DNA of 64,000 nt from an uncultured Pontibacter sp. (GTDB lineage Bacteria > Bacteroidota > Bacteroidia > Cytophagales > Hymenobacteraceae), in NCBI RefSeq assembly GCF_947499215.1, contig NZ_CANMNI010000001.1:620001-684000 (forward strand). Reading direction: 5' to 3'. The notes under the pieces were generated by a model. That model saw nothing but the letters and a program-made list of their open reading frames with translations, did not search any database and was not told the DNA's origin. The translations under genes and the position numbers were made by a program. Of this stretch, positions 1-64,000 are shown piece after piece; position 1 is the first letter of the stretch, and the number at the start of each line of letters is the position of its first letter.

Positions 1-27
1 GGTATGGCTAGCTTTAGGTTCAGGTAT

Positions 28-65
28 AAAAAACTGTCCCTATACCTGCTCGGGTATAGGGACAG
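28..65 (-). terminator. Rho-independent terminator of the cytochrome c gene
   Basis: A perfect 13-bp inverted repeat (34-46 with 53-65, loop 47-52) ends on the minus strand in a run of T (complement of the A run at 28-33). It lies directly after the stop of the minus-strand cytochrome gene. Both stem arms contain the GGTATA/TATACC motif that is over-represented in this window. Confidence 0.85.
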
Positions 66-79
66 CCTGTATCATCAGA

Positions 80-604
80 CTATTTGCGTAGTGAGAGGAT
101 GTACCGCGCCATTTCCTTGGCGTCCCCTTCGCTTACGTTCGGATGTGGCGGCATCGGGATCTGGCCCCACACACCGGCACCACCCTGAATGATCTTCCCG
201 GCAAGGTAGTCCACGTTCTTGTCATTGAATTCGTACTTTTGGGCTACCTCCTCATAAGACGGCCCTACTACTTTCTGGTCTACCTTATGACAGGCCAAAC
301 AGTCCGATCCGGCGATCAGCTTTTCGCCTTTGACATACTTTGCTGACAAGACCTCTTTTTGTTCTCCGGCCTCACTGCCTGTACCCGGTCCGGTTGGTGT
401 GCCGGCTGGCGTGGTCTGCACATCCTGTGTGGCTCCCCCCTCAGGTGGTGTGGTGGCCGGGCGAGGCGGCTGTGGCCGCGAAGCCACTGCCGTGGTGTCT
501 GGCTGATAATCCCGGTCGTAATAACGCTCATACTCTGACTTCTGCTCATTGCCACAGGCGGTCAGCAGCGCAAAGGCTGAAATAGCCATCAGTATCTTTT
601 TCAT
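80..604 (-). CDS. Lipoprotein c-type cytochrome (class I)
   Basis: A 174-residue protein predicted to be exported, lipid-anchored and to carry one covalently bound haem for periplasmic electron transfer. Visible: a lipoprotein signal peptide ending in the lipobox LLTAC (Cys17), a Pro/Thr/Gly-rich linker of about residues 35-82, then a small cytochrome c domain with the haem motif CLACH (Cys102, Cys105, His106) and a likely axial Met151 in the segment IPMPPHP. Single-haem domains of this size (about 85 residues) are typical of cytochrome c551/c552. The gene is divergent from the protease starting at 820 and has its own terminator. The electron partner cannot be told from the context. Confidence 0.9.
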   Translation of the reverse strand: MKKILMAISAFALLTACGNEQKSEYERYYDRDYQPDTTAVASRPQPPRPATTPPEGGATQDVQTTPAGTPTGPGTGSEAGEQKEVLSAKYVKGEKLIAGSDCLACHKVDQKVVGPSYEEVAQKYEFNDKNVDYLAGKIIQGGAGVWGQIPMPPHPNVSEGDAKEMARYILSLRK

Positions 605-633
605 AGTTGGGGTTTTTGTTTGTTCTAATTGCT

Positions 634-700
634 GCGCTTAAAGTATGCTGTTTGTGCGTATTTGAAGCGCTTAGAGAATATGTACTGACCTGAGCGCTTA
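634..700. promoter_or_regulatory. Three direct repeats of GCGCTTA in a divergent promoter region
   Basis: GCGCTTA occurs at 634-640, 667-673 and 694-700, all in the same orientation; the first and third extend to GCGCTTAAAGT. The middle copy sits in the palindrome AAGCGCTT. They lie between the divergent cytochrome lipoprotein gene and the met-zincin protease gene, so they may be an operator array. The regulator is unknown. Confidence 0.35.
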
Positions 701-819
701 AAGTTTTCCGTTTTGCAGTGGAGCGTATCCTTATATACTTCCAGCTATATTTTCCGGTTTCTATTTTTGAAATGTGTAACTTAAGCCTTCATACCCTACG
801 ACAAGCTATACCTTACATC

Positions 820-3255
820 ATGATTTCAACCAGTAAAAACTGCTTTCTGCTTTTGCTCCTGCTGTCATTCATAACTTATGGCAGCACACTCGCCCAGAAC
901 CTTCCCAGCATTTCCTCCAAAACCGCGGGAATGAAGAAATTTTCAGGCTTTTACCCCTTCTATTGGGACGAGCAAAACGGCAAAATATGGCTCGAGGTTG
1001 ACAAGTTTGAGCAGGATTTCCTGTATGTGAACTCACTGCCGGGCGGATTGGGCTCCAACGACATTGGGCTCGACAGAGGACAGCTGGGTGGACAGCGTAT
1101 CGTTTCATTTAAAAGAGTCGGCCCCAAAGTACTGCTCGTGCAGCCTAACCTGCGCTACAGGGCTATTACGGACAATCAAAATGAGGCCCGTGCCGTGGAG
1201 GAGTCTTTTGCCCAATCGGTGATCTGGGGCTTTAAAGCAGAAGCTACCGAGGGGCAGAAAGTTTTGGTCGACGCTACGGACTTTCTCCTGCGCGACGCAC
1301 ACGATGCGATCGGCAGTATCAGGCGCGCGGGCCAAGGCACCTACCGCCTCGATGCCAGCCGCTCGGCGCTATACCTGCCACGCACCAAGAACTTCCCTAA
1401 GAACACGGAGTTTGAATCGACCCTCACTTTTACGAGTGACAACGGCGGGTTTACTGTGCGCAGCGTAGCACCAGACGAACAGGCTGTTACCCTGCGCCAG
1501 CACCACTCTTTTATTCAACTGCCCGACAACAACTACACCCCACGCGAGGCTGATCCCCGAGCTGGTTTTTTTGGCATCTCCTACTATGACTACGCCACGC
1601 CGGTAAACGAAAGCATTGAGAAGCGCTACATCGCCCGTCACCGATTGCAAAAGAAGAATCCCACTGCCAAGGTATCGGAAGCTGTTAAACCGATTATATA
1701 TTACGTCGATAATGGGGCTCCGGAGCCAATCCGCTCTGCTTTGCTGGACGGCGCCCGCTGGTGGAATCAGGCATTTGAGGCGGCCGGGTATAAGGATGCC
1801 TTTCGGGTAGAGGTACTACCTGACACCGCCGACCCGATGGACGTGCGCTACAATATGATACAATGGGTGCACCGCAGTACCCGCGGCTGGTCGTATGGTG
1901 CTTCTGTTATCGATCCGCGCACAGGCGAGATTATCAAAGGCCATGTCTCACTGGGGTCCCTCCGTGTGCGACAGGATTACCTGATTGCGGAGGGATTGCT
2001 TGCTCCTTATGAGGATGGGAAACCTGCCAGCAGTGCCATGATGGAAATGGCGTTGGCCCGCATCAGGCAGTTGTCGGCGCACGAACTGGGCCATACGCTG
2101 GGCATCATGCACAATTACGACGCCAACAACAATGCTTCTGTGATGGATTATCCGCACCCGCAAGTGAAGCTGGACCGGGCTGGAAAACTTGATCTGACGA
2201 ATGCCTACGGCACTGCCATAGGTGAATGGGATAAGCTGGCAGTGGCCTATGGTTACCAAGATTTTCCGAAAGGTACCAACGAAAAGAAAGCGCTGGATGA
2301 ATTGCTGGCACAGGGCCGCTCTCGCGGTCTGACCTTTATCTCAGACTCGGACGCCCGTTCACCCGGTGGCGCGCACCCAACGGCACACCTGTGGGACAAT
2401 GGCACCAATGCACCAGACGAGCTGCTTCGCGTGCTCGAGGTACGCCAAAAAGCCCTGCAGAACTTCTCTGAAAAGAACATAAAGCCGAACTCCCCCATGA
2501 GCACCTTGGAGAACGTGCTGGTACCAATTTACAACTTCCACCGCTACCAAACAGAAGCCGCCGTCAAACTGATCGGTGGCATGCGCTATACCTACGCCCT
2601 GCGCGGTGATAAGCAGCTCGTAACCGAAGTGCTCGACAAAAGGGAGCAACAAAAAGCCCTCGATGCCATGCTCAAGACAATCTCGCCGGAGGTGCTCACC
2701 CTGCCGGAGAACATCATCTCCCTGATACCGCCGCGTGTTCCGGGCTTTAGTAATAACCGAGAGCTTTTCTCGAAACGCACCGGTCTCACTTTCGATCCGC
2801 TGGCTGCTGCAGAGGCCTCGGCTGATTTTTCACTTTCGTTTTTGCTGCACCCGGAGCGAGCATCCCGTTTGGTAGAGTTTGGCGCGCGCCATAACACCCT
2901 TGCTTTGCAGGATGTCACAAGGCAGCTCATAGACCAGACGTGGAAAAGCCGACGCCAGAACGGGTTAGCCGCACAGGTGCAGTTGCAAACCGAACAGGTT
3001 GTGCTGACGCACCTGATGGCTTTGGCGCAAAACGAAAATGCTTCTTTTCAGGCCCGAGCCGTTGCCGCCAGCGCCTTAGCTGACATTAAACAGCACGCCA
3101 CCAGCCAAGCCAAGCGCACCCGCGATGACGGGTATAAAGCGCACCTTGATTTTGCGCTGGCGAGAATCGAAAATCCAGAAGAGATCAAACCAACCAAAGC
3201 GCTTGACTTGCCACCGGGAGCCCCGATTGGGGATGGCGTTTTTGGCTGTAACTAG
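820..3255 (+). CDS. Secreted zinc-dependent metalloprotease (met-zincin family, DUF5117/DUF4953-like)
   Basis: An 811-residue protein read from the ATG at 820. The open frame runs further upstream, but only this start gives a clean signal peptide (short polar N-terminus, Leu-rich core, cut near STLAQ). The zinc-binding signature is HELGHTLGIMH, with ligands His421, His425 and His431 and catalytic Glu422, followed by a Met-turn-like segment VMDYP. This matches the large Bacteroidetes met-zincins, whose substrates are mostly unknown. It is paralogous to the protease at 15583-18090, sharing the YFTLSQ-type/GISYYDYA region, the PIIYYVD segment and the zinc motif. It probably acts in the periplasm or outside the cell. 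Confidence 0.88.
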   Translation: MISTSKNCFLLLLLLSFITYGSTLAQNLPSISSKTAGMKKFSGFYPFYWDEQNGKIWLEVDKFEQDFLYVNSLPGGLGSNDIGLDRGQLGGQRIVSFKRVGPKVLLVQPNLRYRAITDNQNEARAVEESFAQSVIWGFKAEATEGQKVLVDATDFLLRDAHDAIGSIRRAGQGTYRLDASRSALYLPRTKNFPKNTEFESTLTFTSDNGGFTVRSVAPDEQAVTLRQHHSFIQLPDNNYTPREADPRAGFFGISYYDYATPVNESIEKRYIARHRLQKKNPTAKVSEAVKPIIYYVDNGAPEPIRSALLDGARWWNQAFEAAGYKDAFRVEVLPDTADPMDVRYNMIQWVHRSTRGWSYGASVIDPRTGEIIKGHVSLGSLRVRQDYLIAEGLLAPYEDGKPASSAMMEMALARIRQLSAHELGHTLGIMHNYDANNNASVMDYPHPQVKLDRAGKLDLTNAYGTAIGEWDKLAVAYGYQDFPKGTNEKKALDELLAQGRSRGLTFISDSDARSPGGAHPTAHLWDNGTNAPDELLRVLEVRQKALQNFSEKNIKPNSPMSTLENVLVPIYNFHRYQTEAAVKLIGGMRYTYALRGDKQLVTEVLDKREQQKALDAMLKTISPEVLTLPENIISLIPPRVPGFSNNRELFSKRTGLTFDPLAAAEASADFSLSFLLHPERASRLVEFGARHNTLALQDVTRQLIDQTWKSRRQNGLAAQVQLQTEQVVLTHLMALAQNENASFQARAVAASALADIKQHATSQAKRTRDDGYKAHLDFALARIENPEEIKPTKALDLPPGAPIGDGVFGCN

Positions 3256-3272
3256 AGTGCCCTTTGCAAGAT

Positions 3273-3322
3273 AAAACAGTCCGCCCCTGCCAGATCAGTT
3301 CTGGCAGGGGCGGACTGTTTTT
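3273..3322. terminator. Bidirectional terminator between convergent genes
   Basis: A perfect stem of about 21 bp (3273-3293 with 3301-3321) with a 7-nt loop is flanked by A-rich sequence on the left and T-rich on the right, so it can end transcription from both sides: the protease (+) and the small gene at 3345 (-). Confidence 0.85.
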
Positions 3323-3344
3323 ATACTTTCTGGCTGTACTGTTG

Positions 3345-3608
3345 CTACATATCAGACCCAATCATATCCTGTAGATCAATGTTATCTACGTAAGGCGCCA
3401 GCACGGCCATTGCATTTGATGTGCGTTTAAAAGTGCTGACCACCTCGGCTTCGCTTCCTCTCCATACTTCTACAAAGATATTTCCCAAGGTATAAAGTGT
3501 GACGGTATACTCGTTGAATTTGCGCTGCGCAATCAGGGTGCCGCCTTTGTGCAGGGCTTCTTGCTGACTCCGAAACGGGAGCCTCTCAAGCATTGAATAT
3601 TCTTGCAT
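3345..3608 (-). CDS. Small hypothetical protein
   Basis: An 87-residue protein if read from the ATG at 3608; the frame is open up to 3725, but the longer form would overlap the divergent 61-residue gene at 3681. No signal peptide or membrane segment is seen in the short form. The middle part (FNEYTVTLYTLGNIFVEVWR) looks like a compact beta-rich fold, and the C-terminus is acidic. I do not recognise the family. It ends beside the shared terminator at 3273-3322. The start is the main doubt; another ATG is at 3593. Confidence 0.6.
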   Translation of the reverse strand: MQEYSMLERLPFRSQQEALHKGGTLIAQRKFNEYTVTLYTLGNIFVEVWRGSEAEVVSTFKRTSNAMAVLAPYVDNIDLQDMIGSDM

Positions 3609-3680
3609 CAGAATAGTGTCGGGTGATGGTTTATACGTAAACAGGCGCAGGGTCACTTTTGATTCAAAACAGACAACAAG

Positions 3681-3866
3681 ATGGAGTACACTTACCAAGG
3701 CGATAGAATCGCTAGACACATGCAAAGCCCCTATGTCGGAAAAGCCTGCAAAGCTATTCGGCAGGATGGCAAATGCATCCGGGGTCGTAACGCCAACATG
3801 CTCGTCGAGTTTGAGGACGGCAGCAAGCAGGTTATACCTGCCCGCATGCTGCGAAAGATTAAATAA
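3681..3866 (+). CDS. Small basic hypothetical protein (61 residues)
   Basis: A 61-residue protein starting MEYTYQG and ending MLRKIK. It has two Cys residues (in GKACKAIRQ and DGKCIRG) and a C-terminal strand-like segment MLVEFEDGSKQVIPARML resembling a small beta-barrel or KOW-like half. It is basic, with no signal peptide or membrane helix. It is divergent from the small gene at 3345-3608, with about 70 bp between their chosen starts, which would hold both promoters. The reading frame has ordinary codon use, and an A-rich stretch precedes the ATG. Function unknown. Confidence 0.6.
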   Translation: MEYTYQGDRIARHMQSPYVGKACKAIRQDGKCIRGRNANMLVEFEDGSKQVIPARMLRKIK

Positions 3867-3949
3867 ATAATGCCAAGTCTGTAATCAAGTGAAAAACCTG
3901 TTGATAGGATTTGTGATACATTAAAATATAAAGGAGTCGGTTCAGTCCT

Positions 3950-5563
3950 TTACCTGATGATGGTGACAGTCCCTTTTAAAGTGCCAGCGCAGTCGTGTGA
4001 GGCAACCCAATGATAGACAGCCTCCGGAAGGCCAGTTCCACTCCAGTCGTTAGTATAGTGACTGCTTTCGTACACTTTGCCTCCCCACCTATTGTATACC
4101 TGAAGTTTAGCACCCGCCAAAGCAGGGTCAAGCGCAAAGAATTCGTTTTTACCGTCTCCATTCGGCGTAATCACATTGTAGGTTTTGAAGGCGCTGCCCG
4201 AGACAGATTTCTTAGCGGCGCAGGGGTCGAATTTCATCAGAAAACCATTTGTTTCACCTCTGGTATTCCAGCTGATGTGTTCGGCATTGAGAGGTCCCCA
4301 GAATTGCCCGGAGATGTAAAAGGCGCCGTTTCGTTCAAACGTAATATTGGATATATATCCCCCGGCATTGAAGTGAATGCGCTCTCCCGGGTTTCCTGCT
4401 GCATCGAACTGCTGCAAAAAGGGTTGGAAGACCCAGGCCCCTGCTACGACAAAACCTCCGGAGGGCAGCAGCTTTAACTCCCATCCCAAATCATGTCCCT
4501 CACTTCCCAAGCTCTTGGCCCAGTTTACGGTGCCATTTTCAGCAAGATTGGCCAGAAAAATATCCGCGGGTACTCCCGGTGATTCAACTATACCTGTTTC
4601 TTCTAGTATGATGCCGCCAAAATCAACACGTCCCTTAAACCAGCCTGTCAGGTATATACTTTTTGTTTTGGGCTCAACTTCCAGACTCATTCCAGTACTG
4701 CTCAACCTATCAATGGAATTGTTAAAACCCTTGAGCCAGACCGGGCGGCCTTGCTTGTCTAACTTTGCCACAAAAATGTCATCCCAAGAATCAGGCAGAG
4801 TGGCAATGCCGAGTTGTCCCATTTTGAATGTACCGGTGTATGCTCCCGTCAGGTATACATTCCCGGCCTCATCCAACTCTACTTCTCGGGGATAGACGCT
4901 GCCATCGTGGGTTGACCTATACGACCACATCACTTGTCCTGTCGAAGAAATTTTGACCAAGATTAGATCGCTCCCCCTCGGGTTTTGACTAGTATAAATT
5001 TGATTCTCGAGCTGAACTGCACCCCAGAATTGCACCGGCAATACAACCTCCCCCTCGGAGCTTGCGGTGAGCACGCCCATTACCCTTGCTTCAGCGTAAC
5101 GATTTTTCGTCAGTACACCTTTGGACCAAAGCAACTTCCCGTTGGTATCAAACTTACCGATAAAGGTATTCCAGATACCTTCGCCCTCCAATACGACTTT
5201 ACCATCTATTACTAGTTCTTTTATAAACCCTCCGGCCACGTATAGGTTGCCAAATTTATCTGCCGCCACACCAACATCGCCCCCGGATTGTGGACCACCC
5301 AATGCTTTGGCCCAGAGCACCTGCCCCGCTGGGTTTGCCTTGTACATAAACATGTCTGTACTCTCAATACTGGTAAGCCTGTGGTCACCAATGGTGATGG
5401 TTCCCTCAAAATGTCCCACCGAAATGATGTTGCCGTCTTTATCAACGATGTGACTTTCGATACTATTCATTCCCGTTGATCCGATCTGATGCCCCCACTG
5501 TATCTGCGCATGCAGGTTTAGCGAAAAGAGCCAAAATAAAAGCAGTAGTAAAAGTTTATTCAT
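3950..5563 (-). CDS. Secreted beta-propeller protein with T9SS type B C-terminal sorting domain
   Basis: A 537-residue protein with an N-terminal signal peptide (MNKLLLLLLFW...LHAQ). Repeated blades of about 45-60 residues with motifs such as GNVYLTGAYTG, GNLYVAGGF and DIFVAKLDKQG are typical of SBBP/beta-propeller repeats. The last 85 residues contain VITPNGDGKNE, LQVYNRWGGKVYES and a terminal beta-strand TVTIIR, the signature of the gliding-motility-associated C-terminal domain that directs cargo to the type IX secretion system. It is therefore expected on the cell surface or released. No secretion gene lies nearby. The binding partner of the propeller is unknown. Confidence 0.88.
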   Translation of the reverse strand: MNKLLLLLLFWLFSLNLHAQIQWGHQIGSTGMNSIESHIVDKDGNIISVGHFEGTITIGDHRLTSIESTDMFMYKANPAGQVLWAKALGGPQSGGDVGVAADKFGNLYVAGGFIKELVIDGKVVLEGEGIWNTFIGKFDTNGKLLWSKGVLTKNRYAEARVMGVLTASSEGEVVLPVQFWGAVQLENQIYTSQNPRGSDLILVKISSTGQVMWSYRSTHDGSVYPREVELDEAGNVYLTGAYTGTFKMGQLGIATLPDSWDDIFVAKLDKQGRPVWLKGFNNSIDRLSSTGMSLEVEPKTKSIYLTGWFKGRVDFGGIILEETGIVESPGVPADIFLANLAENGTVNWAKSLGSEGHDLGWELKLLPSGGFVVAGAWVFQPFLQQFDAAGNPGERIHFNAGGYISNITFERNGAFYISGQFWGPLNAEHISWNTRGETNGFLMKFDPCAAKKSVSGSAFKTYNVITPNGDGKNEFFALDPALAGAKLQVYNRWGGKVYESSHYTNDWSGTGLPEAVYHWVASHDCAGTLKGTVTIIR

Positions 5564-5657
5564 GTATGCGTATTAAGTTTGTTTAGGCCTGTTTTAAATA
5601 TGCAGCCATTTATTCTGTTAACCGTTGTCTGACAATTGATCTGCGGAGTATAAATGC

Positions 5658-6068
5658 TCAAATAACCATTCTTCTTCGCGCGTAAAAGGAGCGATAGATT
5701 TCGACCAGAAGAAAAAACAAAGTACCCGCTGTTATGGCAATAACCGGCTTGGTTAAGGCTCCGTCCTGATCAACTACTATTCCTATGAAGGCGAGGAAGA
5801 GAAGATCGAACAGAAACGTATGGCTTACTGGATTGAGAGGAAACTTATAGTGCTTTTTTCTGTGGGTAAATAGTAACACCAGCATGTGCATGCCAAAGTA
5901 TATCCCATACAAAACCGGCATGATGATAAGCATATACATGACAGAAGCTTCAGCCGAAGTCCTAGACGTAACTTTATTATCCCACTCCATAAAAATAAAT
6001 AGGAGAACCTCACTTACTGTAAAGATAGGTATGTGCCATAGCAGGCTTCTTAGGTATCTATTATCCAC
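5658..6068 (-). CDS. Small integral membrane protein, unknown function
   Basis: A 136-residue protein with about four hydrophobic segments: residues 10-26, 45-67, 88-104 and 107-125. Basic clusters (HRKKHYKF between helices 2 and 3, ARRR at the C-terminus) suggest cytoplasmic loops. I do not recognise the family. It is monocistronic on the minus strand, with AT-rich flanks. The antisense frames here are shadows. Confidence 0.65.
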   Translation of the reverse strand: MDNRYLRSLLWHIPIFTVSEVLLFIFMEWDNKVTSRTSAEASVMYMLIIMPVLYGIYFGMHMLVLLFTHRKKHYKFPLNPVSHTFLFDLLFLAFIGIVVDQDGALTKPVIAITAGTLFFLLVEIYRSFYARRRMVI

Positions 6069-6247
6069 GCTCTCGTTATATTCAGAATGAGCAATATAAG
6101 TTAATTTTTAGATCTTTATATTCTGTGATCAGAAAATACATGTAGCCCAATCTTCTTTCTAAACATAAGATAAATGTAGGATTTTGGCGAGTTGGATATT
6201 TACTTGCAGTTATATTAAATACATCCTCTCACTGAGCATCAATTATT

Positions 6248-7588
6248 GTGAAAGCAGGAAGCATCTCTTTTAAAGAAACATTTTTTATCGGGTTAATGCT
6301 ATTTGCCATCTTCTTTGGCGCTGGCAACCTTATTTTTCCTTTGTCACTGGGTCAGGCTGCTGGCACTGAACTTATACCGGCCATTATCGGCTTTTTGATG
6401 ACGGGCGTGGGCCTTCCTTTGTTAGGCGTCATTGCAATCGGCATGTCCAAGAATGAAGATGTACAGTCTATCTCGGCTAAGGTGCATCCCCTGTTCGGGC
6501 TCTTGTTCCCGGTGGTGATCTACCTAACTATCGGGCCCTTGTTTGCTGTGCCGCGAACCGGCACGGTTTCCTATGAAATTGGCATCGCACCTTTACTGTC
6601 TGAAGGACTGAAAACGTCTGGCTGGGGCATGCTGCTGTACTCTGTGGTTTTCTTCACCGTCACTTACTTCTTGGCATTAAACCCCGGAAAGGTCGTGGAC
6701 CGCATCGGCAAAATGCTTACACCTGTGCTGCTGGTTATTCTCACAGCCTTATTGGTTCAAAATATTGTTTCTCCCCTAGGCGAGATAACAGCTCCGTTGG
6801 CGGCATACGAGGCTGCTCCGTTCTTCAAGGGATTTCAGGAGGGTTACCTGACCATGGATACCATCGGTTCCTTCGTGTTTGGTTTGATCGTAATCAACGC
6901 TATACGCTCTAAGGGTGTGGACAGCCCGAAGCAAATTGCCAAGGTATGCACCACAGCTGGCCTGATAGCGGCAGCCGGCCTTGGCTTGGTGTATGTCGGA
7001 CTGGCTTACTCAGGCGCTACGAGTGTTCAGGCGATCGGGCATCTGGAAAACGGAGGCCTGATCATCAGCCAGATCTCTAATCTGCAGTTTGGGCTGTCAG
7101 GCAGCCTGATCCTCAGTGTTGCCATTACCTTTGCTTGCCTCACGACCAGCATTGGTCTGATCGTGGCTTGCTCCAGCTATTTTAACAAGCTTCGCCCTTC
7201 AATTTCTTACAAAAAGTACGTATTGGGACTGACGCTGGTGAGCGCCCTTATCTCAAATGTAGGTCTGACGCAGATCATCTCTTTCTCTATACCTGTACTG
7301 GTGGCGATTTACCCGATCGTGATCGTCCTGATTACCCTGACCTTGTTTGGCTCCCTACTCCGCAATAGAAATGCTATTTATACTTGGTCGGTGCTGTTGA
7401 CGGGTATAGTGAGTATCGTAGAGGGCTTAGGAGCTGCAGGATTTGAGCTGGGCATTAGTGACGTGTTCGCAAGGTATCTTCCGCTGTATAGCCTTGGTAT
7501 GGGCTGGATTGTGCCGGCGCTGGTAGGTTGCGTAATTGGCTTTGTCCTTTCCATGCGGCAGGCATCCTACGTGCTTGAAAACGAATAG
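6248..7588 (+). CDS. brnQ: Branched-chain amino acid transporter, LIVCS family
   Basis: A 446-residue inner-membrane carrier expected to import Leu, Ile and Val with Na+ (or H+). The N-terminus has the family hallmark FIGLMLFAIFFGAGNLIFP, and about twelve hydrophobic segments follow through to the C-terminus. Length matches the family. The start is GTG at 6248; no ATG lies upstream in frame, and the hallmark sequence follows at the usual distance. It stands alone between a minus-strand gene and a new promoter at 7659, so it is probably monocistronic. Confidence 0.9.
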   Translation: MKAGSISFKETFFIGLMLFAIFFGAGNLIFPLSLGQAAGTELIPAIIGFLMTGVGLPLLGVIAIGMSKNEDVQSISAKVHPLFGLLFPVVIYLTIGPLFAVPRTGTVSYEIGIAPLLSEGLKTSGWGMLLYSVVFFTVTYFLALNPGKVVDRIGKMLTPVLLVILTALLVQNIVSPLGEITAPLAAYEAAPFFKGFQEGYLTMDTIGSFVFGLIVINAIRSKGVDSPKQIAKVCTTAGLIAAAGLGLVYVGLAYSGATSVQAIGHLENGGLIISQISNLQFGLSGSLILSVAITFACLTTSIGLIVACSSYFNKLRPSISYKKYVLGLTLVSALISNVGLTQIISFSIPVLVAIYPIVIVLITLTLFGSLLRNRNAIYTWSVLLTGIVSIVEGLGAAGFELGISDVFARYLPLYSLGMGWIVPALVGCVIGFVLSMRQASYVLENE

Positions 7589-7658
7589 CCCTTTTTGGAT
7601 TGAGTGGCTTAGCATTTTTCTGTTGATTTAAAGAAGTAGGTAAAGCTATATTTTCCCG

Positions 7659-7666
7659 TAATTTTG
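7659..7666 (+). promoter_or_regulatory. Bacteroidetes -7 promoter element (TAATTTTG)
   Basis: A match to TAnnTTTG, 67 bp before the ATG at 7733 of the RluF-like gene. No clear TTTG -33 element is visible. It supports a transcript starting near 7673. Confidence 0.5.
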
Positions 7667-7732
7667 CTTCTTCTTAAAGGATTGGCGTAAATAAGTGTGC
7701 TGACAACAGGTTACACGAACGCCTCGAACAAC

Positions 7733-8896
7733 ATGGAACCAAAAAGACTAAATAAATTCATCAGCGACTCGGGCTTCTGCTCCCGTCGCGATGCAGACGA
7801 ACTGATAGAACAAGGCCGCGTGACGGTGAACGGAAAGACCCCAACCGACCCCGGCATGAAAGTGACCCCAAAGGACAAGGTGCGCATCGATGACGAGATG
7901 CTGCGTGTGAAACAGGAACAGCCCGTATACCTGATCTTCAATAAACCGGCCAACATGTCGGCCACCTCCGATATGCAGGTACGCGACAATGTGGTGCGGG
8001 CCATCAATTTTCCGGCTACGTTGGAGCCAACGGCCATGCTGGAGCGTGAGGCCGAGGGCATCATTTTCCTGAGCAATGACGGTGATTTCGTGCGTGGCGT
8101 GAAGCGTGCCGACAACAAGTTTGAGAAAGAGTATGTAGTGTCTGTCGACAAGACGATCACCGCTGACTTCCTGCAGAAAATAAGCGGTGGCGGTGCTCCC
8201 GTACCGGGCGAAGAGCGGCTAAACAACTCCGTATCTAAAGAAACTCAGACGCGCTTTCGCATTACTTTGAAGCCGGGCACTGACCACTACCTGAAGCGTA
8301 TGTGCGAGAGCCTTGGGTATAAGGTAGTGCACCTGCAGCGCGTAGGCTTTGGTGAGTTTAAGCTGGCAAAATTGCCATCCGGTCACTGGCGCGTGCTGAC
8401 GCCACAGGAAGTAAACAGTCTGACAAGCCTGATACCCGGGGGCAAGGGAACATCTAGCCGCAAAACTTCTGAAAGTAGCTACGACAGACCGCAACGAGGC
8501 GAACGCGCTGGAGCAAGAAGTGAGCGCCCCGGAGCACGAGGTGGCGCTGGCAGTGGACCATCAAGAGGCGGTGCCTCGGGTGCGAATGCCAGAAGTGGCG
8601 CGGGCCAAGGTCCGGCAAGAGGCAGCAGACCGGGATCATCAGTTAAAGGAAGCGATGGTGCCAGAAGGACAAGAGCTTCGGGTGATGACGCTAGAAGAAC
8701 AAGCTCTTCCAGAGAAGGTGACGAAACCAGAAGAACTAGTTCATACAGAGACGGTGCCGGCAGTCCGGGCAAGAGCTCGCGAGGCGGTAATTTTAAAGGC
8801 TCCCCAAAATCAGCCCCCGGAAGAAGCTCAGCCCCGAAAAGTGGCGGCAAGCGTGGTGATGCTCCCAAAGGAGGTGGACCGAAGCGCGGCAGATAA
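7733..8896 (+). CDS. RluF/RluB-like S4-domain protein with altered pseudouridine synthase active site and RG/S-rich tail
   Basis: A 387-residue protein from the ATG at 7733 (a GTG at 7697 would add 12 residues). Residues 4-60 form an S4 RNA-binding domain (RLNKFISDSGFCSRRDAD). Residues 65-235 match the RsuA/RluF pseudouridine synthase fold and end in LPSGHWRVLTPQE. The catalytic motif GRLDxxSEG of active enzymes reads AMLEREAEG here, so the nucleophilic Asp is Glu104. The conserved RQIRRMCE segment reads HYLKRMCE. The last 150 residues are low complexity (Arg, Gly, Ser), as in RNA-binding tails. It may bind rRNA without catalysis, or have a changed mechanism. Confidence 0.82.
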   Translation: MEPKRLNKFISDSGFCSRRDADELIEQGRVTVNGKTPTDPGMKVTPKDKVRIDDEMLRVKQEQPVYLIFNKPANMSATSDMQVRDNVVRAINFPATLEPTAMLEREAEGIIFLSNDGDFVRGVKRADNKFEKEYVVSVDKTITADFLQKISGGGAPVPGEERLNNSVSKETQTRFRITLKPGTDHYLKRMCESLGYKVVHLQRVGFGEFKLAKLPSGHWRVLTPQEVNSLTSLIPGGKGTSSRKTSESSYDRPQRGERAGARSERPGARGGAGSGPSRGGASGANARSGAGQGPARGSRPGSSVKGSDGARRTRASGDDARRTSSSREGDETRRTSSYRDGAGSPGKSSRGGNFKGSPKSAPGRSSAPKSGGKRGDAPKGGGPKRGR

Positions 8897-8932
8897 TGAC
8901 TGATCGCTAATAAACTAGCTGATACTATAGCT

Positions 8933-8970
8933 AAAAAGCTCTCTTTCCCAGTCAGGAAAGAGAGCTTTTT
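8933..8970. terminator. Bidirectional terminator
   Basis: A 16-bp perfect stem (8933-8948 with 8955-8970) with A and T runs at both ends lies between the convergent RluF-like and SRPBCC genes. Confidence 0.88.
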
Positions 8971-9435
8971 TTATGATGTACCTTCAACATGAACTGCTTT
9001 CACCTCACTTCGCTCCTGTTCTTTATCCAGCATAGATATACCGGTTTCGCACAGTGCTTTGAGCATGATCAGGTGTCGGGCCCAGTGGAAATTGCAAGTG
9101 GCGTATACCTCGTCCTCTGACTGATAACCGCTTTGTTTGAAATCCAGACAGGTATAATCGCCTCTGCGGGATAAGTGGAAAGATATGCGTGTACCTGTCC
9201 AAGCGTCATTCACGTTCAGACACTCCCACTCCACCGAAGTTGGCGGGTTTAGGGCTGTCACCTTCATCCTGTTAGTGCCGTGCCCCTCCATATGGAATTC
9301 ATTTACGAAACCAACTTCCGGTTTCACGTTGCAATCAGCAATCCACCACTTCGATAGCCCCTGCTGGGTAGTTATAGCCTCAAAAACGGTATGTTCGTCG
9401 GCCTGAATCAATACTTGATGGTATATAGTTGCCAT
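8971..9435 (-). CDS. SRPBCC/START-like domain protein (AHSA1 family)
   Basis: A 154-residue protein from the ATG at 9435 (the frame could extend 5 residues upstream). The opening IYHQVLIQADEHTVFEAIT, the segment LSKWWI and the later VEWECL, TRISFHL and HWARHLIMLKAL follow the AHSA1/polyketide-cyclase helix-grip pattern, a hydrophobic ligand-binding cup. It is cytoplasmic, with no signal. Such proteins range from Hsp90 co-chaperone domains to small-molecule binders, and the ligand cannot be inferred. It lies next to the pirin gene in the same direction (27 bp), so the two may share a transcript. Confidence 0.8.
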   Translation of the reverse strand: MATIYHQVLIQADEHTVFEAITTQQGLSKWWIADCNVKPEVGFVNEFHMEGHGTNRMKVTALNPPTSVEWECLNVNDAWTGTRISFHLSRRGDYTCLDFKQSGYQSEDEVYATCNFHWARHLIMLKALCETGISMLDKEQERSEVKAVHVEGTS

Positions 9436-9462
9436 GAAGCGAAGGTACAAACTCTATAATTC

Positions 9463-10317
9463 TTATCCTTCCCAATTTCCCATCTTCCCCATCTGGTAAT
9501 CACGGAAAGCTTCGCGGATTTCCTCTTCGGTATTCATCACGAACGGTCCGTGTGATACTACCGGCTCGTTGAACGGATGGGCATGGCCGAAAAGGATGTA
9601 GGCATCCTCGGTCGCTTCGACTTTCACTTCCTTGCCTTCATTCCCAAACTCCACTAGGGTGAGTTTGTCAGCCAACTGGCCATTTACCTTGACAGCGCCG
9701 CGCACCACGTAGAAAAAGATGTTGCGCTCCGACGGGATGTTATAGACGAATTCACCACCTTTTTGCATCTCAATGCTCACGATGTGGATGTCACTCAGGT
9801 TCTGGATAGGTGCCTGCACCTCACCCCAACTGCCGGAGATCACGTTGACACGCACGTTGCCGTTGTCCAGTTCCACTACTGGTATCTTGTCTTTCTGCAA
9901 ACCAATGTACTTTGGAGCGGCCATTTTATGCTGGGCAGGCAGATTGAACCAAAGCTGCAGAATCTCGAGCGGCCCTCCCTCCTTTTTGAATTTATCAGAT
10001 GATACCTCCGCATGGATCAGTCCGCTGCCGGCCGTCATCCACTGCACGCCTCCGGCTTCAATGATATCCTTGCCACCGCCTGTATCTTGGTGCATGATGT
10101 CGCCATCCAGAATAAAGGTCAGCGTTTCGAAACCACGGTGCGGGTGCGGACCGAAAGGCAGTCCCCTATTGCCGGGCTTATATACCTGCGGACCATGGTG
10201 GTTCAGAAAGAGGAAAGGATCAATGTATTCCACTTCGCGTGTTGGTATAGCCCGGTAAGTCACCAGATCATCAATAGGCGCGTGCACCGCTTTATGTAAC
10301 TTTTTTATCTTTCGCAT
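9463..10317 (-). CDS. Pirin family protein (bicupin)
   Basis: A 284-residue cytoplasmic metal-binding bicupin. The N-terminal cupin has the pirin signature GPHPHRGFETLTF with metal ligands in HPH, then QWMTAGSGLIHAE supplying the third His and a Glu. Residues 180-270 form the second, degenerate cupin (Pirin_C), ending FVMNTEEEIREAF. Some members (E. coli YhhW) have quercetin 2,3-dioxygenase activity, and others are redox sensors. It lies upstream of the SRPBCC gene on the same strand. A perfect palindrome at 10421-10438 lies about 100 bp upstream and may be an operator. Confidence 0.9.
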   Translation of the reverse strand: MRKIKKLHKAVHAPIDDLVTYRAIPTREVEYIDPFLFLNHHGPQVYKPGNRGLPFGPHPHRGFETLTFILDGDIMHQDTGGGKDIIEAGGVQWMTAGSGLIHAEVSSDKFKKEGGPLEILQLWFNLPAQHKMAAPKYIGLQKDKIPVVELDNGNVRVNVISGSWGEVQAPIQNLSDIHIVSIEMQKGGEFVYNIPSERNIFFYVVRGAVKVNGQLADKLTLVEFGNEGKEVKVEATEDAYILFGHAHPFNEPVVSHGPFVMNTEEEIREAFRDYQMGKMGNWEG

Positions 10318-10420
10318 ATGGTTATCTTTTGATCGCTTGCAAAATAATGTATATACATTAATTACCCTAACCCCTACCTGATTGTTTCAGAACACACTAT
10401 ACTTCAGTTATAAGCAGAAC

Positions 10421-10438
10421 TATCCCCTCAAGGGGATA
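10421..10438. promoter_or_regulatory. Perfect palindrome TATCCCCT-CA-AGGGGATA, operator candidate
   Basis: Two 8-bp arms with a 2-bp centre, 104 bp upstream of the pirin start. There is no T run, so it is not a terminator; the size and symmetry fit a dimeric transcription factor site. The regulator is unknown. Confidence 0.35.
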
Positions 10439-10548
10439 ATTTGCAGCGTGCCATATTCAACCGTCCTTCATTAAGTCTGAACTTAAGGTCTCACCTACTG
10501 GTGATAACTTTCTACACTCCTAAGCTGCACACCAACTTACTTAACATA

Positions 10549-10587
10549 AAAATCCCACCGTTTCCTGATAGAATTGGGTGGGATTTT
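10549..10587 (-). terminator. Terminator-like hairpin after the DJ-1/PfpI gene
   Basis: An 11-bp perfect stem (10549-10559 with 10577-10587) with a 17-nt loop. The A run on its left gives a T run on the minus strand, in the right place to end the gene at 10628-11320. Confidence 0.65.
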
Positions 10588-10627
10588 CACGCTACACTGA
10601 TACTCAGGTATACGGAAACTTAACTGA

Positions 10628-11320
10628 TTAAGCCGCCTTCTCCTTTTTCAGCATTTTGAGCAAAGCTTCTGCCGCCGGTTCCGAAGAGGCGGGGTTCTGA
10701 CCGGTGATCAGCAAACCGTCTGTGACCACGTAGGGCTGCCAGTCGTCAGCTTTGGAGTAGATGCCGCCCAGTTCCTGATAACGGTCCTCCACCAGAAAAG
10801 GCACCACATTGGTCAACTGCACAGCCTCCTCCTCGGTGTTGGTAAAGCCTGCCACTTTTTTGCCTTTCACGAGTGGCTCACCGTCCGCGCCTTTGGCCTG
10901 CATCAAGGCGGCTGGCCCATGGCAAACGGCCGCAACCGGTTTCTGCTGTTTGGCAAAAGACTCAATTAAACGGATGGAGTCTTTGTCGCTGGCAAGATCC
11001 CATAGCGGACCATGCCCTCCCGGAAAGAAGACAGCATCGTAGTCATCGGCTTTTACTTCGGTCAGTTTTTTGGTGCGGGAGAGTTTGTGCTGCAGGTCGT
11101 CGTCTTCGTAAAAGCGCCTTGTGGCCTCCGTCTGCGCGTCTTTTTCCGTGCTTTTCGGATCAATCGGAGGCTGACCTCCTTTCGGGGAGGCAAGGTCCAC
11201 TTTCACGCCGGCATCAGCGAGTGTATAATAAGGAGCGGCAAACTCCTCTACCCAGAAACCGGTCTTCTTGCCGGTGTCGCCCAATTGGTCGTGTGAGGTC
11301 AATACAAATAATACTTTCAT
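10628..11320 (-). CDS. DJ-1/PfpI family protein (Hsp31/glutamine amidotransferase-like)
   Basis: A 230-residue cytosolic protein with the nucleophile elbow AVCHGPAAL (Cys133, His134) and an N-terminal acidic residue in WVEEFAAP, as in the class I Hsp31-like branch of the DJ-1/PfpI superfamily. GGQPPIDPKS and FFPGGHGPLWDL are also typical. Relatives act as glyoxalase III/deglycase or chaperones for stress-damaged proteins; this is family knowledge and not shown here. Length matches single-domain Hsp31 types. It is monocistronic, with a hairpin after the stop, and follows CysM by 64 bp on the same strand. Confidence 0.88.
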   Translation of the reverse strand: MKVLFVLTSHDQLGDTGKKTGFWVEEFAAPYYTLADAGVKVDLASPKGGQPPIDPKSTEKDAQTEATRRFYEDDDLQHKLSRTKKLTEVKADDYDAVFFPGGHGPLWDLASDKDSIRLIESFAKQQKPVAAVCHGPAALMQAKGADGEPLVKGKKVAGFTNTEEEAVQLTNVVPFLVEDRYQELGGIYSKADDWQPYVVTDGLLITGQNPASSEPAAEALLKMLKKEKAA

Positions 11321-11383
11321 AGCTTTTAATATTTAGATGGTTTTAGAGTCAATCCTTTTAACCCGATTTAAGCAGGCAATGTT

Positions 11384-12289
11384 TTAGTTGAACAGTTCGG
11401 AGGAGAGGTAGCGGTCTCCCCGGTCGCAGATAATGCAGACCACCACACCCTCTTCGAGTTCGGAGATCAGTCGGGTTGCCGCCGCGACAGCCCCGCCGCT
11501 ACTCATACCCGCAAACACCCCTTCTTCCCGGGCTAGTCGGCGGGTCATGGCGGTTGCCTCTTGCTGTGAGACATCCAGTATGCGGTCGACCCGCTCCCGC
11601 TCGAAAATTTTGGGTAGGTAGGCCTGTGGCCAGCGCCGGATGCCGGGAATCTGAGAGCCCTCCACAGGCTGTGTGCCCACGATCTCCACAGCCGGGTTTT
11701 GCTCTTTCAGGTAACGCGACACCCCCATGATGGTGCCCGTCGTGCCCATGGCTGACACAAAATGCGTCACCGTTCCCTCTGTGTCGCGCCAGATCTCAGG
11801 GCCGGTACCGCGGTAGTGGGCTCCGTAGTTGTCCGGGTTGCCAAACTGGTTGAGCACGAGGTAGCCGCCTTTCGCCTCTTTGTCGCGCACATAGTCTATG
11901 GCCGCCTCCATGGAGCCCTCGGCAGGGGTTAGGGTTACCTTGGCGCCATAGGCTTCCATGGTTTTTACCCGTTCCGGCGTGGCACTGGCGGGCATCACCA
12001 ACTCGATCTCCACCCCAAACAACTGCGCGATCATGGCCAAGGCTATACCTGTATTTCCGCTGGTTGCCTCGATCAGCTTCGTGCCTTTGGTAAGTTCGCC
12101 TCGGTCCAGCGCCCCTTTGATCATACCGTGAGCCGCGCGGTCCTTCACACTGCCGCCGGGGTTGTTGCCCTCCAGTTTGGCCAATAATTTCACCTTCGGG
12201 TTCGGGGAAATGTTTCTTAGTTCTACCAAAGGTGTGTTGCCAATAAAATCCAGTAGCGTCCGTGTTGTCATGTTTGTCTTTGTGTGCAT
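11384..12289 (-). CDS. cysM: Cysteine synthase B (O-acetylserine sulfhydrylase, PLP enzyme)
   Basis: A 301-residue PLP enzyme making cysteine from O-acetylserine and sulfide (or thiosulfate in CysM). The Schiff-base Lys is in GGSVKDRA (Lys49), the substrate loop is EATSGNTGIALAM, and the phosphate-binding region is SAMGTTGTIMGVS. The C-terminus VCIICDRGDRYLSSELF matches CysM rather than CysK, as do IPGIRRWP and LVLNQFGNPDNY. An internal ATG at 12271 is an alternative start. It is cytosolic and stands alone in the sulfur pathway here. Confidence 0.92.
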   Translation of the reverse strand: MHTKTNMTTRTLLDFIGNTPLVELRNISPNPKVKLLAKLEGNNPGGSVKDRAAHGMIKGALDRGELTKGTKLIEATSGNTGIALAMIAQLFGVEIELVMPASATPERVKTMEAYGAKVTLTPAEGSMEAAIDYVRDKEAKGGYLVLNQFGNPDNYGAHYRGTGPEIWRDTEGTVTHFVSAMGTTGTIMGVSRYLKEQNPAVEIVGTQPVEGSQIPGIRRWPQAYLPKIFERERVDRILDVSQQEATAMTRRLAREEGVFAGMSSGGAVAAATRLISELEEGVVVCIICDRGDRYLSSELFN

Positions 12290-12519
12290 CTGTATACCTA
12301 GTACGTGCTAATTGCCAGAATGGAATTGCCTTCTAGGCCAGAGGATAATGAATCAGGCATAAAAATGCTACCGCATCGATTTGTGAGATGGTTCGGGAAG
12401 GTCACCTCTACCCCACTACCATGGGATTATGCTCCTCCAAAAAGAAAATGGAGTGCCCCCTACCAGTTGCAATCTATACCGCGCAGGTATACGAATTAAC
12501 CATGTTATATCGCTGCAAA

Positions 12520-12562
12520 CTTTAACTCCTAAACTCTCCAACTCCCCAACTCCTAAACTCCA
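12520..12562. repeat. AACTCC-type short tandem tract
   Basis: Imperfect tandem units of about 8-9 bp (AACTCC, AAACTCT, CAACTCC) fill the 40 bp before the dinB promoter. A similar tract is at 51029-51061, and a looser one at 36325-36360, always intergenic. Confidence 0.55.
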
Positions 12563-12569
12563 AATCTCT

Positions 12570-12577
12570 TATCTTTG
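12570..12577 (+). promoter_or_regulatory. -7 promoter element (TATCTTTG) of dinB
   Basis: An exact TAnnTTTG match ending 5 nt before the dinB ATG (12583). With the usual 5-8 nt spacing, transcription would start at or beside the ATG, implying a leaderless or nearly leaderless mRNA. Confidence 0.55.
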
Positions 12578-12582
12578 TAGTC

Positions 12583-13656
12583 ATGCCCATCCGCAAGATC
12601 ATCCACATCGACATGGACGCCTTTTTTGCTTCCGTGGAGCAGCGCGACAACCCGGAGCTGCGCGGTAAGCCCGTGGCCGTGGGTGGTTCGCGGGCGCGGG
12701 GTGTGGTGGCGGCGGCCAGTTACGAGGCCCGCAGGTATGGCGTGCACTCTGCCCTCGCCTCCAAGATCGCGGCACAGCGTTGTCCGCAGTTGATCTTTGT
12801 GAAGCCCCGTTTTGAGGTATACAGCGCCGTATCGCGGCAAATCCGCGAGATCTTCTACTCCTATACCGATCTGGTAGAGCCCCTTTCTCTGGACGAGGCC
12901 TACCTCGACGTGACCGAAAACAAGATCGGTATGCCCTCGGCCACCATCATTGCCAACGAAATCAGAGCCAAAATTCAGGAGGAAACGGGGCTGACCGCCT
13001 CGGCTGGGGTGTCTTTCAATAAGTTTCTGGCCAAGATTGCCTCTGACATGAACAAGCCCAATGGCTTCACGCTGATCACGCCGGACAAAGCCGAGGAGGT
13101 GGTGGCTGCACTGGCCATCGAGAAATTCTATGGCATCGGGAAAGTAACGGCTGCCAAATTACAGAGCATGGGCATTCTCACCGGAGCCGATCTGCGGGAG
13201 AAATCAGAAGAGGAACTGGTGCGGCACTTTGGCAAAACGGGACGCTATTACTACCGCATCGCCCGCGCACAGGACGAGCGGGAGGTACAGCCGCACCGCA
13301 TCCGGAAGTCCATCGGCTCGGAGCGCACCTTTGAGGTAGACCTGACGGAGGAGGAAGTGATGCTGGCAGAACTCGAAAGGCTGGCAAAGGAAGTGGCCCA
13401 CGACATGGAGCGACTGCAGACCACAGCCAAGACCATCACGGTCAAGATCAAGTACTTCGACTTTAACCAGACCACCCGCAGCAAAACCTTTCTGGGCGAG
13501 ATCAAGTCGGCCGATGCTATTTTTACGATCGCCCGTGACCTGTTGCGTACGCCCCAGTTACCGGCATACCCGGTTAGGCTGCTAGGTATAACGGCCTCCT
13601 CCCTTCTCTACCAACACGACAAAATGGAAGGCTACCAGCTCACCTTGGAGTTTTAG
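12583..13656 (+). CDS. dinB: DNA polymerase IV (Y-family translesion polymerase)
   Basis: A 357-residue translesion polymerase. The metal-binding motif HIDMDAFFASVEQ (Asp10, Asp12) opens the palm; SLDEAYLDVT supplies the other carboxylates near residue 104. SAGVSFNKFLAKIASDMNKP is the DinB palm/thumb signature. A helix-hairpin-helix region (FYGIGKVTAAKLQSMG) and the little finger follow, including GSERTFEVDL. Length is normal. The C-terminus QLTLEF is a plausible beta-clamp-binding tail. No SOS box or LexA site is recognised upstream. Confidence 0.95.
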   Translation: MPIRKIIHIDMDAFFASVEQRDNPELRGKPVAVGGSRARGVVAAASYEARRYGVHSALASKIAAQRCPQLIFVKPRFEVYSAVSRQIREIFYSYTDLVEPLSLDEAYLDVTENKIGMPSATIIANEIRAKIQEETGLTASAGVSFNKFLAKIASDMNKPNGFTLITPDKAEEVVAALAIEKFYGIGKVTAAKLQSMGILTGADLREKSEEELVRHFGKTGRYYYRIARAQDEREVQPHRIRKSIGSERTFEVDLTEEEVMLAELERLAKEVAHDMERLQTTAKTITVKIKYFDFNQTTRSKTFLGEIKSADAIFTIARDLLRTPQLPAYPVRLLGITASSLLYQHDKMEGYQLTLEF

Positions 13657-13662
13657 CTTGTC

Positions 13663-15279
13663 TTATTTTCTGGCAGCATGCTTTTTGGCCAGCACCCAAC
13701 TTTCGCGGTCACCATCCGCCTCCGGAGAAGTCTCCAATAGTTCTAAATAGTAGCTCTTTGCCTTTTGCTTGTCTTTGGCTCTTTCAGCGGAGAGGGCCGC
13801 CCCGTAGAGACTGTTATATCTTTTGGGCGACACCTTCAGGCTTGCTTCATAAGCCAGCATGGCTTCCGCAGGCTTTTTGCTCAGCAAAAGCATATCGCCC
13901 AGCAGTTCTCTGGCCGGCAAAACGGCTCCCGGCGTTACCGGATGTTTGTCCAGCGCATCTTCCTTGTCAGCCGCCTCTCGCATCATGGCCAGCGCTTTGT
14001 TCTTGTCTCCTTTTTGATACTCCAACCACGCCTGCACTGCCATGTGCTGTGCTTCGGCCTGCGCTGCCCAATAGGTGTCGCCAGAACTGTTCAACTGCGT
14101 CCGCAATCTGTCCAGTGCTGCAGTAGCCTCTTCTGCCACCGCTGTGTTGCCGGAACGGGCACCGCCTATACCTTTGGCAAAATGGGTGATGGCTTCGGCG
14201 CCTGGGTATTTATCCCAAGCAAAGTTTTCAGGTGAGCGAACAGGCAAAGCTGCCGCCTCCGCCCATTTGCCCCTTTCCAGTGCATGGCGGGCAGGTATAG
14301 CGGCAAGGGCATAGGCCGTCGCGAAACTTGGCGCATACCCCTCCACTCGATGCATTTTTTCTACTACCTCCTGCGCTTTTTTGTCTCGTCCCTGTTGCAG
14401 GTAGCCGTAAGCCATGTAATCCAAGGCGTGCGGATAGTGCATGGACATGGACTCTTTGGATGACTGCCGGAGTGCAGCGTCGGCGGAGCGCATGTTCCAG
14501 TCCACGGCATCTGTCCACTGGCCCAAGCGAACAAAAATATGGCTCGGCATATGCAGCGCGTGTGGCACGTCCGGAGCTATGCGCTCATACTCTCGTGACA
14601 CCTTCACGGCCCTTTTGGCAAGCATCGGATTGTCGTAAGCGTGAATGATGTAGTGAAACAGCCCCGGATGATTAGGGTGCTTGGCGTGCAGTTGTTCCAG
14701 CAATGCTCCAGCTTCTTTCTGCTTGGCAAAGGTGTTGTCCGTTTTAGGGGCAGTGCCCAGCTGGCCTAAGGCGTAAAAAGCCGCCGCTTCCACTTCATTT
14801 GGATACGCTTCGTGCGCTGCCCTATACCCTGCCTCAAAGGCTTTCAGTTGATCTGCATAGCTTGTATTCTCCCAATTCTCATAAAACCCAGACACCGCTT
14901 TGATATAAGCTTTCTCCTTATCTGGCAGATTCTTCTGCTGCAGGGCCTTCTCCACCGCTGCCTGTCCCTTCTGCAGGTCTTCATTGGAGGGCCGCTCACC
15001 CCAGAGCGGGTGAATATAGCTCATGGCGATGCCCCACTGCGCCATACCGCAATCTGGAGCGGCCTGTGCAGCGGCGGCAAACTCCTGCTCTGCTTGGTCA
15101 TACATCATGTGGTGCATCAGCGCCAGCCCATTGTCAAAACTTTGTTGGGCCGACTCGCTGCAGGAAGTTTGCAGATCCACGGTGCCGTGTTTGGTTACAT
15201 GGCCCTGCGCTACAGAAAAGTGAGGCGTTATAACATAGAGTGCACAGCTAATAATAGCTGTTTCAAGTAATAGCTTCAT
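13663..15279 (-). CDS. Secreted tetratricopeptide repeat protein
   Basis: A 538-residue protein from the ATG at 15279, which gives a signal peptide (MKLLLETAIISCALYV...SVAQG); the longer frame to 15336 would bury it. TPR-type helix pairs occur at about residues 45-110 (SFDNGLALMHHMMYDQAEQEF), 185-260 and 445-520 (AMLAYEASLKVSPKRYN, SAERAKDKQKAKSYYLELL). The His-rich segment HALHMPSHIFVRLGQW is conserved in relatives I recall from Bacteroidetes and Proteobacteria, but no catalytic role is established. It is probably periplasmic. It is convergent with dinB, with only 6 bp between stops. Confidence 0.8.
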   Translation of the reverse strand: MKLLLETAIISCALYVITPHFSVAQGHVTKHGTVDLQTSCSESAQQSFDNGLALMHHMMYDQAEQEFAAAAQAAPDCGMAQWGIAMSYIHPLWGERPSNEDLQKGQAAVEKALQQKNLPDKEKAYIKAVSGFYENWENTSYADQLKAFEAGYRAAHEAYPNEVEAAAFYALGQLGTAPKTDNTFAKQKEAGALLEQLHAKHPNHPGLFHYIIHAYDNPMLAKRAVKVSREYERIAPDVPHALHMPSHIFVRLGQWTDAVDWNMRSADAALRQSSKESMSMHYPHALDYMAYGYLQQGRDKKAQEVVEKMHRVEGYAPSFATAYALAAIPARHALERGKWAEAAALPVRSPENFAWDKYPGAEAITHFAKGIGGARSGNTAVAEEATAALDRLRTQLNSSGDTYWAAQAEAQHMAVQAWLEYQKGDKNKALAMMREAADKEDALDKHPVTPGAVLPARELLGDMLLLSKKPAEAMLAYEASLKVSPKRYNSLYGAALSAERAKDKQKAKSYYLELLETSPEADGDRESWVLAKKHAARK

Positions 15280-15582
15280 ATTGGCGTTGCGAAATGGTTG
15301 ATTGAAAACATCAGAGGCAAGGACGAATATCGCCAACAGTTAAGCTGTGATTGCTTAATAGAATGGGGTACTGATAAGCCTACTTGCAGAGTAGCCTATC
15401 CTATTTTTTTACTCATACCGCTGTGTTTTGTTTATTTTCTCTTTACTTAATCTCACTTTGATCAGCAAAAGAAAAAAAGGTATAGCATTAAACCATTCTT
15501 ATCGGGCAGAGTCTTTTATACTATATTTTAAACCGATATATTGTATTAACAACCTAAAACTAACCTAATCTTTCACCCATTT

Positions 15583-18090
15583 ATGAGCAAGAATGTACGC
15601 TATGCCCGGCTGGCTACGCTGCTTCTGGCTGGTGCGCTTATAGCCCCGCCTACCTTTGCCCAGAGCAAGGAAAAAAAGAAGAAGAAAAAAGCCAAGCAGG
15701 AAGTAACCACTACACAGGCTACCCCAGCTGCTAAAAAAGACGACAACGGTGTAAAGCCCTACGCCAGCGTCATCACCCCGAGTGCCGTAACCGACGAAGG
15801 ACTGTTTAAGGTGCACCGCATCGACGAGAAGTATTTTTACGAAATTCCGGATACGCTCCTGAACCGCGACATGCTCATGGTAAGCCGCATCGCCAAAACA
15901 GCGACTAACCTTGGTTACGGTGGTGAGGAGCTGAACCGCCAGATGCTTCGCTGGGAGAAAAAAGGCAACCGCATCCTGCTGCGCCTGATCTCTTACCAGA
16001 ACGTGGCAAGCGACACACTCGAGATCTATCACTCCGTACAGAACTCCAACCTCGCCCCTGTTATTCAGGCCTTCGATGTAAAAGCCTATAATAATGGTGC
16101 ATCGGTAGTAGAAGTAACTGATTTCTTTTCAAAAGACGTGCAGGCCCTTGGCTTGAACAAACGCCAGCGTGAAGCCCATAAAGTGAAGAAACTGGACGAT
16201 AAGCGCTCTTTTGTAGAAGGCATCAAGAGTTTCCCACTCAACATTGAGGCACGCTCGCTCATGACCTACGAGGCTACTGATCCGCCTGCCAACTCCAATG
16301 CCGGCACTATTACAGTAGAGCTTAACCACTCTATGCTCCTGCTGCCAAAGGTGCCGATGCCAGCTCGTCGTTTCGATGAGCGCGTAGGGTACTTTACACT
16401 TTCACAGACCGACTATGGCACTGACGAACAGCGTGCTGCCAAGCGCCGCTACATCGTGCGCTGGAAACTGGAGCCGAAAGACAAGGAGGCTTATGCCCGT
16501 GGAGAACTGGTGGAGCCTATCAAGCCAATTGTATACTACATCGATCCGGCCACGCCGATGAAATGGCGCCCATACCTGAAGCAAGGTGTTGAGGATTGGA
16601 ACAAGGCTTTTGAAGCCGCAGGTTTCAAAAATGCCATCATCGCTAAAGATCCGCCGAGCTTCGAGGAAGATCCGGAGTTCAGCACCGAAGACGCACGTTA
16701 CTCTGTTATCCGCTACTTCTCTTCGGAAACGCAGAACGCTTACGGCCCGAACGTGCACGACCCGCGCTCTGGCGAGATTCTGGAAAGCCACATCGGCTGG
16801 TACCACAACGTAATGAACCTGCTCCGCAACTGGTACTTTGTGCAGACGGCAGCCATTAACCCGGACGCCCGCAGCATAAAGTTCAAAGACGAGGTGATGG
16901 GTGAGTTGATCCGATTTGTGTCCGCGCACGAGGTGGGCCATACTTTGGGTCTGCCGCACAACATGGGCTCCAGCGCTGCCTATCCGGTAGAGAAACTGCG
17001 CGATGCGAAATTCACGAAGGAAATGGGCACGGCCCCTTCCATTATGGACTACGCCCGCTTTAATTACGTGGCACAGCCGGAGGACAAGGGCGTGGCCCTG
17101 ATGCCGGGTATCGGCGTGTATGACAAGCATTCTGTGAAGTGGGGTTACACTTACTTCCCGGAAATGAACGGCTACGACAATACGGCCAAGCTTACGCAGT
17201 GGATCCTTGAAAAGGAAAAAGATCCGATGTACCGCTTCGGACGTCAGCAGGGCAACCCGGTAGATCCGTCTTCACAGACCGAGGACTTGGGTGATGATGC
17301 CATGCTGGCCAGCCACTACGGCATCCTGAACCTGAAGCGCATCATGCCAAACCTGATGGAGTGGACGAAAGAGGAGAATAAGAACTACGACGACCTGCAG
17401 GAGATGTACTCCCAAGTACTGGGCCAGTGGAACCGCTACATGGGCCACGTAACGGCTAACATCGGCGGGGTGTACGAGAACTATAAGACATACGACCAGA
17501 AAGGCGATGTGTACGCTGCCGTACCGAAAGAGAAGCAGCAGCGCGCCATGAAGTTCCTCAACGAACAGGGCTTTGCCACACCGACTTGGATGTTGGACCA
17601 GAACATTCTGCGCAAGTTTGAGTCTGCCGGGGCATTGGAGCGTATCCGCACAGCGCAGGTGAACATCCTGAACAATGTGCTGGAGCCGGGCCGCATGCAG
17701 CGCTTGCTCGAGTCTCAGGCTTCGCTTGGCGGCAAAACCTATACCCTGCCGGAGATGATGGCTGACTTGCGTAACGGCGTGTGGTCTGAAGTAGGCAGCG
17801 GCAAAACAGTGGACATGTACCGCCGCAACCTGCAGCGCGGCTACCTTGACCGCATGGAGTTCCTGATGAAGGAGGAGCAGCGTTCGGTTCCGGCCAGCGC
17901 ACGTGCTTTTGCCGGAGTAACTTCGGTGAACGTGTCGCAGTCTGACATCCGCCCGATGGTGCGTGGTGAACTGACAGCGCTCCGTAACCAGATCAAGGCG
18001 TCACTACCAAAGACTAAGGACTCGATGACGAAGTACCACCTGCAGGACGCACTGGTGCGTATCGATAACATCTTGGATCCGAAAAGTTAA
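15583..18090 (+). CDS. Secreted zinc-dependent metalloprotease (met-zincin, DUF5117/DUF5118/DUF4953)
   Basis: An 835-residue protein with a signal peptide (cut near PTFAQ) followed by a very basic Lys-rich stretch. The order fits the family: DUF5118-like N-terminus, DUF5117 (YFEIPDTLLNRDMLMVSRIAKT region), then a protease domain with HEVGHTLGLPH (His449, Glu450, His453, His459), SIMDYARFNYVAQP as Met turn, and a C-terminal helical part. It is the closest relative in this window to the protease at 820-3255. Expected to be cell-envelope or extracellular; substrate unknown. It is monocistronic and ends at a strong terminator. Confidence 0.9.
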   Translation: MSKNVRYARLATLLLAGALIAPPTFAQSKEKKKKKKAKQEVTTTQATPAAKKDDNGVKPYASVITPSAVTDEGLFKVHRIDEKYFYEIPDTLLNRDMLMVSRIAKTATNLGYGGEELNRQMLRWEKKGNRILLRLISYQNVASDTLEIYHSVQNSNLAPVIQAFDVKAYNNGASVVEVTDFFSKDVQALGLNKRQREAHKVKKLDDKRSFVEGIKSFPLNIEARSLMTYEATDPPANSNAGTITVELNHSMLLLPKVPMPARRFDERVGYFTLSQTDYGTDEQRAAKRRYIVRWKLEPKDKEAYARGELVEPIKPIVYYIDPATPMKWRPYLKQGVEDWNKAFEAAGFKNAIIAKDPPSFEEDPEFSTEDARYSVIRYFSSETQNAYGPNVHDPRSGEILESHIGWYHNVMNLLRNWYFVQTAAINPDARSIKFKDEVMGELIRFVSAHEVGHTLGLPHNMGSSAAYPVEKLRDAKFTKEMGTAPSIMDYARFNYVAQPEDKGVALMPGIGVYDKHSVKWGYTYFPEMNGYDNTAKLTQWILEKEKDPMYRFGRQQGNPVDPSSQTEDLGDDAMLASHYGILNLKRIMPNLMEWTKEENKNYDDLQEMYSQVLGQWNRYMGHVTANIGGVYENYKTYDQKGDVYAAVPKEKQQRAMKFLNEQGFATPTWMLDQNILRKFESAGALERIRTAQVNILNNVLEPGRMQRLLESQASLGGKTYTLPEMMADLRNGVWSEVGSGKTVDMYRRNLQRGYLDRMEFLMKEEQRSVPASARAFAGVTSVNVSQSDIRPMVRGELTALRNQIKASLPKTKDSMTKYHLQDALVRIDNILDPKS

Positions 18091-18112
18091 TTTTCCTGTT
18101 TTTATAATAGTG

Positions 18113-18143
18113 AAAGCCCCGGTCATTTTGGCCGGGGCTTTTT
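18113..18143 (+). terminator. Rho-independent terminator of the met-zincin gene
   Basis: A GC-rich stem (18113-18122 with 18132-18141) is followed by a T run, 22 bp after the stop. Confidence 0.88.
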
Positions 18144-18232
18144 ATTTATCCTTTCTGTTGAATATTAACTAAGATATCCTATGCAATAACAGAACTCATC
18201 ATCCGCTTTACCGAAAAATCAAATTATTCCAG

Positions 18233-18240
18233 TAACTTTG
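18233..18240 (+). promoter_or_regulatory. -7 promoter element (TAACTTTG) of pyrG
   Basis: An exact TAnnTTTG match 24 bp before the pyrG ATG, giving a leader of roughly 18 nt. No good -33 TTTG is seen. Confidence 0.6.
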
Positions 18241-18243
18241 TAG

Positions 18244-19878
<1,635 letters not shown>

Positions 19879-19911
19879 GCATTAACCAACACACAATTCA
19901 ATATTTATTAA

Positions 19912-21753
19912 ATGGATAGAAATCAAGCTATTGGCTTTGGATTGATTGCCGTGCTCCTGCTGGCTTATTCCTTCTTCTTCTCGGGAACGGGTGATGAAGC
20001 CAACACACCGGCATTTGACCAGACAGCCAAGGTAGAGCAAGTGCAAACGGGACCTGCCCCGGTAGCAGAAGACGACTCGCTAGCACAGGTGCGCCGTGCA
20101 GAGGCGCTTGGTGCTTTTAGCGCCGCTGCCACAGGCGAGGCTGTTAACACCGTGCTCGAAAATCAGAACATGGTTGTCTCCTTTAACAGCAAGGGCGGCC
20201 AAGTAGAGGAAGTTGTACTGAAGAACTACAAGGATTACAGAGGCCAGACACTGGTGCTTTTCGACAAGGCGAGCAGCCAGACCGATGTGCAGTTCGCCAC
20301 CAACGACGGCCGCAACATCCGTCTCTCTGACCTATATTTCACACCTTCTGAGGTACAAACAGGTAATGTGGGCGATGTGGCGACGCAAACCCTCACCTAC
20401 CGCGCACAATTGGGCGACGGTCAGTATATCGACCAGATTTATACCTTGTTCGACAACAATTTTCAGGTAGGCTACAAGCTTGATTTCAAAGGCCTTAACA
20501 ACCAGATCAGCGGCGACAATGTCACCATGACTTGGAATGACAATTTAAAGCAGCTTGAGAAAGACATCACGCAGAATCGCGCCAAATCTACGATCAATTT
20601 CTATACTGCTGACGAGAGCTTTGATTATGTGTCTATCTCAGAGGGTACAGAAACTGAGAACGTTTCAGAGCCCCTTAAATGGGTAGCTAACAAGCAGAAC
20701 TTCTTTACAGCCGGTATTATCGCCACTAACACTTTTTCTGGTGCTAAATTAGAGGCGGTGACCAACCCAGCTGATACTACCGTAGTCAAAGCCCTTAATT
20801 CTCAGATTCTGATCCCGACGGCTGACCTGCTGAGCGGAAAGGGTGAGTTTACGTACTACTTCGGTCCGAACGACTATAAGATTCTAAAGCACATGGGCCA
20901 TGAGTTCAACAAGAACCTTGACCTTGGCTGGGGCATTTTCTCCTACGTGAACAAGTGGATTATCATCCCGGCGTTTGACTTCCTGGAGAATTATATCGGC
21001 AACTACGGCATCATCATTATGCTGCTGGTGCTTTACATCAAAATGATTCTGTTGCCGTTAACCTACAAGTCATTCCTGTCGATGGCTAAGATGAAGGTGT
21101 TGAAGCCGGAGATCGATGCCATAAAAGAGCGTAACGATGGTGACATGCAGAAAACGCAGATGGAAACCATGAAGCTGTACGGCGAAATGGGCGTAAATCC
21201 GCTGAGTGGCTGTATACCTATGCTGTTGCAGATTCCGATCCTGTTTGCGATGTTCAACTTCTTCCCGAACTCGATTGAGCTGCGCCAAGAGGCTTTCCTG
21301 TGGGCAGATGACCTTTCAACCTACGACGTATTCGCCCGTCTGCCATTCGAGATCCCGTTCTATGGCAGCCACGTGAGTATGTTTACCCTGTTGATGACGG
21401 CTTCTACGATCCTCTATACTTGGTCTAACAACCAAATGAACACCATGCAGGGTCCGATGAAGATGTATACCTACCTGATGCCGATCATCTTCATGTTCGT
21501 GCTGAACTCCTTCCCGGCAGGTCTTTCTTTCTACTACTTCGTGTCAAACATGGTGACTTTCGGTCAGCAGGCGATCATCCGTAAGTTTGTTGATGAGACC
21601 AAGATTAGAAGAAAACTGGAGGAGAACCGCGACAAGCGCAAGGAAAAGAAAAAAACAGGCGGTCCGTCGTTCACGGAGCGTATGCAGGAGGCCATGCGTG
21701 CCGCAGCTGACAAAGAGCAGGAGCGTCGCAAAAACCCGAAACTCAAGAAGTAA
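19912..21753 (+). CDS. yidC: Membrane protein insertase YidC (Oxa1 family)
   Basis: A 613-residue inner-membrane insertase. One N-terminal helix (residues 8-24) is followed by a large periplasmic beta domain (about 75-345). The conserved core begins near residue 365 with YIGNYGIIIMLLVLYIKMILLPLTYKSF and holds about five helices, including MGVNPLSGCIPMLLQIPILFAMFNFFP. The C-terminus is basic (RRKLEENRDKRKEKKK...ERRKNPKLKK), which helps ribosome binding in some YidC proteins. The long form with periplasmic domain is usual in Gram-negatives. It is followed by a terminator. Confidence 0.95.
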   Translation: MDRNQAIGFGLIAVLLLAYSFFFSGTGDEANTPAFDQTAKVEQVQTGPAPVAEDDSLAQVRRAEALGAFSAAATGEAVNTVLENQNMVVSFNSKGGQVEEVVLKNYKDYRGQTLVLFDKASSQTDVQFATNDGRNIRLSDLYFTPSEVQTGNVGDVATQTLTYRAQLGDGQYIDQIYTLFDNNFQVGYKLDFKGLNNQISGDNVTMTWNDNLKQLEKDITQNRAKSTINFYTADESFDYVSISEGTETENVSEPLKWVANKQNFFTAGIIATNTFSGAKLEAVTNPADTTVVKALNSQILIPTADLLSGKGEFTYYFGPNDYKILKHMGHEFNKNLDLGWGIFSYVNKWIIIPAFDFLENYIGNYGIIIMLLVLYIKMILLPLTYKSFLSMAKMKVLKPEIDAIKERNDGDMQKTQMETMKLYGEMGVNPLSGCIPMLLQIPILFAMFNFFPNSIELRQEAFLWADDLSTYDVFARLPFEIPFYGSHVSMFTLLMTASTILYTWSNNQMNTMQGPMKMYTYLMPIIFMFVLNSFPAGLSFYYFVSNMVTFGQQAIIRKFVDETKIRRKLEENRDKRKEKKKTGGPSFTERMQEAMRAAADKEQERRKNPKLKK

Positions 21754-21777
21754 GTATTTGTATGCTATACCTAACAG

Positions 21778-21806
21778 AAAGCCCCGAAGCAATTCGGGGC
21801 TTTTTT
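21778..21806 (+). terminator. Rho-independent terminator of pyrG-yidC
   Basis: An 11-bp stem (21778-21788 with 21793-21803), GCAA loop and T run, 25 bp after the yidC stop. Confidence 0.9.
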
Positions 21807-21857
21807 GTTTGACCATAATCGCGGCTTTGCGTATAGCCCTATACCTATATTACAAAA

Positions 21858-22457
21858 ATGCGAAAGAACACACTACCCTACCTCTTATTGCCCCTGTCTT
21901 TTATGGCGATCATGGGAGCCGCCTGTCAGCAACAGACAGACGAAGAAAAGACCATTGCCAGCACGCACCCGAAGCTGGAGGAACACCTGCAGCGCGACAC
22001 CGTGCGGATGCCCATCACATCAGAAGAAAACCCTGACTTGTACCAGCGCTACCGGTTGCGCATGGAAGCCTACCAGAGCGATGAGGCCTTTCGGGTGCAG
22101 GAGCCCTTCAAAGGCCGTTTAGCTCCCTTGGATGAAGGGAGCCATAGTGATGCCGCCAAACACAATAGCGTCTTGCGAGACGGCCTGAAACAGGGCGTAA
22201 ACTTTGCGGGAAGGTATACCGTGGTGACGGTGGAGTGCGGCCCTACCTGTCAGGAACACTACGTTGTCGACCGTAAAGACGGCAAGGTGCTCGACAAACT
22301 ACAGAGCAGCTCAGGGGCTCAGTTCAGCCCAGACAGCCGTATTTTTATCGTCAATCCTCCTGACTCCTCGCAAAACTATGTAGACTGTCCCTACTGCGAG
22401 CCGGAGGCTTATGTGTTAGAACAGGGTAAGTTCAAAAAACTACCCAAAGGGCAGTAA
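21858..22457 (+). CDS. Hypothetical lipoprotein
   Basis: A 199-residue protein with a lipoprotein signal ending MGAAC (Cys23), then a Gln/Asp/Glu-rich linker. The mature part contains LKQGVNFAGRYTVVTVECGPTCQEHYVVDRKDGKV and, near the end, VDCPYCEPEAYVLEQGKF; four Cys residues (in CGPTC and CPYC) suggest disulfides or metal binding. This pattern resembles small uncharacterised Bacteroidetes lipoproteins with a beta-rich domain. No enzyme motif is seen. It is followed 17 bp later by another lipoprotein-like gene in the same direction, probably one transcript. Confidence 0.75.
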   Translation: MRKNTLPYLLLPLSFMAIMGAACQQQTDEEKTIASTHPKLEEHLQRDTVRMPITSEENPDLYQRYRLRMEAYQSDEAFRVQEPFKGRLAPLDEGSHSDAAKHNSVLRDGLKQGVNFAGRYTVVTVECGPTCQEHYVVDRKDGKVLDKLQSSSGAQFSPDSRIFIVNPPDSSQNYVDCPYCEPEAYVLEQGKFKKLPKGQ

Positions 22458-22474
22458 AACAAGTATAACCAAGT

Positions 22475-22969
22475 ATGGATACAATGATCATGCTGTTTAA
22501 ATGGAGTTTGGGCTTGGGCCTCACGCTGGCAATCGGCTGTAGCGCGGCACAAAACAGTGGGCGCCAGCTGCAGGACACCCCGTTTCTGCACTTTCAGAAA
22601 ACGCCCTGCCTCGGCACCTGCCCTTCCTATGAGGCCACCATCTTGGAGAATGGCAGGATACGCTACACAGGCTATAAGCATGTGCCGCTGCAAGACACCG
22701 CATCCTTTGAGCTTCCACCCCAAGTGCTGGAGGAACTGCGACAAGACGTAGCAGCCTTAAACTATACCGCGCTTAATGCCACCTACCTAACCAATTGGAG
22801 CGACATGCCCTCCACCATCACAACGTTCTATGAGCAAGGCAAAGAAGCGAAACGCGTGATCGAAGAAGAAGGCGGCCCAGAGCCCCTGCTAGACTTTCAG
22901 AAAAAAGTCCATACCCTGCTGATGGAACTGGCTGAACAGGAAGCTAGAAACAGGCTGCCTTTAAAATGA
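22475..22969 (+). CDS. DUF6438-like lipoprotein
   Basis: A 164-residue protein with a short hydrophobic N-terminus and a lipobox-like AIGC near residue 22. The mature domain starts FLHFQKTPCLGTCPSYEATILENG, which fits the DUF6438 pattern (hydrophobic strand, Thr-x-Cys-x-Gly-x-Cys-Pro-x-Tyr) found in many Bacteroidetes lipoproteins. The rest alternates strands and one helix and ends in a helical tail. Function unknown. Likely in an operon with the preceding lipoprotein. Confidence 0.75.
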   Translation: MDTMIMLFKWSLGLGLTLAIGCSAAQNSGRQLQDTPFLHFQKTPCLGTCPSYEATILENGRIRYTGYKHVPLQDTASFELPPQVLEELRQDVAALNYTALNATYLTNWSDMPSTITTFYEQGKEAKRVIEEEGGPEPLLDFQKKVHTLLMELAEQEARNRLPLK

Positions 22970-23521
22970 TTTAGACTTTTGACAAGCCAATGCCTTTTAT
23001 CTCACCATAAATTTTTCTTCGATAAGCAATCCTGCAATTCTCTGAATGGCTTTTCTTAATATAGGCACTCTCCTAGCCTATACCTGCTTTTTAGCTACTA
23101 TATACCAAAAACGCTAAGTTTTAATATAGGATGAACGCCACTCCGATTTTAAAGATAATAATAACTAATCCCATCTGAGGCCGTAAAAAAATATAGTGCC
23201 ATCAGCAAGGGCACTAACGGAAAATTAATATTTATATATAGTTTTCATTTTAAATTACTAAGAATTAACTACAATAAATATTAATTCATTTTAACCTATA
23301 TTCTAGAATAAGCCTATTATTTATTCTTAGCTAGGCGAATGATTTCCCTTTCTAAAATGGGGAATTATCCGACACATAGGTATGGCCCTATTATGGCCTT
23401 AAAATCAATAAAAGAAGGGGACTGGAATTCCCACAGATAATAAGCAACGGGTGCAGTGGAGACGCCCGGCCCTATTCAGGGATAAAAGGTCTCCGATGTA
23501 GAACTTAACACACATATAACT
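22970..23521. other. AT-rich intergenic region
   Basis: A 552-bp gap, clearly more AT-rich than its flanks around 23140-23340. Two TATACC sites are at 23079 and 23101. No open frame of interest, RNA gene or clear terminator was seen. It precedes the stress-protein gene at 23522 and may hold its promoter, but no TAnnTTTG match stands out. Confidence 0.5.
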
Positions 23522-24352
23522 ATGGAACGACAAACTGTAATTGGTATTTTTAAAGAAGGTATAGACGCACAGGCCGCCGTGCAAAAACTAGAGAGCACGC
23601 AGCACATTGGCCGTGATAAAGTAGATATAGCGCATCCTGCTTCTGCCAAGCATGTAGGAGGTAGCACAAGCAACAAAGACAACGACGGCGTAAGCGGTTT
23701 CTTTGGATCACTGTTTGGCACAAATGACGACGCTAACAAACACACACAGGCCGCTCGCAAAGGCTGGGTGGTAACTGTACACGCTGATTCCCGCCAGCAG
23801 GCTGAGAAAGCCGCCGAAGTGCTAGATTCATGTGGCGCTGTGGATGTAGATGAGCATGCGGCACAAACCAATCCGCAGGCTGGTACTGCCAGACCACCTC
23901 AAGGAACGGCACAGCCTAGAACAGGCCAAACCGGCAACACGGATCAGACTATTCCGATTATGGAAGAGCGCATGAACGTTGGTAAGCGCGAAGTGGAGCG
24001 TGGCGGTGTGCGCATGAGAAGCCGCATCGTGGAGCGCCCAGTAGAAGAGCACCTGCGTCTGCGTGAGGAACATGTTGACGTTGAACGCAACAAGGTAAAC
24101 CGACCAGCCACAGACCGCGACTTCCAGAACTTTAAGGAAGGCGAGATCAATATCACTGAACGCGCTGAGGTGCCTGTAGTAAACAAAGAGGCCCGCGTAG
24201 TGGAAGAGGTGAAGATCAACAAGCATACAGAACAGCGCGACGAGACCGTTCGAGGTACGGTGCGCAAAACTGATGTGGACATTGACAAACTAGACAAAGA
24301 CAAAGACCTTCGTAACCCGGACAACAAACCCGGCAATCCTAGAAATATCTAG
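23522..24352 (+). CDS. Stress protein with YflT-like N-terminus and YsnF/AvaK (DUF2382) domain
   Basis: A 276-residue hydrophilic protein. Residues 4-110 resemble the general stress protein 17M/YflT-like domain (TVIGIFKEGIDAQAAVQKLES, VVTVHADSRQQAEKAAEVLDSCGAVDVDEH). A Pro/Gln/Thr linker follows. Residues 142-250 are a DUF2382 domain made of repeated charged strands (IPIMEERMNVGKREVERGGVRMRSR, then VVNKEARVVEEVKINKH). Members are linked to stress responses in several phyla; no biochemical role is established. A paralog lacking the first domain follows at 24541. Confidence 0.85.
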   Translation: MERQTVIGIFKEGIDAQAAVQKLESTQHIGRDKVDIAHPASAKHVGGSTSNKDNDGVSGFFGSLFGTNDDANKHTQAARKGWVVTVHADSRQQAEKAAEVLDSCGAVDVDEHAAQTNPQAGTARPPQGTAQPRTGQTGNTDQTIPIMEERMNVGKREVERGGVRMRSRIVERPVEEHLRLREEHVDVERNKVNRPATDRDFQNFKEGEINITERAEVPVVNKEARVVEEVKINKHTEQRDETVRGTVRKTDVDIDKLDKDKDLRNPDNKPGNPRNI

Positions 24353-24373
24353 GAAGAAGCTTTGTAGATAATG

Positions 24374-24410
24374 CAAGAGGCGGCCATCATATGGCTGCCT
24401 CTTGTTGTTT
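24374..24410 (+). terminator. Terminator between the two DUF2382 genes
   Basis: A 14-bp stem (24374-24387 with 24391-24404, one G-T pair) with a 3-nt loop and a T-rich tail. Confidence 0.75.
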
Positions 24411-24540
24411 AGCGGAAAGAGTTGAGCGAGCATAGCACTGCCTTGCGCTCAGAAAACAAACTATCCCCCACCACACGCGTAAAATTTGAAATTGATAAGG
24501 CAACACTAGCCAATGAATTAAACAGCCATACCCCCTAAAC

Positions 24541-25071
24541 ATGAGCAAGAAATCAGACAAACTTAAATCCGAATTTGATGAGAAACTTCGCGACAGCCAC
24601 ACCACCAGTCCCCAAGAGGAACGGGACATACAGGATGAATATGGCCGTGATGAGCGCGAAAAGCTGGATGTAGATATAGAGTACGCGAAGACCATACCTG
24701 TCATTGAAGAGCAAGTGCATGTGGACAAGGAGATAAGGGAAACCGGCCAAGTGCGTATTTCAAAAGATGTGCACCGGGAAGACGTGTCGCTGGACCTGCC
24801 TATCATACATGAAGAGGCGGAGATAGAGCGTGTCGAAATAAACCAGTACGTGGACACTCCACCCCCTCCAGTGCGCTACGAAGGCGACAAAATGATCATA
24901 CCGGTGCTGAAGGAAGTACTAGTAGTTGAAAAGCGCATACTGGTGGTGGAGGAACTACACATAACGAAGCACCGCACCGAAGAGCACGATAGCCAGCAAA
25001 TAGAATTGCGCCGTGAGGAAATCCGTGTGGAACGCAGGCGAGCTAATCCCAACGATCCCGGACACAGGTAG
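24541..25071 (+). CDS. YsnF/AvaK (DUF2382) domain protein, second copy
   Basis: A 176-residue, very charged soluble protein. After a 45-residue charged N-terminus, the DUF2382-type strand repeats are plain: IPVIEEQVHVDKEIRETGQVRISKDVH, LPIIHEEAEIERVEINQYV and IIPVLKEVLVVEKRILVVEELHITK. It lacks the N-terminal YflT-like domain of its neighbour, so the pair probably arose by duplication with domain loss or gain. The terminator between the two argues for separate transcription. Function unknown beyond the stress link of the family. Confidence 0.85.
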   Translation: MSKKSDKLKSEFDEKLRDSHTTSPQEERDIQDEYGRDEREKLDVDIEYAKTIPVIEEQVHVDKEIRETGQVRISKDVHREDVSLDLPIIHEEAEIERVEINQYVDTPPPPVRYEGDKMIIPVLKEVLVVEKRILVVEELHITKHRTEEHDSQQIELRREEIRVERRRANPNDPGHR

Positions 25072-25165
25072 TGTACTTGAAGAGTTTCAACCATAAAACC
25101 GGACAGGTATAAAATAAATAGTTCCACGGCGCGTTATAGGCTTAACGAATCCATCAATGCATACG

Positions 25166-25195
25166 GGTCCGACTGCTATCCAAAGTGGTCGGACC
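25166..25195 (+). terminator. Hairpin, probable terminator of the second DUF2382 gene
   Basis: An 8-bp perfect stem (25166-25173 with 25188-25195), 14-nt loop, followed by TGTTTGCTTT. The T run is imperfect. Confidence 0.5.
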
Positions 25196-25265
25196 TGTTT
25201 GCTTTATCATGCTAAAAACGCGCTTATTGTTAGCTTAGCGCCTTCCGCCTCCTATCACCTCGGAA

Positions 25266-25293
25266 TGTGGATAACCCCCAAAATCGTGGATAA
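25266..25293 (-). promoter_or_regulatory. Two DnaA-box-like sites
   Basis: On the minus strand TTATCCACA (25266-25274) is a perfect consensus DnaA box, and TTATCCACG (25285-25293) differs by one base; same orientation, 19 bp apart start to start, upstream of the hydrolase-parA-parB operon. They could regulate the operon or belong to a replication origin. No AT-rich unwinding element or further box was recognised. Confidence 0.35.
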
Positions 25294-25343
25294 AAATATC
25301 CTGCGCCGGGCGTGGAACATCATACGTTCTGTACAAAAAACTG

Positions 25344-25351
25344 TATCTTTG
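25344..25351 (+). promoter_or_regulatory. -7 promoter element (TATCTTTG) of the parAB operon
   Basis: An exact TAnnTTTG match 48 bp before the hydrolase ATG. Confidence 0.6.
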
Positions 25352-25399
25352 TAAAAGTTCTATACCCGAAACGGGCTAACAGATTAAAAACGGCATACT

Positions 25400-26080
25400 A
25401 TGGAAATAACGTATTACGGACAGTCCTGCTTTCTTTTTAAGATCGGTGAGCACCGCATTCTATTCGACCCGTTCATCTCCCCGAATGAGTTGGCTTCGCA
25501 TATAGACGTTGACAAAATTGAGGCGAACTACATCCTGCTCTCACACGGCCACCAAGACCATGTACACGACGCGGAGCGCATCGCCAAGAATAATTTTGCC
25601 ACTATTGTAGCCTCTTTTGAGATTGCGACTTGGTACGAGGACAAAGGTATAGAGAGTACCCACCCCATGAACATCGGCGGCAAGGTGACCCTGCCGTTCG
25701 GCACCGTGAAGATGGTTAATGCCGTGCATTCCAGTGTGTTGCCGGATGGAACCTACGCTGGCGTCGCAGCCGGATTTGTGGTGGAAACAGAGAATCAGAC
25801 ATTTTATTTTGCCGGCGATACGGCCCTTACCTACGACATGAAGCTTATTCCGGAGCAGTTTGATCTGGATTTTGCCCTGTTGCCGATCGGCGACAACTTC
25901 ACCATGGACATCCACGATGCCTTGGTGGCAGCTGACTTTGTGCAGGTAGACAAGGTGATCGGCATGCATTACGACACCTTCCCTTACATCAAAATAGACC
26001 ATGAGGAAGTGAAGGAAGTAGCGCAGATGGCCGGCAAGGAACTAATATTGATGGAGATAGGTCAGACTATAAACCTATAA
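25400..26080 (+). CDS. Metallo-beta-lactamase-fold metal-dependent hydrolase (UPF0173 type)
   Basis: A 226-residue cytosolic protein. It has the UPF0173 opening ITYYGQSCFLFKIGEHRILFDPF, the metal motif LLSHGHQDHVHD (HxHxDH), then the ligand-bearing FYFAGDTAL and, near the end, IGMHYDTFP. It is short and lacks an added RNase beta-CASP domain, so it is not an RNase J or RNase Z. The substrate is unknown. It is the first gene of a run reaching LepB; ParA starts 7 bp after its stop, so they are co-transcribed. Confidence 0.9.
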   Translation: MEITYYGQSCFLFKIGEHRILFDPFISPNELASHIDVDKIEANYILLSHGHQDHVHDAERIAKNNFATIVASFEIATWYEDKGIESTHPMNIGGKVTLPFGTVKMVNAVHSSVLPDGTYAGVAAGFVVETENQTFYFAGDTALTYDMKLIPEQFDLDFALLPIGDNFTMDIHDALVAADFVQVDKVIGMHYDTFPYIKIDHEEVKEVAQMAGKELILMEIGQTINL

Positions 26081-26087
26081 TTTTTAG

Positions 26088-26870
26088 ATGGGAAAAATAA
26101 TAGCGGTTGCAAATCAAAAAGGTGGCGTAGGCAAGACCACCACAGCCATAAACTTGGCTGCGAGCCTGGCAGCCCTCGAATATAAGACATTACTGGTTGA
26201 CGCAGACCCGCAGGCAAACGCCACGTCGGGCCTCGGCTTCGACCCGGCCAGCATCACGACCAGCATTTACGAGTGCATGGTAGAGGATGTAACCATTCAG
26301 GACATCATCCTGAACTCACCAAACATTGCGTTTCTGGACCTGATTCCGTCGCATATCGACTTGGTGGGTGCCGAGGTGGAGATGATTAACGTGCCGAACC
26401 GGGAGGAGAAAATGCGCGAGGCGCTGGCTCCGCTCAAGGAGGTATACGACTTCATCATCATCGACTGCTCCCCTTCCTTGGGTTTGATTACGGTGAACTC
26501 GCTGACGGCGGCAGATTCCGTGATCATACCGGTGCAGTGCGAGTATTTCGCTTTGGAGGGCTTGGGCAAGCTCCTGAACACGATCAAGATTATACAGTCG
26601 CGACTGAACACGGAATTGGCTATTGAGGGTATTCTGCTGACGATGTATGATGTGCGTCTGCGACTGAGCAACCAAGTAGTGGAAGAGGTGAAAACGCACT
26701 TCCAGCAGATGGTGTTCGATACGATCATCCCAAGAAACGTGAAGTTGAGTGAGTCTCCTAGCTTTGGTATACCTGCCTTGCTGCATGACGCAGAGAGCAA
26801 GGGTGCCATGAGCTACCTGAACCTCGCCCGTGAGATAGCAGAGAAGAACAGCGTTGCGCTGGCGAAATAA
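26088..26870 (+). CDS. parA: Chromosome partitioning ATPase ParA (Soj)
   Basis: A 260-residue cytoplasmic ATPase that, with ParB and parS sites, separates new origins. The deviant Walker A is KGGVGKTT (Lys11, Lys16), followed by [16 protein letters not shown] (Walker A') and [18 protein letters not shown] (Walker B). The short N-terminus without helix-turn-helix marks the chromosomal Soj type rather than plasmid type Ia. ParB follows 11 bp downstream. No parS-like palindrome was recognised in this window. Confidence 0.96.
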
Positions 26871-26881
26871 CCTAGTATTAC

Positions 26882-27796
26882 ATGTCCGATAACAAGAAAC
26901 CAGTACCAACACGCAAAGGTGGCCTCGGCAGAGGCTTGGGCTCTCTTTTGGAGGGTAACAAGTATACCGGTAAAACTGAGTCTTCCACACTTAACGAAGT
27001 CAATACCATCGCAGATATAGCCATAGACCAGATCCAGACGAACCCCTACCAGCCCCGCACGCATTTTGATCAAACGGCACTGGAGGAACTGGCTGAGTCC
27101 ATCAAAATTCAGGGCATCATTCAGCCCATCACGGTTCGGCAGCTAGATCAGAACACGTACCAGCTGATATCGGGTGAGCGCCGTTATCAGGCCTCCAAAA
27201 TGGCCGGCCTGACGTCCATACCCGCCTACATCCGCAAGGCCGATGACCAGCAGATGCTGGAAATGGCCCTGATCGAGAACATTCAGCGTGAAAACCTGAA
27301 CGCGATCGAGATCGCCCTCTCCTACCAGCGTCTGCTCACCGAGTGCAGCCTGAAGCAGGAGGAACTGGGTGACCGTGTGGGTAAAAAGCGCACGACGGTA
27401 ACCAACTACCTGCGCCTGCTCAAGTTGCCGCCGGATATTCAGATCGCCCTGCGAGACAACGTGATCAGCATGGGCCACGCCCGCGCCCTCATCAACATTG
27501 ACACGATCGAGAAGCAGTTGGAGATCTTTAAAAAGGTGGTAGCTGAAGAACTCTCGGTGCGCAAGGTGGAGGAGCTGGTTCGCAACGTGCAGAATGCCAG
27601 CAAGAAGCCTGACATGCAACAAAAACTGATGTTCAACAAGTATGATGATGAGTTAAAGGGAGTTGAGAAACGCCTGTCGTCCCAGTTCGGCACCAAGATT
27701 CTGGTGAAGGCGAACAACGAGGGCAAAGGCGAAATCAAGATTCCGTTTGTGTCTGTGGATGAGTTGAACCGCATTTTAGAAATTCTGAATTACTAA
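26882..27796 (+). CDS. parB: Chromosome partitioning protein ParB (Spo0J)
   Basis: A 304-residue CTP-dependent DNA clamp that loads at parS. The N-terminus KGGLGRGLGSLLEG is the ParA-interacting box. Then come the CTPase motifs (IQTNPYQPRTHFD, LISGERRYQASKMAG, the GERRxxA motif) and IENIQRENLNAIEIALSYQRL. The helix-turn-helix is in KQEELGDRVGKKRTTVTNYLRLL, and the C-terminal dimer domain includes the last 60 residues. It is translated right after ParA in the same operon. Confidence 0.96.
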   Translation: MSDNKKPVPTRKGGLGRGLGSLLEGNKYTGKTESSTLNEVNTIADIAIDQIQTNPYQPRTHFDQTALEELAESIKIQGIIQPITVRQLDQNTYQLISGERRYQASKMAGLTSIPAYIRKADDQQMLEMALIENIQRENLNAIEIALSYQRLLTECSLKQEELGDRVGKKRTTVTNYLRLLKLPPDIQIALRDNVISMGHARALINIDTIEKQLEIFKKVVAEELSVRKVEELVRNVQNASKKPDMQQKLMFNKYDDELKGVEKRLSSQFGTKILVKANNEGKGEIKIPFVSVDELNRILEILNY

Positions 27797-27805
27797 TTCG
27801 ATAGC

Positions 27806-28459
27806 ATGAGGATAGCACCGGGCATTGCGTTCTTTCTGGTAGGGCTGGCATTCCAGTTCCTAGCTCCGCAGGCGCATGGACAGGTTATTACCACCAGTCC
27901 GGACTCGGTGTTGGTGCTTACGCCGGAGGCAGACACAGTGAACCAAGAGAAACAGTTCTTTTTGAGCGGTTTCAAAAATCTGGGCAGACCCGGCCGTGCC
28001 GCCGTTTTCTCGGCTGTCGTGCCCGGCTTGGGCCAAATTTATAATGGCGCGTGGTGGAAAGTTCCGATCATCTACGCTACAGGCGGTGTCATTGGCTACT
28101 TCATTGTCGACAACCACAATAATTACAAAGACTTTGAGCAAGCATTGGAGCAGCGACTAGACCCCAATGCCACCGATAAGTACGTCGACCACCGCTACTA
28201 TGGCACAGCTTGGCCTGCCGGTACCCGTAACCTAGGCTTAAGCCGTGACTTTTACCGCCGCAACCGGGATATGTCGATCATTATCGGAGTGGTGGCTTAT
28301 ACCTTGAACATTGCAGAGGCCTATGTGCACGGGCACATGCGCGATTTCGACGTAGGCGATAACCTGAGCCTGCGGGTGCAGCCCGACATGTTCCGCACTC
28401 CCACCGCAAATACCCTGACGCCGGGCCTTACCCTTACTTTATACACGAGAACTAAATGA
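27806..28459 (+). CDS. DUF5683 domain protein, exported or membrane-associated
   Basis: A 217-residue protein with an N-terminal signal (MRIAPGIAFFLVGLAFQFLAPQAHGQ). Its DUF5683 core starts SGFKNLGRPGRAAVFSAVVPGLGQIYNGAWWKVPIIYATGG, two Gly-rich hydrophobic segments, followed by YKDFEQALEQRL, FYRRNRDMSIIIGVVAYTLNIAEAYVHGHMRDFDV. This family sits between ParB and DapB in many Bacteroidetes; its role is unknown. Its stop overlaps the dapB start by 4 bp (ATGA), indicating translational coupling. Confidence 0.88.
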   Translation: MRIAPGIAFFLVGLAFQFLAPQAHGQVITTSPDSVLVLTPEADTVNQEKQFFLSGFKNLGRPGRAAVFSAVVPGLGQIYNGAWWKVPIIYATGGVIGYFIVDNHNNYKDFEQALEQRLDPNATDKYVDHRYYGTAWPAGTRNLGLSRDFYRRNRDMSIIIGVVAYTLNIAEAYVHGHMRDFDVGDNLSLRVQPDMFRTPTANTLTPGLTLTLYTRTK

Positions 28460-29172
28460 GAATCCTATTGATTGGCTATGGCAAAATGGGCAAAACCATT
28501 GAGCAGATGGCCTTAGCCAAAGGCCACCAGATAGCCGGCACCATTGACTACACCAACGCAGAAACACTGAACAGTTACACCTCCGAAAATGCGGACGTAG
28601 CTATTGAGTTCACCCACCCGGAAGCTGCTTTCGGAAACATTTCCTACTGTCTGCGCCAAGGTATACCGGTGGTTTCCGGTTCCACAGGCTGGCTGGACAA
28701 ATATGAGGAAGCCGTAAGACTTTGCGAAGAAAACAAAGGCGCTTTCTTCTATGCCTCCAATTATAGCGTGGGCGTTAATTTGTTTTTCCATTTTAACGAA
28801 TATATTGCCGCTAAAATGCAGGCCTACAAGGAGTATCAGGTTTCGATCCGGGAGATACACCACTTGCAGAAAGTAGACAAACCTAGCGGTACGGGTATAA
28901 CCACCGCCGAAGGTATACTGTCCAGCTACCCTAGCTTAAGCGGCTGGGCTGCTGATGACGACTCGGACAAGGCCAAACTGAATATTATTTCGGAGCGTGA
29001 GCCGGAAGTGGTGGGCACCCACATCGTGACCTACGAATCGGAAGTGGACAAGATAGAACTGGGCCACATTGCCCACAGCCGCGCCGGCTTTGCCGAAGGC
29101 GCCCTAATGGCAGCCGAGTGGCTCAAAGACCGTCAAGGCGTGTATGGCATGAAAGACATGCTTAACCTGTAG
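28456..29172 (+). CDS. dapB: 4-hydroxy-tetrahydrodipicolinate reductase
   Basis: A 238-residue NAD(P)H-dependent enzyme of the lysine/diaminopimelate pathway, supplying peptidoglycan precursors. It has the N-terminal Rossmann motif LLIGYGKMGKTIE, VVSGSTGWLD, FFYASNYSVGVNLFFHF and IREIHHLQKVDKPSGTGITTAEGI, where the HH and KxDxPSGT elements bind substrate. It is shorter than the E. coli enzyme (273 residues), as is usual in Bacteroidetes. It overlaps the preceding DUF5683 gene by 4 bp; LepB follows after 18 bp. Confidence 0.95.
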   Translation: MRILLIGYGKMGKTIEQMALAKGHQIAGTIDYTNAETLNSYTSENADVAIEFTHPEAAFGNISYCLRQGIPVVSGSTGWLDKYEEAVRLCEENKGAFFYASNYSVGVNLFFHFNEYIAAKMQAYKEYQVSIREIHHLQKVDKPSGTGITTAEGILSSYPSLSGWAADDDSDKAKLNIISEREPEVVGTHIVTYESEVDKIELGHIAHSRAGFAEGALMAAEWLKDRQGVYGMKDMLNL

Positions 29173-29190
29173 TTACAAAACGCTTTATAC

Positions 29191-30291
29191 ATGAAAGTAA
29201 AGTTTTGGGAGAAGAAGCCCGCTAACAGAGCGCCAAAAAAGAAGAAGAGCTTTGCGCGTGAGTGGGGCGACGCCATTCTGTTTGCCGTTATAGCGGCGAG
29301 TTTAATACGTTGGGCAACGTTTGAGGCCTATACTATCCCGACGCCTTCGATGGAGAAGTCGTTGCTGGTAGGGGATTTCCTATTTGTGAGCAAACTGCAC
29401 TACGGTCCGCGCACGCCGATCACGCCGCTGCAGGTACCGCTCACACACCAGACCATCTGGGGCACGAATATCCCCTCCTACTCCGATGCCATACAGCTGC
29501 AGTCTTACCGCCTGCCGGGCTTTTCGGAGGTACAGCGCAACGATGTGGTGGTGTTTAATTACCCACCGGAGGAGCACCATCCGGCTGACCTGCGCACCAA
29601 CTACATCAAGCGCTGCATTGGTATAGCAGGCGACTCCCTCGAGATCCGAGAGATGCAGGTATACATCAATGGCAAACCTGCTGAAAATCCCGGAAAGATG
29701 CAGTACAAGTACTTCCTGTCTACGGACCAGCGCTTGGCTGAGAAGTTCTTCTTGGAACGCGACATCACCGACGTGATCCAGTGGCAGGGCGGCTACATCA
29801 TAGATACTTCACCAGAGAAAGTGCAGGAACTTGCTAAGCTTGACTTCATCAAAGAGGCCATGCTGCTGAAAGACGAAGCCGGAAAAGGCGACGCGGAGGT
29901 GTTCCCGCACGTGCCGAGCAAGTACGAGTGGAACAAGGACAATTTTGGTCCGCTGTACATTCCGAAAGAAGGCGCTACAGTAGCTATTACGCCTGAAACA
30001 CTGCCTTTCTATGAGAAGGTGATCCTAGGTTATGAGCGCAACGAAAACGCCGAGGTGCGCGATGGGAAGCTGTACATGGATGGCGCAGAAGCCACGTCGT
30101 ATACCTTTAAGCAGGATTACTACTTCATGATGGGCGACAACCGCCACAATTCCCTCGACTCCCGCTACTGGGGCTTCGTCCCTGCCGACCACATCGTAGG
30201 CAAGGCCGTGATGATCTGGATGTCCACCGATCCGTACGGCGGCTTCTTGGACAAGATTAGATGGAATAGACTGTTTAAGTCGATTGAGTAA
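29191..30291 (+). CDS. lepB: Signal peptidase I
   Basis: A 366-residue inner-membrane protease that removes signal peptides of exported proteins. An N-terminal basic stretch and one helix (about residues 27-43) precede the catalytic Ser53 in TPSMEKSLLVGDFLF; the general base Lys140 lies in NYIKRCIGIAGDSLEI. The box E motif is YYFMMGDNRHNSLDSRYWGFV. The 130-residue insertion between boxes D and E, with AT-rich hydrophilic sequence, is usual for the long Bacteroidetes enzyme. Last gene of the operon, followed by a terminator. Confidence 0.95.
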   Translation: MKVKFWEKKPANRAPKKKKSFAREWGDAILFAVIAASLIRWATFEAYTIPTPSMEKSLLVGDFLFVSKLHYGPRTPITPLQVPLTHQTIWGTNIPSYSDAIQLQSYRLPGFSEVQRNDVVVFNYPPEEHHPADLRTNYIKRCIGIAGDSLEIREMQVYINGKPAENPGKMQYKYFLSTDQRLAEKFFLERDITDVIQWQGGYIIDTSPEKVQELAKLDFIKEAMLLKDEAGKGDAEVFPHVPSKYEWNKDNFGPLYIPKEGATVAITPETLPFYEKVILGYERNENAEVRDGKLYMDGAEATSYTFKQDYYFMMGDNRHNSLDSRYWGFVPADHIVGKAVMIWMSTDPYGGFLDKIRWNRLFKSIE

Positions 30292-30311
30292 GGTATAGAT
30301 TATAGAAAATG

Positions 30312-30346
30312 AAACCGCCAGTTCTGTGAGGAGCTGGCGGTTTTTT
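30312..30346 (+). terminator. Rho-independent terminator of the parAB-dapB-lepB operon
   Basis: A 10-bp perfect stem (30312-30321 with 30334-30343), T run, 20 bp after the lepB stop. Confidence 0.88.
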
Positions 30347-30381
30347 GTTTTGGGTACTGATGAGTAATAGCTGAAATATTA

Positions 30382-30389
30382 TATATTTG
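30382..30389 (+). promoter_or_regulatory. -7 promoter element (TATATTTG) upstream of the cassette-like gene
   Basis: A TAnnTTTG match lying outside the presumed cassette, 43 bp before the 50-bp shared block at 30433, as expected if a resident promoter drives inserted genes. AT-rich context lowers certainty. Confidence 0.4.
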
Positions 30390-30432
30390 GTATAATATAT
30401 AGCGAGTTTTATCGTAATCTATAACTTTAACT

Positions 30433-30482
30433 CCACACATAATGCAGATAGTGGGAGTAGATACTCCTGCTAGCAGATAGTT
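30433..30482 (+). repeat. 50-bp boundary repeat, copy A
   Basis: 45 of 50 bases match the block at 45886-45935 (opposite strand). Similarity stops exactly at GTT in both. It contains two direct copies of CAGATAGT, a hairpin GGAGTA-GA-TACTCC and the palindrome CTGCTAGCAG. Interpreted as an attachment-site-like border before an inserted gene cassette. Confidence 0.65.
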
Positions 30483-30990
30483 ATCTAAAATAGGGAATCA
30501 ATGAAAAATCTTTACCTCTTGCTCTTTCTGTTTTTACTTTCATGTCAGCAAAAAGAGCTGGAAAGCGGTAATGAAGATGAATTTAATTATAAAGTAGTAC
30601 CTCGACATTTTGGTGAACCATTACCAAATGACCCATACCTCATGGCATTGTACGAGAAGAATAAGTTAAAAAATGGTGACTGGTATAGAGCAAAAGTTTT
30701 CCTAGAAAAATTCGAATTCCCTCCTGAATATTCTGACAGTACAATCATAAAATTCTTTCATGGTAGGGCTTCATATAAAGACATAGTGGATGGTAAAGGC
30801 ATAAATGCTGTTGTTAGGAATGATACAGGATATGTAAAATTTCAGGCTTTTGAACCAGATCTAGCAAAAGGTGATTCAGTGCAAAAATTGTGGGAAGCGG
30901 TAATAATTAATCCTGCATTACCTGATAGTATTACCTTTACTGTTGTATTAGACTATATAGTATATGGCAGGTAGAACAAATTTAGATAAC
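30480..30990 (+). other. Putative gene cassette flanked by a perfect 10-bp inverted repeat
   Basis: GTTATCTAAA at 30480-30489 and its exact complement TTTAGATAAC at 30981-30990 flank a single AT-rich gene (30501-30974). In integron cassettes, the 5' end (TTRRRY after G) is complementary to the R'' box at the 3' end of the same cassette; this is what is seen. Confidence 0.5.
30501..30974 (+). CDS. AT-rich hypothetical lipoprotein (cassette-like gene)
   Basis: A 157-residue protein with a lipoprotein signal (MKNLYLLLFLFLLSC, Cys15), then a Glu-rich linker and a mixed domain with YRAKVFLEKFEFPPEYSD and ending SITFTVVLDYIVYG. The C-terminal part resembles the TonB/PilZ-sized alpha-beta sandwich loosely, but I do not recognise a family. 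Its codons end in A or T far more than neighbours, a sign of recent acquisition. It sits exactly between the inverted repeats described for the putative cassette. Confidence 0.7.
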   Translation: MKNLYLLLFLFLLSCQQKELESGNEDEFNYKVVPRHFGEPLPNDPYLMALYEKNKLKNGDWYRAKVFLEKFEFPPEYSDSTIIKFFHGRASYKDIVDGKGINAVVRNDTGYVKFQAFEPDLAKGDSVQKLWEAVIINPALPDSITFTVVLDYIVYGR

Positions 30991-31037
30991 CACACCTTTA
31001 CTGTAGCTACGCCACAGCAAAGCCCAGTACGTTAGAC
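30981..31037 (+). other. attC-like recombination site after the 30501 gene
   Basis: AAC at 30988 and GTT at 31031 bound a 46-bp site; the GTT reads GTTAGAC, fitting the integron R' consensus GTTRRRY. The centre contains CTACGCC, shared with the two sites at 44674 and 45059 (minus strand). No integrase is in the window. Confidence 0.45.
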
Positions 31038-31090
31038 CTCTATTCACCTTATAGTCTTTAAGTTTTTAACGATTTATTATTCATTAAGAG

Positions 31091-31456
31091 ATGAATACGA
31101 CACCTGAGCATGATGAACGCATGGCCAATTTGACTTTTGCCTCGGTATATCCGCACTATTTGGCAAAGGTTGAAAAGAAAGGCAGAACGAAAGAAGAACT
31201 GCATCAGGTAATTACTTGGCTAACCGGTTTCAACAACCAAGAACTGCAGGAACTGATTGACGAGAAAACGACGTTCGCCGACTTTTTTACAAGAGCTAAT
31301 CTAAACCAGAATGCTCACCTCATAACCGGGGTTATTTGTGGCTATCGTATTGAGGAAATTGAAAACCCCTTAACCAAACAAGTGAGATATTTAGACAAAC
31401 TGGTGGACGAACTGGCAAAAGGTAAAAAGATGGAGAAAATACTAAGAGATGTATAA
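31091..31456 (+). CDS. DUF2200 domain protein
   Basis: A 121-residue cytosolic protein matching DUF2200 along its whole length: HDERMANLTFASVYPHY near the N-terminus, KKGRTKEELHQVITWLTGFN, and a strongly conserved C-terminal half with NAHLITGVICGYRIEEIENPL and VDELAKGKKMEKIL. The family is widely spread in bacteria, with no known biochemical role; a YdhG/DUF1801-like small fold is possible. The gene starts 54 bp after the GTTAGAC of the attC-like site, so it may be a second cassette or the resident gene next to the insertion. Confidence 0.9.
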   Translation: MNTTPEHDERMANLTFASVYPHYLAKVEKKGRTKEELHQVITWLTGFNNQELQELIDEKTTFADFFTRANLNQNAHLITGVICGYRIEEIENPLTKQVRYLDKLVDELAKGKKMEKILRDV

Positions 31457-31493
31457 AAAGAGCAAATACCCAATATTTTGAAACTCTAAAACC

Positions 31494-32264
31494 ATGAAAA
31501 AAAACCTTTTAAACTTCACCCTATACCTGCTCCTCCCATTTCTCACCCTATCCTGCTCCAACAACATGAACCCAACTGCCAGTAAACCCCAAAACGGCCA
31601 GCAAGTAATCGAGACTATGTACAGCTACTGGGAAAACAAATGGTACCCGAACTTTGCTTTCGATCAGCGGGCTATCTTTTACACAGATGATCAGGTAAGT
31701 AAAGAAGAGGTATGGCAGGAAATCTACAGTTATCCATCTAACCTGCACATCCGCTTCGACGGCTTTGAGACCGGCAACGGCATTATCTACCACCAAGACA
31801 CGCTGTATACCTTCAAAGAGGGCAAGCAGGTAAATAAGCAATACTCCATCCACCCGCTGGTGCTGTTGAGTTTTGATGTATACTTCTTCTCCCCCGCCAC
31901 GACCATCAGCAAAGCACAGGAGCTGAACTTTGACCTGAGCAAACTCACTGAAACCAAGTGGCAGGGCCGCGACACCTATGTGATCGGCACCACAGACCCG
32001 AATGACAACACCAGTAACCAGTTCTGGGTGGACAAAGAGAATCTATGGGTGGTGCGCGTCATCACCAATAACAAAGGCGTAGCCCGTGACGTGGAAATGA
32101 AAAACTACAAGCAGGTTGAAGGCAGTTGGGTAGCCACGGAAATTTTATTTAAGAACAACGGCAAGCTATTCCTTAGAGAGGAGTATTTCAACATCTCTTT
32201 TCCTGAAAAAGTAGACCCAAGCTGGTTTGATCCGGCGCAGTTTGCAACTGCAAACTGGAAGTAA
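31494..32264 (+). CDS. Lipoprotein with LolA/LolB-like or DUF6503-like fold
   Basis: A 256-residue protein with a lipoprotein signal ending FLTLSC (Cys21). The mature part has QQVIETMYSYWENKWYPNFAFDQRAIFY, FETGNGIIYHQDTLYTF, WQGRDTYVIGTTDPNDNTSNQFWVDKENLWVVRV and VEMKNYKQVEGSWVATEILF, the strand order of outer-membrane lipoprotein-sorting-like domains (a half-barrel). No catalytic residues are seen. Probably periplasmic side of a membrane. It begins 37 bp after the DUF2200 gene. Confidence 0.7.
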   Translation: MKKNLLNFTLYLLLPFLTLSCSNNMNPTASKPQNGQQVIETMYSYWENKWYPNFAFDQRAIFYTDDQVSKEEVWQEIYSYPSNLHIRFDGFETGNGIIYHQDTLYTFKEGKQVNKQYSIHPLVLLSFDVYFFSPATTISKAQELNFDLSKLTETKWQGRDTYVIGTTDPNDNTSNQFWVDKENLWVVRVITNNKGVARDVEMKNYKQVEGSWVATEILFKNNGKLFLREEYFNISFPEKVDPSWFDPAQFATANWK

Positions 32265-32274
32265 TAGGTTTCAT

Positions 32275-32298
32275 GGCGCGAGCGTCGACGCTCGCGCC
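32275..32298. repeat. Perfect 24-bp REP-like palindrome
   Basis: Two 12-bp arms (GGCGCGAGCGTC and its complement) meet without spacer, between convergent genes (lipoprotein + and ung -). There is no T run next to it, so it does not look like a plain terminator. It is of the same kind as the palindromes at 36289 and 50915. Confidence 0.6.
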
Positions 32299-32311
32299 AG
32301 TTACCGAGAGG

Positions 32312-32974
32312 TTACCAGTCAATCGGCTCTTTCCCCTGCGCCTTCAGGTACTCATTGGCCTTGCTGAAGTGGCGGGTGCCAAAGAAGCCGCGATCGGCGG
32401 CGAAGGGCGATGGGTGAGCGGCTTTGAGGACGAGGTGCTTGCTTTCGTCTATAAAAGCGCCTTTCTTTTGGGCATAGGCTCCCCAAAGCATAAATACCAC
32501 CCCTTCCTTCAGATCATTCACTTTGCGCACCACCGCGTCTGTAAACTCCTCCCAGCCCTTTTTCTGGTGGGATCCGGCATCGGAGGCGCGTACGGTAAGC
32601 GTCGCATTTAGCAATAATACCCCCTGCTCTGCCCAGCGTTCCAGATTGCCAGTTGCAGGCAAATCTTTTCCTAAATCACTTTTTATCTCTTTGAAAATAT
32701 TAACCAGCGAGGGAGGTATACGCATCCCGTCTTTCACAGAAAAAGCCAATCCGTTGGCCTGATTGGGCCCATGGTAAGGGTCTTGCCCTAAAATAACCAC
32801 TTTTACAGCATCAAAGGGACACTTCTCGAAAGCATTGAAAATCTGGTTGCCCGGCGGGTAAACTTTTTGGCTCGTGTATTCGTCTTTAACAAATGACACA
32901 AGGTTTTTGAAATAGGGCTTTTCAAATTCGTCTTGTAACACATTTTGCCAGCTTTCTTCTATCTTTACATTCAT
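32312..32974 (-). CDS. ung: Uracil-DNA glycosylase (family 1)
   Basis: A 220-residue base-excision repair enzyme removing uracil from DNA. Motif 1 is VVILGQDPYHGPNQANGLAFSV with catalytic Asp65 and Tyr67-His68. The second motif, normally HPSPLS, is KAAHPSPFA here, near residue 188, with the catalytic His. The conserved LLLNATLTV (Asn for uracil recognition) is present. Length is normal. It is divergent from the apaG gene, with about 100 bp of AT-rich sequence between, and convergent with the lipoprotein gene. Confidence 0.95.
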   Translation of the reverse strand: MNVKIEESWQNVLQDEFEKPYFKNLVSFVKDEYTSQKVYPPGNQIFNAFEKCPFDAVKVVILGQDPYHGPNQANGLAFSVKDGMRIPPSLVNIFKEIKSDLGKDLPATGNLERWAEQGVLLLNATLTVRASDAGSHQKKGWEEFTDAVVRKVNDLKEGVVFMLWGAYAQKKGAFIDESKHLVLKAAHPSPFAADRGFFGTRHFSKANEYLKAQGKEPIDW

Positions 32975-33072
32975 GATTTGTGGGGATGGTCTTAAGCATT
33001 CTGGAATTTGTTTTCAGGAAATAGAACGGCTTTACCTGAAACAGATTCTAATTATACAAAAAACTCTGTAAC

Positions 33073-33459
33073 ATGGATACAAAAACTACAGAAGGGGTAA
33101 AAGTAACGGTTACGACCAATTACCTCCCAGATTACTCCAGTCCGGTACAGCAGCACTATGTATTCGCTTATAAGATCAGCATAGAAAATAACAGTGAGTT
33201 CACGGTGAAGCTATTGCGTCGCCACTGGTACATACATGACGCCACCGGCACCATGCGCGAAGTGGAAGGCGAAGGCGTGGTGGGCCAGCAGCCCGTGTTG
33301 GAGCCCGGCGAGTCGCATGAATACGTATCTGGCTGCAACCTCAAAACAGGTATGGGCAAAATGCGCGGCACCTACCTGATGGAGCGCATGGTCGACGGCA
33401 AGCAGTTCCATGTTACCATACCTGAGTTCTCGCTCATCGTACCGTATAAGTTAAATTGA
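33073..33459 (+). CDS. apaG: ApaG domain protein
   Basis: A 128-residue protein of the ApaG/DUF525 family, an immunoglobulin-like fold. Signature segments are VFAYKISIENNSEFTVKLLRRHWYIHDA, VVGQQPVLEPGESHEYVSGCNLKTGMGKMRGTY and the closing FSLIVPYKLN. In enterobacteria it has been linked to Co2+ resistance; the F-box proteins of eukaryotes carry a similar domain. The actual ligand is unknown. It stands alone; downstream is a TTGATTG-repeat region. Confidence 0.93.
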   Translation: MDTKTTEGVKVTVTTNYLPDYSSPVQQHYVFAYKISIENNSEFTVKLLRRHWYIHDATGTMREVEGEGVVGQQPVLEPGESHEYVSGCNLKTGMGKMRGTYLMERMVDGKQFHVTIPEFSLIVPYKLN

Positions 33460-33462
33460 TTA

Positions 33463-33640
33463 TTGATTGTTAATTGCTGATTGATGAATCAGCTATAACT
33501 GTTTGATTATTGATGGTTGAATTGCTTAATTGTTGAAACGATTATACCTTTAATTCGCAGATTCAAACGGCCCTAGTATATCAAATGCTGTTTCGTACTG
33601 AGAAAAAAAAAAATCGACAACCAACAATTAACAATTTAAG
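33463..33640. repeat. AT-rich intergenic TTGATTG-type repeats
   Basis: Units like GATTATTGATTGTTAATTGCTGATTG recur imperfectly, with the complementary CAACAATTAACAATTT near 33621-33636 making a loose inverted repeat. Similar tracts are at 36244-36270 and 50879-50905. Confidence 0.5.
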
Positions 33641-33642
33641 CA

Positions 33643-34428
33643 TTGCTCCCCTTCCACCTTGCAGCCCATTACCTGCTTTACCGACTAAAGGCATTTAAGC
33701 TGCACGGCGTACATTCCCCTTTTGTATTTGACCTTTACCAGAATGTGATCCTGCACGATGGGGATTACTATGCCTACCCGCAGATAGAGGATATGCGGGC
33801 ATCGCTGTTATTCGACGACCGGACGATAGAAGTAACCGATTTTGGGGCCGGACCAAAAGCCGGGCTGAAGAAAAAACGAAAAATAAGCTACATCGCCCGC
33901 ACCTCGGCCAAGCCTCCCAAGTATGCGCAGCTGCTTTTCAGGCTGGTAAGTCATTTCAGACCCAACACTGTTTTCGATCTTGGAACCTCACTCGGCCTGA
34001 CCACCTCCTACCTTGCCAAAGGCAATGAGCAGGCCACTGTCTATACCTTTGAAGGGTGCCCGGCCATCGCCGCCGAGGCACATGACACTTTCGAAAAGCT
34101 AAATCTGCAAAATGTGAAGCAAGTGATAGGCAACTTAGACGAAACGTTGGCTGCGCAGCTTAAAAAGGTTGATCAACTGGATTTTGTGTTTTTTGACGGA
34201 AACCACCGTTATGAGCCAACTATGCGCTATTTTGAAGCCTGCCTCAGCAAGCATCATGAACTCAGCGTGTTCGTGCTGGACGACCTCTACTGGTCGGCAG
34301 AGATGAATAAGGCGTGGCAGGAAATTAAAAAGCACCCGCAGGTAATGCAGACGATCGACCTGTTCTATGTGGGGCTGGTATTTTTCCGGAAAACGCAGCC
34401 TAAAGAGAACTTTACGCTACTCTATTAA
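33643..34428 (+). CDS. Class I SAM-dependent methyltransferase
   Basis: A 261-residue protein. The only possible start is TTG at 33643, because a stop (TAA) lies two codons upstream in frame and no ATG follows before the conserved N-terminus LHGVHSPFVFDLYQNVI. The SAM-binding core has VFDLGTSLGLTTSYLA (motif I), VYTFEGCPAIA (acidic end of strand 2), FVFFDGNHRYEPTMRYFEACL and VFVLDDLYWSAEMNKAWQEI, as in O-methyltransferase-like proteins common in Bacteroidetes. The substrate is unknown. The missing ATG could also mean N-terminal loss. Confidence 0.82.
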   Translation: MLPFHLAAHYLLYRLKAFKLHGVHSPFVFDLYQNVILHDGDYYAYPQIEDMRASLLFDDRTIEVTDFGAGPKAGLKKKRKISYIARTSAKPPKYAQLLFRLVSHFRPNTVFDLGTSLGLTTSYLAKGNEQATVYTFEGCPAIAAEAHDTFEKLNLQNVKQVIGNLDETLAAQLKKVDQLDFVFFDGNHRYEPTMRYFEACLSKHHELSVFVLDDLYWSAEMNKAWQEIKKHPQVMQTIDLFYVGLVFFRKTQPKENFTLLY

Positions 34429-34452
34429 TGCTGCCCTTATTCTATTTTTAGA

Positions 34453-34489
34453 AAATGATCTCTGACTGGCAAACAGCAAGAGATCATTT
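34453..34489. terminator. Bidirectional terminator-like hairpin
   Basis: An 11-bp perfect stem (34453-34463 with 34479-34489) between the convergent methyltransferase and DUF695/RraB genes. T-rich flanks are short. Confidence 0.55.
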
Positions 34490-34518
34490 CTCCTAATTCC
34501 TAATTAAGCGCCACCGCC

Positions 34519-35295
34519 CTAGTCGTTCTCCCGGATTACCTGCGCTTCCCAACCGTCATACACACCATTATGCGCCTCAGCCAGCTGATAAAGCGCCAAC
34601 GTACTGGCATGCACTGCCTCTTCATCCAAGGTCTCTACTTTCGAGACAACCAAGCTATAGGGCGCCTCCGGACTTTTCTCGTTTTCTCCCTCCTGCACTA
34701 AGGTGTAACCTTGCGCCTCCACCTCCTTCCGCAAAGCAGTTCTGTCGGCCTCGCTGGCTAAGTAGAAGAAATGGGAAATAGGACGAGGAATGTGCTGCTC
34801 GTCTCCCTGCTCCTGCATCATGCGCATTACTCTACCGTTTTTGATGCTCTGCATGTCAGCTGGCTCCGGGAACAGGAAATTCAGGTATAAATCCCAGTTA
34901 GGATCTTCGAGGTTGTTGGTGGCGTATGTATAGTCCGGGAATTGCTGCATGATATTGGCGGCAATCACATCGGGCAGGGCCTCCTGTTCTGTGTAGAAGT
35001 AGAAGTTGCGCTTGCCGTCGTGCAGCAGCTTGCCCACAAATGCCGCTTGCAGCGAGTTCTCAAACTCCTGCACAAAGGCCTCTTCTATTTCCTCCAACTT
35101 CTCCCACTCCGCTTCTTCTGCCGGAAATCCATCCTGATCAGCCGCTTGCAGTGCCACCACAATCTCAAAAGCGCGGCGCTTGTCAGGTATAGGCGCCAAT
35201 GATTCGAAGCCGAGATCCACGCTCACACACGCTGGACGGTCATCAATGTCGCAGAAATAAACTTCCCACTCAGGGGTATAGGCAGGTATAGACAT
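34519..35295 (-). CDS. DUF695 plus RraB-like domain protein
   Basis: A 258-residue soluble, acidic protein. Residues 1-135 fit DUF695 (WEVYFCDIDDRPACVSVDLGF, FYFYTEQEALPDVIAANIMQQFPDYTY). Residues 150-255 resemble RraB, the regulator of RNase E (ISHFFYLASEADRTALRKEVEAQGYTLV, ALYQLAEAHNGVYDGWEAQVI). The fusion is found in several phyla. In E. coli RraB binds RNase E; whether this domain touches an RNase in Bacteroidetes is unknown. Monocistronic, convergent with the methyltransferase. Confidence 0.82.
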   Translation of the reverse strand: MSIPAYTPEWEVYFCDIDDRPACVSVDLGFESLAPIPDKRRAFEIVVALQAADQDGFPAEEAEWEKLEEIEEAFVQEFENSLQAAFVGKLLHDGKRNFYFYTEQEALPDVIAANIMQQFPDYTYATNNLEDPNWDLYLNFLFPEPADMQSIKNGRVMRMMQEQGDEQHIPRPISHFFYLASEADRTALRKEVEAQGYTLVQEGENEKSPEAPYSLVVSKVETLDEEAVHASTLALYQLAEAHNGVYDGWEAQVIREND

Positions 35296-35313
35296 GGGCT
35301 AGGTATAAAATAA

Positions 35314-35351
35314 ACAAGAAGCGTATCAACCGTTGTCGATACGCTTCTTGT
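35314..35351 (-). terminator. Terminator of kdsA
   Basis: A 14-bp perfect stem (35314-35327 with 35338-35351), with A-rich sequence on its left giving T-rich RNA on the minus strand. Located between the kdsA stop and the DUF695/RraB start. Confidence 0.8.
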
Positions 35352-35368
35352 ATACGATTTTCTGTTGT

Positions 35369-36178
35369 TTAGCGTATGGCTTGGCGGATACGGATCAGTT
35401 TCTCCAGCAGTCCTTCCAGCTGGTCGAGTGGCAGCATGTTGGCACCGTCTGACTTGGCTACGGATGGCTGCGGGTGCGTTTCGATGAACAGACCGTCGGC
35501 ACCAACGGCAATGGCCGCCTTAGCGATCGTCTCGATCAGGGCCGGCTTGCCACCGGTTACGCCCGAGCTTTGGTTCGGCTGCTGCAGCGAATGGGTTACG
35601 TCCATCACCACTGGAGCGCCTGTTGTTTGCATTTCCGGCAAATTACGGAAGTCCACCACCATATCGGAATAGCCGAAGCTGTTGCCACGGTCTGTCAAGA
35701 TCACCTTGTCATTGCCCGACTCGCGTACCTTGTCCACTGCAAAGCGCATGGCCTCACCCGAAAGGAACTGGCCCTTCTTGATGTTCACTACCTTGCCTGT
35801 CTGGGCTGCCGCTACGAGCAGGTCCGTCTGACGGCATAGGAAAGCCGGGATCTGGAGCACGTCCACATATTCAGCGGCCATGGCAGCCTCGTGGCTTTCA
35901 TGGATGTCGGTTACAGTAGGTATATCAAAGGTCTGGCTCACCTTCTGCAGAATGCGCAACGCTTTTTCATCGCCTATACCTGTAAAGGAGTCGAGGCGGG
36001 AGCGGTTGGCTTTGCGGTAAGAGCCTTTGAAAATAAGTGGAATCTCCAGTTTATCGGTGATGGTTACGAGGCGCTCTGCTATCTGCAGGGCCATTTCCTC
36101 ACCCTCTATGGCGCAAGGACCAGCCATCAAAAAAAAGTTGCCGGAGGCGGTATGTTTTAGTTTTGGTATTTCGAACAT
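35369..36178 (-). CDS. kdsA: 3-deoxy-8-phosphooctulonate synthase (KDO8P synthase)
   Basis: A 269-residue enzyme condensing phosphoenolpyruvate with arabinose 5-phosphate to make KDO8P for lipopolysaccharide. Hallmarks: FFLMAGPCAIEGEEMAL, FKGSYRKANRSRLDSFTGIG, DIHES, ADVLQIPAFLCRQTDLL-like segment and the C-terminal DGLFIETHPQPSVAKSDGANMLP. The start at 36178 (MFEIPK) is preferred over the longer frame to 36214 because a -7 element lies at 36212-36219. Presence of KdsA confirms a Gram-negative LPS-type envelope. Own terminator at 35314. Confidence 0.95.
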   Translation of the reverse strand: MFEIPKLKHTASGNFFLMAGPCAIEGEEMALQIAERLVTITDKLEIPLIFKGSYRKANRSRLDSFTGIGDEKALRILQKVSQTFDIPTVTDIHESHEAAMAAEYVDVLQIPAFLCRQTDLLVAAAQTGKVVNIKKGQFLSGEAMRFAVDKVRESGNDKVILTDRGNSFGYSDMVVDFRNLPEMQTTGAPVVMDVTHSLQQPNQSSGVTGGKPALIETIAKAAIAVGADGLFIETHPQPSVAKSDGANMLPLDQLEGLLEKLIRIRQAIR

Positions 36179-36211
36179 AATTGGATGCTTAGTTAAATGC
36201 CTTTCGGCCTG

Positions 36212-36219
36212 CAAATTTA
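36212..36219 (-). promoter_or_regulatory. -7 promoter element (TAAATTTG) of kdsA
   Basis: An exact TAnnTTTG match on the minus strand, 33 bp upstream of the ATG at 36178; it decides that start against the longer frame. Confidence 0.6.
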
Positions 36220-36243
36220 GTCAGATGACGGCGAAATAGGAAT

Positions 36244-36360
36244 TAAATTGTGAATTGTTAGTTGCTGATTATTTGGTGCACGATTCGCACAGGTCGCGAC
36301 CTGTCCCTACAAAATCATTCCCTCCCAAGACTCAGAACTCAGAATTCGGGACTCTCCAAC
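36244..36360. repeat. Composite intergenic repeat, copy 1
   Basis: In order: a TTGATTG-like tract (36244-36270), a 16-bp palindrome ACAGGTCGCGACCTGT (36289-36304) followed by CCCTACAAAA, then an ACTC/AACTC-rich tract (36325-36360). The same order is found at 50879-51061. Confidence 0.65.
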
Positions 36361-36941
36361 CTCCTCAATTCTATAAACAGTTCTCTACCCTGCCGTGGCG
36401 GAATGGAATTGTAGGCGGTTTCGAAGTGCAGGAACTCGAAATAGGGCTCGAAGTAGGTGCGGTACTCTTCGCGACTGCCGCCGAAGGGAGGGCCTTGGTG
36501 CTCAAACTTTGTGTCGAAGAGCAGGCCGACCAGTTTGCCGCCGGATGCCAGTAGCTCGGCGCATTTACGGGCGTAAGCTGCACGGTCTGCTGGGTTAATC
36601 GCGCAGAAAAATGTCTGCTCCACGATCAGATCGAAAGGGCCTTTTAAATCAAAGAAATTCTGTAGCAGCAGCTGATCTTTGGGGAAGTCCGGGACACGCG
36701 TAGCGAACTGTTGCAGAGGCGCTTCCGCCACATCAGCCACATAGGTATGGACAAAGCCTTTTTTGAAAAGATACTCCGCCTCATAAGCATTGCCGCAGCC
36801 CGGAACCAGTATGCGCTGTCCGGTGTTAGGCATCTGATCGAAATAATCTTGCAAGGGAGTCGTTATACCCCCAACGTCCCAGCCGGTCTGGCCGTTTTGA
36901 TAGCGGCTTTGCCAGTAGTCGGCGTTAAAATCTTGATTCAT
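36339..36941 (-). CDS. SAM-dependent methyltransferase, thiopurine methyltransferase (TPMT) family
   Basis: A 200-residue protein from the ATG at 36941 (MNQDFNADYW); the open frame extends to 37052 but into the promoter region of the divergent gene. Motifs: WQSRYQNGQTGWDVG, RILVPGCGNAYEAEYLFKKG (SAM motif I), VADVAEAPLQQF, FDLIVEQTFFCAINPADR and GKLVGLLFDTKFEHQGPPFGGS, close to TPMT/thiol methyltransferase relatives. The natural substrate may be a thiol, sulfide or halide. Its 3' end overlaps the edge of a composite repeat by about 20 bp, so the C-terminal codons may be repeat-derived. Confidence 0.85.
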   Translation of the reverse strand: MNQDFNADYWQSRYQNGQTGWDVGGITTPLQDYFDQMPNTGQRILVPGCGNAYEAEYLFKKGFVHTYVADVAEAPLQQFATRVPDFPKDQLLLQNFFDLKGPFDLIVEQTFFCAINPADRAAYARKCAELLASGGKLVGLLFDTKFEHQGPPFGGSREEYRTYFEPYFEFLHFETAYNSIPPRQGRELFIELRRLESPEF

Positions 36942-36967
36942 CTTGTATGATAATAGCGCAAAAGTCT

Positions 36968-36975
36968 TATATTTG
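36968..36975 (+). promoter_or_regulatory. -7 promoter element (TATATTTG) of the coiled-coil gene
   Basis: A TAnnTTTG match 41 bp before the ATG at 37017. Confidence 0.55.
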
Positions 36976-37016
36976 GAACTTGCAAAAGCACTTTTCCAGA
37001 CCGTAAACCCAATTTT

Positions 37017-37997
37017 ATGAGCCCACTGGAACAAAAAGACACCCAAAACCATAATCAGCCCATGAACTCCTCTGAAAAAAGAAGCAACCGTAAGCTTTTG
37101 ATAAGTGGCCTACTCGTCATCCTGATCAGCATTAACGGCATCCTGCTCTACATGAACTATCAGAAGAAAGAGAAAAATGAAGAGCAAGCTGAAGTTATCC
37201 GGGTTAAAGATAAAGAACTGGAGAACCAGATAAAAGTTTACGAAGCCCTGAAGGCCGACTTCGAGCGCCAAAGCCAAGAGTTGCAGGCCATGGGCTTGGA
37301 AAACGACTCGCTCGAGGCGCAGATAGCTTCCATTTCTTCTGACCTGACCGAGCTGCGCGGTTTCCGCAAAAGCAGCTACAGTCTTGCTGACCAGCGCCGC
37401 TTCCGCGACCGTGCACAGGCTTTTGAGCAGCAACTGAAAGTAAAAGACGAGCAGATCGCCAGCCTGAAGCAGGACAACGAAGTGCTCTTCACAGAGAATA
37501 CCTCTCTCAAAACCACGCAGAACCGCCTCAGCGACAGCCTCACGACGATGAAGTCGACAAACCAGTCTCTGGTGGAGAAAGTGAAAGTGGCTTCCAGACT
37601 GGAGGCACAGCGTTTGAACATCAACGTTGTGAACAAGCGCGGCAGAGAGCTGGACGATAAAGACAACGAGTTCCGCGCCAAAAACGCAGAGAAGATCCGC
37701 GTTTCTTTCAATCTGGCCAAAAACGACGTTGCGCCGCGTGAGCCTAAGACGATCTACATGCGTTTGATCGAGCCAGATGGCGCTGCCCTATACAACCTTT
37801 CTACCGGCTCAGGTTCGTTTGAGATCGACGGTGAGGACATGTATTACACTGCCAAGCGCGACATCGTGTTCGACAATACAGGACAGCAGGTGAGTTTCGT
37901 ATACGCCAAGAACGCAGAGTATAAGAAAGGCCAGCATACCATTGAGCTGTATGCTGACGGCTACCTGATCGGATCAACTAACTTCGTTCTGAAATAG
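37017..37997 (+). CDS. Membrane-anchored coiled-coil protein
   Basis: A 326-residue protein. One membrane helix at about residues 27-46 (LLISGLLVILISINGILLYM) follows a basic segment, giving an N-in, C-out anchor. Residues 50-205 are a long coiled coil with heptads (EEQAEVIRVKDKELENQIKVYEALK, LKVKDEQIASLKQDNEVLF). The last 110 residues form a beta-rich domain (IRVSFNLAKNDVAPREPKTIYMRLI, QHTIELYADGYLIGSTNFVL), perhaps an envelope-binding head. An internal ATG (residue 16) is an alternative start. Unknown function; periplasmic scaffold is an inference. Confidence 0.75.
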   Translation: MSPLEQKDTQNHNQPMNSSEKRSNRKLLISGLLVILISINGILLYMNYQKKEKNEEQAEVIRVKDKELENQIKVYEALKADFERQSQELQAMGLENDSLEAQIASISSDLTELRGFRKSSYSLADQRRFRDRAQAFEQQLKVKDEQIASLKQDNEVLFTENTSLKTTQNRLSDSLTTMKSTNQSLVEKVKVASRLEAQRLNINVVNKRGRELDDKDNEFRAKNAEKIRVSFNLAKNDVAPREPKTIYMRLIEPDGAALYNLSTGSGSFEIDGEDMYYTAKRDIVFDNTGQQVSFVYAKNAEYKKGQHTIELYADGYLIGSTNFVLK

Positions 37998-38011
37998 ATT
38001 TAAACCCTAAT

Positions 38012-38047
38012 AGAAAAGCCCCGGCCATTTGGTCGGGGCTTTTTTTG
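38012..38047 (+). terminator. Terminator of the coiled-coil gene
   Basis: A GC-rich stem (about 38014-38024 with 38032-38042) is followed by a T7 run, 15 bp after the stop. Confidence 0.85.
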
Positions 38048-38077
38048 TGCCTCTTCCGCTGAGGTATGGCCATAAAA

Positions 38078-38104
38078 AAAACCCTATCCTGAGGAAAGGG
38101 TTTT
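38078..38104 (-). terminator. Terminator-like hairpin, minus strand
   Basis: An 8-bp stem (38078-38085 with 38097-38104) with an 11-nt loop and an A run at its left, oriented to end the cyanophycin synthetase gene. Confidence 0.55.
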
Positions 38105-38165
38105 AGTCCATCGTTCACATGAAATTCTCTAACGCAGGCGTCAGAAATTAATCAACAAGAATCTT

Positions 38166-40796
38166 TTACTCGACCAGTATGTGCTTGCGGTCTTGTATTA
38201 CTTTAAAGCTCTCCACCATCCTCACCGACTCGTGCACATCCTCAGTGAAGATGGCCACAAAGGCGCCTTCTTCGGCGTTTTCGAGTGCGTGGGCGATGGC
38301 GCGCATTTCTTCCGGTATCACCTTCACCTGTATGTGCGGTGCCACCTCTTCTATCCCCTGCATCATGGGCAGGGTTATCTCTTCGGCTGATTTGCCTCTC
38401 AGGTCATTGTCTAAGCGAATAATCACCTCGTCGAAAATCTCGCCGGCAACACGGCCCAGTTCATAGAAATCCTGCGTTCTGCGGTCGCCTACCCCAGCCA
38501 CGATGCCAATTTTGCGCGTCACCTCCAAGTCCTCCATAAAGCCGCCTATGGCCTTCAGACCGCCCACGTTGTGTGCGTAGTCCACCAGCACCTCGAAGTT
38601 CGGGAACTGGAATAGGTTCATGCGGCCAGGCGTTTTGGCCGGTGAAGGTATAAAGGTGCGCAGGGCACGCTTGATATCGTCTATGTCAAAGTGCGATACA
38701 TAGCCGGCCAGTGCTGCGGCCAGTATGTTCTCAATGTTAAATTTAGCTCTTCCGCCAAATGTCAGCGGCACGTCGGCCACCCTGTCAATCCGGATCTTGT
38801 AGCTGTTTTTGAAGATAGAGATATACCCGTTCTCAAAAACTGCCGCCAGTCCGCCTTTGGCAATGTGCTTGAGTATGCGCGGATTGTTCTCGTCCATACT
38901 GAAGAACGCCACCTTGCACTGTAATCCTTCGGCCATTGCGTATACCAGATCATCGTCGGCGTTCAGTATCGCATACCCGTCCTTGCTTACGCTTTTCGGG
39001 ATCACGGACTTCACTTTGGCCAGATCCTCCAAGGTATGGATGTCGCGCAGACCCAAGTGGTCGGAGCTCACGTTGGTCACAATGCCGATGTCGCACTGAT
39101 CAAAGCCAAGCCCTGAGCGAAGCAAGCCGCCGCGGGCGCATTCCAGTACCGCAAAATTCACGGTCGGGTCCTTGAGCACGAACTGTGCGCTGTAAGCCCC
39201 TGTTGTATCGCCTTTCTCGAGCAGCTTGTCCTGAATGTAAATGCCGTCGGTGGTCGTATACCCTACCTGATAACCCTTGCTCTTCACCATGTGGGCGATG
39301 AGGCGGGTTGTCGTGGTCTTTCCATTCGTACCTGACACGGCCACGATCGGAATACGGGCCGGTTTGGTATGCGGAAACAGCATGTCGATCACCGGCTCGG
39401 CCACGTTGCGGGGCAGTCCGTAAGTGGGCGAAATGTGCATCCGGAAACCCGGGGCAGCATTCACTTCCAGCACAGCGCCACCGGCTTCGTTCAGCGGTAT
39501 GGCAATGTCAGTGGTCATCACGTCGATGCCGCATACATCCAGCCCCACTATCCCCGCGATACGCTCGGCCATCAGTACGTTGTAAGGATCCACTAAGTCA
39601 GTAACGTCAGTTGCGGTGCCTCCAGTACTTATGTTAGCCGTACTTTTTAGGTATAGCACCTCCCCTTCAGGCAGAACCGACTGAGTAGTAAGGTTTTTGG
39701 CCTTTAAAATATTTTGTGTGTGCTTGTCAATATTTATGCGCGTGAGTGCTTTTTCGTGCCCGACCCCACGTCTCGGGTCCTTGTTCTCCCGGTCCACCAG
39801 CTGTTTGATCGTGCAGACGCCATCACCAGTCACCATAGCCGGTGTGCGCATGGCAGCAGCCACGAACTTCTTGTTGATCACCAGCAGGCGAAAATCGAAG
39901 CCCTGAATGAAGCGCTCCACCAGCACAGCCTCCGAATACTTCTGAGCGGCGGCGAGGCCTTTGAGGGCATCCTTCCAGTTGGTGATATTAATGGTAGCGC
40001 CTTTGCCGTGGTTGCCGTCCAGCGGCTTCAGCACGAGTGGGTAGCCCAGTTTGTCAACGGCGCGCTTCAATTCCTCTTGGTCGTACACCGTGGTGCCTTT
40101 GGCCACAGGTATACCAGCTTCGTCGAGCAGCTCTTTGGTAGCGTTTTTGTCGCCGGCTATCTCCACGGCGAAGCAGGCGGTGCCGCAGGTCATGGTGGCC
40201 TGTATACGCTTCTGGTTCACGCCATAGCCCAGTTGTATGAGTGAGTGACGGTTGAGCCGGATGTAAGGTATGTTGCGGCTTGCGGCTTCCGATACAATGG
40301 AATATGTGCTCGGCCCGAAATACTCATCCTCCCGGATCTGGTGCAGACGGTCGATGTCTTCGTCCAGTTTATACTTCTCGCCTTTTATCAGGGCCTCGGT
40401 GATGCGCAGCGCGGCATGAGCGGCGTACTCTCCGGCCCTTTCCTCTTGGTAAGAGTAAATAGCGAACTGTGTGCCCTGCTCGTGAGCCATGTAGCAGCGG
40501 CCGAAACCACTCTCCATACCTGCCATGGTTTGCAGTTCGAGGGCGATGTGCTGCACCACGTGGCCAAAGGTAGTACCTTCCTCCACCAACTTAAAAAAGC
40601 CGCCAGCCACGCCTTCGGTGGCACGGTGGTTATACATATCCGGGAAAAGACGTTTTAAGCGGTTTGCAAAACCGGGCACCTCGTGGGTAAGGGTATCAGC
40701 CAGCTCTTCTAAGGCCAACTTCAGTACAATAATTTTTGGGTGTTCAACAGACCAGTAATTCGGTCCGCGCATAATGCGCAAGTCTGTAATCTTCAT
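38166..40796 (-). CDS. cphA: Cyanophycin synthetase
   Basis: An 876-residue enzyme from the ATG at 40796 (MKITDLRIMRGPNYW, the family opening). It polymerises Asp and Arg into cyanophycin, a nitrogen store. Domains: N-terminal region (1-160), ATP-grasp (about 215-475, with VLKPLDGNHGKGA and LEVNAAPGFRMH) and Mur-ligase-like (from 480; P-loop GTNGKTTTT at 489-497; VLECARGGLLRSGLGF; PGRMNLFQF). Length matches CphA1. No cyanophycinase or isoaspartyl dipeptidase gene is in the window. Related Mur-type ligases acting on other acid substrates remain possible. Confidence 0.92.
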   Translation of the reverse strand: MKITDLRIMRGPNYWSVEHPKIIVLKLALEELADTLTHEVPGFANRLKRLFPDMYNHRATEGVAGGFFKLVEEGTTFGHVVQHIALELQTMAGMESGFGRCYMAHEQGTQFAIYSYQEERAGEYAAHAALRITEALIKGEKYKLDEDIDRLHQIREDEYFGPSTYSIVSEAASRNIPYIRLNRHSLIQLGYGVNQKRIQATMTCGTACFAVEIAGDKNATKELLDEAGIPVAKGTTVYDQEELKRAVDKLGYPLVLKPLDGNHGKGATINITNWKDALKGLAAAQKYSEAVLVERFIQGFDFRLLVINKKFVAAAMRTPAMVTGDGVCTIKQLVDRENKDPRRGVGHEKALTRINIDKHTQNILKAKNLTTQSVLPEGEVLYLKSTANISTGGTATDVTDLVDPYNVLMAERIAGIVGLDVCGIDVMTTDIAIPLNEAGGAVLEVNAAPGFRMHISPTYGLPRNVAEPVIDMLFPHTKPARIPIVAVSGTNGKTTTTRLIAHMVKSKGYQVGYTTTDGIYIQDKLLEKGDTTGAYSAQFVLKDPTVNFAVLECARGGLLRSGLGFDQCDIGIVTNVSSDHLGLRDIHTLEDLAKVKSVIPKSVSKDGYAILNADDDLVYAMAEGLQCKVAFFSMDENNPRILKHIAKGGLAAVFENGYISIFKNSYKIRIDRVADVPLTFGGRAKFNIENILAAALAGYVSHFDIDDIKRALRTFIPSPAKTPGRMNLFQFPNFEVLVDYAHNVGGLKAIGGFMEDLEVTRKIGIVAGVGDRRTQDFYELGRVAGEIFDEVIIRLDNDLRGKSAEEITLPMMQGIEEVAPHIQVKVIPEEMRAIAHALENAEEGAFVAIFTEDVHESVRMVESFKVIQDRKHILVE

Positions 40797-41012
40797 GGGA
40801 TTGGGTAAGAAGCTTGTATCGCCTGTCAAATATTATGTAGGGAATGAAGAATTTGCAATCATGTAATGTCTGCTTGCAATACGATTTAGCTTTACAAAAG
40901 ATATAGCCGCTGCGAAAAAAGAAACAATTTTAAGCGGATGATTTAGAGAATTTTTTAATCAAAAGCGAGGCCTCGATTGAGTGGACAGGTATAGCCAGTC
41001 TAATGTGCTGGC

Positions 41013-41048
41013 AAAAAAAATCGGCCGGTCAGAAATCTGACCGGCCGA
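41013..41048 (-). terminator. Terminator of tRNA-Cys
   Basis: A 13-bp GC-rich perfect stem (41021-41033 with 41036-41048), with an A8 run on its left that becomes a U8 run on the minus transcript. Confidence 0.88.
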
Positions 41049-41056
41049 TTAAGGTG

Positions 41057-41127
41057 AGGTAACGAGCGGATTCGAACCGCTGTAGCAGCTTTTGCAGAGC
41101 TGAGCCTAGCCACTCGGCCACGTTACC
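41057..41127 (-). tRNA. tRNA-Cys (anticodon GCA)
   Basis: Read on the minus strand: acceptor GGTAACG pairs with CGTTACC, discriminator T (as expected for Cys), D arm with GCCGAGTGGCTAGGC, anticodon stem CAGCT/AGCTG around CTGCAAA with anticodon GCA, and T arm with GGTTCGAATCC. The CCA end is not encoded. It has its own promoter element and terminator. Confidence 0.96.
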
Positions 41128-41139
41128 CTGATTGGAGTG

Positions 41140-41147
41140 CAAATATA
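41140..41147 (-). promoter_or_regulatory. -7 promoter element (TATATTTG) of tRNA-Cys
   Basis: A TAnnTTTG match on the minus strand, 12 bp before the tRNA 5' end. Confidence 0.65.
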
Positions 41148-41241
41148 AGCAGAGATGTATGCTTGTCAAACTATACACCTATATTTTTTAGTCGCTACAA
41201 GGTATAGCGCTAATTCTAAGGGCATTATTTTTTGTTCCGGC

Positions 41242-41607
41242 TTATTTTGGAAGCGGAGCCCCTACAGGTACGGCACAATCGTGGCCCGGCTGTCCGTGCG
41301 GCGGGTTGGTGCCTGCTGCCACCGAACCGGATGGTTGCGGCTGGAATGTTGGCTGTGGTGATGTCAGTCTAGGCTGGGCCGGCAAGTTGAGCGGTGCGCC
41401 TACCTCGATATCGCAACGGTGACCGGGCTGGCCGTGTTCCGGATTCAGGGCCACATCGCCAGATGGAGCAGCCGTAGCAGCATTGTTCGTATTAGCCGGC
41501 AGGTTTGTGGTCGGGCTGTTCGTATTGCTCGTCTTGCTCTCTCCGTCAGAACAGGCGGTAAAGCCGATCAGGGCGGCGGCCAGCAACAGGTTAAAGGTGG
41601 TTTTCAT
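41242..41607 (-). CDS. Small lipoprotein with duplicated HGQPGHxC motif
   Basis: A 121-residue protein with a lipoprotein signal ending GFTAC (Cys19), an Asn/Thr/Pro-rich linker and two copies of a 20-residue unit: HGQPGHRCDIEVGAPL and HGQPGHDCAVPVGAPL, separated by a Pro/Gln/Ser-rich stretch. Each unit has two His and one Cys, so metal or haem binding is possible but unproven. I recall the same unit at the ends of other small Bacteroidetes lipoproteins; its role is unknown. Monocistronic, next to tRNA-Cys. Confidence 0.8.
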   Translation of the reverse strand: MKTTFNLLLAAALIGFTACSDGESKTSNTNSPTTNLPANTNNAATAAPSGDVALNPEHGQPGHRCDIEVGAPLNLPAQPRLTSPQPTFQPQPSGSVAAGTNPPHGQPGHDCAVPVGAPLPK

Positions 41608-41999
41608 GTAAAATTTCTATAAGGTATATGTCGCTAGCCAATCCCGCCGTACCGAGGAAGAACCGGAGCGCTTTTGTTACAACCGACAAGCTACCAAAAA
41701 GGTGCCGCAAAAACAAAAGTCACACGACAGACGACTACATCTGCCTGCTCAAAAACTATTGGCATCATCCATAACTTTATGCCCTCATTCAAGGTATATT
41801 CTGAAAAACCACTATATCATTAGCCAACCCGCAGCAGGACTTGATCAGATCGTGCGCCTTTAAGCATCAACTGAGCCGTCCTGTAAACTAGGCACTAAAC
41901 TTTGACGGTAACACATTATATACTCTGGCCGTAACAGCCAGTTAGCAACAATGCAGGAGACGAAGCTATGCCTCCTCTCAGTTGCAGTTGATTACAATT
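41608..41999. other. Intergenic region without gene
   Basis: A 392-bp gap between a minus-strand lipoprotein and the acyltransferase. GGTATA occurs at 41623 and 41793. No RNA gene, promoter match or hairpin with T run was found. Confidence 0.5.
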
Positions 42000-43058
42000 A
42001 TGAACAGACTTCTATTCTTAGACGCATTAAGGGGTATTGCCGCACTCTCTGTAGCCCTTTTCCATTATACCTCCGTGTACCGCAGCCTTTACGGACACAC
42101 CTTCTCCCCCGCCTTCGATTTCGATTATGGCCTGTTTGGGGTGGAGCTTTTCTTTATGATCAGCGGCTTTGTAATCTTTTTCAGCTTCGACCGAATCAAG
42201 AGCGGCGGGGAGTTCCTCTTTAACCGGGGCATCCGCCTCTACCCTACTTACTGGTTCAGCATGCTCACCACGTTTGTGGTGGTGCAAAGCTTCGGACTGC
42301 CCGGCTTCGAGACCACGTTTACCGACATGCTCGTGAACCTGACCATGTTCCAAAAGCTGGCCCGCGTGCCCGATGTAGACGGGGTATACTGGTCGCTGTT
42401 TTCGGAGTGGATGTTTTACCTGATGATGCTGGCCCTGTTTATGACCAATAACCTGAAGCGCATCCTGTGGGTTGGGCCGGTATGGGTGCTGCTGAGCCTC
42501 GTGCATAAGTATGCCTTTAGTTTCGGGCCAGTAGGTGCGGTGCTTAACCTGTACCACGGCGTGTTCTTTTATGCGGGTATCCTTTTCTACCTGCTGCGCA
42601 AAAATCCGGAGAAGCAGCCTATCATTATGGGGCACCTGCTCTTCTCCATCCTCGCCATACTTGCCCTATACCTGCCGGAAGGCCTGCCGCATACCTTGGT
42701 GGTGATCAGCTTCTTTGGTCTTTTTTATCTGGGCTTTCAGGGCAAGTTGGAGTTCTTGGTAAACAAGGTGCTGCTATTCTTAGGCAGTATTTCCTATGCG
42801 CTATACCTGATCCACCAGTTTATCGGCTATGTGATCATCAATGAGACCAAACACTTTTTCGGAGACAGCCTGTTGGTGATTATACCGCCCTTGGTTATTT
42901 CGCTCACTGCCGCTTGGCTTATTACCACTTACGTCGAAAAACCCGCTGTAAGCCGTCTTAAGACTTGGTATAAGCAACGGTCAGGGCATGCTTTGCCACA
43001 GGAGAAGAAAGTGCCTGTCAGCGGTTTTGCCAAGCCGGAAACCGCGCCTACGAAATAG
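42000..43058 (+). CDS. Acyltransferase 3 family membrane protein
   Basis: A 352-residue integral membrane protein from the ATG at 42000. It opens with the family signature LLFLDALRGIAALSVALFHY (the catalytic-type His is in LFHY) and FDYGLFGVELFFMISGFVIFFSF; about ten hydrophobic segments follow. YWSLFSEWMFYLMM is the typical middle motif. Members O-acetylate polysaccharides, LPS or peptidoglycan using acyl-CoA. No glycan cluster is nearby, so the substrate is unknown. A long gene-free stretch precedes it. Confidence 0.9.
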   Translation: MNRLLFLDALRGIAALSVALFHYTSVYRSLYGHTFSPAFDFDYGLFGVELFFMISGFVIFFSFDRIKSGGEFLFNRGIRLYPTYWFSMLTTFVVVQSFGLPGFETTFTDMLVNLTMFQKLARVPDVDGVYWSLFSEWMFYLMMLALFMTNNLKRILWVGPVWVLLSLVHKYAFSFGPVGAVLNLYHGVFFYAGILFYLLRKNPEKQPIIMGHLLFSILAILALYLPEGLPHTLVVISFFGLFYLGFQGKLEFLVNKVLLFLGSISYALYLIHQFIGYVIINETKHFFGDSLLVIIPPLVISLTAAWLITTYVEKPAVSRLKTWYKQRSGHALPQEKKVPVSGFAKPETAPTK

Positions 43059-43074
43059 GTATAGCAGCTCTGAT

Positions 43075-43992
43075 TTAGGCCTTAACTTGGGTATAGGCAA
43101 CAGCTATTTCCGCTCCCAAGCGGGCATTGTGCTTAATAAGCGTGATGTTAGCTTCTAGGCTTTCTCCCTGACTATGCTCTGCGATATACTTTAAGAGAAA
43201 AGGTGTAACCGCTTTGCCCTTGACATGCTGCTGTGCGGCGGCGTGCAAGGCTTGGGTGATATACCATTCCATTTCTGGTGCCGGCACTTCGTACTTTTCA
43301 GGTATAGGATTGGCAATTAGTACCGCTCCTTCCAGTCCCAGTTCCCATTTGGTGCGCAACAGATCGGCAATAGCCTGCGGAGCGTCTAGTCGCAAGGGAG
43401 AAGGGAAACCGCTCTGGCGGGAGTAAAAGCTCGGAAAGGCATCCTGCCCCAAAGTAACCACAGGTATACCTTTCGTTTCGAGGTACTCCAGTGTCAGCCC
43501 AATATCCAGTATCGACTTCACACCAGCAGAAACCACAGCCACGGAGGTCTGCCCCATTTCCGTCAGGTCGGCCGATATATCCATCGTAGTCTCAGCGCCG
43601 CGATGCACGCCGCCAATTCCACCGGTTACAAAGACCCGTATACCTGCCATGGCGGCAAGGCGCATGGTCGCAGCCACTGTAGTAGCGCCGTCCAGCTGCT
43701 GGCTGATGACATAAGGCATATCCACCAGACTCACTTTCCAGACGTCCTTGGCTTGGCCCAGATGCTCTATTTGTTGCTCTGTAAGCCCAACACAGCATTT
43801 ACCTTTCAAGATCGCAATGGTCGCAGGTATAGCGCCCGCTTCCCGCACCACCCCCTCGACCTCTAAGGCCGTCTGCACGTTCTGCGGGTACGGCATGCCA
43901 TGCGCGATGATGGTAGACTCCAGCGCCACGACAGGTTTTCCTTGGGTTAGGGCTTGCTGGACTTCGGGATGTATTTCTAGGAAGGGGCTCAT
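43075..43992 (-). CDS. psuG: Pseudouridine-5'-phosphate glycosidase
   Basis: A 305-residue enzyme splitting pseudouridine 5'-phosphate into uracil and ribose 5-phosphate. Signature segments: VVALESTIIAHGMPYPQN, FVTGGIGGVHRGAETTMDISADLTEM, VVSAGVKSILDIGLTLEYLET, FPSFYSRQSGFPSPLRLD and the C-terminal NITLIKHNARLGAEIA. Length is normal. The pseudouridine kinase (psuK) that usually sits beside it is not in this window. It is convergent with the acyltransferase, 16 bp apart. Confidence 0.94.
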   Translation of the reverse strand: MSPFLEIHPEVQQALTQGKPVVALESTIIAHGMPYPQNVQTALEVEGVVREAGAIPATIAILKGKCCVGLTEQQIEHLGQAKDVWKVSLVDMPYVISQQLDGATTVAATMRLAAMAGIRVFVTGGIGGVHRGAETTMDISADLTEMGQTSVAVVSAGVKSILDIGLTLEYLETKGIPVVTLGQDAFPSFYSRQSGFPSPLRLDAPQAIADLLRTKWELGLEGAVLIANPIPEKYEVPAPEMEWYITQALHAAAQQHVKGKAVTPFLLKYIAEHSQGESLEANITLIKHNARLGAEIAVAYTQVKA

Positions 43993-44132
43993 GGGATGAT
44001 CCAGTTCTCTTGCTGTACTTAAAGGGCTCGTGTAAGAGGCGCCAAGGCCATCGACCGTAGCTGGTATTTACACAATGTTTGGACTAAGTTTTTCTTCTTT
44101 GAAGTTTGCTTAATAAATGTCTCTAAAGTCCC

Positions 44133-44642
44133 CTAACCAAGAATTAACTTAGGGTCCAACTTAGCAGTACTAAGGATAAGCTCATAGGCTTTAAGAAAAT
44201 CATTGAGTTTTCTTCTGTCGGTATCGTGGTTAGGCGTATTTACCTGATAGGAGATAGATGACCCGAGCGTTCCAAAGATGATGGAACAAGCTTCTCCATC
44301 CAACACAGTAGGGTGTGGCCCGCCGATAATTTCTGCCTGTTTGATACCCTGTATGGCGTTAACAAGCTCGCTGAATTGCCCAGCCGTTATGATTATTTCC
44401 TTGTCGATGGATTTGGCGGGGTCTATTTGCCGAAGAGAGACTGATTCCACCTTCAACCTGTACGTATTGTCAGAATTGGGGTGTATGATAACTTTTACCT
44501 CAGCATTCACCGGTTTGGCCGCGGTGCTATATACCAAGTTTATGAATTTAATGTCTTGGCTTTGTGCTGTTAGTGACATTACTATTAAGAATGCTATAGA
44601 GAGTGCAGCTCTAATTTTTAATCGGCTATCCATTTTATTCAA
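44133..44642 (-). CDS. Exported hypothetical protein, possible cassette gene
   Basis: A 169-residue protein with a signal peptide (KIRAALSIAFLIVMSLTAQSQ). The mature part, with FINLVYSTAAKPVNAEVKVIIHP, YRLKVESVSLRQIDPAKSIDKEIIITAGQFSELVNAIQGI and TLGSSISYQVNTPNHDTDRRKLNDFLKAYELIL, resembles small beta-alpha periplasmic proteins; I do not recognise a family. It follows the attC-like site at 44674-44731 in the array on the minus strand and is AT-rich. An internal ATG (residue 4) is an alternative start. Confidence 0.65.
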   Translation of the reverse strand: MNKMDSRLKIRAALSIAFLIVMSLTAQSQDIKFINLVYSTAAKPVNAEVKVIIHPNSDNTYRLKVESVSLRQIDPAKSIDKEIIITAGQFSELVNAIQGIKQAEIIGGPHPTVLDGEACSIIFGTLGSSISYQVNTPNHDTDRRKLNDFLKAYELILSTAKLDPKLILG

Positions 44643-44673
44643 ATATTAAGAATCAGTTTATAAAATTTAGATC

Positions 44674-44731
44674 CACGGATTGTATAGAAGGCGAACGAGG
44701 CGTAGCCTAAGTGTGGCTTATATGTCTTGTT
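44674..44731 (-). other. attC-like site 2
   Basis: A 58-bp site on the minus strand from AAC (complement of GTT at 44729) to GTG at its other end. It matches site 1 at 45059-45116 at about 47 of 57 positions, including CTACGCCTCGT. Its terminal triplet GTG instead of GTT suggests decay. Lies between the genes at 44769 and 44642. Confidence 0.5.
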
Positions 44732-44768
44732 GCCATAAATTTTATTATTTTCAACTACTTTAGAATCT

Positions 44769-45050
44769 CTACATACTATTATTCAAACTCCACCAGCCAA
44801 TAATTTCGGCAGCAATTTTTTCTACATCTTTTAAATTTGGGGACAGCCCATAATTGACAGTTAGTTCACTATCTAAAACACGAGTGATTTTTCCCATGTC
44901 AGCCCCTTTGTATAAATAACTTAATATCTTATGATTTAAAGAGTCGAATTCGTCTTTTGGTGAACCAGGAATCAAGTCGCAAGAATTCAGAATTTTTCTT
45001 AACTCAAGAAACCTCTCTTGAAACTCTTTTTTTAATTCACTATTATTCAT
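44769..45050 (-). CDS. Small AT-rich hypothetical protein, possible cassette gene
   Basis: A 93-residue soluble protein: charged, helical, with ELKKEFQERFLELRKILNSCDLIPG, FDSLNHKILSYLYKGADMGKITRVLDSELTVNYG and IAAEIIGWWSLN. It has no signal or membrane helix. Size and style are like small cassette-encoded or immunity-type proteins, but no family is recognised. It begins 8 bp after the AAC...GTT site 1 (minus direction), as expected for a cassette gene whose start lies near the recombination point. Confidence 0.65.
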   Translation of the reverse strand: MNNSELKKEFQERFLELRKILNSCDLIPGSPKDEFDSLNHKILSYLYKGADMGKITRVLDSELTVNYGLSPNLKDVEKIAAEIIGWWSLNNSM

Positions 45051-45058
45051 TTCAAATT

Positions 45059-45116
45059 AACGTCTTGTATAAAAGGCGTACGAGGCGTAGCCGAAGTATG
45101 ACTTGTATACCTTGTT
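45059..45116 (-). other. attC-like site 1
   Basis: On the minus strand AAC (45114-45116) to GTT (45059-45061), 58 bp. Inside, GTATA/TATAC and AAG/CTT can pair (L-box-like) with a short unpaired spacer between them and the AAC/GTT ends, as in folded attC sites. It follows the stop of the gene at 45133. Confidence 0.55.
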
Positions 45117-45888
45117 GGCATGTGCCTTTTTATTACTTCTGTTCCATATATAGATTCCAAAGCTCTTGCATTGGCACAGCCCTTCTGCTTACATTATTCA
45201 AATCCTTACCTTCTGCTGTCCAGAGAAAAGGGAAGAAATGGATGCCTTTCTTACCATCAACTTTTTTTACTTCTTCTCTCCAGTTTGTCCACCTTAGCCC
45301 TTCATAAAATTTGTCGATGTCACCTGCAAAACAAAAGGATATAAAATCAGAGTAACTTAATCCTAATGACTCCCACTCCAGATTGTCAGGCGAGAAGTAG
45401 TATACCTTGCCAATCTCTTCTTGCCCGAATGCTCCCGCATTTATGGCGAAGAAACCACCAAGCACATCATCAGCTACCAAAAGAAATGAGGGCTGCTCTC
45501 CTTCATTCGTATAAGACTTTCCCCTGTTCCACTCCATGATGCTTCTGTCAAGCTTCTCAGAACCTGAGCCTAAGATGCGTATCCAACCATCATCAACCAG
45601 TATTCCGCCAGATTCGTAAACGATTGCTCCCATCGGTGAGCGGGTAGTAACCTGCAACTGTAGCAGGGCGTTCTCCGCCTTCTGCTGTTGTTTAGGCAGA
45701 ATTTCTACTTTGTTACTCGCTTCTTTTAAACAACCCTGCACTAAAGTCCATCCTGAGTCTTCTTTATTTATAAGCTCTGATAAAGGGCGAGAACTACTGC
45801 TCTGTGCATTAGCCATAGTTAAAGAAGATAAAAGCAAAAAGGTGGACACAACTATCTTTTTCAATTCATGTTTTAGGTTAATGCCAAC
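45114..45888 (-). other. Putative gene cassette flanked by a perfect 8-bp inverted repeat
   Basis: On the minus strand the cassette starts GTTGGCAT (45881-45888) and ends with its complement ATGCCAAC (45114-45121), enclosing only the DUF2625 gene. The 5' edge coincides with the end of the 50-bp shared block. Confidence 0.5.
45133..45864 (-). CDS. DUF2625 domain protein, exported, cassette-like gene
   Basis: A 243-residue protein with a signal peptide (MKKIVVSTFLLLSSLTMANAQ). The rest matches DUF2625: LSELINKEDSGWTLVQ, GAIVYESGGILVDDGWIRILGSG, FLLVADDVLGGFFAINAGAFG, VYYFSPDNLEWESLGLSYSDFISF and GDIDKFYEGLRW, ending RRAVPMQELWNLY. The DUF2625 fold is related to SMI1/KNR4-like and similar small domains; function is unknown. 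A signal peptide on this family is notable. The gene is flanked by an 8-bp inverted repeat and sits in the cassette-like array. Confidence 0.82.
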   Translation of the reverse strand: MKKIVVSTFLLLSSLTMANAQSSSSRPLSELINKEDSGWTLVQGCLKEASNKVEILPKQQQKAENALLQLQVTTRSPMGAIVYESGGILVDDGWIRILGSGSEKLDRSIMEWNRGKSYTNEGEQPSFLLVADDVLGGFFAINAGAFGQEEIGKVYYFSPDNLEWESLGLSYSDFISFCFAGDIDKFYEGLRWTNWREEVKKVDGKKGIHFFPFLWTAEGKDLNNVSRRAVPMQELWNLYMEQK

Positions 45889-45935
45889 TATCTGCTAGCA
45901 GGAGCACCTTCTCCCACTATCTGGACTATGTGTGG
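45886..45935 (-). repeat. 50-bp boundary repeat, copy B
   Basis: The second copy (minus strand) of the block at 30433-30482, 45 of 50 identical, with the CAGATAGT direct repeats and the CTGCTAGCAG palindrome; it ends at GTT, where the DUF2625 cassette begins. Confidence 0.65.
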
Positions 45936-45991
45936 CATACAGTGTATTGGGTTGATTTCCAACCTCATCAACCTTTACCTCAAGCATAGCA

Positions 45992-45999
45992 CAAAGCTA
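45992..45999 (-). promoter_or_regulatory. -7 promoter element (TAGCTTTG) upstream of the array
   Basis: A TAnnTTTG match on the minus strand 56 bp before block B, in the same place relative to the block as the element at 30382 is to block A. Confidence 0.4.
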
Positions 46000-46064
46000 A
46001 TATAGCAGATTTAGCTGGATTATTATTACCCGTAAGTTAGCAGCGAGAAAAATAGCCCTAAAAA

Positions 46065-46094
46065 CAAAAAAGGCCCCGGATTGCTCCGGGGCCT
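46065..46094 (-). terminator. Terminator of rpsA
   Basis: A 10-bp GC-rich stem (46071-46080 with 46085-46094), with an A-rich run on its left giving a U run on the minus strand. Confidence 0.88.
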
Positions 46095-46117
46095 TTCATT
46101 ATAGGACAAGCTTAGAA

Positions 46118-48007
46118 TTAAGCGTTGTTCTCTTCTTCAGCAGACGCTTCGTCGTCAGAACCTTTTGCCTTTTTAGCGGCAGCGGCTTCCAATTTCTTCA
46201 CGCCAGCTTCTTTCTCGTTAGAAAGCATTTGCTCTTTCAGGGCAGAAAGCGCGTCCAAGTCACCTAGGGTAGACTTGTTCTCAGCTTCTTTCTGAACTTT
46301 AGGAGCTTTCTCTTTCTTCTCACCAGCTGCTGCAGGAGCTGCTTTCTTAGTGGCCTTCGCAATACGCGCGTTGTCAGCCTCTGAGTAAGTAGCAGTATGC
46401 GAAAGGATGATCTTACGGTCGTCCTTAGAGAATTCAGTTACTCTGAAGTCAAGCTGCTCACCAGCTTCTACCTGAGAACCGTCTTCTTTAGCAAGACCTT
46501 TCGGGAAAGCGAAACCTTCGATACCGTATGGAAGCTCCAGTGTAGCGCCTCTGTCTGACTTCTCAAGAACTGTAGCTTTGTGCACAGAACCGATGTTGAA
46601 TACAGACTCGAACGTATCCCAAGGGTTCTCCTCCAGCTGCTTGTGACCAAGAGCAAGTCTTCTGTTAGCTACGTCAAGCTCCAGAACAACTACGTCAAGG
46701 TTTTCACCAACTTTAACGAATTCAGATGGGTGCTTAATTTTCTTAGTCCAAGACAGGTCAGATACGTGTACCAGACCGTCAACACCTTCTTCCAGCTCCA
46801 AGAACAGACCGAAGTTTGTCAGGTTGCGAACTACGCCAGTGTGCTTGGTGCCAACTGCATATTTCGTGATAACATCTTCTTTCGTCCATGGATCTTCAGT
46901 AAGCTGCTTGATGCCCAGAGACATTTTGCGCTCTTCGCGGTCAAGTGTCAATACAACTGCCTCAACCTCGTCGCCTTGCTTGATGAAGTCCTGTGGGTTG
47001 CGCAGGTGCTGTGACCAAGACATTTCAGAAACGTGGATCAGACCTTCAACGCCTGGCATCAGCTCAAGGAATGCGCCGTAGTCAGCCACATTAACGATCT
47101 TACCTTTCACTCTAGAACCAACTTCGATTTCAGCTGGCAGAGCATCCCATGGGTGCGGAGTAAGCTGCTTCATGCCAAGAGAGATACGCTTCTTGTCATC
47201 GTCGAAGTCAAGCACTACCACGTTCACCTTCTGGTCAAGGTTCAATACTTCCTCTGGGTGATTAATACGTCCCCAAGAGATATCTGTGATGTGAAGCAGA
47301 CCGTCTACGCCACCAAGGTCGATGAACACACCGAAGTTTGTCATGTTCTTGATAACGCCTTCCAGAACCTGACCTTTCTCCAGGTTGTTCAGGATGGCTG
47401 CACGCTGCTGCTCCAGGTCTTTCTCGATAAGTACTTTGTGAGATACAACCACGTTGTCGAAAGCGGCGTTGATTTTCACAACTTTCACTTCCATCTTCTT
47501 ACCAACGAACACGTCAAAGTCACGGATCGGCTTCACGTCGATCTGAGAACCTGGCAAGAAGGCTTCAACACCGTAGAGGTCCATGATAAGACCACCTTTG
47601 GTTCTTCTCTTAACCACGCCTTCCAGCACAGAATCGTTCTCAAGTGCGTCGTAGATACGAGCCCAAGCGCTAACGATTTTCGCTTTCTTGCGGGAAAGGA
47701 TAAGCTGGCCGTTCGGGTCTTCCTGGTCTTCGATGAAAACCTCAACCTCGTCACCAACTTTCAGCTCAGGCAGGTCTCTGAATTCAGAAACCGGCACTAG
47801 GCCGTCAGATTTGAAACCGATGTTCAGGATCACGTCACGATCAGTGATACCAACAACAGTTCCTTTAACAACCTCCTGCTCCTGTACGGTAGTCAGGGTG
47901 TCATCATACATTTTTTCCATTTCAGCGCGCTCTTCTTTGCTGTAGCCGCCACCGAAACCTTGAGACTCAAACTTGTCCCAATCGAAATTTTCTGGAGAAT
48001 TACTCAT
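46118..48007 (-). CDS. rpsA: 30S ribosomal protein S1
   Basis: A 629-residue protein that helps the ribosome bind and unwind mRNA. Six S1 (OB-fold) repeats are visible, for example GVVKRRTKGGLIMDLYGVEAFLPGSQ, GVIKNMTNFGVFIDLGGVDGLLHITDISW, GKIVNVADYGAFLELMPGVEGLIHVSEMSW and GVVRNLTNFGLFLELEEGVDGLVHVSDLSW, each followed by a VVVLDFDDDKKRISLGMKQL-type tail. The C-terminus is a charged Ala/Glu/Lys tail. Longer than E. coli S1 (557), as usual in Bacteroidetes. The gene contains no GGTATA motif, in contrast to most of the window. Confidence 0.96.
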   Translation of the reverse strand: MSNSPENFDWDKFESQGFGGGYSKEERAEMEKMYDDTLTTVQEQEVVKGTVVGITDRDVILNIGFKSDGLVPVSEFRDLPELKVGDEVEVFIEDQEDPNGQLILSRKKAKIVSAWARIYDALENDSVLEGVVKRRTKGGLIMDLYGVEAFLPGSQIDVKPIRDFDVFVGKKMEVKVVKINAAFDNVVVSHKVLIEKDLEQQRAAILNNLEKGQVLEGVIKNMTNFGVFIDLGGVDGLLHITDISWGRINHPEEVLNLDQKVNVVVLDFDDDKKRISLGMKQLTPHPWDALPAEIEVGSRVKGKIVNVADYGAFLELMPGVEGLIHVSEMSWSQHLRNPQDFIKQGDEVEAVVLTLDREERKMSLGIKQLTEDPWTKEDVITKYAVGTKHTGVVRNLTNFGLFLELEEGVDGLVHVSDLSWTKKIKHPSEFVKVGENLDVVVLELDVANRRLALGHKQLEENPWDTFESVFNIGSVHKATVLEKSDRGATLELPYGIEGFAFPKGLAKEDGSQVEAGEQLDFRVTEFSKDDRKIILSHTATYSEADNARIAKATKKAAPAAAGEKKEKAPKVQKEAENKSTLGDLDALSALKEQMLSNEKEAGVKKLEAAAAKKAKGSDDEASAEEENNA

Positions 48008-48561
48008 AATGTTTTACTGCTCTGGAGAAGCCACCGACTTAGAGCAATAGGCCGGTTTGGTTTGGTTTTACATTTCCCCGGACGCGATGCCGAGGCCATT
48101 CACTCGAATGAAGGGGCAAAAGTAATAAATACTTTAAAAGTATGCTAGTATATAGTATAGATTTCGCAAAAAGCATATAAGGTATAAGTACCTGAAAGAG
48201 AAGCAACTTGACATATTTTATGCAGAGAACCTGAGCCAACCGAAAGAAAGGTATAGTAAAACCGCTATTTCTTAGCGACGCATGAGCGCTCATCAGCCAA
48301 AGTTCGGGCCCCTTTACATACTACCTTTCTAGCATTCCCCTCCTCCTTCCTAAGCCTTTACCAAACCTAGTGCGAGCGAACAAAATCTAAGGTATAGCAG
48401 GAGTCCAATGGCAGTCCTCCACCCCTTGTCCTGTAAAAATCATCGATGAGGTTGCCTTAACTGACTATCCAATTGCAGACTTCAAGTTAGTCATTAAGTA
48501 AACTAATACCTTTACACTGATTGTGAATCAGTTGAATCAAATGGACTAAATATATTAGTAA
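48008..48561. other. Intergenic region upstream of rpsA
   Basis: A 554-bp gap. It holds the rpsA leader and promoter element (48117-48124) and three GGTATA sites (48181, 48250, 48391). Nothing else was recognised between about 48260 and 48561. Confidence 0.5.
48117..48124 (-). promoter_or_regulatory. -7 promoter element (TACTTTTG) of rpsA
   Basis: A TAnnTTTG match 109 bp upstream of the ATG, implying a leader of about 100 nt, long enough for translational control. Confidence 0.5.
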
Positions 48562-49077
48562 TTATATACTCCTATTTTTTCCTACGTTCAGGTACAAACC
48601 CCAGTCTTGGTTGTAGGCATTTAGGTGCAGTTGCAGGAAGGTTTGCAGGGATGGCTTAGATGGTTTTTGAATAAGTTTTAGCCCCGCCTCTTCAGGCGTC
48701 CGGTCGCCCTTGCGGGAGTTGCAGCGGAAGCATGCCGTCACCAAATTGAGCCAGTTGGTTTCCCCTCCCCTAGAGCGGGGTAGCAGGTGATCGAGGGTTA
48801 AGTTTTTAGTAGTGCCGCAGTACTGGCAGAGGAAATTGTCGCGACGGAGCACGTTGTGCCTACTAAGCGAAATACCGTAATAGGGCACTTTTACGTAGCG
48901 CTGCAGCCGAATAACAGAAGGAACGGGGTAAGTGGTGCTGACGGTGCGCAAAACGGCGCCATTGGCCTTGGAAATGAGTTCAGCCTTTTCGAGATAGACC
49001 AGCAAGAAGGCTTTCGTCACCGTGCAGACGGCGATTGCGCTGAAGTCTTGGTTTAATATCAGCACTTTGTCTCTCAT
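48562..49077 (-). CDS. HNH endonuclease family protein
   Basis: A 171-residue protein. The C-terminal half is a zinc-stabilised HNH nuclease domain: CQYCG, then LTLDHLLPRSRGGETNWLNLVTACFRCNSRKGDRTPEEAG, where DH and the later N/H form the metal site and the two CxxC pairs bind zinc. The N-terminal half (VLILNQDFSAIAVCTVTKAFLLVYLEKAELI) is typical of the stand-alone HNH proteins very common in bacteria and has no known function; a repair or defence role is possible. A long inverted repeat precedes its start. Confidence 0.9.
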   Translation of the reverse strand: MRDKVLILNQDFSAIAVCTVTKAFLLVYLEKAELISKANGAVLRTVSTTYPVPSVIRLQRYVKVPYYGISLSRHNVLRRDNFLCQYCGTTKNLTLDHLLPRSRGGETNWLNLVTACFRCNSRKGDRTPEEAGLKLIQKPSKPSLQTFLQLHLNAYNQDWGLYLNVGKNRSI

Positions 49078-49081
49078 GGTC

Positions 49082-49148
49082 TTTCTTTGAACTTACGCTA
49101 TGCTTCTACGAGAATTAACCAACTCGTTATAGCCTAAGTTCAAAGAAA
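49082..49148. repeat. Long inverted repeat (20-bp arms, 19 of 20 match)
   Basis: Arms 49082-49101 and 49129-49148, spacer 27 bp; the arms begin TTTCTTTGAACTTA. It lies between two minus-strand genes, directly before the HNH start. There is no T run. It could be a miniature transposable element, a long RNA hairpin controlling the HNH gene, or a read-through-limiting structure. Confidence 0.6.
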
Positions 49149-49159
49149 AGTGCTGAGAA

Positions 49160-49936
49160 TCAGGAAAAAATACGCTTGATAATGCGAAGATTGTGGGAAT
49201 AGCGCTTGCGCTCGGTATTGTAGATGCCATTGTGGTCCAGCGTGTCGATGCGGATCTCGCCGTGAGCGTGCATGATCTGCTGTCCCTCCAGCATAATGCC
49301 TACGTGGGTAATGCGCCCTTCCTCATTGGCAAAATAAGCCAGATCGCCGGGTTGGGTCTGCGTGGCAAAGTGCACCTCATCGCCTACCGCCACCTGCTGA
49401 CTGGCGTCGCGGGGCAATTGGTAGCCGCAAAGGCCGTATACCTGTTGTGTAAAGCCCGAGCAGTCGATCCCGAACATAGACTTGCCACCCCATAGGTAAG
49501 GAGCTTTCAGGAAGCCCAAGGCCAGTTTGGTGAGTTGAGCTGTTGTAACCTGCACACCGGGATTGGTTGCCCGACCGCTGTACTGGTAACTCTGCCCGTC
49601 AATCCGCAGGCTCATGCCGTCAAAAAACGGCAAATAAGCCCCTATACCTACCGGAATGCGCATATCGGCATTGCTTACCACCTGCACGATATCGAGCGCT
49701 CGCGGGTGTTGCGCCGCCTTCCACTCTTGGTAATAAGTCGCCGAAACAGGCACATACTGCTTGTAATCGATCCAGCCACGGTATTCATCCGTGGCCAGCT
49801 GTATCTGCACCCAGTTACCCTGCTTGGTGATTACCTCTAGACACTCCCCAAAGAGCACCTGCGTCACCATTTCAGCCTTGTCAGAGGGCTCAGCGCGCAT
49901 CGGCACCAGACTGAGCATGCATATTCCGTAGTCCAC
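49160..49936 (-). CDS. NlpC/P60 (C40) peptidase with SH3-like N-terminus
   Basis: A 258-residue protein. Residues 1-65 form a bacterial SH3-like domain (ICMLSLVPMRAEPSDKAEMVTQVLFGECLEVITKQGNWVQIQ), residues 66-125 a second one, and residues 130-258 the NlpC/P60 cysteine peptidase: YLWGGKSMFGIDCSGFTQQVY (catalytic Cys in DCSGF), THVGIML (His) and IMHAHGEIRID (third residue His). Such enzymes cleave D-Glu-diaminoacid bonds of peptidoglycan peptides. No signal peptide is evident, which suggests a cytoplasmic role in peptide recycling (YkfC-like). Confidence 0.9.
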   Translation of the reverse strand: MDYGICMLSLVPMRAEPSDKAEMVTQVLFGECLEVITKQGNWVQIQLATDEYRGWIDYKQYVPVSATYYQEWKAAQHPRALDIVQVVSNADMRIPVGIGAYLPFFDGMSLRIDGQSYQYSGRATNPGVQVTTAQLTKLALGFLKAPYLWGGKSMFGIDCSGFTQQVYGLCGYQLPRDASQQVAVGDEVHFATQTQPGDLAYFANEEGRITHVGIMLEGQQIMHAHGEIRIDTLDHNGIYNTERKRYSHNLRIIKRIFS

Positions 49937-49970
49937 TTTTTAAAATTTTGAATGAGTGAATAGTTTTTTG

Positions 49971-50013
49971 AATTTTGAATGAGTAGATGATTCAGATATC
50001 ACTCATTCAAAAT
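49971..50013 (-). terminator. Hairpin after smpB
   Basis: A 13-bp perfect stem (49972-49984 with 50001-50013), overlapping a direct repeat AATTTTGAATGAGT (49944 and 49971). AT-rich, with A/T runs on both sides. It overlaps the last codon of smpB by design or chance. Confidence 0.55.
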
Positions 50014-50015
50014 TA

Positions 50016-50489
50016 CTAATATCCGCTTCTGTCGAGCTCGCGTTTTACGTCCTTTGCTTTGATGTCTTCTCGCTTGTCGTGCAGCTTCTTACCACGTGCC
50101 AGTGCAATCTCTACTTTAGCAAAACCACGGTCGCTGATGAATACCCGAATCGGGATGATCGTAACGCCTTGCTCCTGCACGCCCTTCTCCAGACGCTTGA
50201 GTTCGCTCTTGTTCACGAGGAGCTTGCGTACCCGCATAGGCTCGTGGTTGTAGTGCGTGCCCTCGGTATAGGTGGAGATGTGCACGTTGTGCAGGTATAG
50301 CTCGCCGTTGTGCAGCACACAGTAGCCGTCCTGCATGTTCACCTTGCCTTCCCGGATCGATTTGATCTCGGTACCCATGAGCATGATACCCGCCGTATAC
50401 TTGTCCAGAAACTGGTATTCAAAAGAAGCCCTGCGGTTCACGATGTTCACGTGCTTCTTTATCCGATCTTTGTCTTTTGCTTTCGCCAT
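50016..50489 (-). CDS. smpB: SsrA-binding protein
   Basis: A 157-residue RNA-binding protein that works with tmRNA to rescue stalled ribosomes. Signature: VNRRASFEYQFLDKYTAGIMLMGTEIKSIREGKVNMQDGY, then the HYNHEPMRVRKLL segment and IPIRVFISDRGFAKVEIALARGKKLHDKREDIK, followed by a basic tail. No tmRNA gene is in the window. It starts 3 bp after the stop of the thioesterase gene, so they are co-transcribed. Confidence 0.96.
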   Translation of the reverse strand: MAKAKDKDRIKKHVNIVNRRASFEYQFLDKYTAGIMLMGTEIKSIREGKVNMQDGYCVLHNGELYLHNVHISTYTEGTHYNHEPMRVRKLLVNKSELKRLEKGVQEQGVTIIPIRVFISDRGFAKVEIALARGKKLHDKREDIKAKDVKRELDRSGY

Positions 50490-50492
50490 GTT

Positions 50493-50882
50493 TTATCTTG
50501 GAGCCAGCACGCTGGCCAGTTTGTCTTTCTTTAAAATCTTCTGTCCTGTCTCGCCGTCCGCCACCAGCCTGTCGCCCACCCGGGCCTCAAAACTGCAAAT
50601 CACGTTATTACCTTCCTGCGATTTCAGGGAAGCAATTATTTCAATTTGATCGCCTTCAAATGCCGGGCTTTTATGATTGATAGTCAGAAAAGTACCTATC
50701 CCCTCTTCATCTTTTTCTTTCATCTCCAACACAAACAATCTCCCTGCCCATTCTGCCGCCTGCGCCAACGAAAAGGTTGAGCAAACCGCATGCACCAGCC
50801 CATCATCAAAACGGGCAAAGTCCGCCGCCGTTACCGTTTTGCGGTATACCTTGGTGTCGCCGATTTGAAATGAATTGTTCAT
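50493..50882 (-). CDS. Hotdog-fold thioesterase-like protein
   Basis: A 129-residue protein from the ATG at 50882; the longer frame to 50987 would run through a palindromic repeat and is rejected. It has the hotdog/MaoC-like pattern: VYRKTVTAADFARFDDGLVHAVCSTFSLAQAAEWAGR, GIGTFLTINHKSPAFEGDQIEIIA, ICSFEARVGDRLVADGETGQKIL. This is close to FlK-like and YbgC-like acyl-CoA thioesterases, but the substrate is unknown. In an operon with smpB. Confidence 0.85.
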   Translation of the reverse strand: MNNSFQIGDTKVYRKTVTAADFARFDDGLVHAVCSTFSLAQAAEWAGRLFVLEMKEKDEEGIGTFLTINHKSPAFEGDQIEIIASLKSQEGNNVICSFEARVGDRLVADGETGQKILKKDKLASVLAPR

Positions 50883-51061
50883 TGTTAATTGTTGATTGCT
50901 GTTTGTGCATGATTGGACAGGTCGCGACCTGTCCCTACAAAACGGTAATGTGTTATACCTGCTCACATGGCGTTTACCACCCCGCAACGACGTTACACTG
51001 TAACGTCGCTACAGATTAATCACCGACTCTTTAACTCCTCAACTCTTAAACTCCCAAACTC
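50879..51061. repeat. Composite intergenic repeat, copy 2
   Basis: In order: a TTGATTG-like tract (50879-50900), a 20-bp palindrome GGACAGGTCGCGACCTGTCC (50915-50934) followed by CTACAAAA, a second palindrome (50988-51008, 10-bp arms CGACGTTACA with a 1-bp centre) followed by CTACA, then an AACTCC tract (51029-51060). Fills the whole gap between the thioesterase and tsaD genes. Confidence 0.65.
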
Positions 51062-52069
51062 CTAGAATTTCATTCTCGGCTCCGGGCTCACATACTGGTC
51101 GGCGAAGTCACCTTTAAGGTACTGGTAATGAGCCGTCATGGCGATCATACCTGCATTATCGGTACAATACTGAAATGCCGGGATGTATACGTTCCAATCA
51201 TACTTTTTGGCGTAGTCCTGCAGCGTTTGGCGGAGGCCGGAATTGGCGGATACGCCACCGGCTATGGCCACTTCTTTTATACCGAGGTCCTTGGCGGCCA
51301 GTACCACTTTCTTGAGCAAGGTCTTGATCAGGGTATACTGGACGCTGGCACAGATATCAGCCAGATTCTCCTGTACGAAGTTGGGGTTGTCTTTCGTTTT
51401 ATCTTTCAGGAAGTAGAGCACCGAGGTCTTGATACCGCTGAACGAAAAGTCGTAGCCGGGCATGTTGCCTACCGGAAAGGCAAAAGCCTTCGGGTTGCCC
51501 TGCGCTGCTGTTTTGTCCAGCATGGGGCCTCCCGGGTAGGGCAGGCCGAGCATCTTAGCCGTCTTGTCGAAAGCCTCCCCTACTGCATCGTCAGTTGTCT
51601 GGCCGATGATTTCCATGTCCAGATGGTCTTTTACGAGCACGATTTGGGTATGGCCGCCGCTCACGGTCAGGCACAGGAAAGGGAAGTTCGGCTTCGGGTC
51701 GTCGATGAAATGCGCCATAATGTGCGCCTGCATGTGGTTTACGTCGATGAGCGGGATGTTGAGACCCAGCGCAAAAGACTTGGCAAACGAACTACCCACC
51801 AGCAAAGCGCCCAATAAGCCGGGACCGCGGGTAAAAGCCACTGCACTTAACTCATTTTTAGTTACATTTGCTGTACTTAAAGCCTGCGCCACCACCGGAA
51901 TAATGTTTTGTTGGTGTGCTCTCGAAGCCAGCTCAGGCACTACGCCGCCATATTTTTCGTGAACGGCCTGAGTAGCAATGATATTCGACAAAACTTTGCC
52001 ACCGCGAATAACGGCTGCCGAGGTTTCGTCGCAGGAAGATTCAATCGCTAATATTGTAGGTTCAGTCAT
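51062..52069 (-). CDS. tsaD: tRNA N6-adenosine threonylcarbamoyltransferase
   Basis: A 335-residue enzyme that makes t6A37 in ANN-decoding tRNAs. N-terminal ASKHA motif ILAIESSCDETSAAVIR; metal-binding HMQAHIMAH; SGGHTQIVLV; DDAVGEAFDKTAKMLGLPYPGG; AIAGGVSANSGLRQTL and the C-terminal QYCTDNAGMIAM. Length is normal. It is divergent from TamB with only 3 bp between the two start codons. The intergenic repeat region lies after its stop. Confidence 0.96.
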   Translation of the reverse strand: MTEPTILAIESSCDETSAAVIRGGKVLSNIIATQAVHEKYGGVVPELASRAHQQNIIPVVAQALSTANVTKNELSAVAFTRGPGLLGALLVGSSFAKSFALGLNIPLIDVNHMQAHIMAHFIDDPKPNFPFLCLTVSGGHTQIVLVKDHLDMEIIGQTTDDAVGEAFDKTAKMLGLPYPGGPMLDKTAAQGNPKAFAFPVGNMPGYDFSFSGIKTSVLYFLKDKTKDNPNFVQENLADICASVQYTLIKTLLKKVVLAAKDLGIKEVAIAGGVSANSGLRQTLQDYAKKYDWNVYIPAFQYCTDNAGMIAMTAHYQYLKGDFADQYVSPEPRMKF

Positions 52070-52072
52070 CTT

Positions 52073-55000
52073 TTGGAAAAAGAACAGTCCATAAATTACT
52101 TCAAAGTTATAGGAAAAGCCATTCTAAAAATAGTTTTGGCTCTAATCCTGTTGCTTTTGGTGGTATTTGCGGTTGTTTTTGTGGCCATCCGCTATCCGGG
52201 CGTACAAACCAAGGTTGCCCAGAAGGCCGCCGAGTACATCTCCCGTACCATCGACCATGAAGTCACCATTGAGCGGGTCGACATCGAGTTCTTCAGCAAC
52301 GTGATCCTCGACAAGGTGAAGGTGCTCGACTACCGAGGTGAGGAAATGTTCTATGTAGGACGTGCCGAAGCGGACATCAGCCTCTTTTCCATCTTCCAGC
52401 CTAATACGCTAGGTATAGCCACTCTCGAGTTGCAGGAACCCCGTGCCAACCTAGTGATGTACGAGGGCACCGACTCGCTCAACCTGACCACCTTCATTAA
52501 CGCCCTTGGCGACCTGATTACCAAAGACACCACCAAGGCCTCTCAGCCCTTTGAGTTCTCAATCGATGAGCTAGTAATCAAGGACGGGGCCTTTACATAC
52601 GACGACTTCAATAAGCCCCGCACCGACTACGGGATTGACTACTTCCACCTCGGCATTAACAAGATCTCGGCCCGCTTCACAGAGTTTGAGCCCGGCGACA
52701 CCCTGAAGGTACGCGTGACGGACCTGACCGCCCACGAAACCCCCTCCGATATACAGCTGCACAACCTCGACGTGCTAATGACCTACGCCCCTACTTTCTG
52801 GGAATGGGACGAGCTCGACCTGAAAGTAAACGATAGCAATGTGCAGGAGTACATCCGCTTCGACTATAACCGCTTCGGCAACTTTTCCGACTTCATAGAT
52901 AGCGTAACAGTGACTGCCCAAGTAAAGGACTCGCAGGTATATTCTCGAGACATCGCCTTGTTCGCCCCACAGATCAAAGACTACGATGAGAACGCCTACA
53001 TCGCGTCGGCTGAATATGAAGGCCGCGTGTCGGAGTTCATGGCCAGCAACCTCGATGTGCGCTACGGGCAAAACACACATATTGTCGGGACTATGAATGT
53101 AGACGGTCTGCCTAACTGGGACGAGACCTTTGCCAACATTCGCCTGCGCCCTTCTACCCTCAACGCCGAAGACATTAAACAGTTCCTGCCACAGGATGCC
53201 TATGCCATCGCCTCCCGACTGGGCACAATTAAGGTAGACGGCCGCTTTCTGGGTTTCTACAACGACTTTGTGGCCAATGGCAGCTTCGTAACGGCACTGG
53301 GCAACGTGCAGTCTGACATCAACATGAAGATCAACCGGAAGACAGACATTGCTTCCTACCGCGGCCGCCTCAAGACCCAGAACTTTAACATTGGTCGCCT
53401 GATCGACCAGACTGACGTCATCAAAACTATCACCATGGACGGCAGCGTGGTCGGCTCCGGCTTCACACTGGAAGACGCCCGCCTCGAGATACACGCCGAC
53501 ATCGCCCAGCTTCACCTGCTTGACTACAACTACCGCAACATCCGGACGGACGGTACTCTTAGCCGGCAGAAGTATGTGGGGAGAGTTGCCATCGCCGACC
53601 CGAATCTAGCGTTCCGGGCAAATGGGGAAGTGAGTCTGGAACGTAATAACCAAGCCTTTAATCTGCGGGCGGACTTGGACAAAGCCAATTTACAGGCGCT
53701 TCGCATTACAGATAAATCGGTGGTGGTGCAGGCCAATGCTGATCTGAATTTCAGAGGCCTCCGACTCGACGACTTTGAAGGCACTGCTTTCTTCGACAGC
53801 GCCGCCGTTACCTACGAGGGGCAGCGCATCGCGCTCGACACCATCCGGATCGAATCGGAGATCGGGGGCGGACAGCGCAGCCTCAGCCTTAGCTCTGATG
53901 CACTGGCGTTGCGTGTGAACGGCAACTTTGACTACTCCGTGCTGTTTGCCGACCTGAAACAACTCGTGGAGGAGTATCAGCTCAACTTTGAGAGCAACGA
54001 TGCGGCAACAGCTGCCTACTATGCTAAAAAACGTCCTTCCGCCGATCCAGAGTACAGTCTGGACTATGACCTATACCTGCGACGGGTCAATCCGCTCTTG
54101 CAATGGTTCGTCCCGCAACTCACCATCTCTGACTTTTCGCAAGTAGAAGGCACCTTCCGGCACGGCAATACGGTTATCCTGACCTCCTTTGCCCGTATCG
54201 ATACCATCCTCTACGACAATGTGACGCTATACCAGAATGATATAGAGCTAAGCACCTCCAAGCTTCAGAACAGTCCGGAAGTGCTGGCCAGTGCCCAGTT
54301 CACTTCCGACAGACAACTTCTTCCGTCCATAGGCGAAACGGAACGTCTGCTGCTGGAGGCCATCTGGAGTGAGCGCACCATCGGTTTTTATACCAACCTC
54401 CTGCAGCCGGCTTACAACAATCAAGCGACGGTGGTGGGCGATGTCAACTTTTTACAGGACCGCTTGCAGGTGGTGTTTGGTAGATCCAACATCACGCTCC
54501 GCGAAACACCGTGGGCCTTCCAGCCGGGCAGTATGGTCTACATCAGCGAAAACGGCAAGCGCTTTGACTTCGAAGACCTCATTCTTTCCAACCAGAATCA
54601 GATCATCAAGCTAGACGGCGCAATCGGGCAGGATCCGGGCAGTACCCTGATGGCCAATGTGCAAAACTTTGACCTCCGCAACCTAAACCCGCTCATGCCG
54701 GAACAGATTCGGGGTACGCTCAATGCCGAACTGAGGGCGCAGGACATTTATAATAATGCGATCCTAAACGCCTCCATGCGTGTAGACTCCTTTTACTTGG
54801 ACGATGTACTGATCGGGGACATCAACGGAAAGGGCGACTGGGTGAATGCGCAGCAACAGATGGTGGTGGATGTGGACATTGACCGCGACAACAAGAAAGT
54901 GCTTACCCTGACCGGAAACTACTACCCGCGTGCCGAAGAGGAACAGCTCGACATGCTGGCCGTGCTCGACGAAACCCAACTCAAGATAGTCGAGCCCATT

Positions 55001-56629
55001 TTGAAACCGATCATGTCTGAGTTGCAAGGCACCATGGAGGGCCGCATACGGGTATTGGGTAGATTGAGCGCTCCGGTGCTTACAGGGTCTGTTATGGTAA
55101 CCGGCGGGCAGTTTAAGTTTGACTATCTCGGCACAACCTACCGCTTCTCGGACAGGGTATACTTCGGCGCCAACAGCATCAGCTTCCGCAACGCACAGCT
55201 GCGCGACCTCTATGGCAATACAGGGTTCGTAACCGGTGGCATTGCCCACGACGGTTTCCAGAACATGGTACTCGATCTGAGCGCCCGCTTCCGCAACCTG
55301 ATGATCCTGAACACGACCAATGAGCAGAACGAACTCTATTATGGTACGGCTTTCGTCACGGGCACGGCCAGTGTGCTGGGCCCGGTGGAAAATCTGAAGA
55401 TTGATGTGAATGCCCGCAGCGACGCCAATACACGCATTGTTATCCCGCTTGATAACCAGACCGACCTTGCCCGTAAGGACTTTATACGCTTCGTGAACCG
55501 CAACGTGACCGACTCGACAGGGGTGGCTGTGGCCGTAGAAGAACAAAAGGTGGACCTTTCCGGCATCAACATGAACTTTGACCTTGACGTGACCGACGAC
55601 GCCTATTTCGAGATCATTATTGACCGGCAGACTGGTGACGTGATACGGGGCTCAGGAAGCGGCCAAATCAAAATGACCATCGACACCCGCGGGGAGTTTA
55701 ACATGTACGGCAACTTCGAGATTGCTAATGGTGCCTATAATCTCAATTTGCTAGAAGGTGTGGTATCGAGGGAGTTCCGGGTAACGCCGGGTGGCACGCT
55801 CTCTTGGAACGGCGACCCACTTGAAGGGGTGATGGACATACGGGCTACCTATACCCAAAATACCGCACTGGATATAGCTCAGAACACCTCCATCGGTTCT
55901 GCTTTGCGGGGGGCTCGCTATCCGGTTACGGCCTTGGTAGACTTGAAAGGTCCTATTCTTACACCAGAGATCACCTTGGGGCTGGATTTTGAGAACTTGC
56001 CCGCTAACGTGCGGCTAGAGCTGGAGCCGATCCTTCTGGCCATGCGAAACGATGAGAATGAACTCAACAGGCAGGTGTTCAGCTTGCTCGTGCTTCGCAG
56101 GTTGGTACCACCGGGCTCATTCGGCGGGCTGGACGGTGTGGGGGTTTCCGCGGTAGGCGGCAGTTTAGGCAGTCTGCTGACCGGTCAGCTCAGCGGCTTG
56201 CTTAACTCCATAGACAGTAACCTCGAAATCGATATCGGTTTGGATGGCGTGAGTCAGGACGCCCTCTCCACGCTGCAGCTTCGTCTGAGCTATACCTTCT
56301 TCCAAGGTCGTTTGCGGGTAAGTAGCCAGACAGGTATAGGCGCTACGCAACAGGCAGGAGGGGCAAACCGAAACACCTACCAAGGCAGTTGGTCTATCGA
56401 ATACTATATAACAAAGAGCGGGGAGCTGCGCGGCCGTCTGGAGTACAACACCTTACCGACCACTTACGGCCGGGTAACCAATACCCAGCGGATGAGTTTG
56501 CTGCACACCAAGCGTTTTGATAACCTGCGGGAGCTGTTTGGCCGTGACCGGGAAGGCAGACGCGAAAGGCGAAGAGAGGGACTGGAAGAACCTATTATAC
56601 TGGACTCGGACCCCCGCATTAATCTATAA
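52073..56629 (+). CDS. Translocation and assembly module TamB-like protein (DUF490)
   Basis: A 1518-residue AsmA/TamB-type envelope protein with an N-terminal membrane helix (about residues 13-34), then a long beta-rich body in the periplasm and the conserved TamB C-terminus (FEIANGAYNLNLLEGVVSREFRVTPGGTLSWNGDPLEGVMDIRATY, ITLGLDFENLP, IDIGLDGVSQDALSTLQLRLSYTFFQGRLRVSSQ). Members carry lipids between the membranes and help place outer-membrane proteins. The start is TTG at 52073: no ATG is in frame before the membrane helix and a stop lies 8 codons upstream. It is divergent from tsaD, with 3 bp between. Confidence 0.92.
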   Translation: MEKEQSINYFKVIGKAILKIVLALILLLLVVFAVVFVAIRYPGVQTKVAQKAAEYISRTIDHEVTIERVDIEFFSNVILDKVKVLDYRGEEMFYVGRAEADISLFSIFQPNTLGIATLELQEPRANLVMYEGTDSLNLTTFINALGDLITKDTTKASQPFEFSIDELVIKDGAFTYDDFNKPRTDYGIDYFHLGINKISARFTEFEPGDTLKVRVTDLTAHETPSDIQLHNLDVLMTYAPTFWEWDELDLKVNDSNVQEYIRFDYNRFGNFSDFIDSVTVTAQVKDSQVYSRDIALFAPQIKDYDENAYIASAEYEGRVSEFMASNLDVRYGQNTHIVGTMNVDGLPNWDETFANIRLRPSTLNAEDIKQFLPQDAYAIASRLGTIKVDGRFLGFYNDFVANGSFVTALGNVQSDINMKINRKTDIASYRGRLKTQNFNIGRLIDQTDVIKTITMDGSVVGSGFTLEDARLEIHADIAQLHLLDYNYRNIRTDGTLSRQKYVGRVAIADPNLAFRANGEVSLERNNQAFNLRADLDKANLQALRITDKSVVVQANADLNFRGLRLDDFEGTAFFDSAAVTYEGQRIALDTIRIESEIGGGQRSLSLSSDALALRVNGNFDYSVLFADLKQLVEEYQLNFESNDAATAAYYAKKRPSADPEYSLDYDLYLRRVNPLLQWFVPQLTISDFSQVEGTFRHGNTVILTSFARIDTILYDNVTLYQNDIELSTSKLQNSPEVLASAQFTSDRQLLPSIGETERLLLEAIWSERTIGFYTNLLQPAYNNQATVVGDVNFLQDRLQVVFGRSNITLRETPWAFQPGSMVYISENGKRFDFEDLILSNQNQIIKLDGAIGQDPGSTLMANVQNFDLRNLNPLMPEQIRGTLNAELRAQDIYNNAILNASMRVDSFYLDDVLIGDINGKGDWVNAQQQMVVDVDIDRDNKKVLTLTGNYYPRAEEEQLDMLAVLDETQLKIVEPILKPIMSELQGTMEGRIRVLGRLSAPVLTGSVMVTGGQFKFDYLGTTYRFSDRVYFGANSISFRNAQLRDLYGNTGFVTGGIAHDGFQNMVLDLSARFRNLMILNTTNEQNELYYGTAFVTGTASVLGPVENLKIDVNARSDANTRIVIPLDNQTDLARKDFIRFVNRNVTDSTGVAVAVEEQKVDLSGINMNFDLDVTDDAYFEIIIDRQTGDVIRGSGSGQIKMTIDTRGEFNMYGNFEIANGAYNLNLLEGVVSREFRVTPGGTLSWNGDPLEGVMDIRATYTQNTALDIAQNTSIGSALRGARYPVTALVDLKGPILTPEITLGLDFENLPANVRLELEPILLAMRNDENELNRQVFSLLVLRRLVPPGSFGGLDGVGVSAVGGSLGSLLTGQLSGLLNSIDSNLEIDIGLDGVSQDALSTLQLRLSYTFFQGRLRVSSQTGIGATQQAGGANRNTYQGSWSIEYYITKSGELRGRLEYNTLPTTYGRVTNTQRMSLLHTKRFDNLRELFGRDREGRRERRREGLEEPIILDSDPRINL

Positions 56630-56635
56630 ACACAG

Positions 56636-56664
56636 AAAGCCTGACCTTGCTGGAAGGGCTTTTT
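56636..56664 (+). terminator. Probable terminator of the tamB-like gene
   Basis: A two-part stem (AAAGC with GCTTT, inner CCTT with AAGG) followed by TTTTGC TTTA, 8 bp after the stop. Confidence 0.55.
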
Positions 56665-56706
56665 GCTTTAATGGCCTTTCCCCTCCTCAATATTAAATAA
56701 TATTTC

Positions 56707-56714
56707 TATTTTTG
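56707..56714 (+). promoter_or_regulatory. -7 promoter element (TATTTTTG) of ftsX
   Basis: A TAnnTTTG match; transcription should start near 56721, downstream of the GTG at 56716. This selects the ATG at 56731 as the start of FtsX. Confidence 0.6.
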
Positions 56715-56730
56715 CGTGGAAGCATATAGT

Positions 56731-57630
56731 ATGGCAACAACTACCCCTAAGTCAGTAAAGAAGAAAAAGCTCGGCAACTACCCGCATGCCATGGTGGTGT
56801 TTTCCATCTCGTTGGCCCTTTTCGTGATCGGCCTGTTTGGCATGCTCCTGATACACGCTGGCAAGCTGTCGGAGATCGTGAAGGAGAGCATCGAAATGCA
56901 GGTATACCTCGATCGCAACCTCACCCCTGTGCAGATTGACCGTCTGCAGAAGACGCTGGCAGCCAAAGAGTATGTGGCCTATAAAGGCGACACGGCACAG
57001 GTGCGTTTTGTGTCGAAGGAAGAAGGTGCTAAGGCTTTTCTGGATGAAACTGGGGAAGATTTTATGGCTTTTCTGGGTGACAATCCGCTGCGAGATACTT
57101 ATGTGCTCCGCATCAACGCCGAAAGCTCCACTTCTGCCCAGCTCAAAGGTATAAAGAATGATATTGAAGGGATTGAGGGTGTGTATGAAGTGCAGTATGT
57201 AGAGAGCCTGATCGAGTCCATCAACAGCAACATACAGAAGATCAGCATCTTGCTGCTCGGCTTTGCCGGTATACTGGTGCTGGTAGTGATTATTCTCATC
57301 AACAATACGGTTAAGCTGGCCTTGTACTCACAGCGCTTCCTGATCAGGAGCATGCAGTTGGTGGGAGCTACCTCTTTCTTTATTCAGCGACCTTTCCTGA
57401 ACCGAGCGGCTTTTCAGGGCATCATTAGCGGCATTATCGCTTCTGCCCTGCTGTTTGGGTTGATGCAGTATGCCTACCACGAAATAACGGAACTGACCCT
57501 GCTCAAGGACGAGGAACAAATGTACATGCTCATGATCGCCTTGATCGTGTTGGGTTCCGTGATCGGTTTCCTGAGCTCTTACCGTGCCGTGCGCAAGTAT
57601 CTGCGCCTTTCACTAGACGAACTATACTAA
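56731..57630 (+). CDS. ftsX: Cell division protein FtsX
   Basis: A 299-residue membrane protein of the ABC-permease-like FtsE-FtsX complex, which controls peptidoglycan hydrolases at the division site. First helix at about residues 20-43 (AMVVFSISLALFVIGLFGMLLI), a periplasmic domain with MQVYLDRNLTPVQIDRLQKTL and VRFVSKEEGAKAFLDETGEDF, then three more helices (about 170-195, 220-245 and 262-285). FtsE is not adjacent here. Transcription probably starts at the promoter at 56707 and continues into DUF3098, uppP, truB and ribF. Confidence 0.94.
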   Translation: MATTTPKSVKKKKLGNYPHAMVVFSISLALFVIGLFGMLLIHAGKLSEIVKESIEMQVYLDRNLTPVQIDRLQKTLAAKEYVAYKGDTAQVRFVSKEEGAKAFLDETGEDFMAFLGDNPLRDTYVLRINAESSTSAQLKGIKNDIEGIEGVYEVQYVESLIESINSNIQKISILLLGFAGILVLVVIILINNTVKLALYSQRFLIRSMQLVGATSFFIQRPFLNRAAFQGIISGIIASALLFGLMQYAYHEITELTLLKDEEQMYMLMIALIVLGSVIGFLSSYRAVRKYLRLSLDELY

Positions 57631-57631
57631 T

Positions 57632-57862
57632 ATGGAAGAAAATAAAATCAAGCTTGCCTTTGGCAGAAAGAACTACATCCTTATGCTGGTAGGCATTGCC
57701 GTACTAGCCGTGGGTTTTATCATCATGACACTGGATAACGAACAATACGGTCTCGGCTTTATGGGCATTACGTTGGGCCCATTAGTTGTAATGGCTGGTT
57801 TTATTATAGAGCTGTTCGCGATCATGGTAAAAGATAAAGCACACGAGAAAACACAAGATTAG
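57632..57862 (+). CDS. DUF3098 small membrane protein
   Basis: A 76-residue protein with two membrane helices (about residues 14-34 and 43-64). The N-terminus LAFGRKNYILMLVGIAVLAVGFIIM is the DUF3098 signature, a family that is usually found between FtsX and UppP in Bacteroidetes. Function unknown; the constant neighbourhood hints at a link to division or wall synthesis. It starts 1 bp after the ftsX stop. Confidence 0.9.
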   Translation: MEENKIKLAFGRKNYILMLVGIAVLAVGFIIMTLDNEQYGLGFMGITLGPLVVMAGFIIELFAIMVKDKAHEKTQD

Positions 57863-57869
57863 TAACTAG

Positions 57870-58703
57870 ATGAGCGAATGGCAGGCTATTATATTAGCCA
57901 TAGTTGAAGGACTTACCGAATTTTTGCCTGTTTCCTCGACAGGTCACATGATCATCGCTTCGGCCCTGATGGGCATAAACGAGCTACCCATTACCAAGAT
58001 ATTTGCCGTGAACATACAGTTCGGGGCCATTTTGTCGGTAGTGGTGCTCTACTGGAAGCGCTTTCTCAACAGTTTTGAATTTTACCAGAAACTGATCTTC
58101 GCCTTTATACCGGCGGCTGTCATCGGCTTTCTGCTAAATGACGTGATCGACGCCATGCTGGGCAGCGTGTTCATTACGGCTGTGATGCTTGTGCTGGGCG
58201 GTGTGGTCCTCCTGTTTGTGGACAAGTGGTTTGCGCACGCACAGGAAAACAAGATTACCTTCAAAAATGCGCTCGTGATCGGTTTCTTCCAGTGTATCGC
58301 CATGATACCGGGAGTATCCCGTTCGGCTGCCTCCATCATCGGTGGCCTGACGCAAGGCATTAACCGAAAAGCGGCCGCTGAGTTCTCTTTCTTTCTGGCG
58401 GTACCTACCATGCTGGCGGCAGCCTCTTATAAACTGGTGAAGGACCTGCTTAAGCTAGAGATTTCAGATATCCTGACCTTTGATCTTGTGAAGATCCAAA
58501 ACAGTTTTGAGGTAATCACAGCGGATGACTTACGTCTATTGATCATTGGCAACGTGGTGGCCTTTGTCGTTGCGATGGCAGCCATTAAGTTTTTCATTAA
58601 CTTTTTGACCAAGTATGGCTTTAAGATGTTTGGCTACTACCGTATAGCATTAGGTATAGCCTTGCTGGCCCTGCTGGCGATGGGAGTTGACTTAAGAGTA
58701 TAA
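57870..58703 (+). CDS. uppP: Undecaprenyl-diphosphatase UppP (BacA)
   Basis: A 277-residue inner-membrane phosphatase that recycles undecaprenyl pyrophosphate to the phosphate for wall and LPS carriers. It has the hallmark [23 protein letters not shown] with catalytic Glu and His, and the second motif [18 protein letters not shown] with the Arg/Ser pair; about eight hydrophobic segments. Starts 7 bp after DUF3098; truB starts 1 bp after its stop. Overexpressed UppP confers bacitracin resistance in other bacteria. Confidence 0.95.
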
Positions 58704-58704
58704 A

Positions 58705-59400
58705 ATGACCTACAACTTTGAGGCAGGCGAAGTACTGCTCCTTAATAAACCGCTTACCTGGACGTCGTTTGACGTTGTGAAGAAAGTGCGCAACACCCTG
58801 CGCGTGAAAAAGATCGGCCATGCCGGCACGCTGGACCCTTTGGCTTCGGGCCTGCTCATTTTGTGCACAGGCAAGTTTACCAAGCGCATTGACGAGATAC
58901 AGGCGCAGGAAAAAGAGTATACCGGCACGATTACGCTGGGCCAGACCACTCCCTCCTATGACCTTGAAACACCTGTAAGCGAAAGCAAGGACATCAGTCA
59001 CCTTACGCCCGAAGATATTCAGGCAGCTGCCAACACTTTTGTGGGCACTATCGAACAAATACCGCCTATTTACTCCGCCGTGATGATCGACGGCAAACGC
59101 GCCTACGATCTGGCCCGCAAAGGCAAAGAGGCCGAAATGAAGCCACGCACGGTCACCATCAAAGCCTTTGATATCACAAACATCGAAGGGGCTGTGGTCT
59201 CTTTTAAGGTCATTTGCAGCAAAGGCACCTACATTCGCAGTCTGGCCCACGACTTGGGGCAGAAACTGGGCGTGGGCGCTCACCTTTCGGCGCTGGTGCG
59301 CACCCGCATTGGGGAGTACAAGTTAGAAGACGCCCTGACAATAGAAGATATTCAGGAGATTAGAAGAGCCCAACTCGAAGCGAATGGAAGTAATTCGTGA
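58705..59400 (+). CDS. truB: tRNA pseudouridine(55) synthase
   Basis: A 231-residue enzyme making pseudouridine 55 in the T loop of tRNAs. Motif 1 is KKIGHAGTLDPLASGLLILCTG with catalytic Asp; YTGTITLGQTTPSYDLETP and IEQIPPIYSAVMIDGKRAYDLAR follow, and the Leu-rich RIGEYKLEDALTIEDI is near the end. It lacks the C-terminal PUA domain of the longer E. coli enzyme (314 residues), the usual short form in this phylum. Overlaps ribF by 17 bp, showing translational coupling. Confidence 0.95.
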   Translation: MTYNFEAGEVLLLNKPLTWTSFDVVKKVRNTLRVKKIGHAGTLDPLASGLLILCTGKFTKRIDEIQAQEKEYTGTITLGQTTPSYDLETPVSESKDISHLTPEDIQAAANTFVGTIEQIPPIYSAVMIDGKRAYDLARKGKEAEMKPRTVTIKAFDITNIEGAVVSFKVICSKGTYIRSLAHDLGQKLGVGAHLSALVRTRIGEYKLEDALTIEDIQEIRRAQLEANGSNS

Positions 59401-60316
59401 TATCTCTGATTTTCCGAAGCTGAGCTTTCCGGTGGTTACCAGCGGCACCTTCGACGGGGTGCATGTGGGCCATCAGAAAATTCTTCAGCGCGTCAAAGAA
59501 ATGGCGCGACAGTCGAACGGGCAGAGTGTGGTGATCACCTACTGGCCACACCCGCGCCTCGTGCTTTTCCCGGAAGACAACGATCTCAAACTACTCTCCA
59601 CCATAGAAGAGCGCATTGCTCAATTGCGCAGCTTTGGCATCGATTACCTGCTTATCATCCCTTTTACCAAAAAGTTCTCACGCCTGACATCCCGTGCCTT
59701 TATTTCGGATGTGCTGGTGAAAGCGCTGCACACCAAAGTGCTCGTAATCGGCTACGACCACCGCTTTGGCAAAAACCGCGAAGGCAGCTTTGAGCACCTG
59801 AAGGCCCGCTCAAGTCAGTATGGCTTTGAGGTGGAAGAGATTCCGCGTCAGGATGTGGACGATATCGGCGTTAGCTCTACCAAGATCCGCAGGGCGATCG
59901 AGTCAGGAGATATACCTACCGCCAACCGCTACCTCGGCCATACCTATACCCTCACCTCTACCGTGGAGGAAGGCAACAAACTCGGCCGCACCATCGGCTA
60001 TCCTACGGCCAATCTGGCCTTGCCTGCTCCGCACAAGCTTATACCTGGCTACGGCGTGTACGCCGTATGGGTGAACCAAAACGGCCAGCGCCTGCCCGGC
60101 ATGATGAACATTGGCACCCGCCCAACCGTGGACGGATCTCACCTCACTCTGGAAGTGCACCTGCTCGACTTTGAAGGTGACCTTTATGGCCAAACCTTAA
60201 CGGTGGAGTTTGTAGAGCAACTACGGCAGGAGCAGAAGTTCGACGGTCTCGATGCCCTGAAGGCACAGCTGGCAAAAGACAAAGCGGCAACAGAAAAGTG
60301 CTTGGCGCTGCGCTAG
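59384..60316 (+). CDS. ribF: Bifunctional riboflavin kinase/FAD synthetase
   Basis: A 310-residue enzyme that phosphorylates riboflavin to FMN and adenylylates FMN to FAD. The N-terminal nucleotidyltransferase domain has TSGTFDGVHVGHQKIL and VIGYDHRFGKNREGSFEHLKA; the C-terminal kinase domain has KLGRTIGYPTANLAL and GVYAVWVNQNGQRLPGMMNIGTRPTVDG. It overlaps the end of truB by 17 bp (ATG at 59384), a usual arrangement in Bacteroidetes (truB-ribF). Confidence 0.95.
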   Translation: MEVIRDISDFPKLSFPVVTSGTFDGVHVGHQKILQRVKEMARQSNGQSVVITYWPHPRLVLFPEDNDLKLLSTIEERIAQLRSFGIDYLLIIPFTKKFSRLTSRAFISDVLVKALHTKVLVIGYDHRFGKNREGSFEHLKARSSQYGFEVEEIPRQDVDDIGVSSTKIRRAIESGDIPTANRYLGHTYTLTSTVEEGNKLGRTIGYPTANLALPAPHKLIPGYGVYAVWVNQNGQRLPGMMNIGTRPTVDGSHLTLEVHLLDFEGDLYGQTLTVEFVEQLRQEQKFDGLDALKAQLAKDKAATEKCLALR

Positions 60317-60495
60317 ATTACAGTCTGTATACCTAGTCTGCAAATAGCTGCGTGCAAGCACATTAGCATTAATTCCTTTAAACCCCTCTCCCTACTTTAC
60401 ATGAGAGCCTATAATCTGACCTTTGATCAGGTATAACAAACCATCAGGTAATTGAGTAATGCCAATCAGGATAAGCTTAATTCGCCACCCAAAGG

Positions 60496-62382
60496 ATGGA
60501 AAAAATAACCCTGATCTACGACACCCGGGAAGAAAGCACGATTACTGATAAGATCGTGCCCGCATTCGGGGATAAAATTCACAAGCTGCTTCCTTTTAAA
60601 CACAATGATGTCATCAGCCACGAACTGGAGCACGAGTGTTGCGTTGTCACCTACCTGAGCGACGAGTGGCTAGCGGAGGTGGTGAACCTTGCTCTCCACC
60701 GGAAATGGACATTGGGCTTTCTTCCTCACCCTGAAATGAAGGAGGCTAGGCAAGGCTATGGCATAGCGGCAGATCTCTTCGAGGCGATTGAGGACGTCAA
60801 AAGCTTTGAACAGGGTGTGAGCGCTGACCTATTGCTTTGCAACGGCAAACCTGTTTTCAACTCGGTTGTGATTGGCAACAGCCTCAGCTTGATGTCGGGA
60901 AGTGTGGCGCGTGACCCTTTCAAGTCCAGAGTAGAGAAGTTCAAGAACCTTTTCAGTCACACCGAGCTGTTGAAACCGCGGGCCTTCACGATCACAACCG
61001 GTAACAAACCTGCTCTTAAAACAGCGGCTCTCGGCATCGTGGCCGTACTGCACGGCAAAAGCACCATGGTATCGCGCTTGCTGCTCAAAGACTCCTACAT
61101 AAACGACGGACGCCTGCATGTGCTGGTGCTAGCGCCCAGAAGCATCATGGAGCTGATCAGATTTTGGGTCGCCTCCACCTTTAATGGCAAAGACGACCAG
61201 CGACTGCCGGAGTTTGTGGGGCATATCAAGACCAAATCGGTGATCATCAGTAGTCCGGAGGCCATGGACTTTTCGCAGGACAACAAGCTGATGAGCGCGA
61301 AGGAAATCGAATTAAGCGTAAGCGAAGACAAACTACAGATCGTACCGGGCAGGTACTTGACCGTCGAAAAAGAGAAAACGGATGCGGAAGAGAAGTTCAG
61401 AGTAGGTACACTTCCGCGGGGAGAGGCCTACGTGCAAGAGTTTACAGATGAGCCTTTGCCGTTGGTTTACCACGCCTCCACGCATGAGTTCAAAGGACTT
61501 TTTACGGTGTTAAGAGAAAATGCCAAAGCATCGAGCCCCTATCTGACGCTCATGGTGATCTCTACAATGCTGGCCACATTCGGACTGTACGCCAATTCCA
61601 CTCCGGTTATCATCGGGGCCATGATTCTGGCCCCGCTCATGGCCCCTATTATTTCTTTGTCGATGGGTGCGCTCCGGCAGGACCGGAAACTCACACTGCA
61701 AAGTATACGCACCATTGGCTACGGTCTCTTGCTGGGCTACATAGCCGCCATCCTGCTCAGCTGGCTGACGCCAATCCAAGCGATGACCGACGAGATAAGC
61801 TCCCGTATACGTCCCAACCTGCTGGACTTGGGCGTAGCTATCCTGTCAGGTATAGCTGGTGCCTATGCGCACGTGCGCGAAGAGGTGGCCAAGACGCTGG
61901 CCGGGGTTGCCATTGCAGTGGCACTTGTTCCGCCACTGGCCGTCTCAGGTATAGGACTTGGCTGGGGAGACTGGGAGGTGTTTCTAGGTGCCTTGCTGTT
62001 GTTGATGACTAACTTGGCGGGCATTGTGCTGGCTGGTTCGGTTACCTTCATGCTGATGGGTTTCAGTCCGCTCCATCTCGCTAAGAAAGGTCTGACCGTA
62101 TCCTTGCTTGTTGTGATTATCGTCAGCCTCCCTTTAGGCTACGGCTCTTTTACAATGATCCGCGACCACAATATCATACGGTCGCTCAGCAACCACACTG
62201 TGGATGACATTACTATTAAACAAGTGTCGGTATTAAGAGGAGGTGACCCTGCAAGGTTGAGCGTAACACTCGTTTCAGAAAATCAGATAGATGATGCGGA
62301 CCTCGAGAAAGTAAAGGCTTCGATAGCCTCCGAGATTGGTAGCGAAGTGGAGATGGAGGCGCTTATCGTCATCCGAAAATAG
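60496..62382 (+). CDS. Diacylglycerol-kinase-like domain fused to DUF389 membrane domain
   Basis: A 628-residue protein. Residues 1-290 resemble a lipid/NAD kinase-like (DAGK catalytic) fold: LIYDTREESTITDK, LHRKWTLGFLPHPEMKEARQGYGIAADLFEAI, DLLLCNGKPVFNSVVIGNSL and a later HVLVLAPRSIMELIRF. Residues 330-560 are a DUF389 domain (TIGR00341-like) of about six helices: APLMAPIISLSMGALRQDRKL, ISSRIRPNLLDLGVAILSGIAGAYA and GVAIAVALVPPLAVSGIGLGWGD. A small C-terminal domain follows. DUF389 function is unknown; the fusion suggests a role in lipid handling. Monocistronic. Confidence 0.85.
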   Translation: MEKITLIYDTREESTITDKIVPAFGDKIHKLLPFKHNDVISHELEHECCVVTYLSDEWLAEVVNLALHRKWTLGFLPHPEMKEARQGYGIAADLFEAIEDVKSFEQGVSADLLLCNGKPVFNSVVIGNSLSLMSGSVARDPFKSRVEKFKNLFSHTELLKPRAFTITTGNKPALKTAALGIVAVLHGKSTMVSRLLLKDSYINDGRLHVLVLAPRSIMELIRFWVASTFNGKDDQRLPEFVGHIKTKSVIISSPEAMDFSQDNKLMSAKEIELSVSEDKLQIVPGRYLTVEKEKTDAEEKFRVGTLPRGEAYVQEFTDEPLPLVYHASTHEFKGLFTVLRENAKASSPYLTLMVISTMLATFGLYANSTPVIIGAMILAPLMAPIISLSMGALRQDRKLTLQSIRTIGYGLLLGYIAAILLSWLTPIQAMTDEISSRIRPNLLDLGVAILSGIAGAYAHVREEVAKTLAGVAIAVALVPPLAVSGIGLGWGDWEVFLGALLLLMTNLAGIVLAGSVTFMLMGFSPLHLAKKGLTVSLLVVIIVSLPLGYGSFTMIRDHNIIRSLSNHTVDDITIKQVSVLRGGDPARLSVTLVSENQIDDADLEKVKASIASEIGSEVEMEALIVIRK

Positions 62383-62544
62383 GCTTCACCCCATTTAATC
62401 CTGATTTCACCTGAAAACGGAAAGGCATGCATTGTATATGGCTTTTTTTCTATCTAACTTACCTTTTCTATAGAATCAATCGTTTAATCGCTGCCTGTGC
62501 AGGTATGGCTATACCTTGCATTAGGCAAAAGCACATCATAAACT

Positions 62545-63243
62545 ATGATCAATAAAACTGTAAAAAACGCACAGGAGGCCCTGCAGGGTGTGCAGGACAG
62601 TATGACCCTGATGCTCGGTGGCTTCGGTCTGTGCGGCATTCCGGAGAACTCCATTCAAGAGTTGCTGCGCCTCGGCGTGAAGGACCTGACCTGTATTTCG
62701 AACAACGCCGGTGTGGATGACTTCGGTATCGGACTGTTACTACAGAAGAGACAGGTGAGAAAAATGATCTCCAGCTATGTGGGCGAGAATGCCGAGTTTG
62801 AGCGTCAGCTGCTGTCAGGCGAGTTGGAAGTGGAGTTGATTCCGCAGGGTACGCTGGCTGAGCGTATCCGTGCCGGTGGTGCCGGTATACCTGCCTTCTT
62901 CACCCCAGCCGGTTACGGTACCGAAGTGGGCGAAGGCAAAGAGAGTCGTGAGTTCAACGGCAAGAGGTACCTGATGGAAGAATGGTTGAAAGCCGACTTC
63001 TCCTTTGTGAAAGCTTGGAAAGGCGACACGGCCGGCAACCTGATCTTCAAAGGCACAGCGCGCAACTTCAACCCAATGATGGCTGCGGCCGGCAAGATCA
63101 CGGTGGCGGAGGTAGAGGAACTGGTACCTGCCGGAGAGCTGGACCCAAACATGATCCATACGCCGGGTATTTATGTGCAGCGTATTTTCCAAGGCGAAAA
63201 GTACGAGAAGCGTATTGAACAACGCACAGTAAGAACCGCTTAA
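62545..63243 (+). CDS. scoA: 3-oxoacid CoA-transferase subunit A
   Basis: A 232-residue subunit of a two-subunit CoA transferase (succinyl-CoA:3-ketoacid type) that activates acetoacetate for use as acetyl-CoA. Family signature: [17 protein letters not shown] (substrate loop), [64 protein letters not shown] and [16 protein letters not shown]. Length is normal. Subunit B starts 11 bp after its stop, so both are made from one transcript. Confidence 0.94.
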
Positions 63244-63254
63244 ATCACTAAGAA

Positions 63255-63911
63255 ATGGGACTGGATAAAAATCAGATAGCGAAACGAATCGCAAAAGAAG
63301 TTAAGAACGGCATGTATGTGAACTTGGGCATCGGTATACCTACCCTTGTGGCAAACTACATCCCCGAGGGTGTGGAAGTGGTGTTGCAGTCGGAGAACGG
63401 ACTGCTGGGCATGGGTCCCTTCCCTACTGAAGACAAAGTAGACGCTGACCTTATCAACGCCGGTAAGCAAACCATTACGACCCTGCCGGGCTCCTCTATT
63501 TTCAGCTCTGCCGAGAGCTTTGGCATGATCCGCGGCGAGCACGTGGACCTCACCATTTTGGGCGCCATGGAGGTATCGGAGCAAGGCGACATCGCCAACT
63601 GGAAGATACCGGGCAAAATGGTGAAAGGCATGGGCGGCGCTATGGACTTGGTGGCTTCTGCCAAAAACATCATCGTGGCCATGCAGCACACTGCTCGCGA
63701 CGGCTCCTCTAAACTCCTCAAGGAATGTACTCTGCCGATCACAGGCCTTAAGTGCATCAAAAAGATCGTGACCGATCTGGCCGTGCTGGAAGTGACTGAA
63801 GACGGTTTTAAGCTGTTGGAACGCGCGCCGGGTGTGACGGTGGAAGACATTCAGAAGGCCACGGAAGGACGTTTGATCGTGGAAGGCGACATACCAGAGG
63901 TGCAGATTTAA
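63255..63911 (+). CDS. scoB: 3-oxoacid CoA-transferase subunit B
   Basis: A 218-residue subunit completing the CoA transferase. Signature segments: GMYVNLGIGIPTLVANYIPEGVEVVLQSENGLLGMGPFP, where the Glu of SENGLLGMG is the catalytic nucleophile forming the CoA thioester; HVDLTILGAMEVSEQGDIANWKIPGKMVKGMGGAMDLVASAKNIIVAMQHT. Length matches. Co-directional with scoA, 11 bp apart; followed by a terminator and a new promoter. Confidence 0.94.
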   Translation: MGLDKNQIAKRIAKEVKNGMYVNLGIGIPTLVANYIPEGVEVVLQSENGLLGMGPFPTEDKVDADLINAGKQTITTLPGSSIFSSAESFGMIRGEHVDLTILGAMEVSEQGDIANWKIPGKMVKGMGGAMDLVASAKNIIVAMQHTARDGSSKLLKECTLPITGLKCIKKIVTDLAVLEVTEDGFKLLERAPGVTVEDIQKATEGRLIVEGDIPEVQI

Positions 63912-63933
63912 TTTAAGCCGGAGCTATACCTGA

Positions 63934-63965
63934 AAAGCGCAGTATCAAAACTGCGCTTTTTCTTT
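63934..63965 (+). terminator. Terminator of scoAB
   Basis: An 11-bp perfect stem (63934-63944 with 63951-63961), 6-nt loop, T run, 22 bp after the scoB stop. Confidence 0.88.
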
Positions 63966-63967
63966 TT

Positions 63968-63975
63968 AAATTTGT
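63968..63975 (+). promoter_or_regulatory. -7 promoter element (TAAATTTG) for a gene beyond the window
   Basis: A TAnnTTTG match just after the scoAB terminator; the gene it would serve lies outside the window on the right. Confidence 0.4.
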
Positions 63976-64000
63976 AAGGAACGGGCTTTTTTACAGCTCA

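Follow-up and report, generated by a model that had tools for sequence, protein, structure and literature searches.

The window analyzed here is a 64,000-nt stretch of contig C1 from the 4.3-Mb genome of an uncultured Pontibacter sp., referred to below as the own genome. At 44018-45947 it holds an array of three genes, each followed by an attC-like site, and at 30421-31038 it holds a second unit with a single gene. Their features are as follows.

45878-45947, minus strand: orphan attI (match to attI model R3 at C1:665878-665943, E 8.6e-9), which aligns with 22 integrase-linked attI
45060-45887, minus strand: cassette 1, with the DUF2625 gene (ORF 45133-45864, 243 aa; PF10946, E 6.4e-88)
45056-45121, minus strand: attC of cassette 1 (58-nt core 45059-45116; 88.3 bits with model R1, 76.8 bits with R2)
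44675-45060, minus strand: cassette 2, with a 93-aa ORF (44769-45050)
44671-44736, minus strand: attC of cassette 2 (58-nt core 44674-44731; 73.6 bits with R1, 51.3 bits with R2)
44133-44642, minus strand: gene of cassette 3, a 169-aa ORF
44018-44084, minus strand: degenerate attC of cassette 3, R' lost (29.5 bits with R2, E 1.1e-5)
30421-30490, plus strand: second orphan attI (R3 match at C1:650422-650490, E 4.1e-11), with its crossover GTT at 30480-30482
30501-30974, plus strand: cassette gene of the second unit, a 157-aa ORF, lipoprotein-like by reading
30982-31038, plus strand: attC of the second unit, of a short class, identified by reading

A preliminary description of the three minus-strand genes had them separated by two 58-nt sites agreeing at about 47 of 57 positions, and this layout stands: the cores 44674-44731 and 45059-45116 are identical at 47 of 58 positions and are true repeats, with copies in the same genome at E 1e-19 to 4e-11. 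On the plus strand the cores run from AAC to GTT, as described, the one at 44674 opening with CAC (GTG on the gene strand), and the DUF2625 cassette is indeed bracketed by GTTGGCAT/ATGCCAAC, an exact complement. Family searches with the 93-aa and 169-aa ORFs found no family, and in Rfam no family matched the sites in window positions 40000-50000. The degenerate attC at 44018-44084, the attI at 45878-45947, and the second unit at 30421-31038 go beyond that description. The attI of the array lies about 170 nt past the stop codon of an S1-domain gene (rpsA-like; PF00575, E 1.7e-80), and cassette 1 starts at its crossover GTT (45886-45888). The bottom strand of attC 45056-45121 is the plus strand of the window. 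The 51-nt element upstream of the DUF2625 gene is not an unrelated repeat, since it aligns with integrase-linked attI.

The second unit lies downstream of a signal peptidase gene (Peptidase_S26; PF10502, E 1e-44), and a search with its 157-aa ORF found no Pfam family. Its attC at 30982-31038 has an arm, TTTAGATAAC, that exactly complements the cassette start GTTATCTAAA (10 nt, perfect); model R2 has no match there (locus L263), so the site is assigned by reading. A DUF2200 gene is located downstream (31091-31456).

Eight sites of the own genome, aligned with tight borders, were used to build the covariance model R1, which finds 31 sites in that genome at E≤1, 30 of them at E≤0.02; some stand at cassette spacing, among them C1:109934, 110438, and 110997 and C3:21128, 21733, and 22389. 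In the unfitted eight-site alignment, 83.6% of the pair cells hold standard pairs, compared to 27.0-41.5% in slid versions. Across 26 sources, R1 recovers 177 sites at E≤0.05, and model R2, built from the best 150 sites, recovers 114 + 110 = 224 from the same sources at E≤0.01. The 150-site alignment, which is fitted to its model, has 94.2% of its pair cells paired (slid controls reach at most 40.2%) and 509 both-side changes, compared to 157.5 when shuffled. The R positions read AAC in 214 and GTT in 220 of the 224 sites, and the bottom strand is the more stable one at 167 of 180 sites (60-72 nt). Since single sites fold with weak z-scores (-0.29 to -1.39), the structure is visible only in the comparative alignment. 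Strand polarity may rest on the asymmetry of the spacer and a conserved G-T pair. On these grounds, the 58-nt sites are attC-like, that is, covarying bottom-strand hairpins of which this Pontibacter genome has about 30. The models come mainly from attC of the 64-69 nt class; size classes of about 50-54, 61-72, 86, and 130-132 nt with common ends are seen in loci L133, L135, L137, L140, L145, and L146.

If attC is completed in an excised circle, the pairing partner of its R'' arm should be the beginning of its own cassette, not the DNA that follows the site. We compared the six bases beyond R'' with both in 195 cassettes, defined as the intervals between consecutive sites (median, 602 nt). The match to the own cassette start is 4.90 of 6, against 2.37 for the own 3' flank and 2.15 for shuffled cassette starts (maximum 2.42 of 1,000 shuffles); 26 of the 195 cassettes match at 3 or fewer positions. 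For 21 cassettes from other families, with coordinates entered by hand, the value is 4.43, compared to 2.22 shuffled (maximum 3.38 of 5,000), with 11 perfect and 8 matching at 3 or fewer. In 180 of 191 cassettes, the cassette strand carries the longest ORF; the median distance from stop codon to attC is 14 nt, and GC content is 37.8% in cassettes, compared to 43.8% for 14 array loci. Three pairs among the 195 cassettes are homologous between genomes at blastn E≤1e-20, and in one homologous pair of array cassettes the homology spans -5 to +1 relative to the borders.

Two strong TIGR02249-type loci are present in the own genome, each followed by attI and attC sites.

L040:6096-7571: intact integrase, 491 aa, TIGR02249-type, below the cut-off
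L027:5900-7273: broken integrase, C-terminus lost (by reading), TIGR02249-type, below the cut-off

The intact integrase lies on the same contig as the window array, and the closest integrase of this type in the genome is about 256 kb from the array. TIGR02249 matches the integrase in two stretches, 7-180 and 242-315, under the cut-off; at E 1e-5, this model also gives matches in all 14 control genomes. A tyrosine recombinase with an integron-type insert had been anticipated; the recombinases were found, one intact and one broken, but the insert is absent. Alignment with 30 canonical IntI sequences places the missing block around 'KYPNA...DPRT..RHH', corresponding to the additional domain of about 42 residues (the patch). 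Where it can be measured, the KGxKDR-to-HxLRH spacing is 64-65 in 66 of 69 relatives of the new integrase and 106 in 27 of 31 canonical IntI. In a tree, IntI (30 sequences) and the new integrases (21) form separate groups, each with 100% bootstrap support, and a clade exclusive to the two is rejected (p-AU 0.008, with columns mostly empty in the new integrases omitted). The rooting depends on long XerC/D branches; the topology test omitted one long XerC-like row, and both trees omitted the partial L138 and the over-long ORF L194. Messier and Roy, by the title of their 2001 report, reportedly found the additional domain of IntI to be necessary for activity, which counts against the role proposed below for the patch-less enzyme.

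The AlphaFold2 model (mean pLDDT, 88) has two similar beta-beta-alpha-beta-beta-alpha-beta modules preceding the core. The HARP family (PF07443) matches 6 of 41 relatives (best E 1.5e-7), and the own-genome integrase has no HARP match up to E 5. With the isolated N-terminus, Foldseek gives HARP 4o66 (probability 0.80, E 0.086), and comparison with XPB 2fz4 gives Z 6.0 and an rmsd of 2.2 over 56 aligned residues. Searched by sequence against the PDB, the first 200 residues gave no significant match. HARP is not among the matches listed in the XPB structure comparison, which is no argument against it. Retroviral integrase cores, at Z of about 5, account for many of those matches, so the modules could have a generic alpha/beta arrangement. 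HARP is a protein that binds distorted DNA or single-strand/duplex DNA. The two modules may be HARP/XPB-like, and we hypothesize that they could act in attC recognition.

Upstream of both own-genome integrases, on the minus strand, there is a small divergent gene with a zinc-type motif, C..C...GR.DK.(F/Y)CS..C (L040:5618-6076 and L027:5379-5765). The motif occurs in 26 of 34 rows from Hymenobacteraceae and in 17 of 66 others, where the rows include some genomes twice and some without upstream DNA, and the others include one Xer control. The product is a possible accessory factor. Between them, the arrays of the two integrases also contain a gene pair, made up of a HigA-family antitoxin and a weak match to a Txe/YoeB toxin, and a mercury transporter, MerTP (L027:9629-10247, L040:8718-9317).

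In all 22 integrase loci of the family, TAGTT occurs 128-169 nt past the integrase stop codon, at the end of a segment that aligns over a conserved core. Of the 20 loci that have a site further downstream, 16 show 5 or 6 matches out of 6 between the bases following TAGTT and the first attC; among the exceptions, L135 has 4, and L134, L141, and L152 match best at a greater distance. Model R3, made from 26 attI sequences including four orphans of the own genome, finds attI in 50 of 80 family genomes, at 5-32 copies each and only in genera g1, g2, g3, and g6. There are 18 attI in the own genome at E<1e-4, and two of them follow its two integrases. We examined the surroundings of 48 attI, these 18 and the 30 best from other genomes, omitting two own-genome matches at E 0.015-0.021. 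All 66 R2 sites around them are downstream and in the expected orientation. No correctly oriented integrase match (tblastn 1e-5, ±1.5 kb) accompanies 35 of the 48, yet 30 of these 35 have attC. The first-cassette match after attI is 5.08 of 6, compared to 2.45 shuffled (37 attI).

The S1-domain gene upstream of the window attI is matched in 40 of 41 Pontibacter genomes, and the BLAST match runs on into attI only in G000 and G079. When the rpsA 3' region was searched with R3, attI appeared in 12 of the 30 loci examined (L377-L406), 11 of them in the same orientation and about 430 nt or less from the end of the rpsA match, with that of L402 about 1.4 kb off. In G023, a full integrase platform follows rpsA directly (L147: the rpsA match ends at 2263, and the integrase occupies 2927-4381), and by coordinates G028 has one at this place too. 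Platforms therefore recur at the rpsA 3' region, and the window attI may be what is left of one whose integrase is gone. The same could hold for orphan attI at large, which would then be platforms minus the integrase gene, with cassettes that arrived earlier and no action in trans. With the platforms of G023 and G028 in its favor, this explanation, which concerns only the orphan part of our reading, is a credible one that falls somewhat short of an even chance, given how numerous orphans are (18 attI to two integrases here, 5-32 attI per positive genome), the 35 of 48 attI without an integrase match, and the occurrence of rpsA upstream of the integrase in L147 only among 34 integrase loci, several of which have little upstream DNA.

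The DUF2625 gene is found in 19 of the 80 family genomes and is not solely a cassette gene, because it is present too in a genus without attI. In four Pontibacter genomes, its copies share 91-94% DNA identity (91-93% between cassette 1 of the window and its counterparts in three other genomes) and their surroundings differ. The gene follows an orphan attI in G000, an attI of differing sequence in G055, an integrase-linked attI in G069, and in G073 a non-attI sequence ending AGG/TTGGCAT, with no intact attC. The homology sets in within 8 nt of the GTT, except for G000-G069, where it extends further because the attI are alike, and between G000 and G055 it stops within 1 nt of the attC GTT.

Within the window array, cassette 1 obeys the complementarity of arm and cassette start (5/6), and cassettes 2 and 3 break it (1/6 and 0/6, read by hand). 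The sites of the latter two also have altered R boxes: R' of the cassette 2 attC is GTG instead of GTT, and the site is possibly impaired. Along with the R' lost from the third attC and the absence of a nearby integrase, such decay would suit an inert fossil, whose cassettes were once inserted and are now immobile. We regard this as possible but on balance somewhat doubtful, since the attI and attC of cassette 1 are intact, relatives of this cassette occur elsewhere in three other genomes, and the contig also carries an intact integrase gene. The array is one orphan-attI array of the proposed cassette system, and probably a partly decayed one.

The search of the genome and its relatives that the preliminary description called for thus led from the 31 own sites at E≤1 to attC in 50 of 80 family genomes, the same 50 that have attI, plus a weak match in G035 (E 0.04). 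Of these 50, 46 have an integrase match at E≤1e-30, in some cases partial or broken; so do 2 of the 30 others. G009, G029, G038, and G055 have many attI and attC and no integrase match at this threshold, so their enzyme is either lost or diverged; G004 and G062 have a weak integrase match and neither attI nor attC. Sites lie downstream on the expected strand in 20 of the 22 family integrase loci, up to 28 after a single integrase in L137; L144 has none, and L148 has one, upstream. One opposite-strand match each occurs in L140, L143, and L146, those of L143 and L146 overlapping a match on the other strand. Two findings could have undone the attC identification, namely sites unrelated to gene borders and a gene order identical in all relatives; instead, the sites track gene borders and cassette content varies among the sampled genomes. 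Covarying hairpins, placement at gene ends, orientation relative to attI, and complementarity of the arm to the own cassette start all bear the identification out.

Beyond the family, R2 matches were obtained in at least 22 of 395 genomes of the phylum, a lower bound because the filters were strict and 13 candidates were scored per genome. Patch-less integrases with downstream R2 sites were seen in other families at L212, L213, and L217-L220. Among 64 named loci outside Hymenobacteraceae, 12 have R2 matches, and all 20 matches are downstream on the expected strand; these loci include Maribacter, Arenibacter, Aquimarina, Flaviramulus, Gillisia, Aureibaculum, and a Bacteroidales MAG. The remaining named loci may have sites unlike model R2, or none. 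Linkage to an array is not seen for every patch-less relative, since no R2 site is present in the DNA examined for the XerA-type loci L223-L226 or for L211 and L215, from another family of the order. L328 and L346, in MAGs labelled Neomarinimicrobiota and Ca. Sabulitectum, also have a similar integrase followed by a site, which reflects either a wider spread or a binning error.

The remaining alternatives fare poorly. A canonical IntI, past or present, could have recombined the sites, leaving the patch-less recombinase a bystander; such enzymes are common in the phylum's other classes (over the cut-off in 105 of the 395 genomes), but the own genome has none over the cut-off, the same class has one only in G116 in this sample, and all 22 loci have attI behind the patch-less integrase, with a matching first-cassette junction, so we find this very improbable. 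Fainter still is the prospect of Xer/dif-type (pdif-like) modules recombined as duplexes by XerC/XerD: the integrase core does resemble XerA, but the sites are strand-polar covarying hairpins with an asymmetric spacer, and their distribution tracks a dedicated integrase with an adjacent attI. REP-like hairpins dispersed over the genome, or terminators, that just happen to lie where genes end can practically be dismissed, for despite the hairpin shape, intergenic position, and multiple copies, the arm complements the start of its own cassette, all 66 sites keep one orientation relative to attI, 29 of the 30 family genomes without attI have no site, and the same cassette is found GTT-bounded at different places.

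We conclude that the window array very likely belongs to an integron-type gene-cassette system of Bacteroidia. The integrase would bind the folded bottom strand of attC, a cassette would be cut out as a circle via recombination at the R-box GTT, and circles would be inserted at attI (TAGTT), so that each cassette would enter right behind attI and always the same way round. The elements for which the sequences offer direct support are the attC hairpin, the position of the crossover, one cassette at varied places, attI beside the integrase, and orphan attI with cassettes. We infer that the enzyme is the patch-less tyrosine recombinase and that it recombines single-stranded attC. It may also serve orphan attI in trans, as DUF2625 is the first cassette at integrase-linked and orphan attI alike, unless the orphans are platforms whose integrase was lost after the cassette had arrived. 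A bolder reading is a separate Bacteroidia integron lineage with patch-free single-strand attC recombination, tandem HARP/XPB-like N-terminal modules reading folded DNA, and one integrase serving a dozen or more chromosomal attI (a polycentric integron). This we put forward as a tentative and somewhat unlikely proposal, whose odds are lowered by the complete platforms at the same rpsA place in other genomes.

These results suggest that genes are shuffled by a system that would escape searches based on the patch. As far as their available text goes, published surveys pick integron integrases by the patch domain (PMC2426708, PMC9668308), and the available text on IntegronFinder 2.0 names one complete integron in Bacteroidetes proper, in Salinibacter (PMC9024848). 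Our literature search, with most subscription journals and preprints outside its reach, did not find a description of the system. If the system is as we propose, with large arrays in Cytophagales, Flavobacteriales, and perhaps Bacteroidales, a large pool of cassettes has gone unnoticed. Such a patch-less system would also make testable the need for the patch in attC recombination, the idea that single-strand recombination predates the patch, and the use of attI in trans at many loci.

Among known systems, XerA-type recombinases (PDB 4a8e, 5hxy) come closest to the catalytic part of the integrase in both sequence and fold, but the new integrase differs from them in its N-terminal extension, adjacent attI, and cassette array. 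Its N-terminus may be like the HARP/XPB modules for damage recognition, but with Z below the level that would exclude a common arrangement. The array had been likened to a cluster of attC sites lacking an integrase (CALIN), and it does contain two or more attC at distances below 4 kb (45056, 44671, 44018) with no integrase nearby; however, it starts with a recognizable attI and so is not a bare CALIN, and 30 of the 35 orphan attI examined likewise have downstream attC.

The closest parallels are the sedentary chromosomal integrons with IntI, as in Vibrio and Treponema, which are alike in having an integrase, an attI, and one-orientation arrays of mostly single-ORF cassettes, and whose attC share the R box, unpaired spacer, stem, variable terminal part, and GTT crossover. 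Measured against the functional definition of an integron, the system has attC with a folded bottom strand, R boxes, and a covarying stem; an attI that adjoins the integrase and is joined to the first cassette at GTT; and cassettes that are mostly single-ORF, uniform in orientation, and, to judge by genome comparison and sequence fossils, mobile. In contrast to IntI, the Pontibacter-type integrase is without the domain of about 42 aa, has an N-terminal extension, and falls outside the IntI clade. Whereas an integron has one attI in the available text of PMC3607928, this system has 5-32 attI per positive genome.
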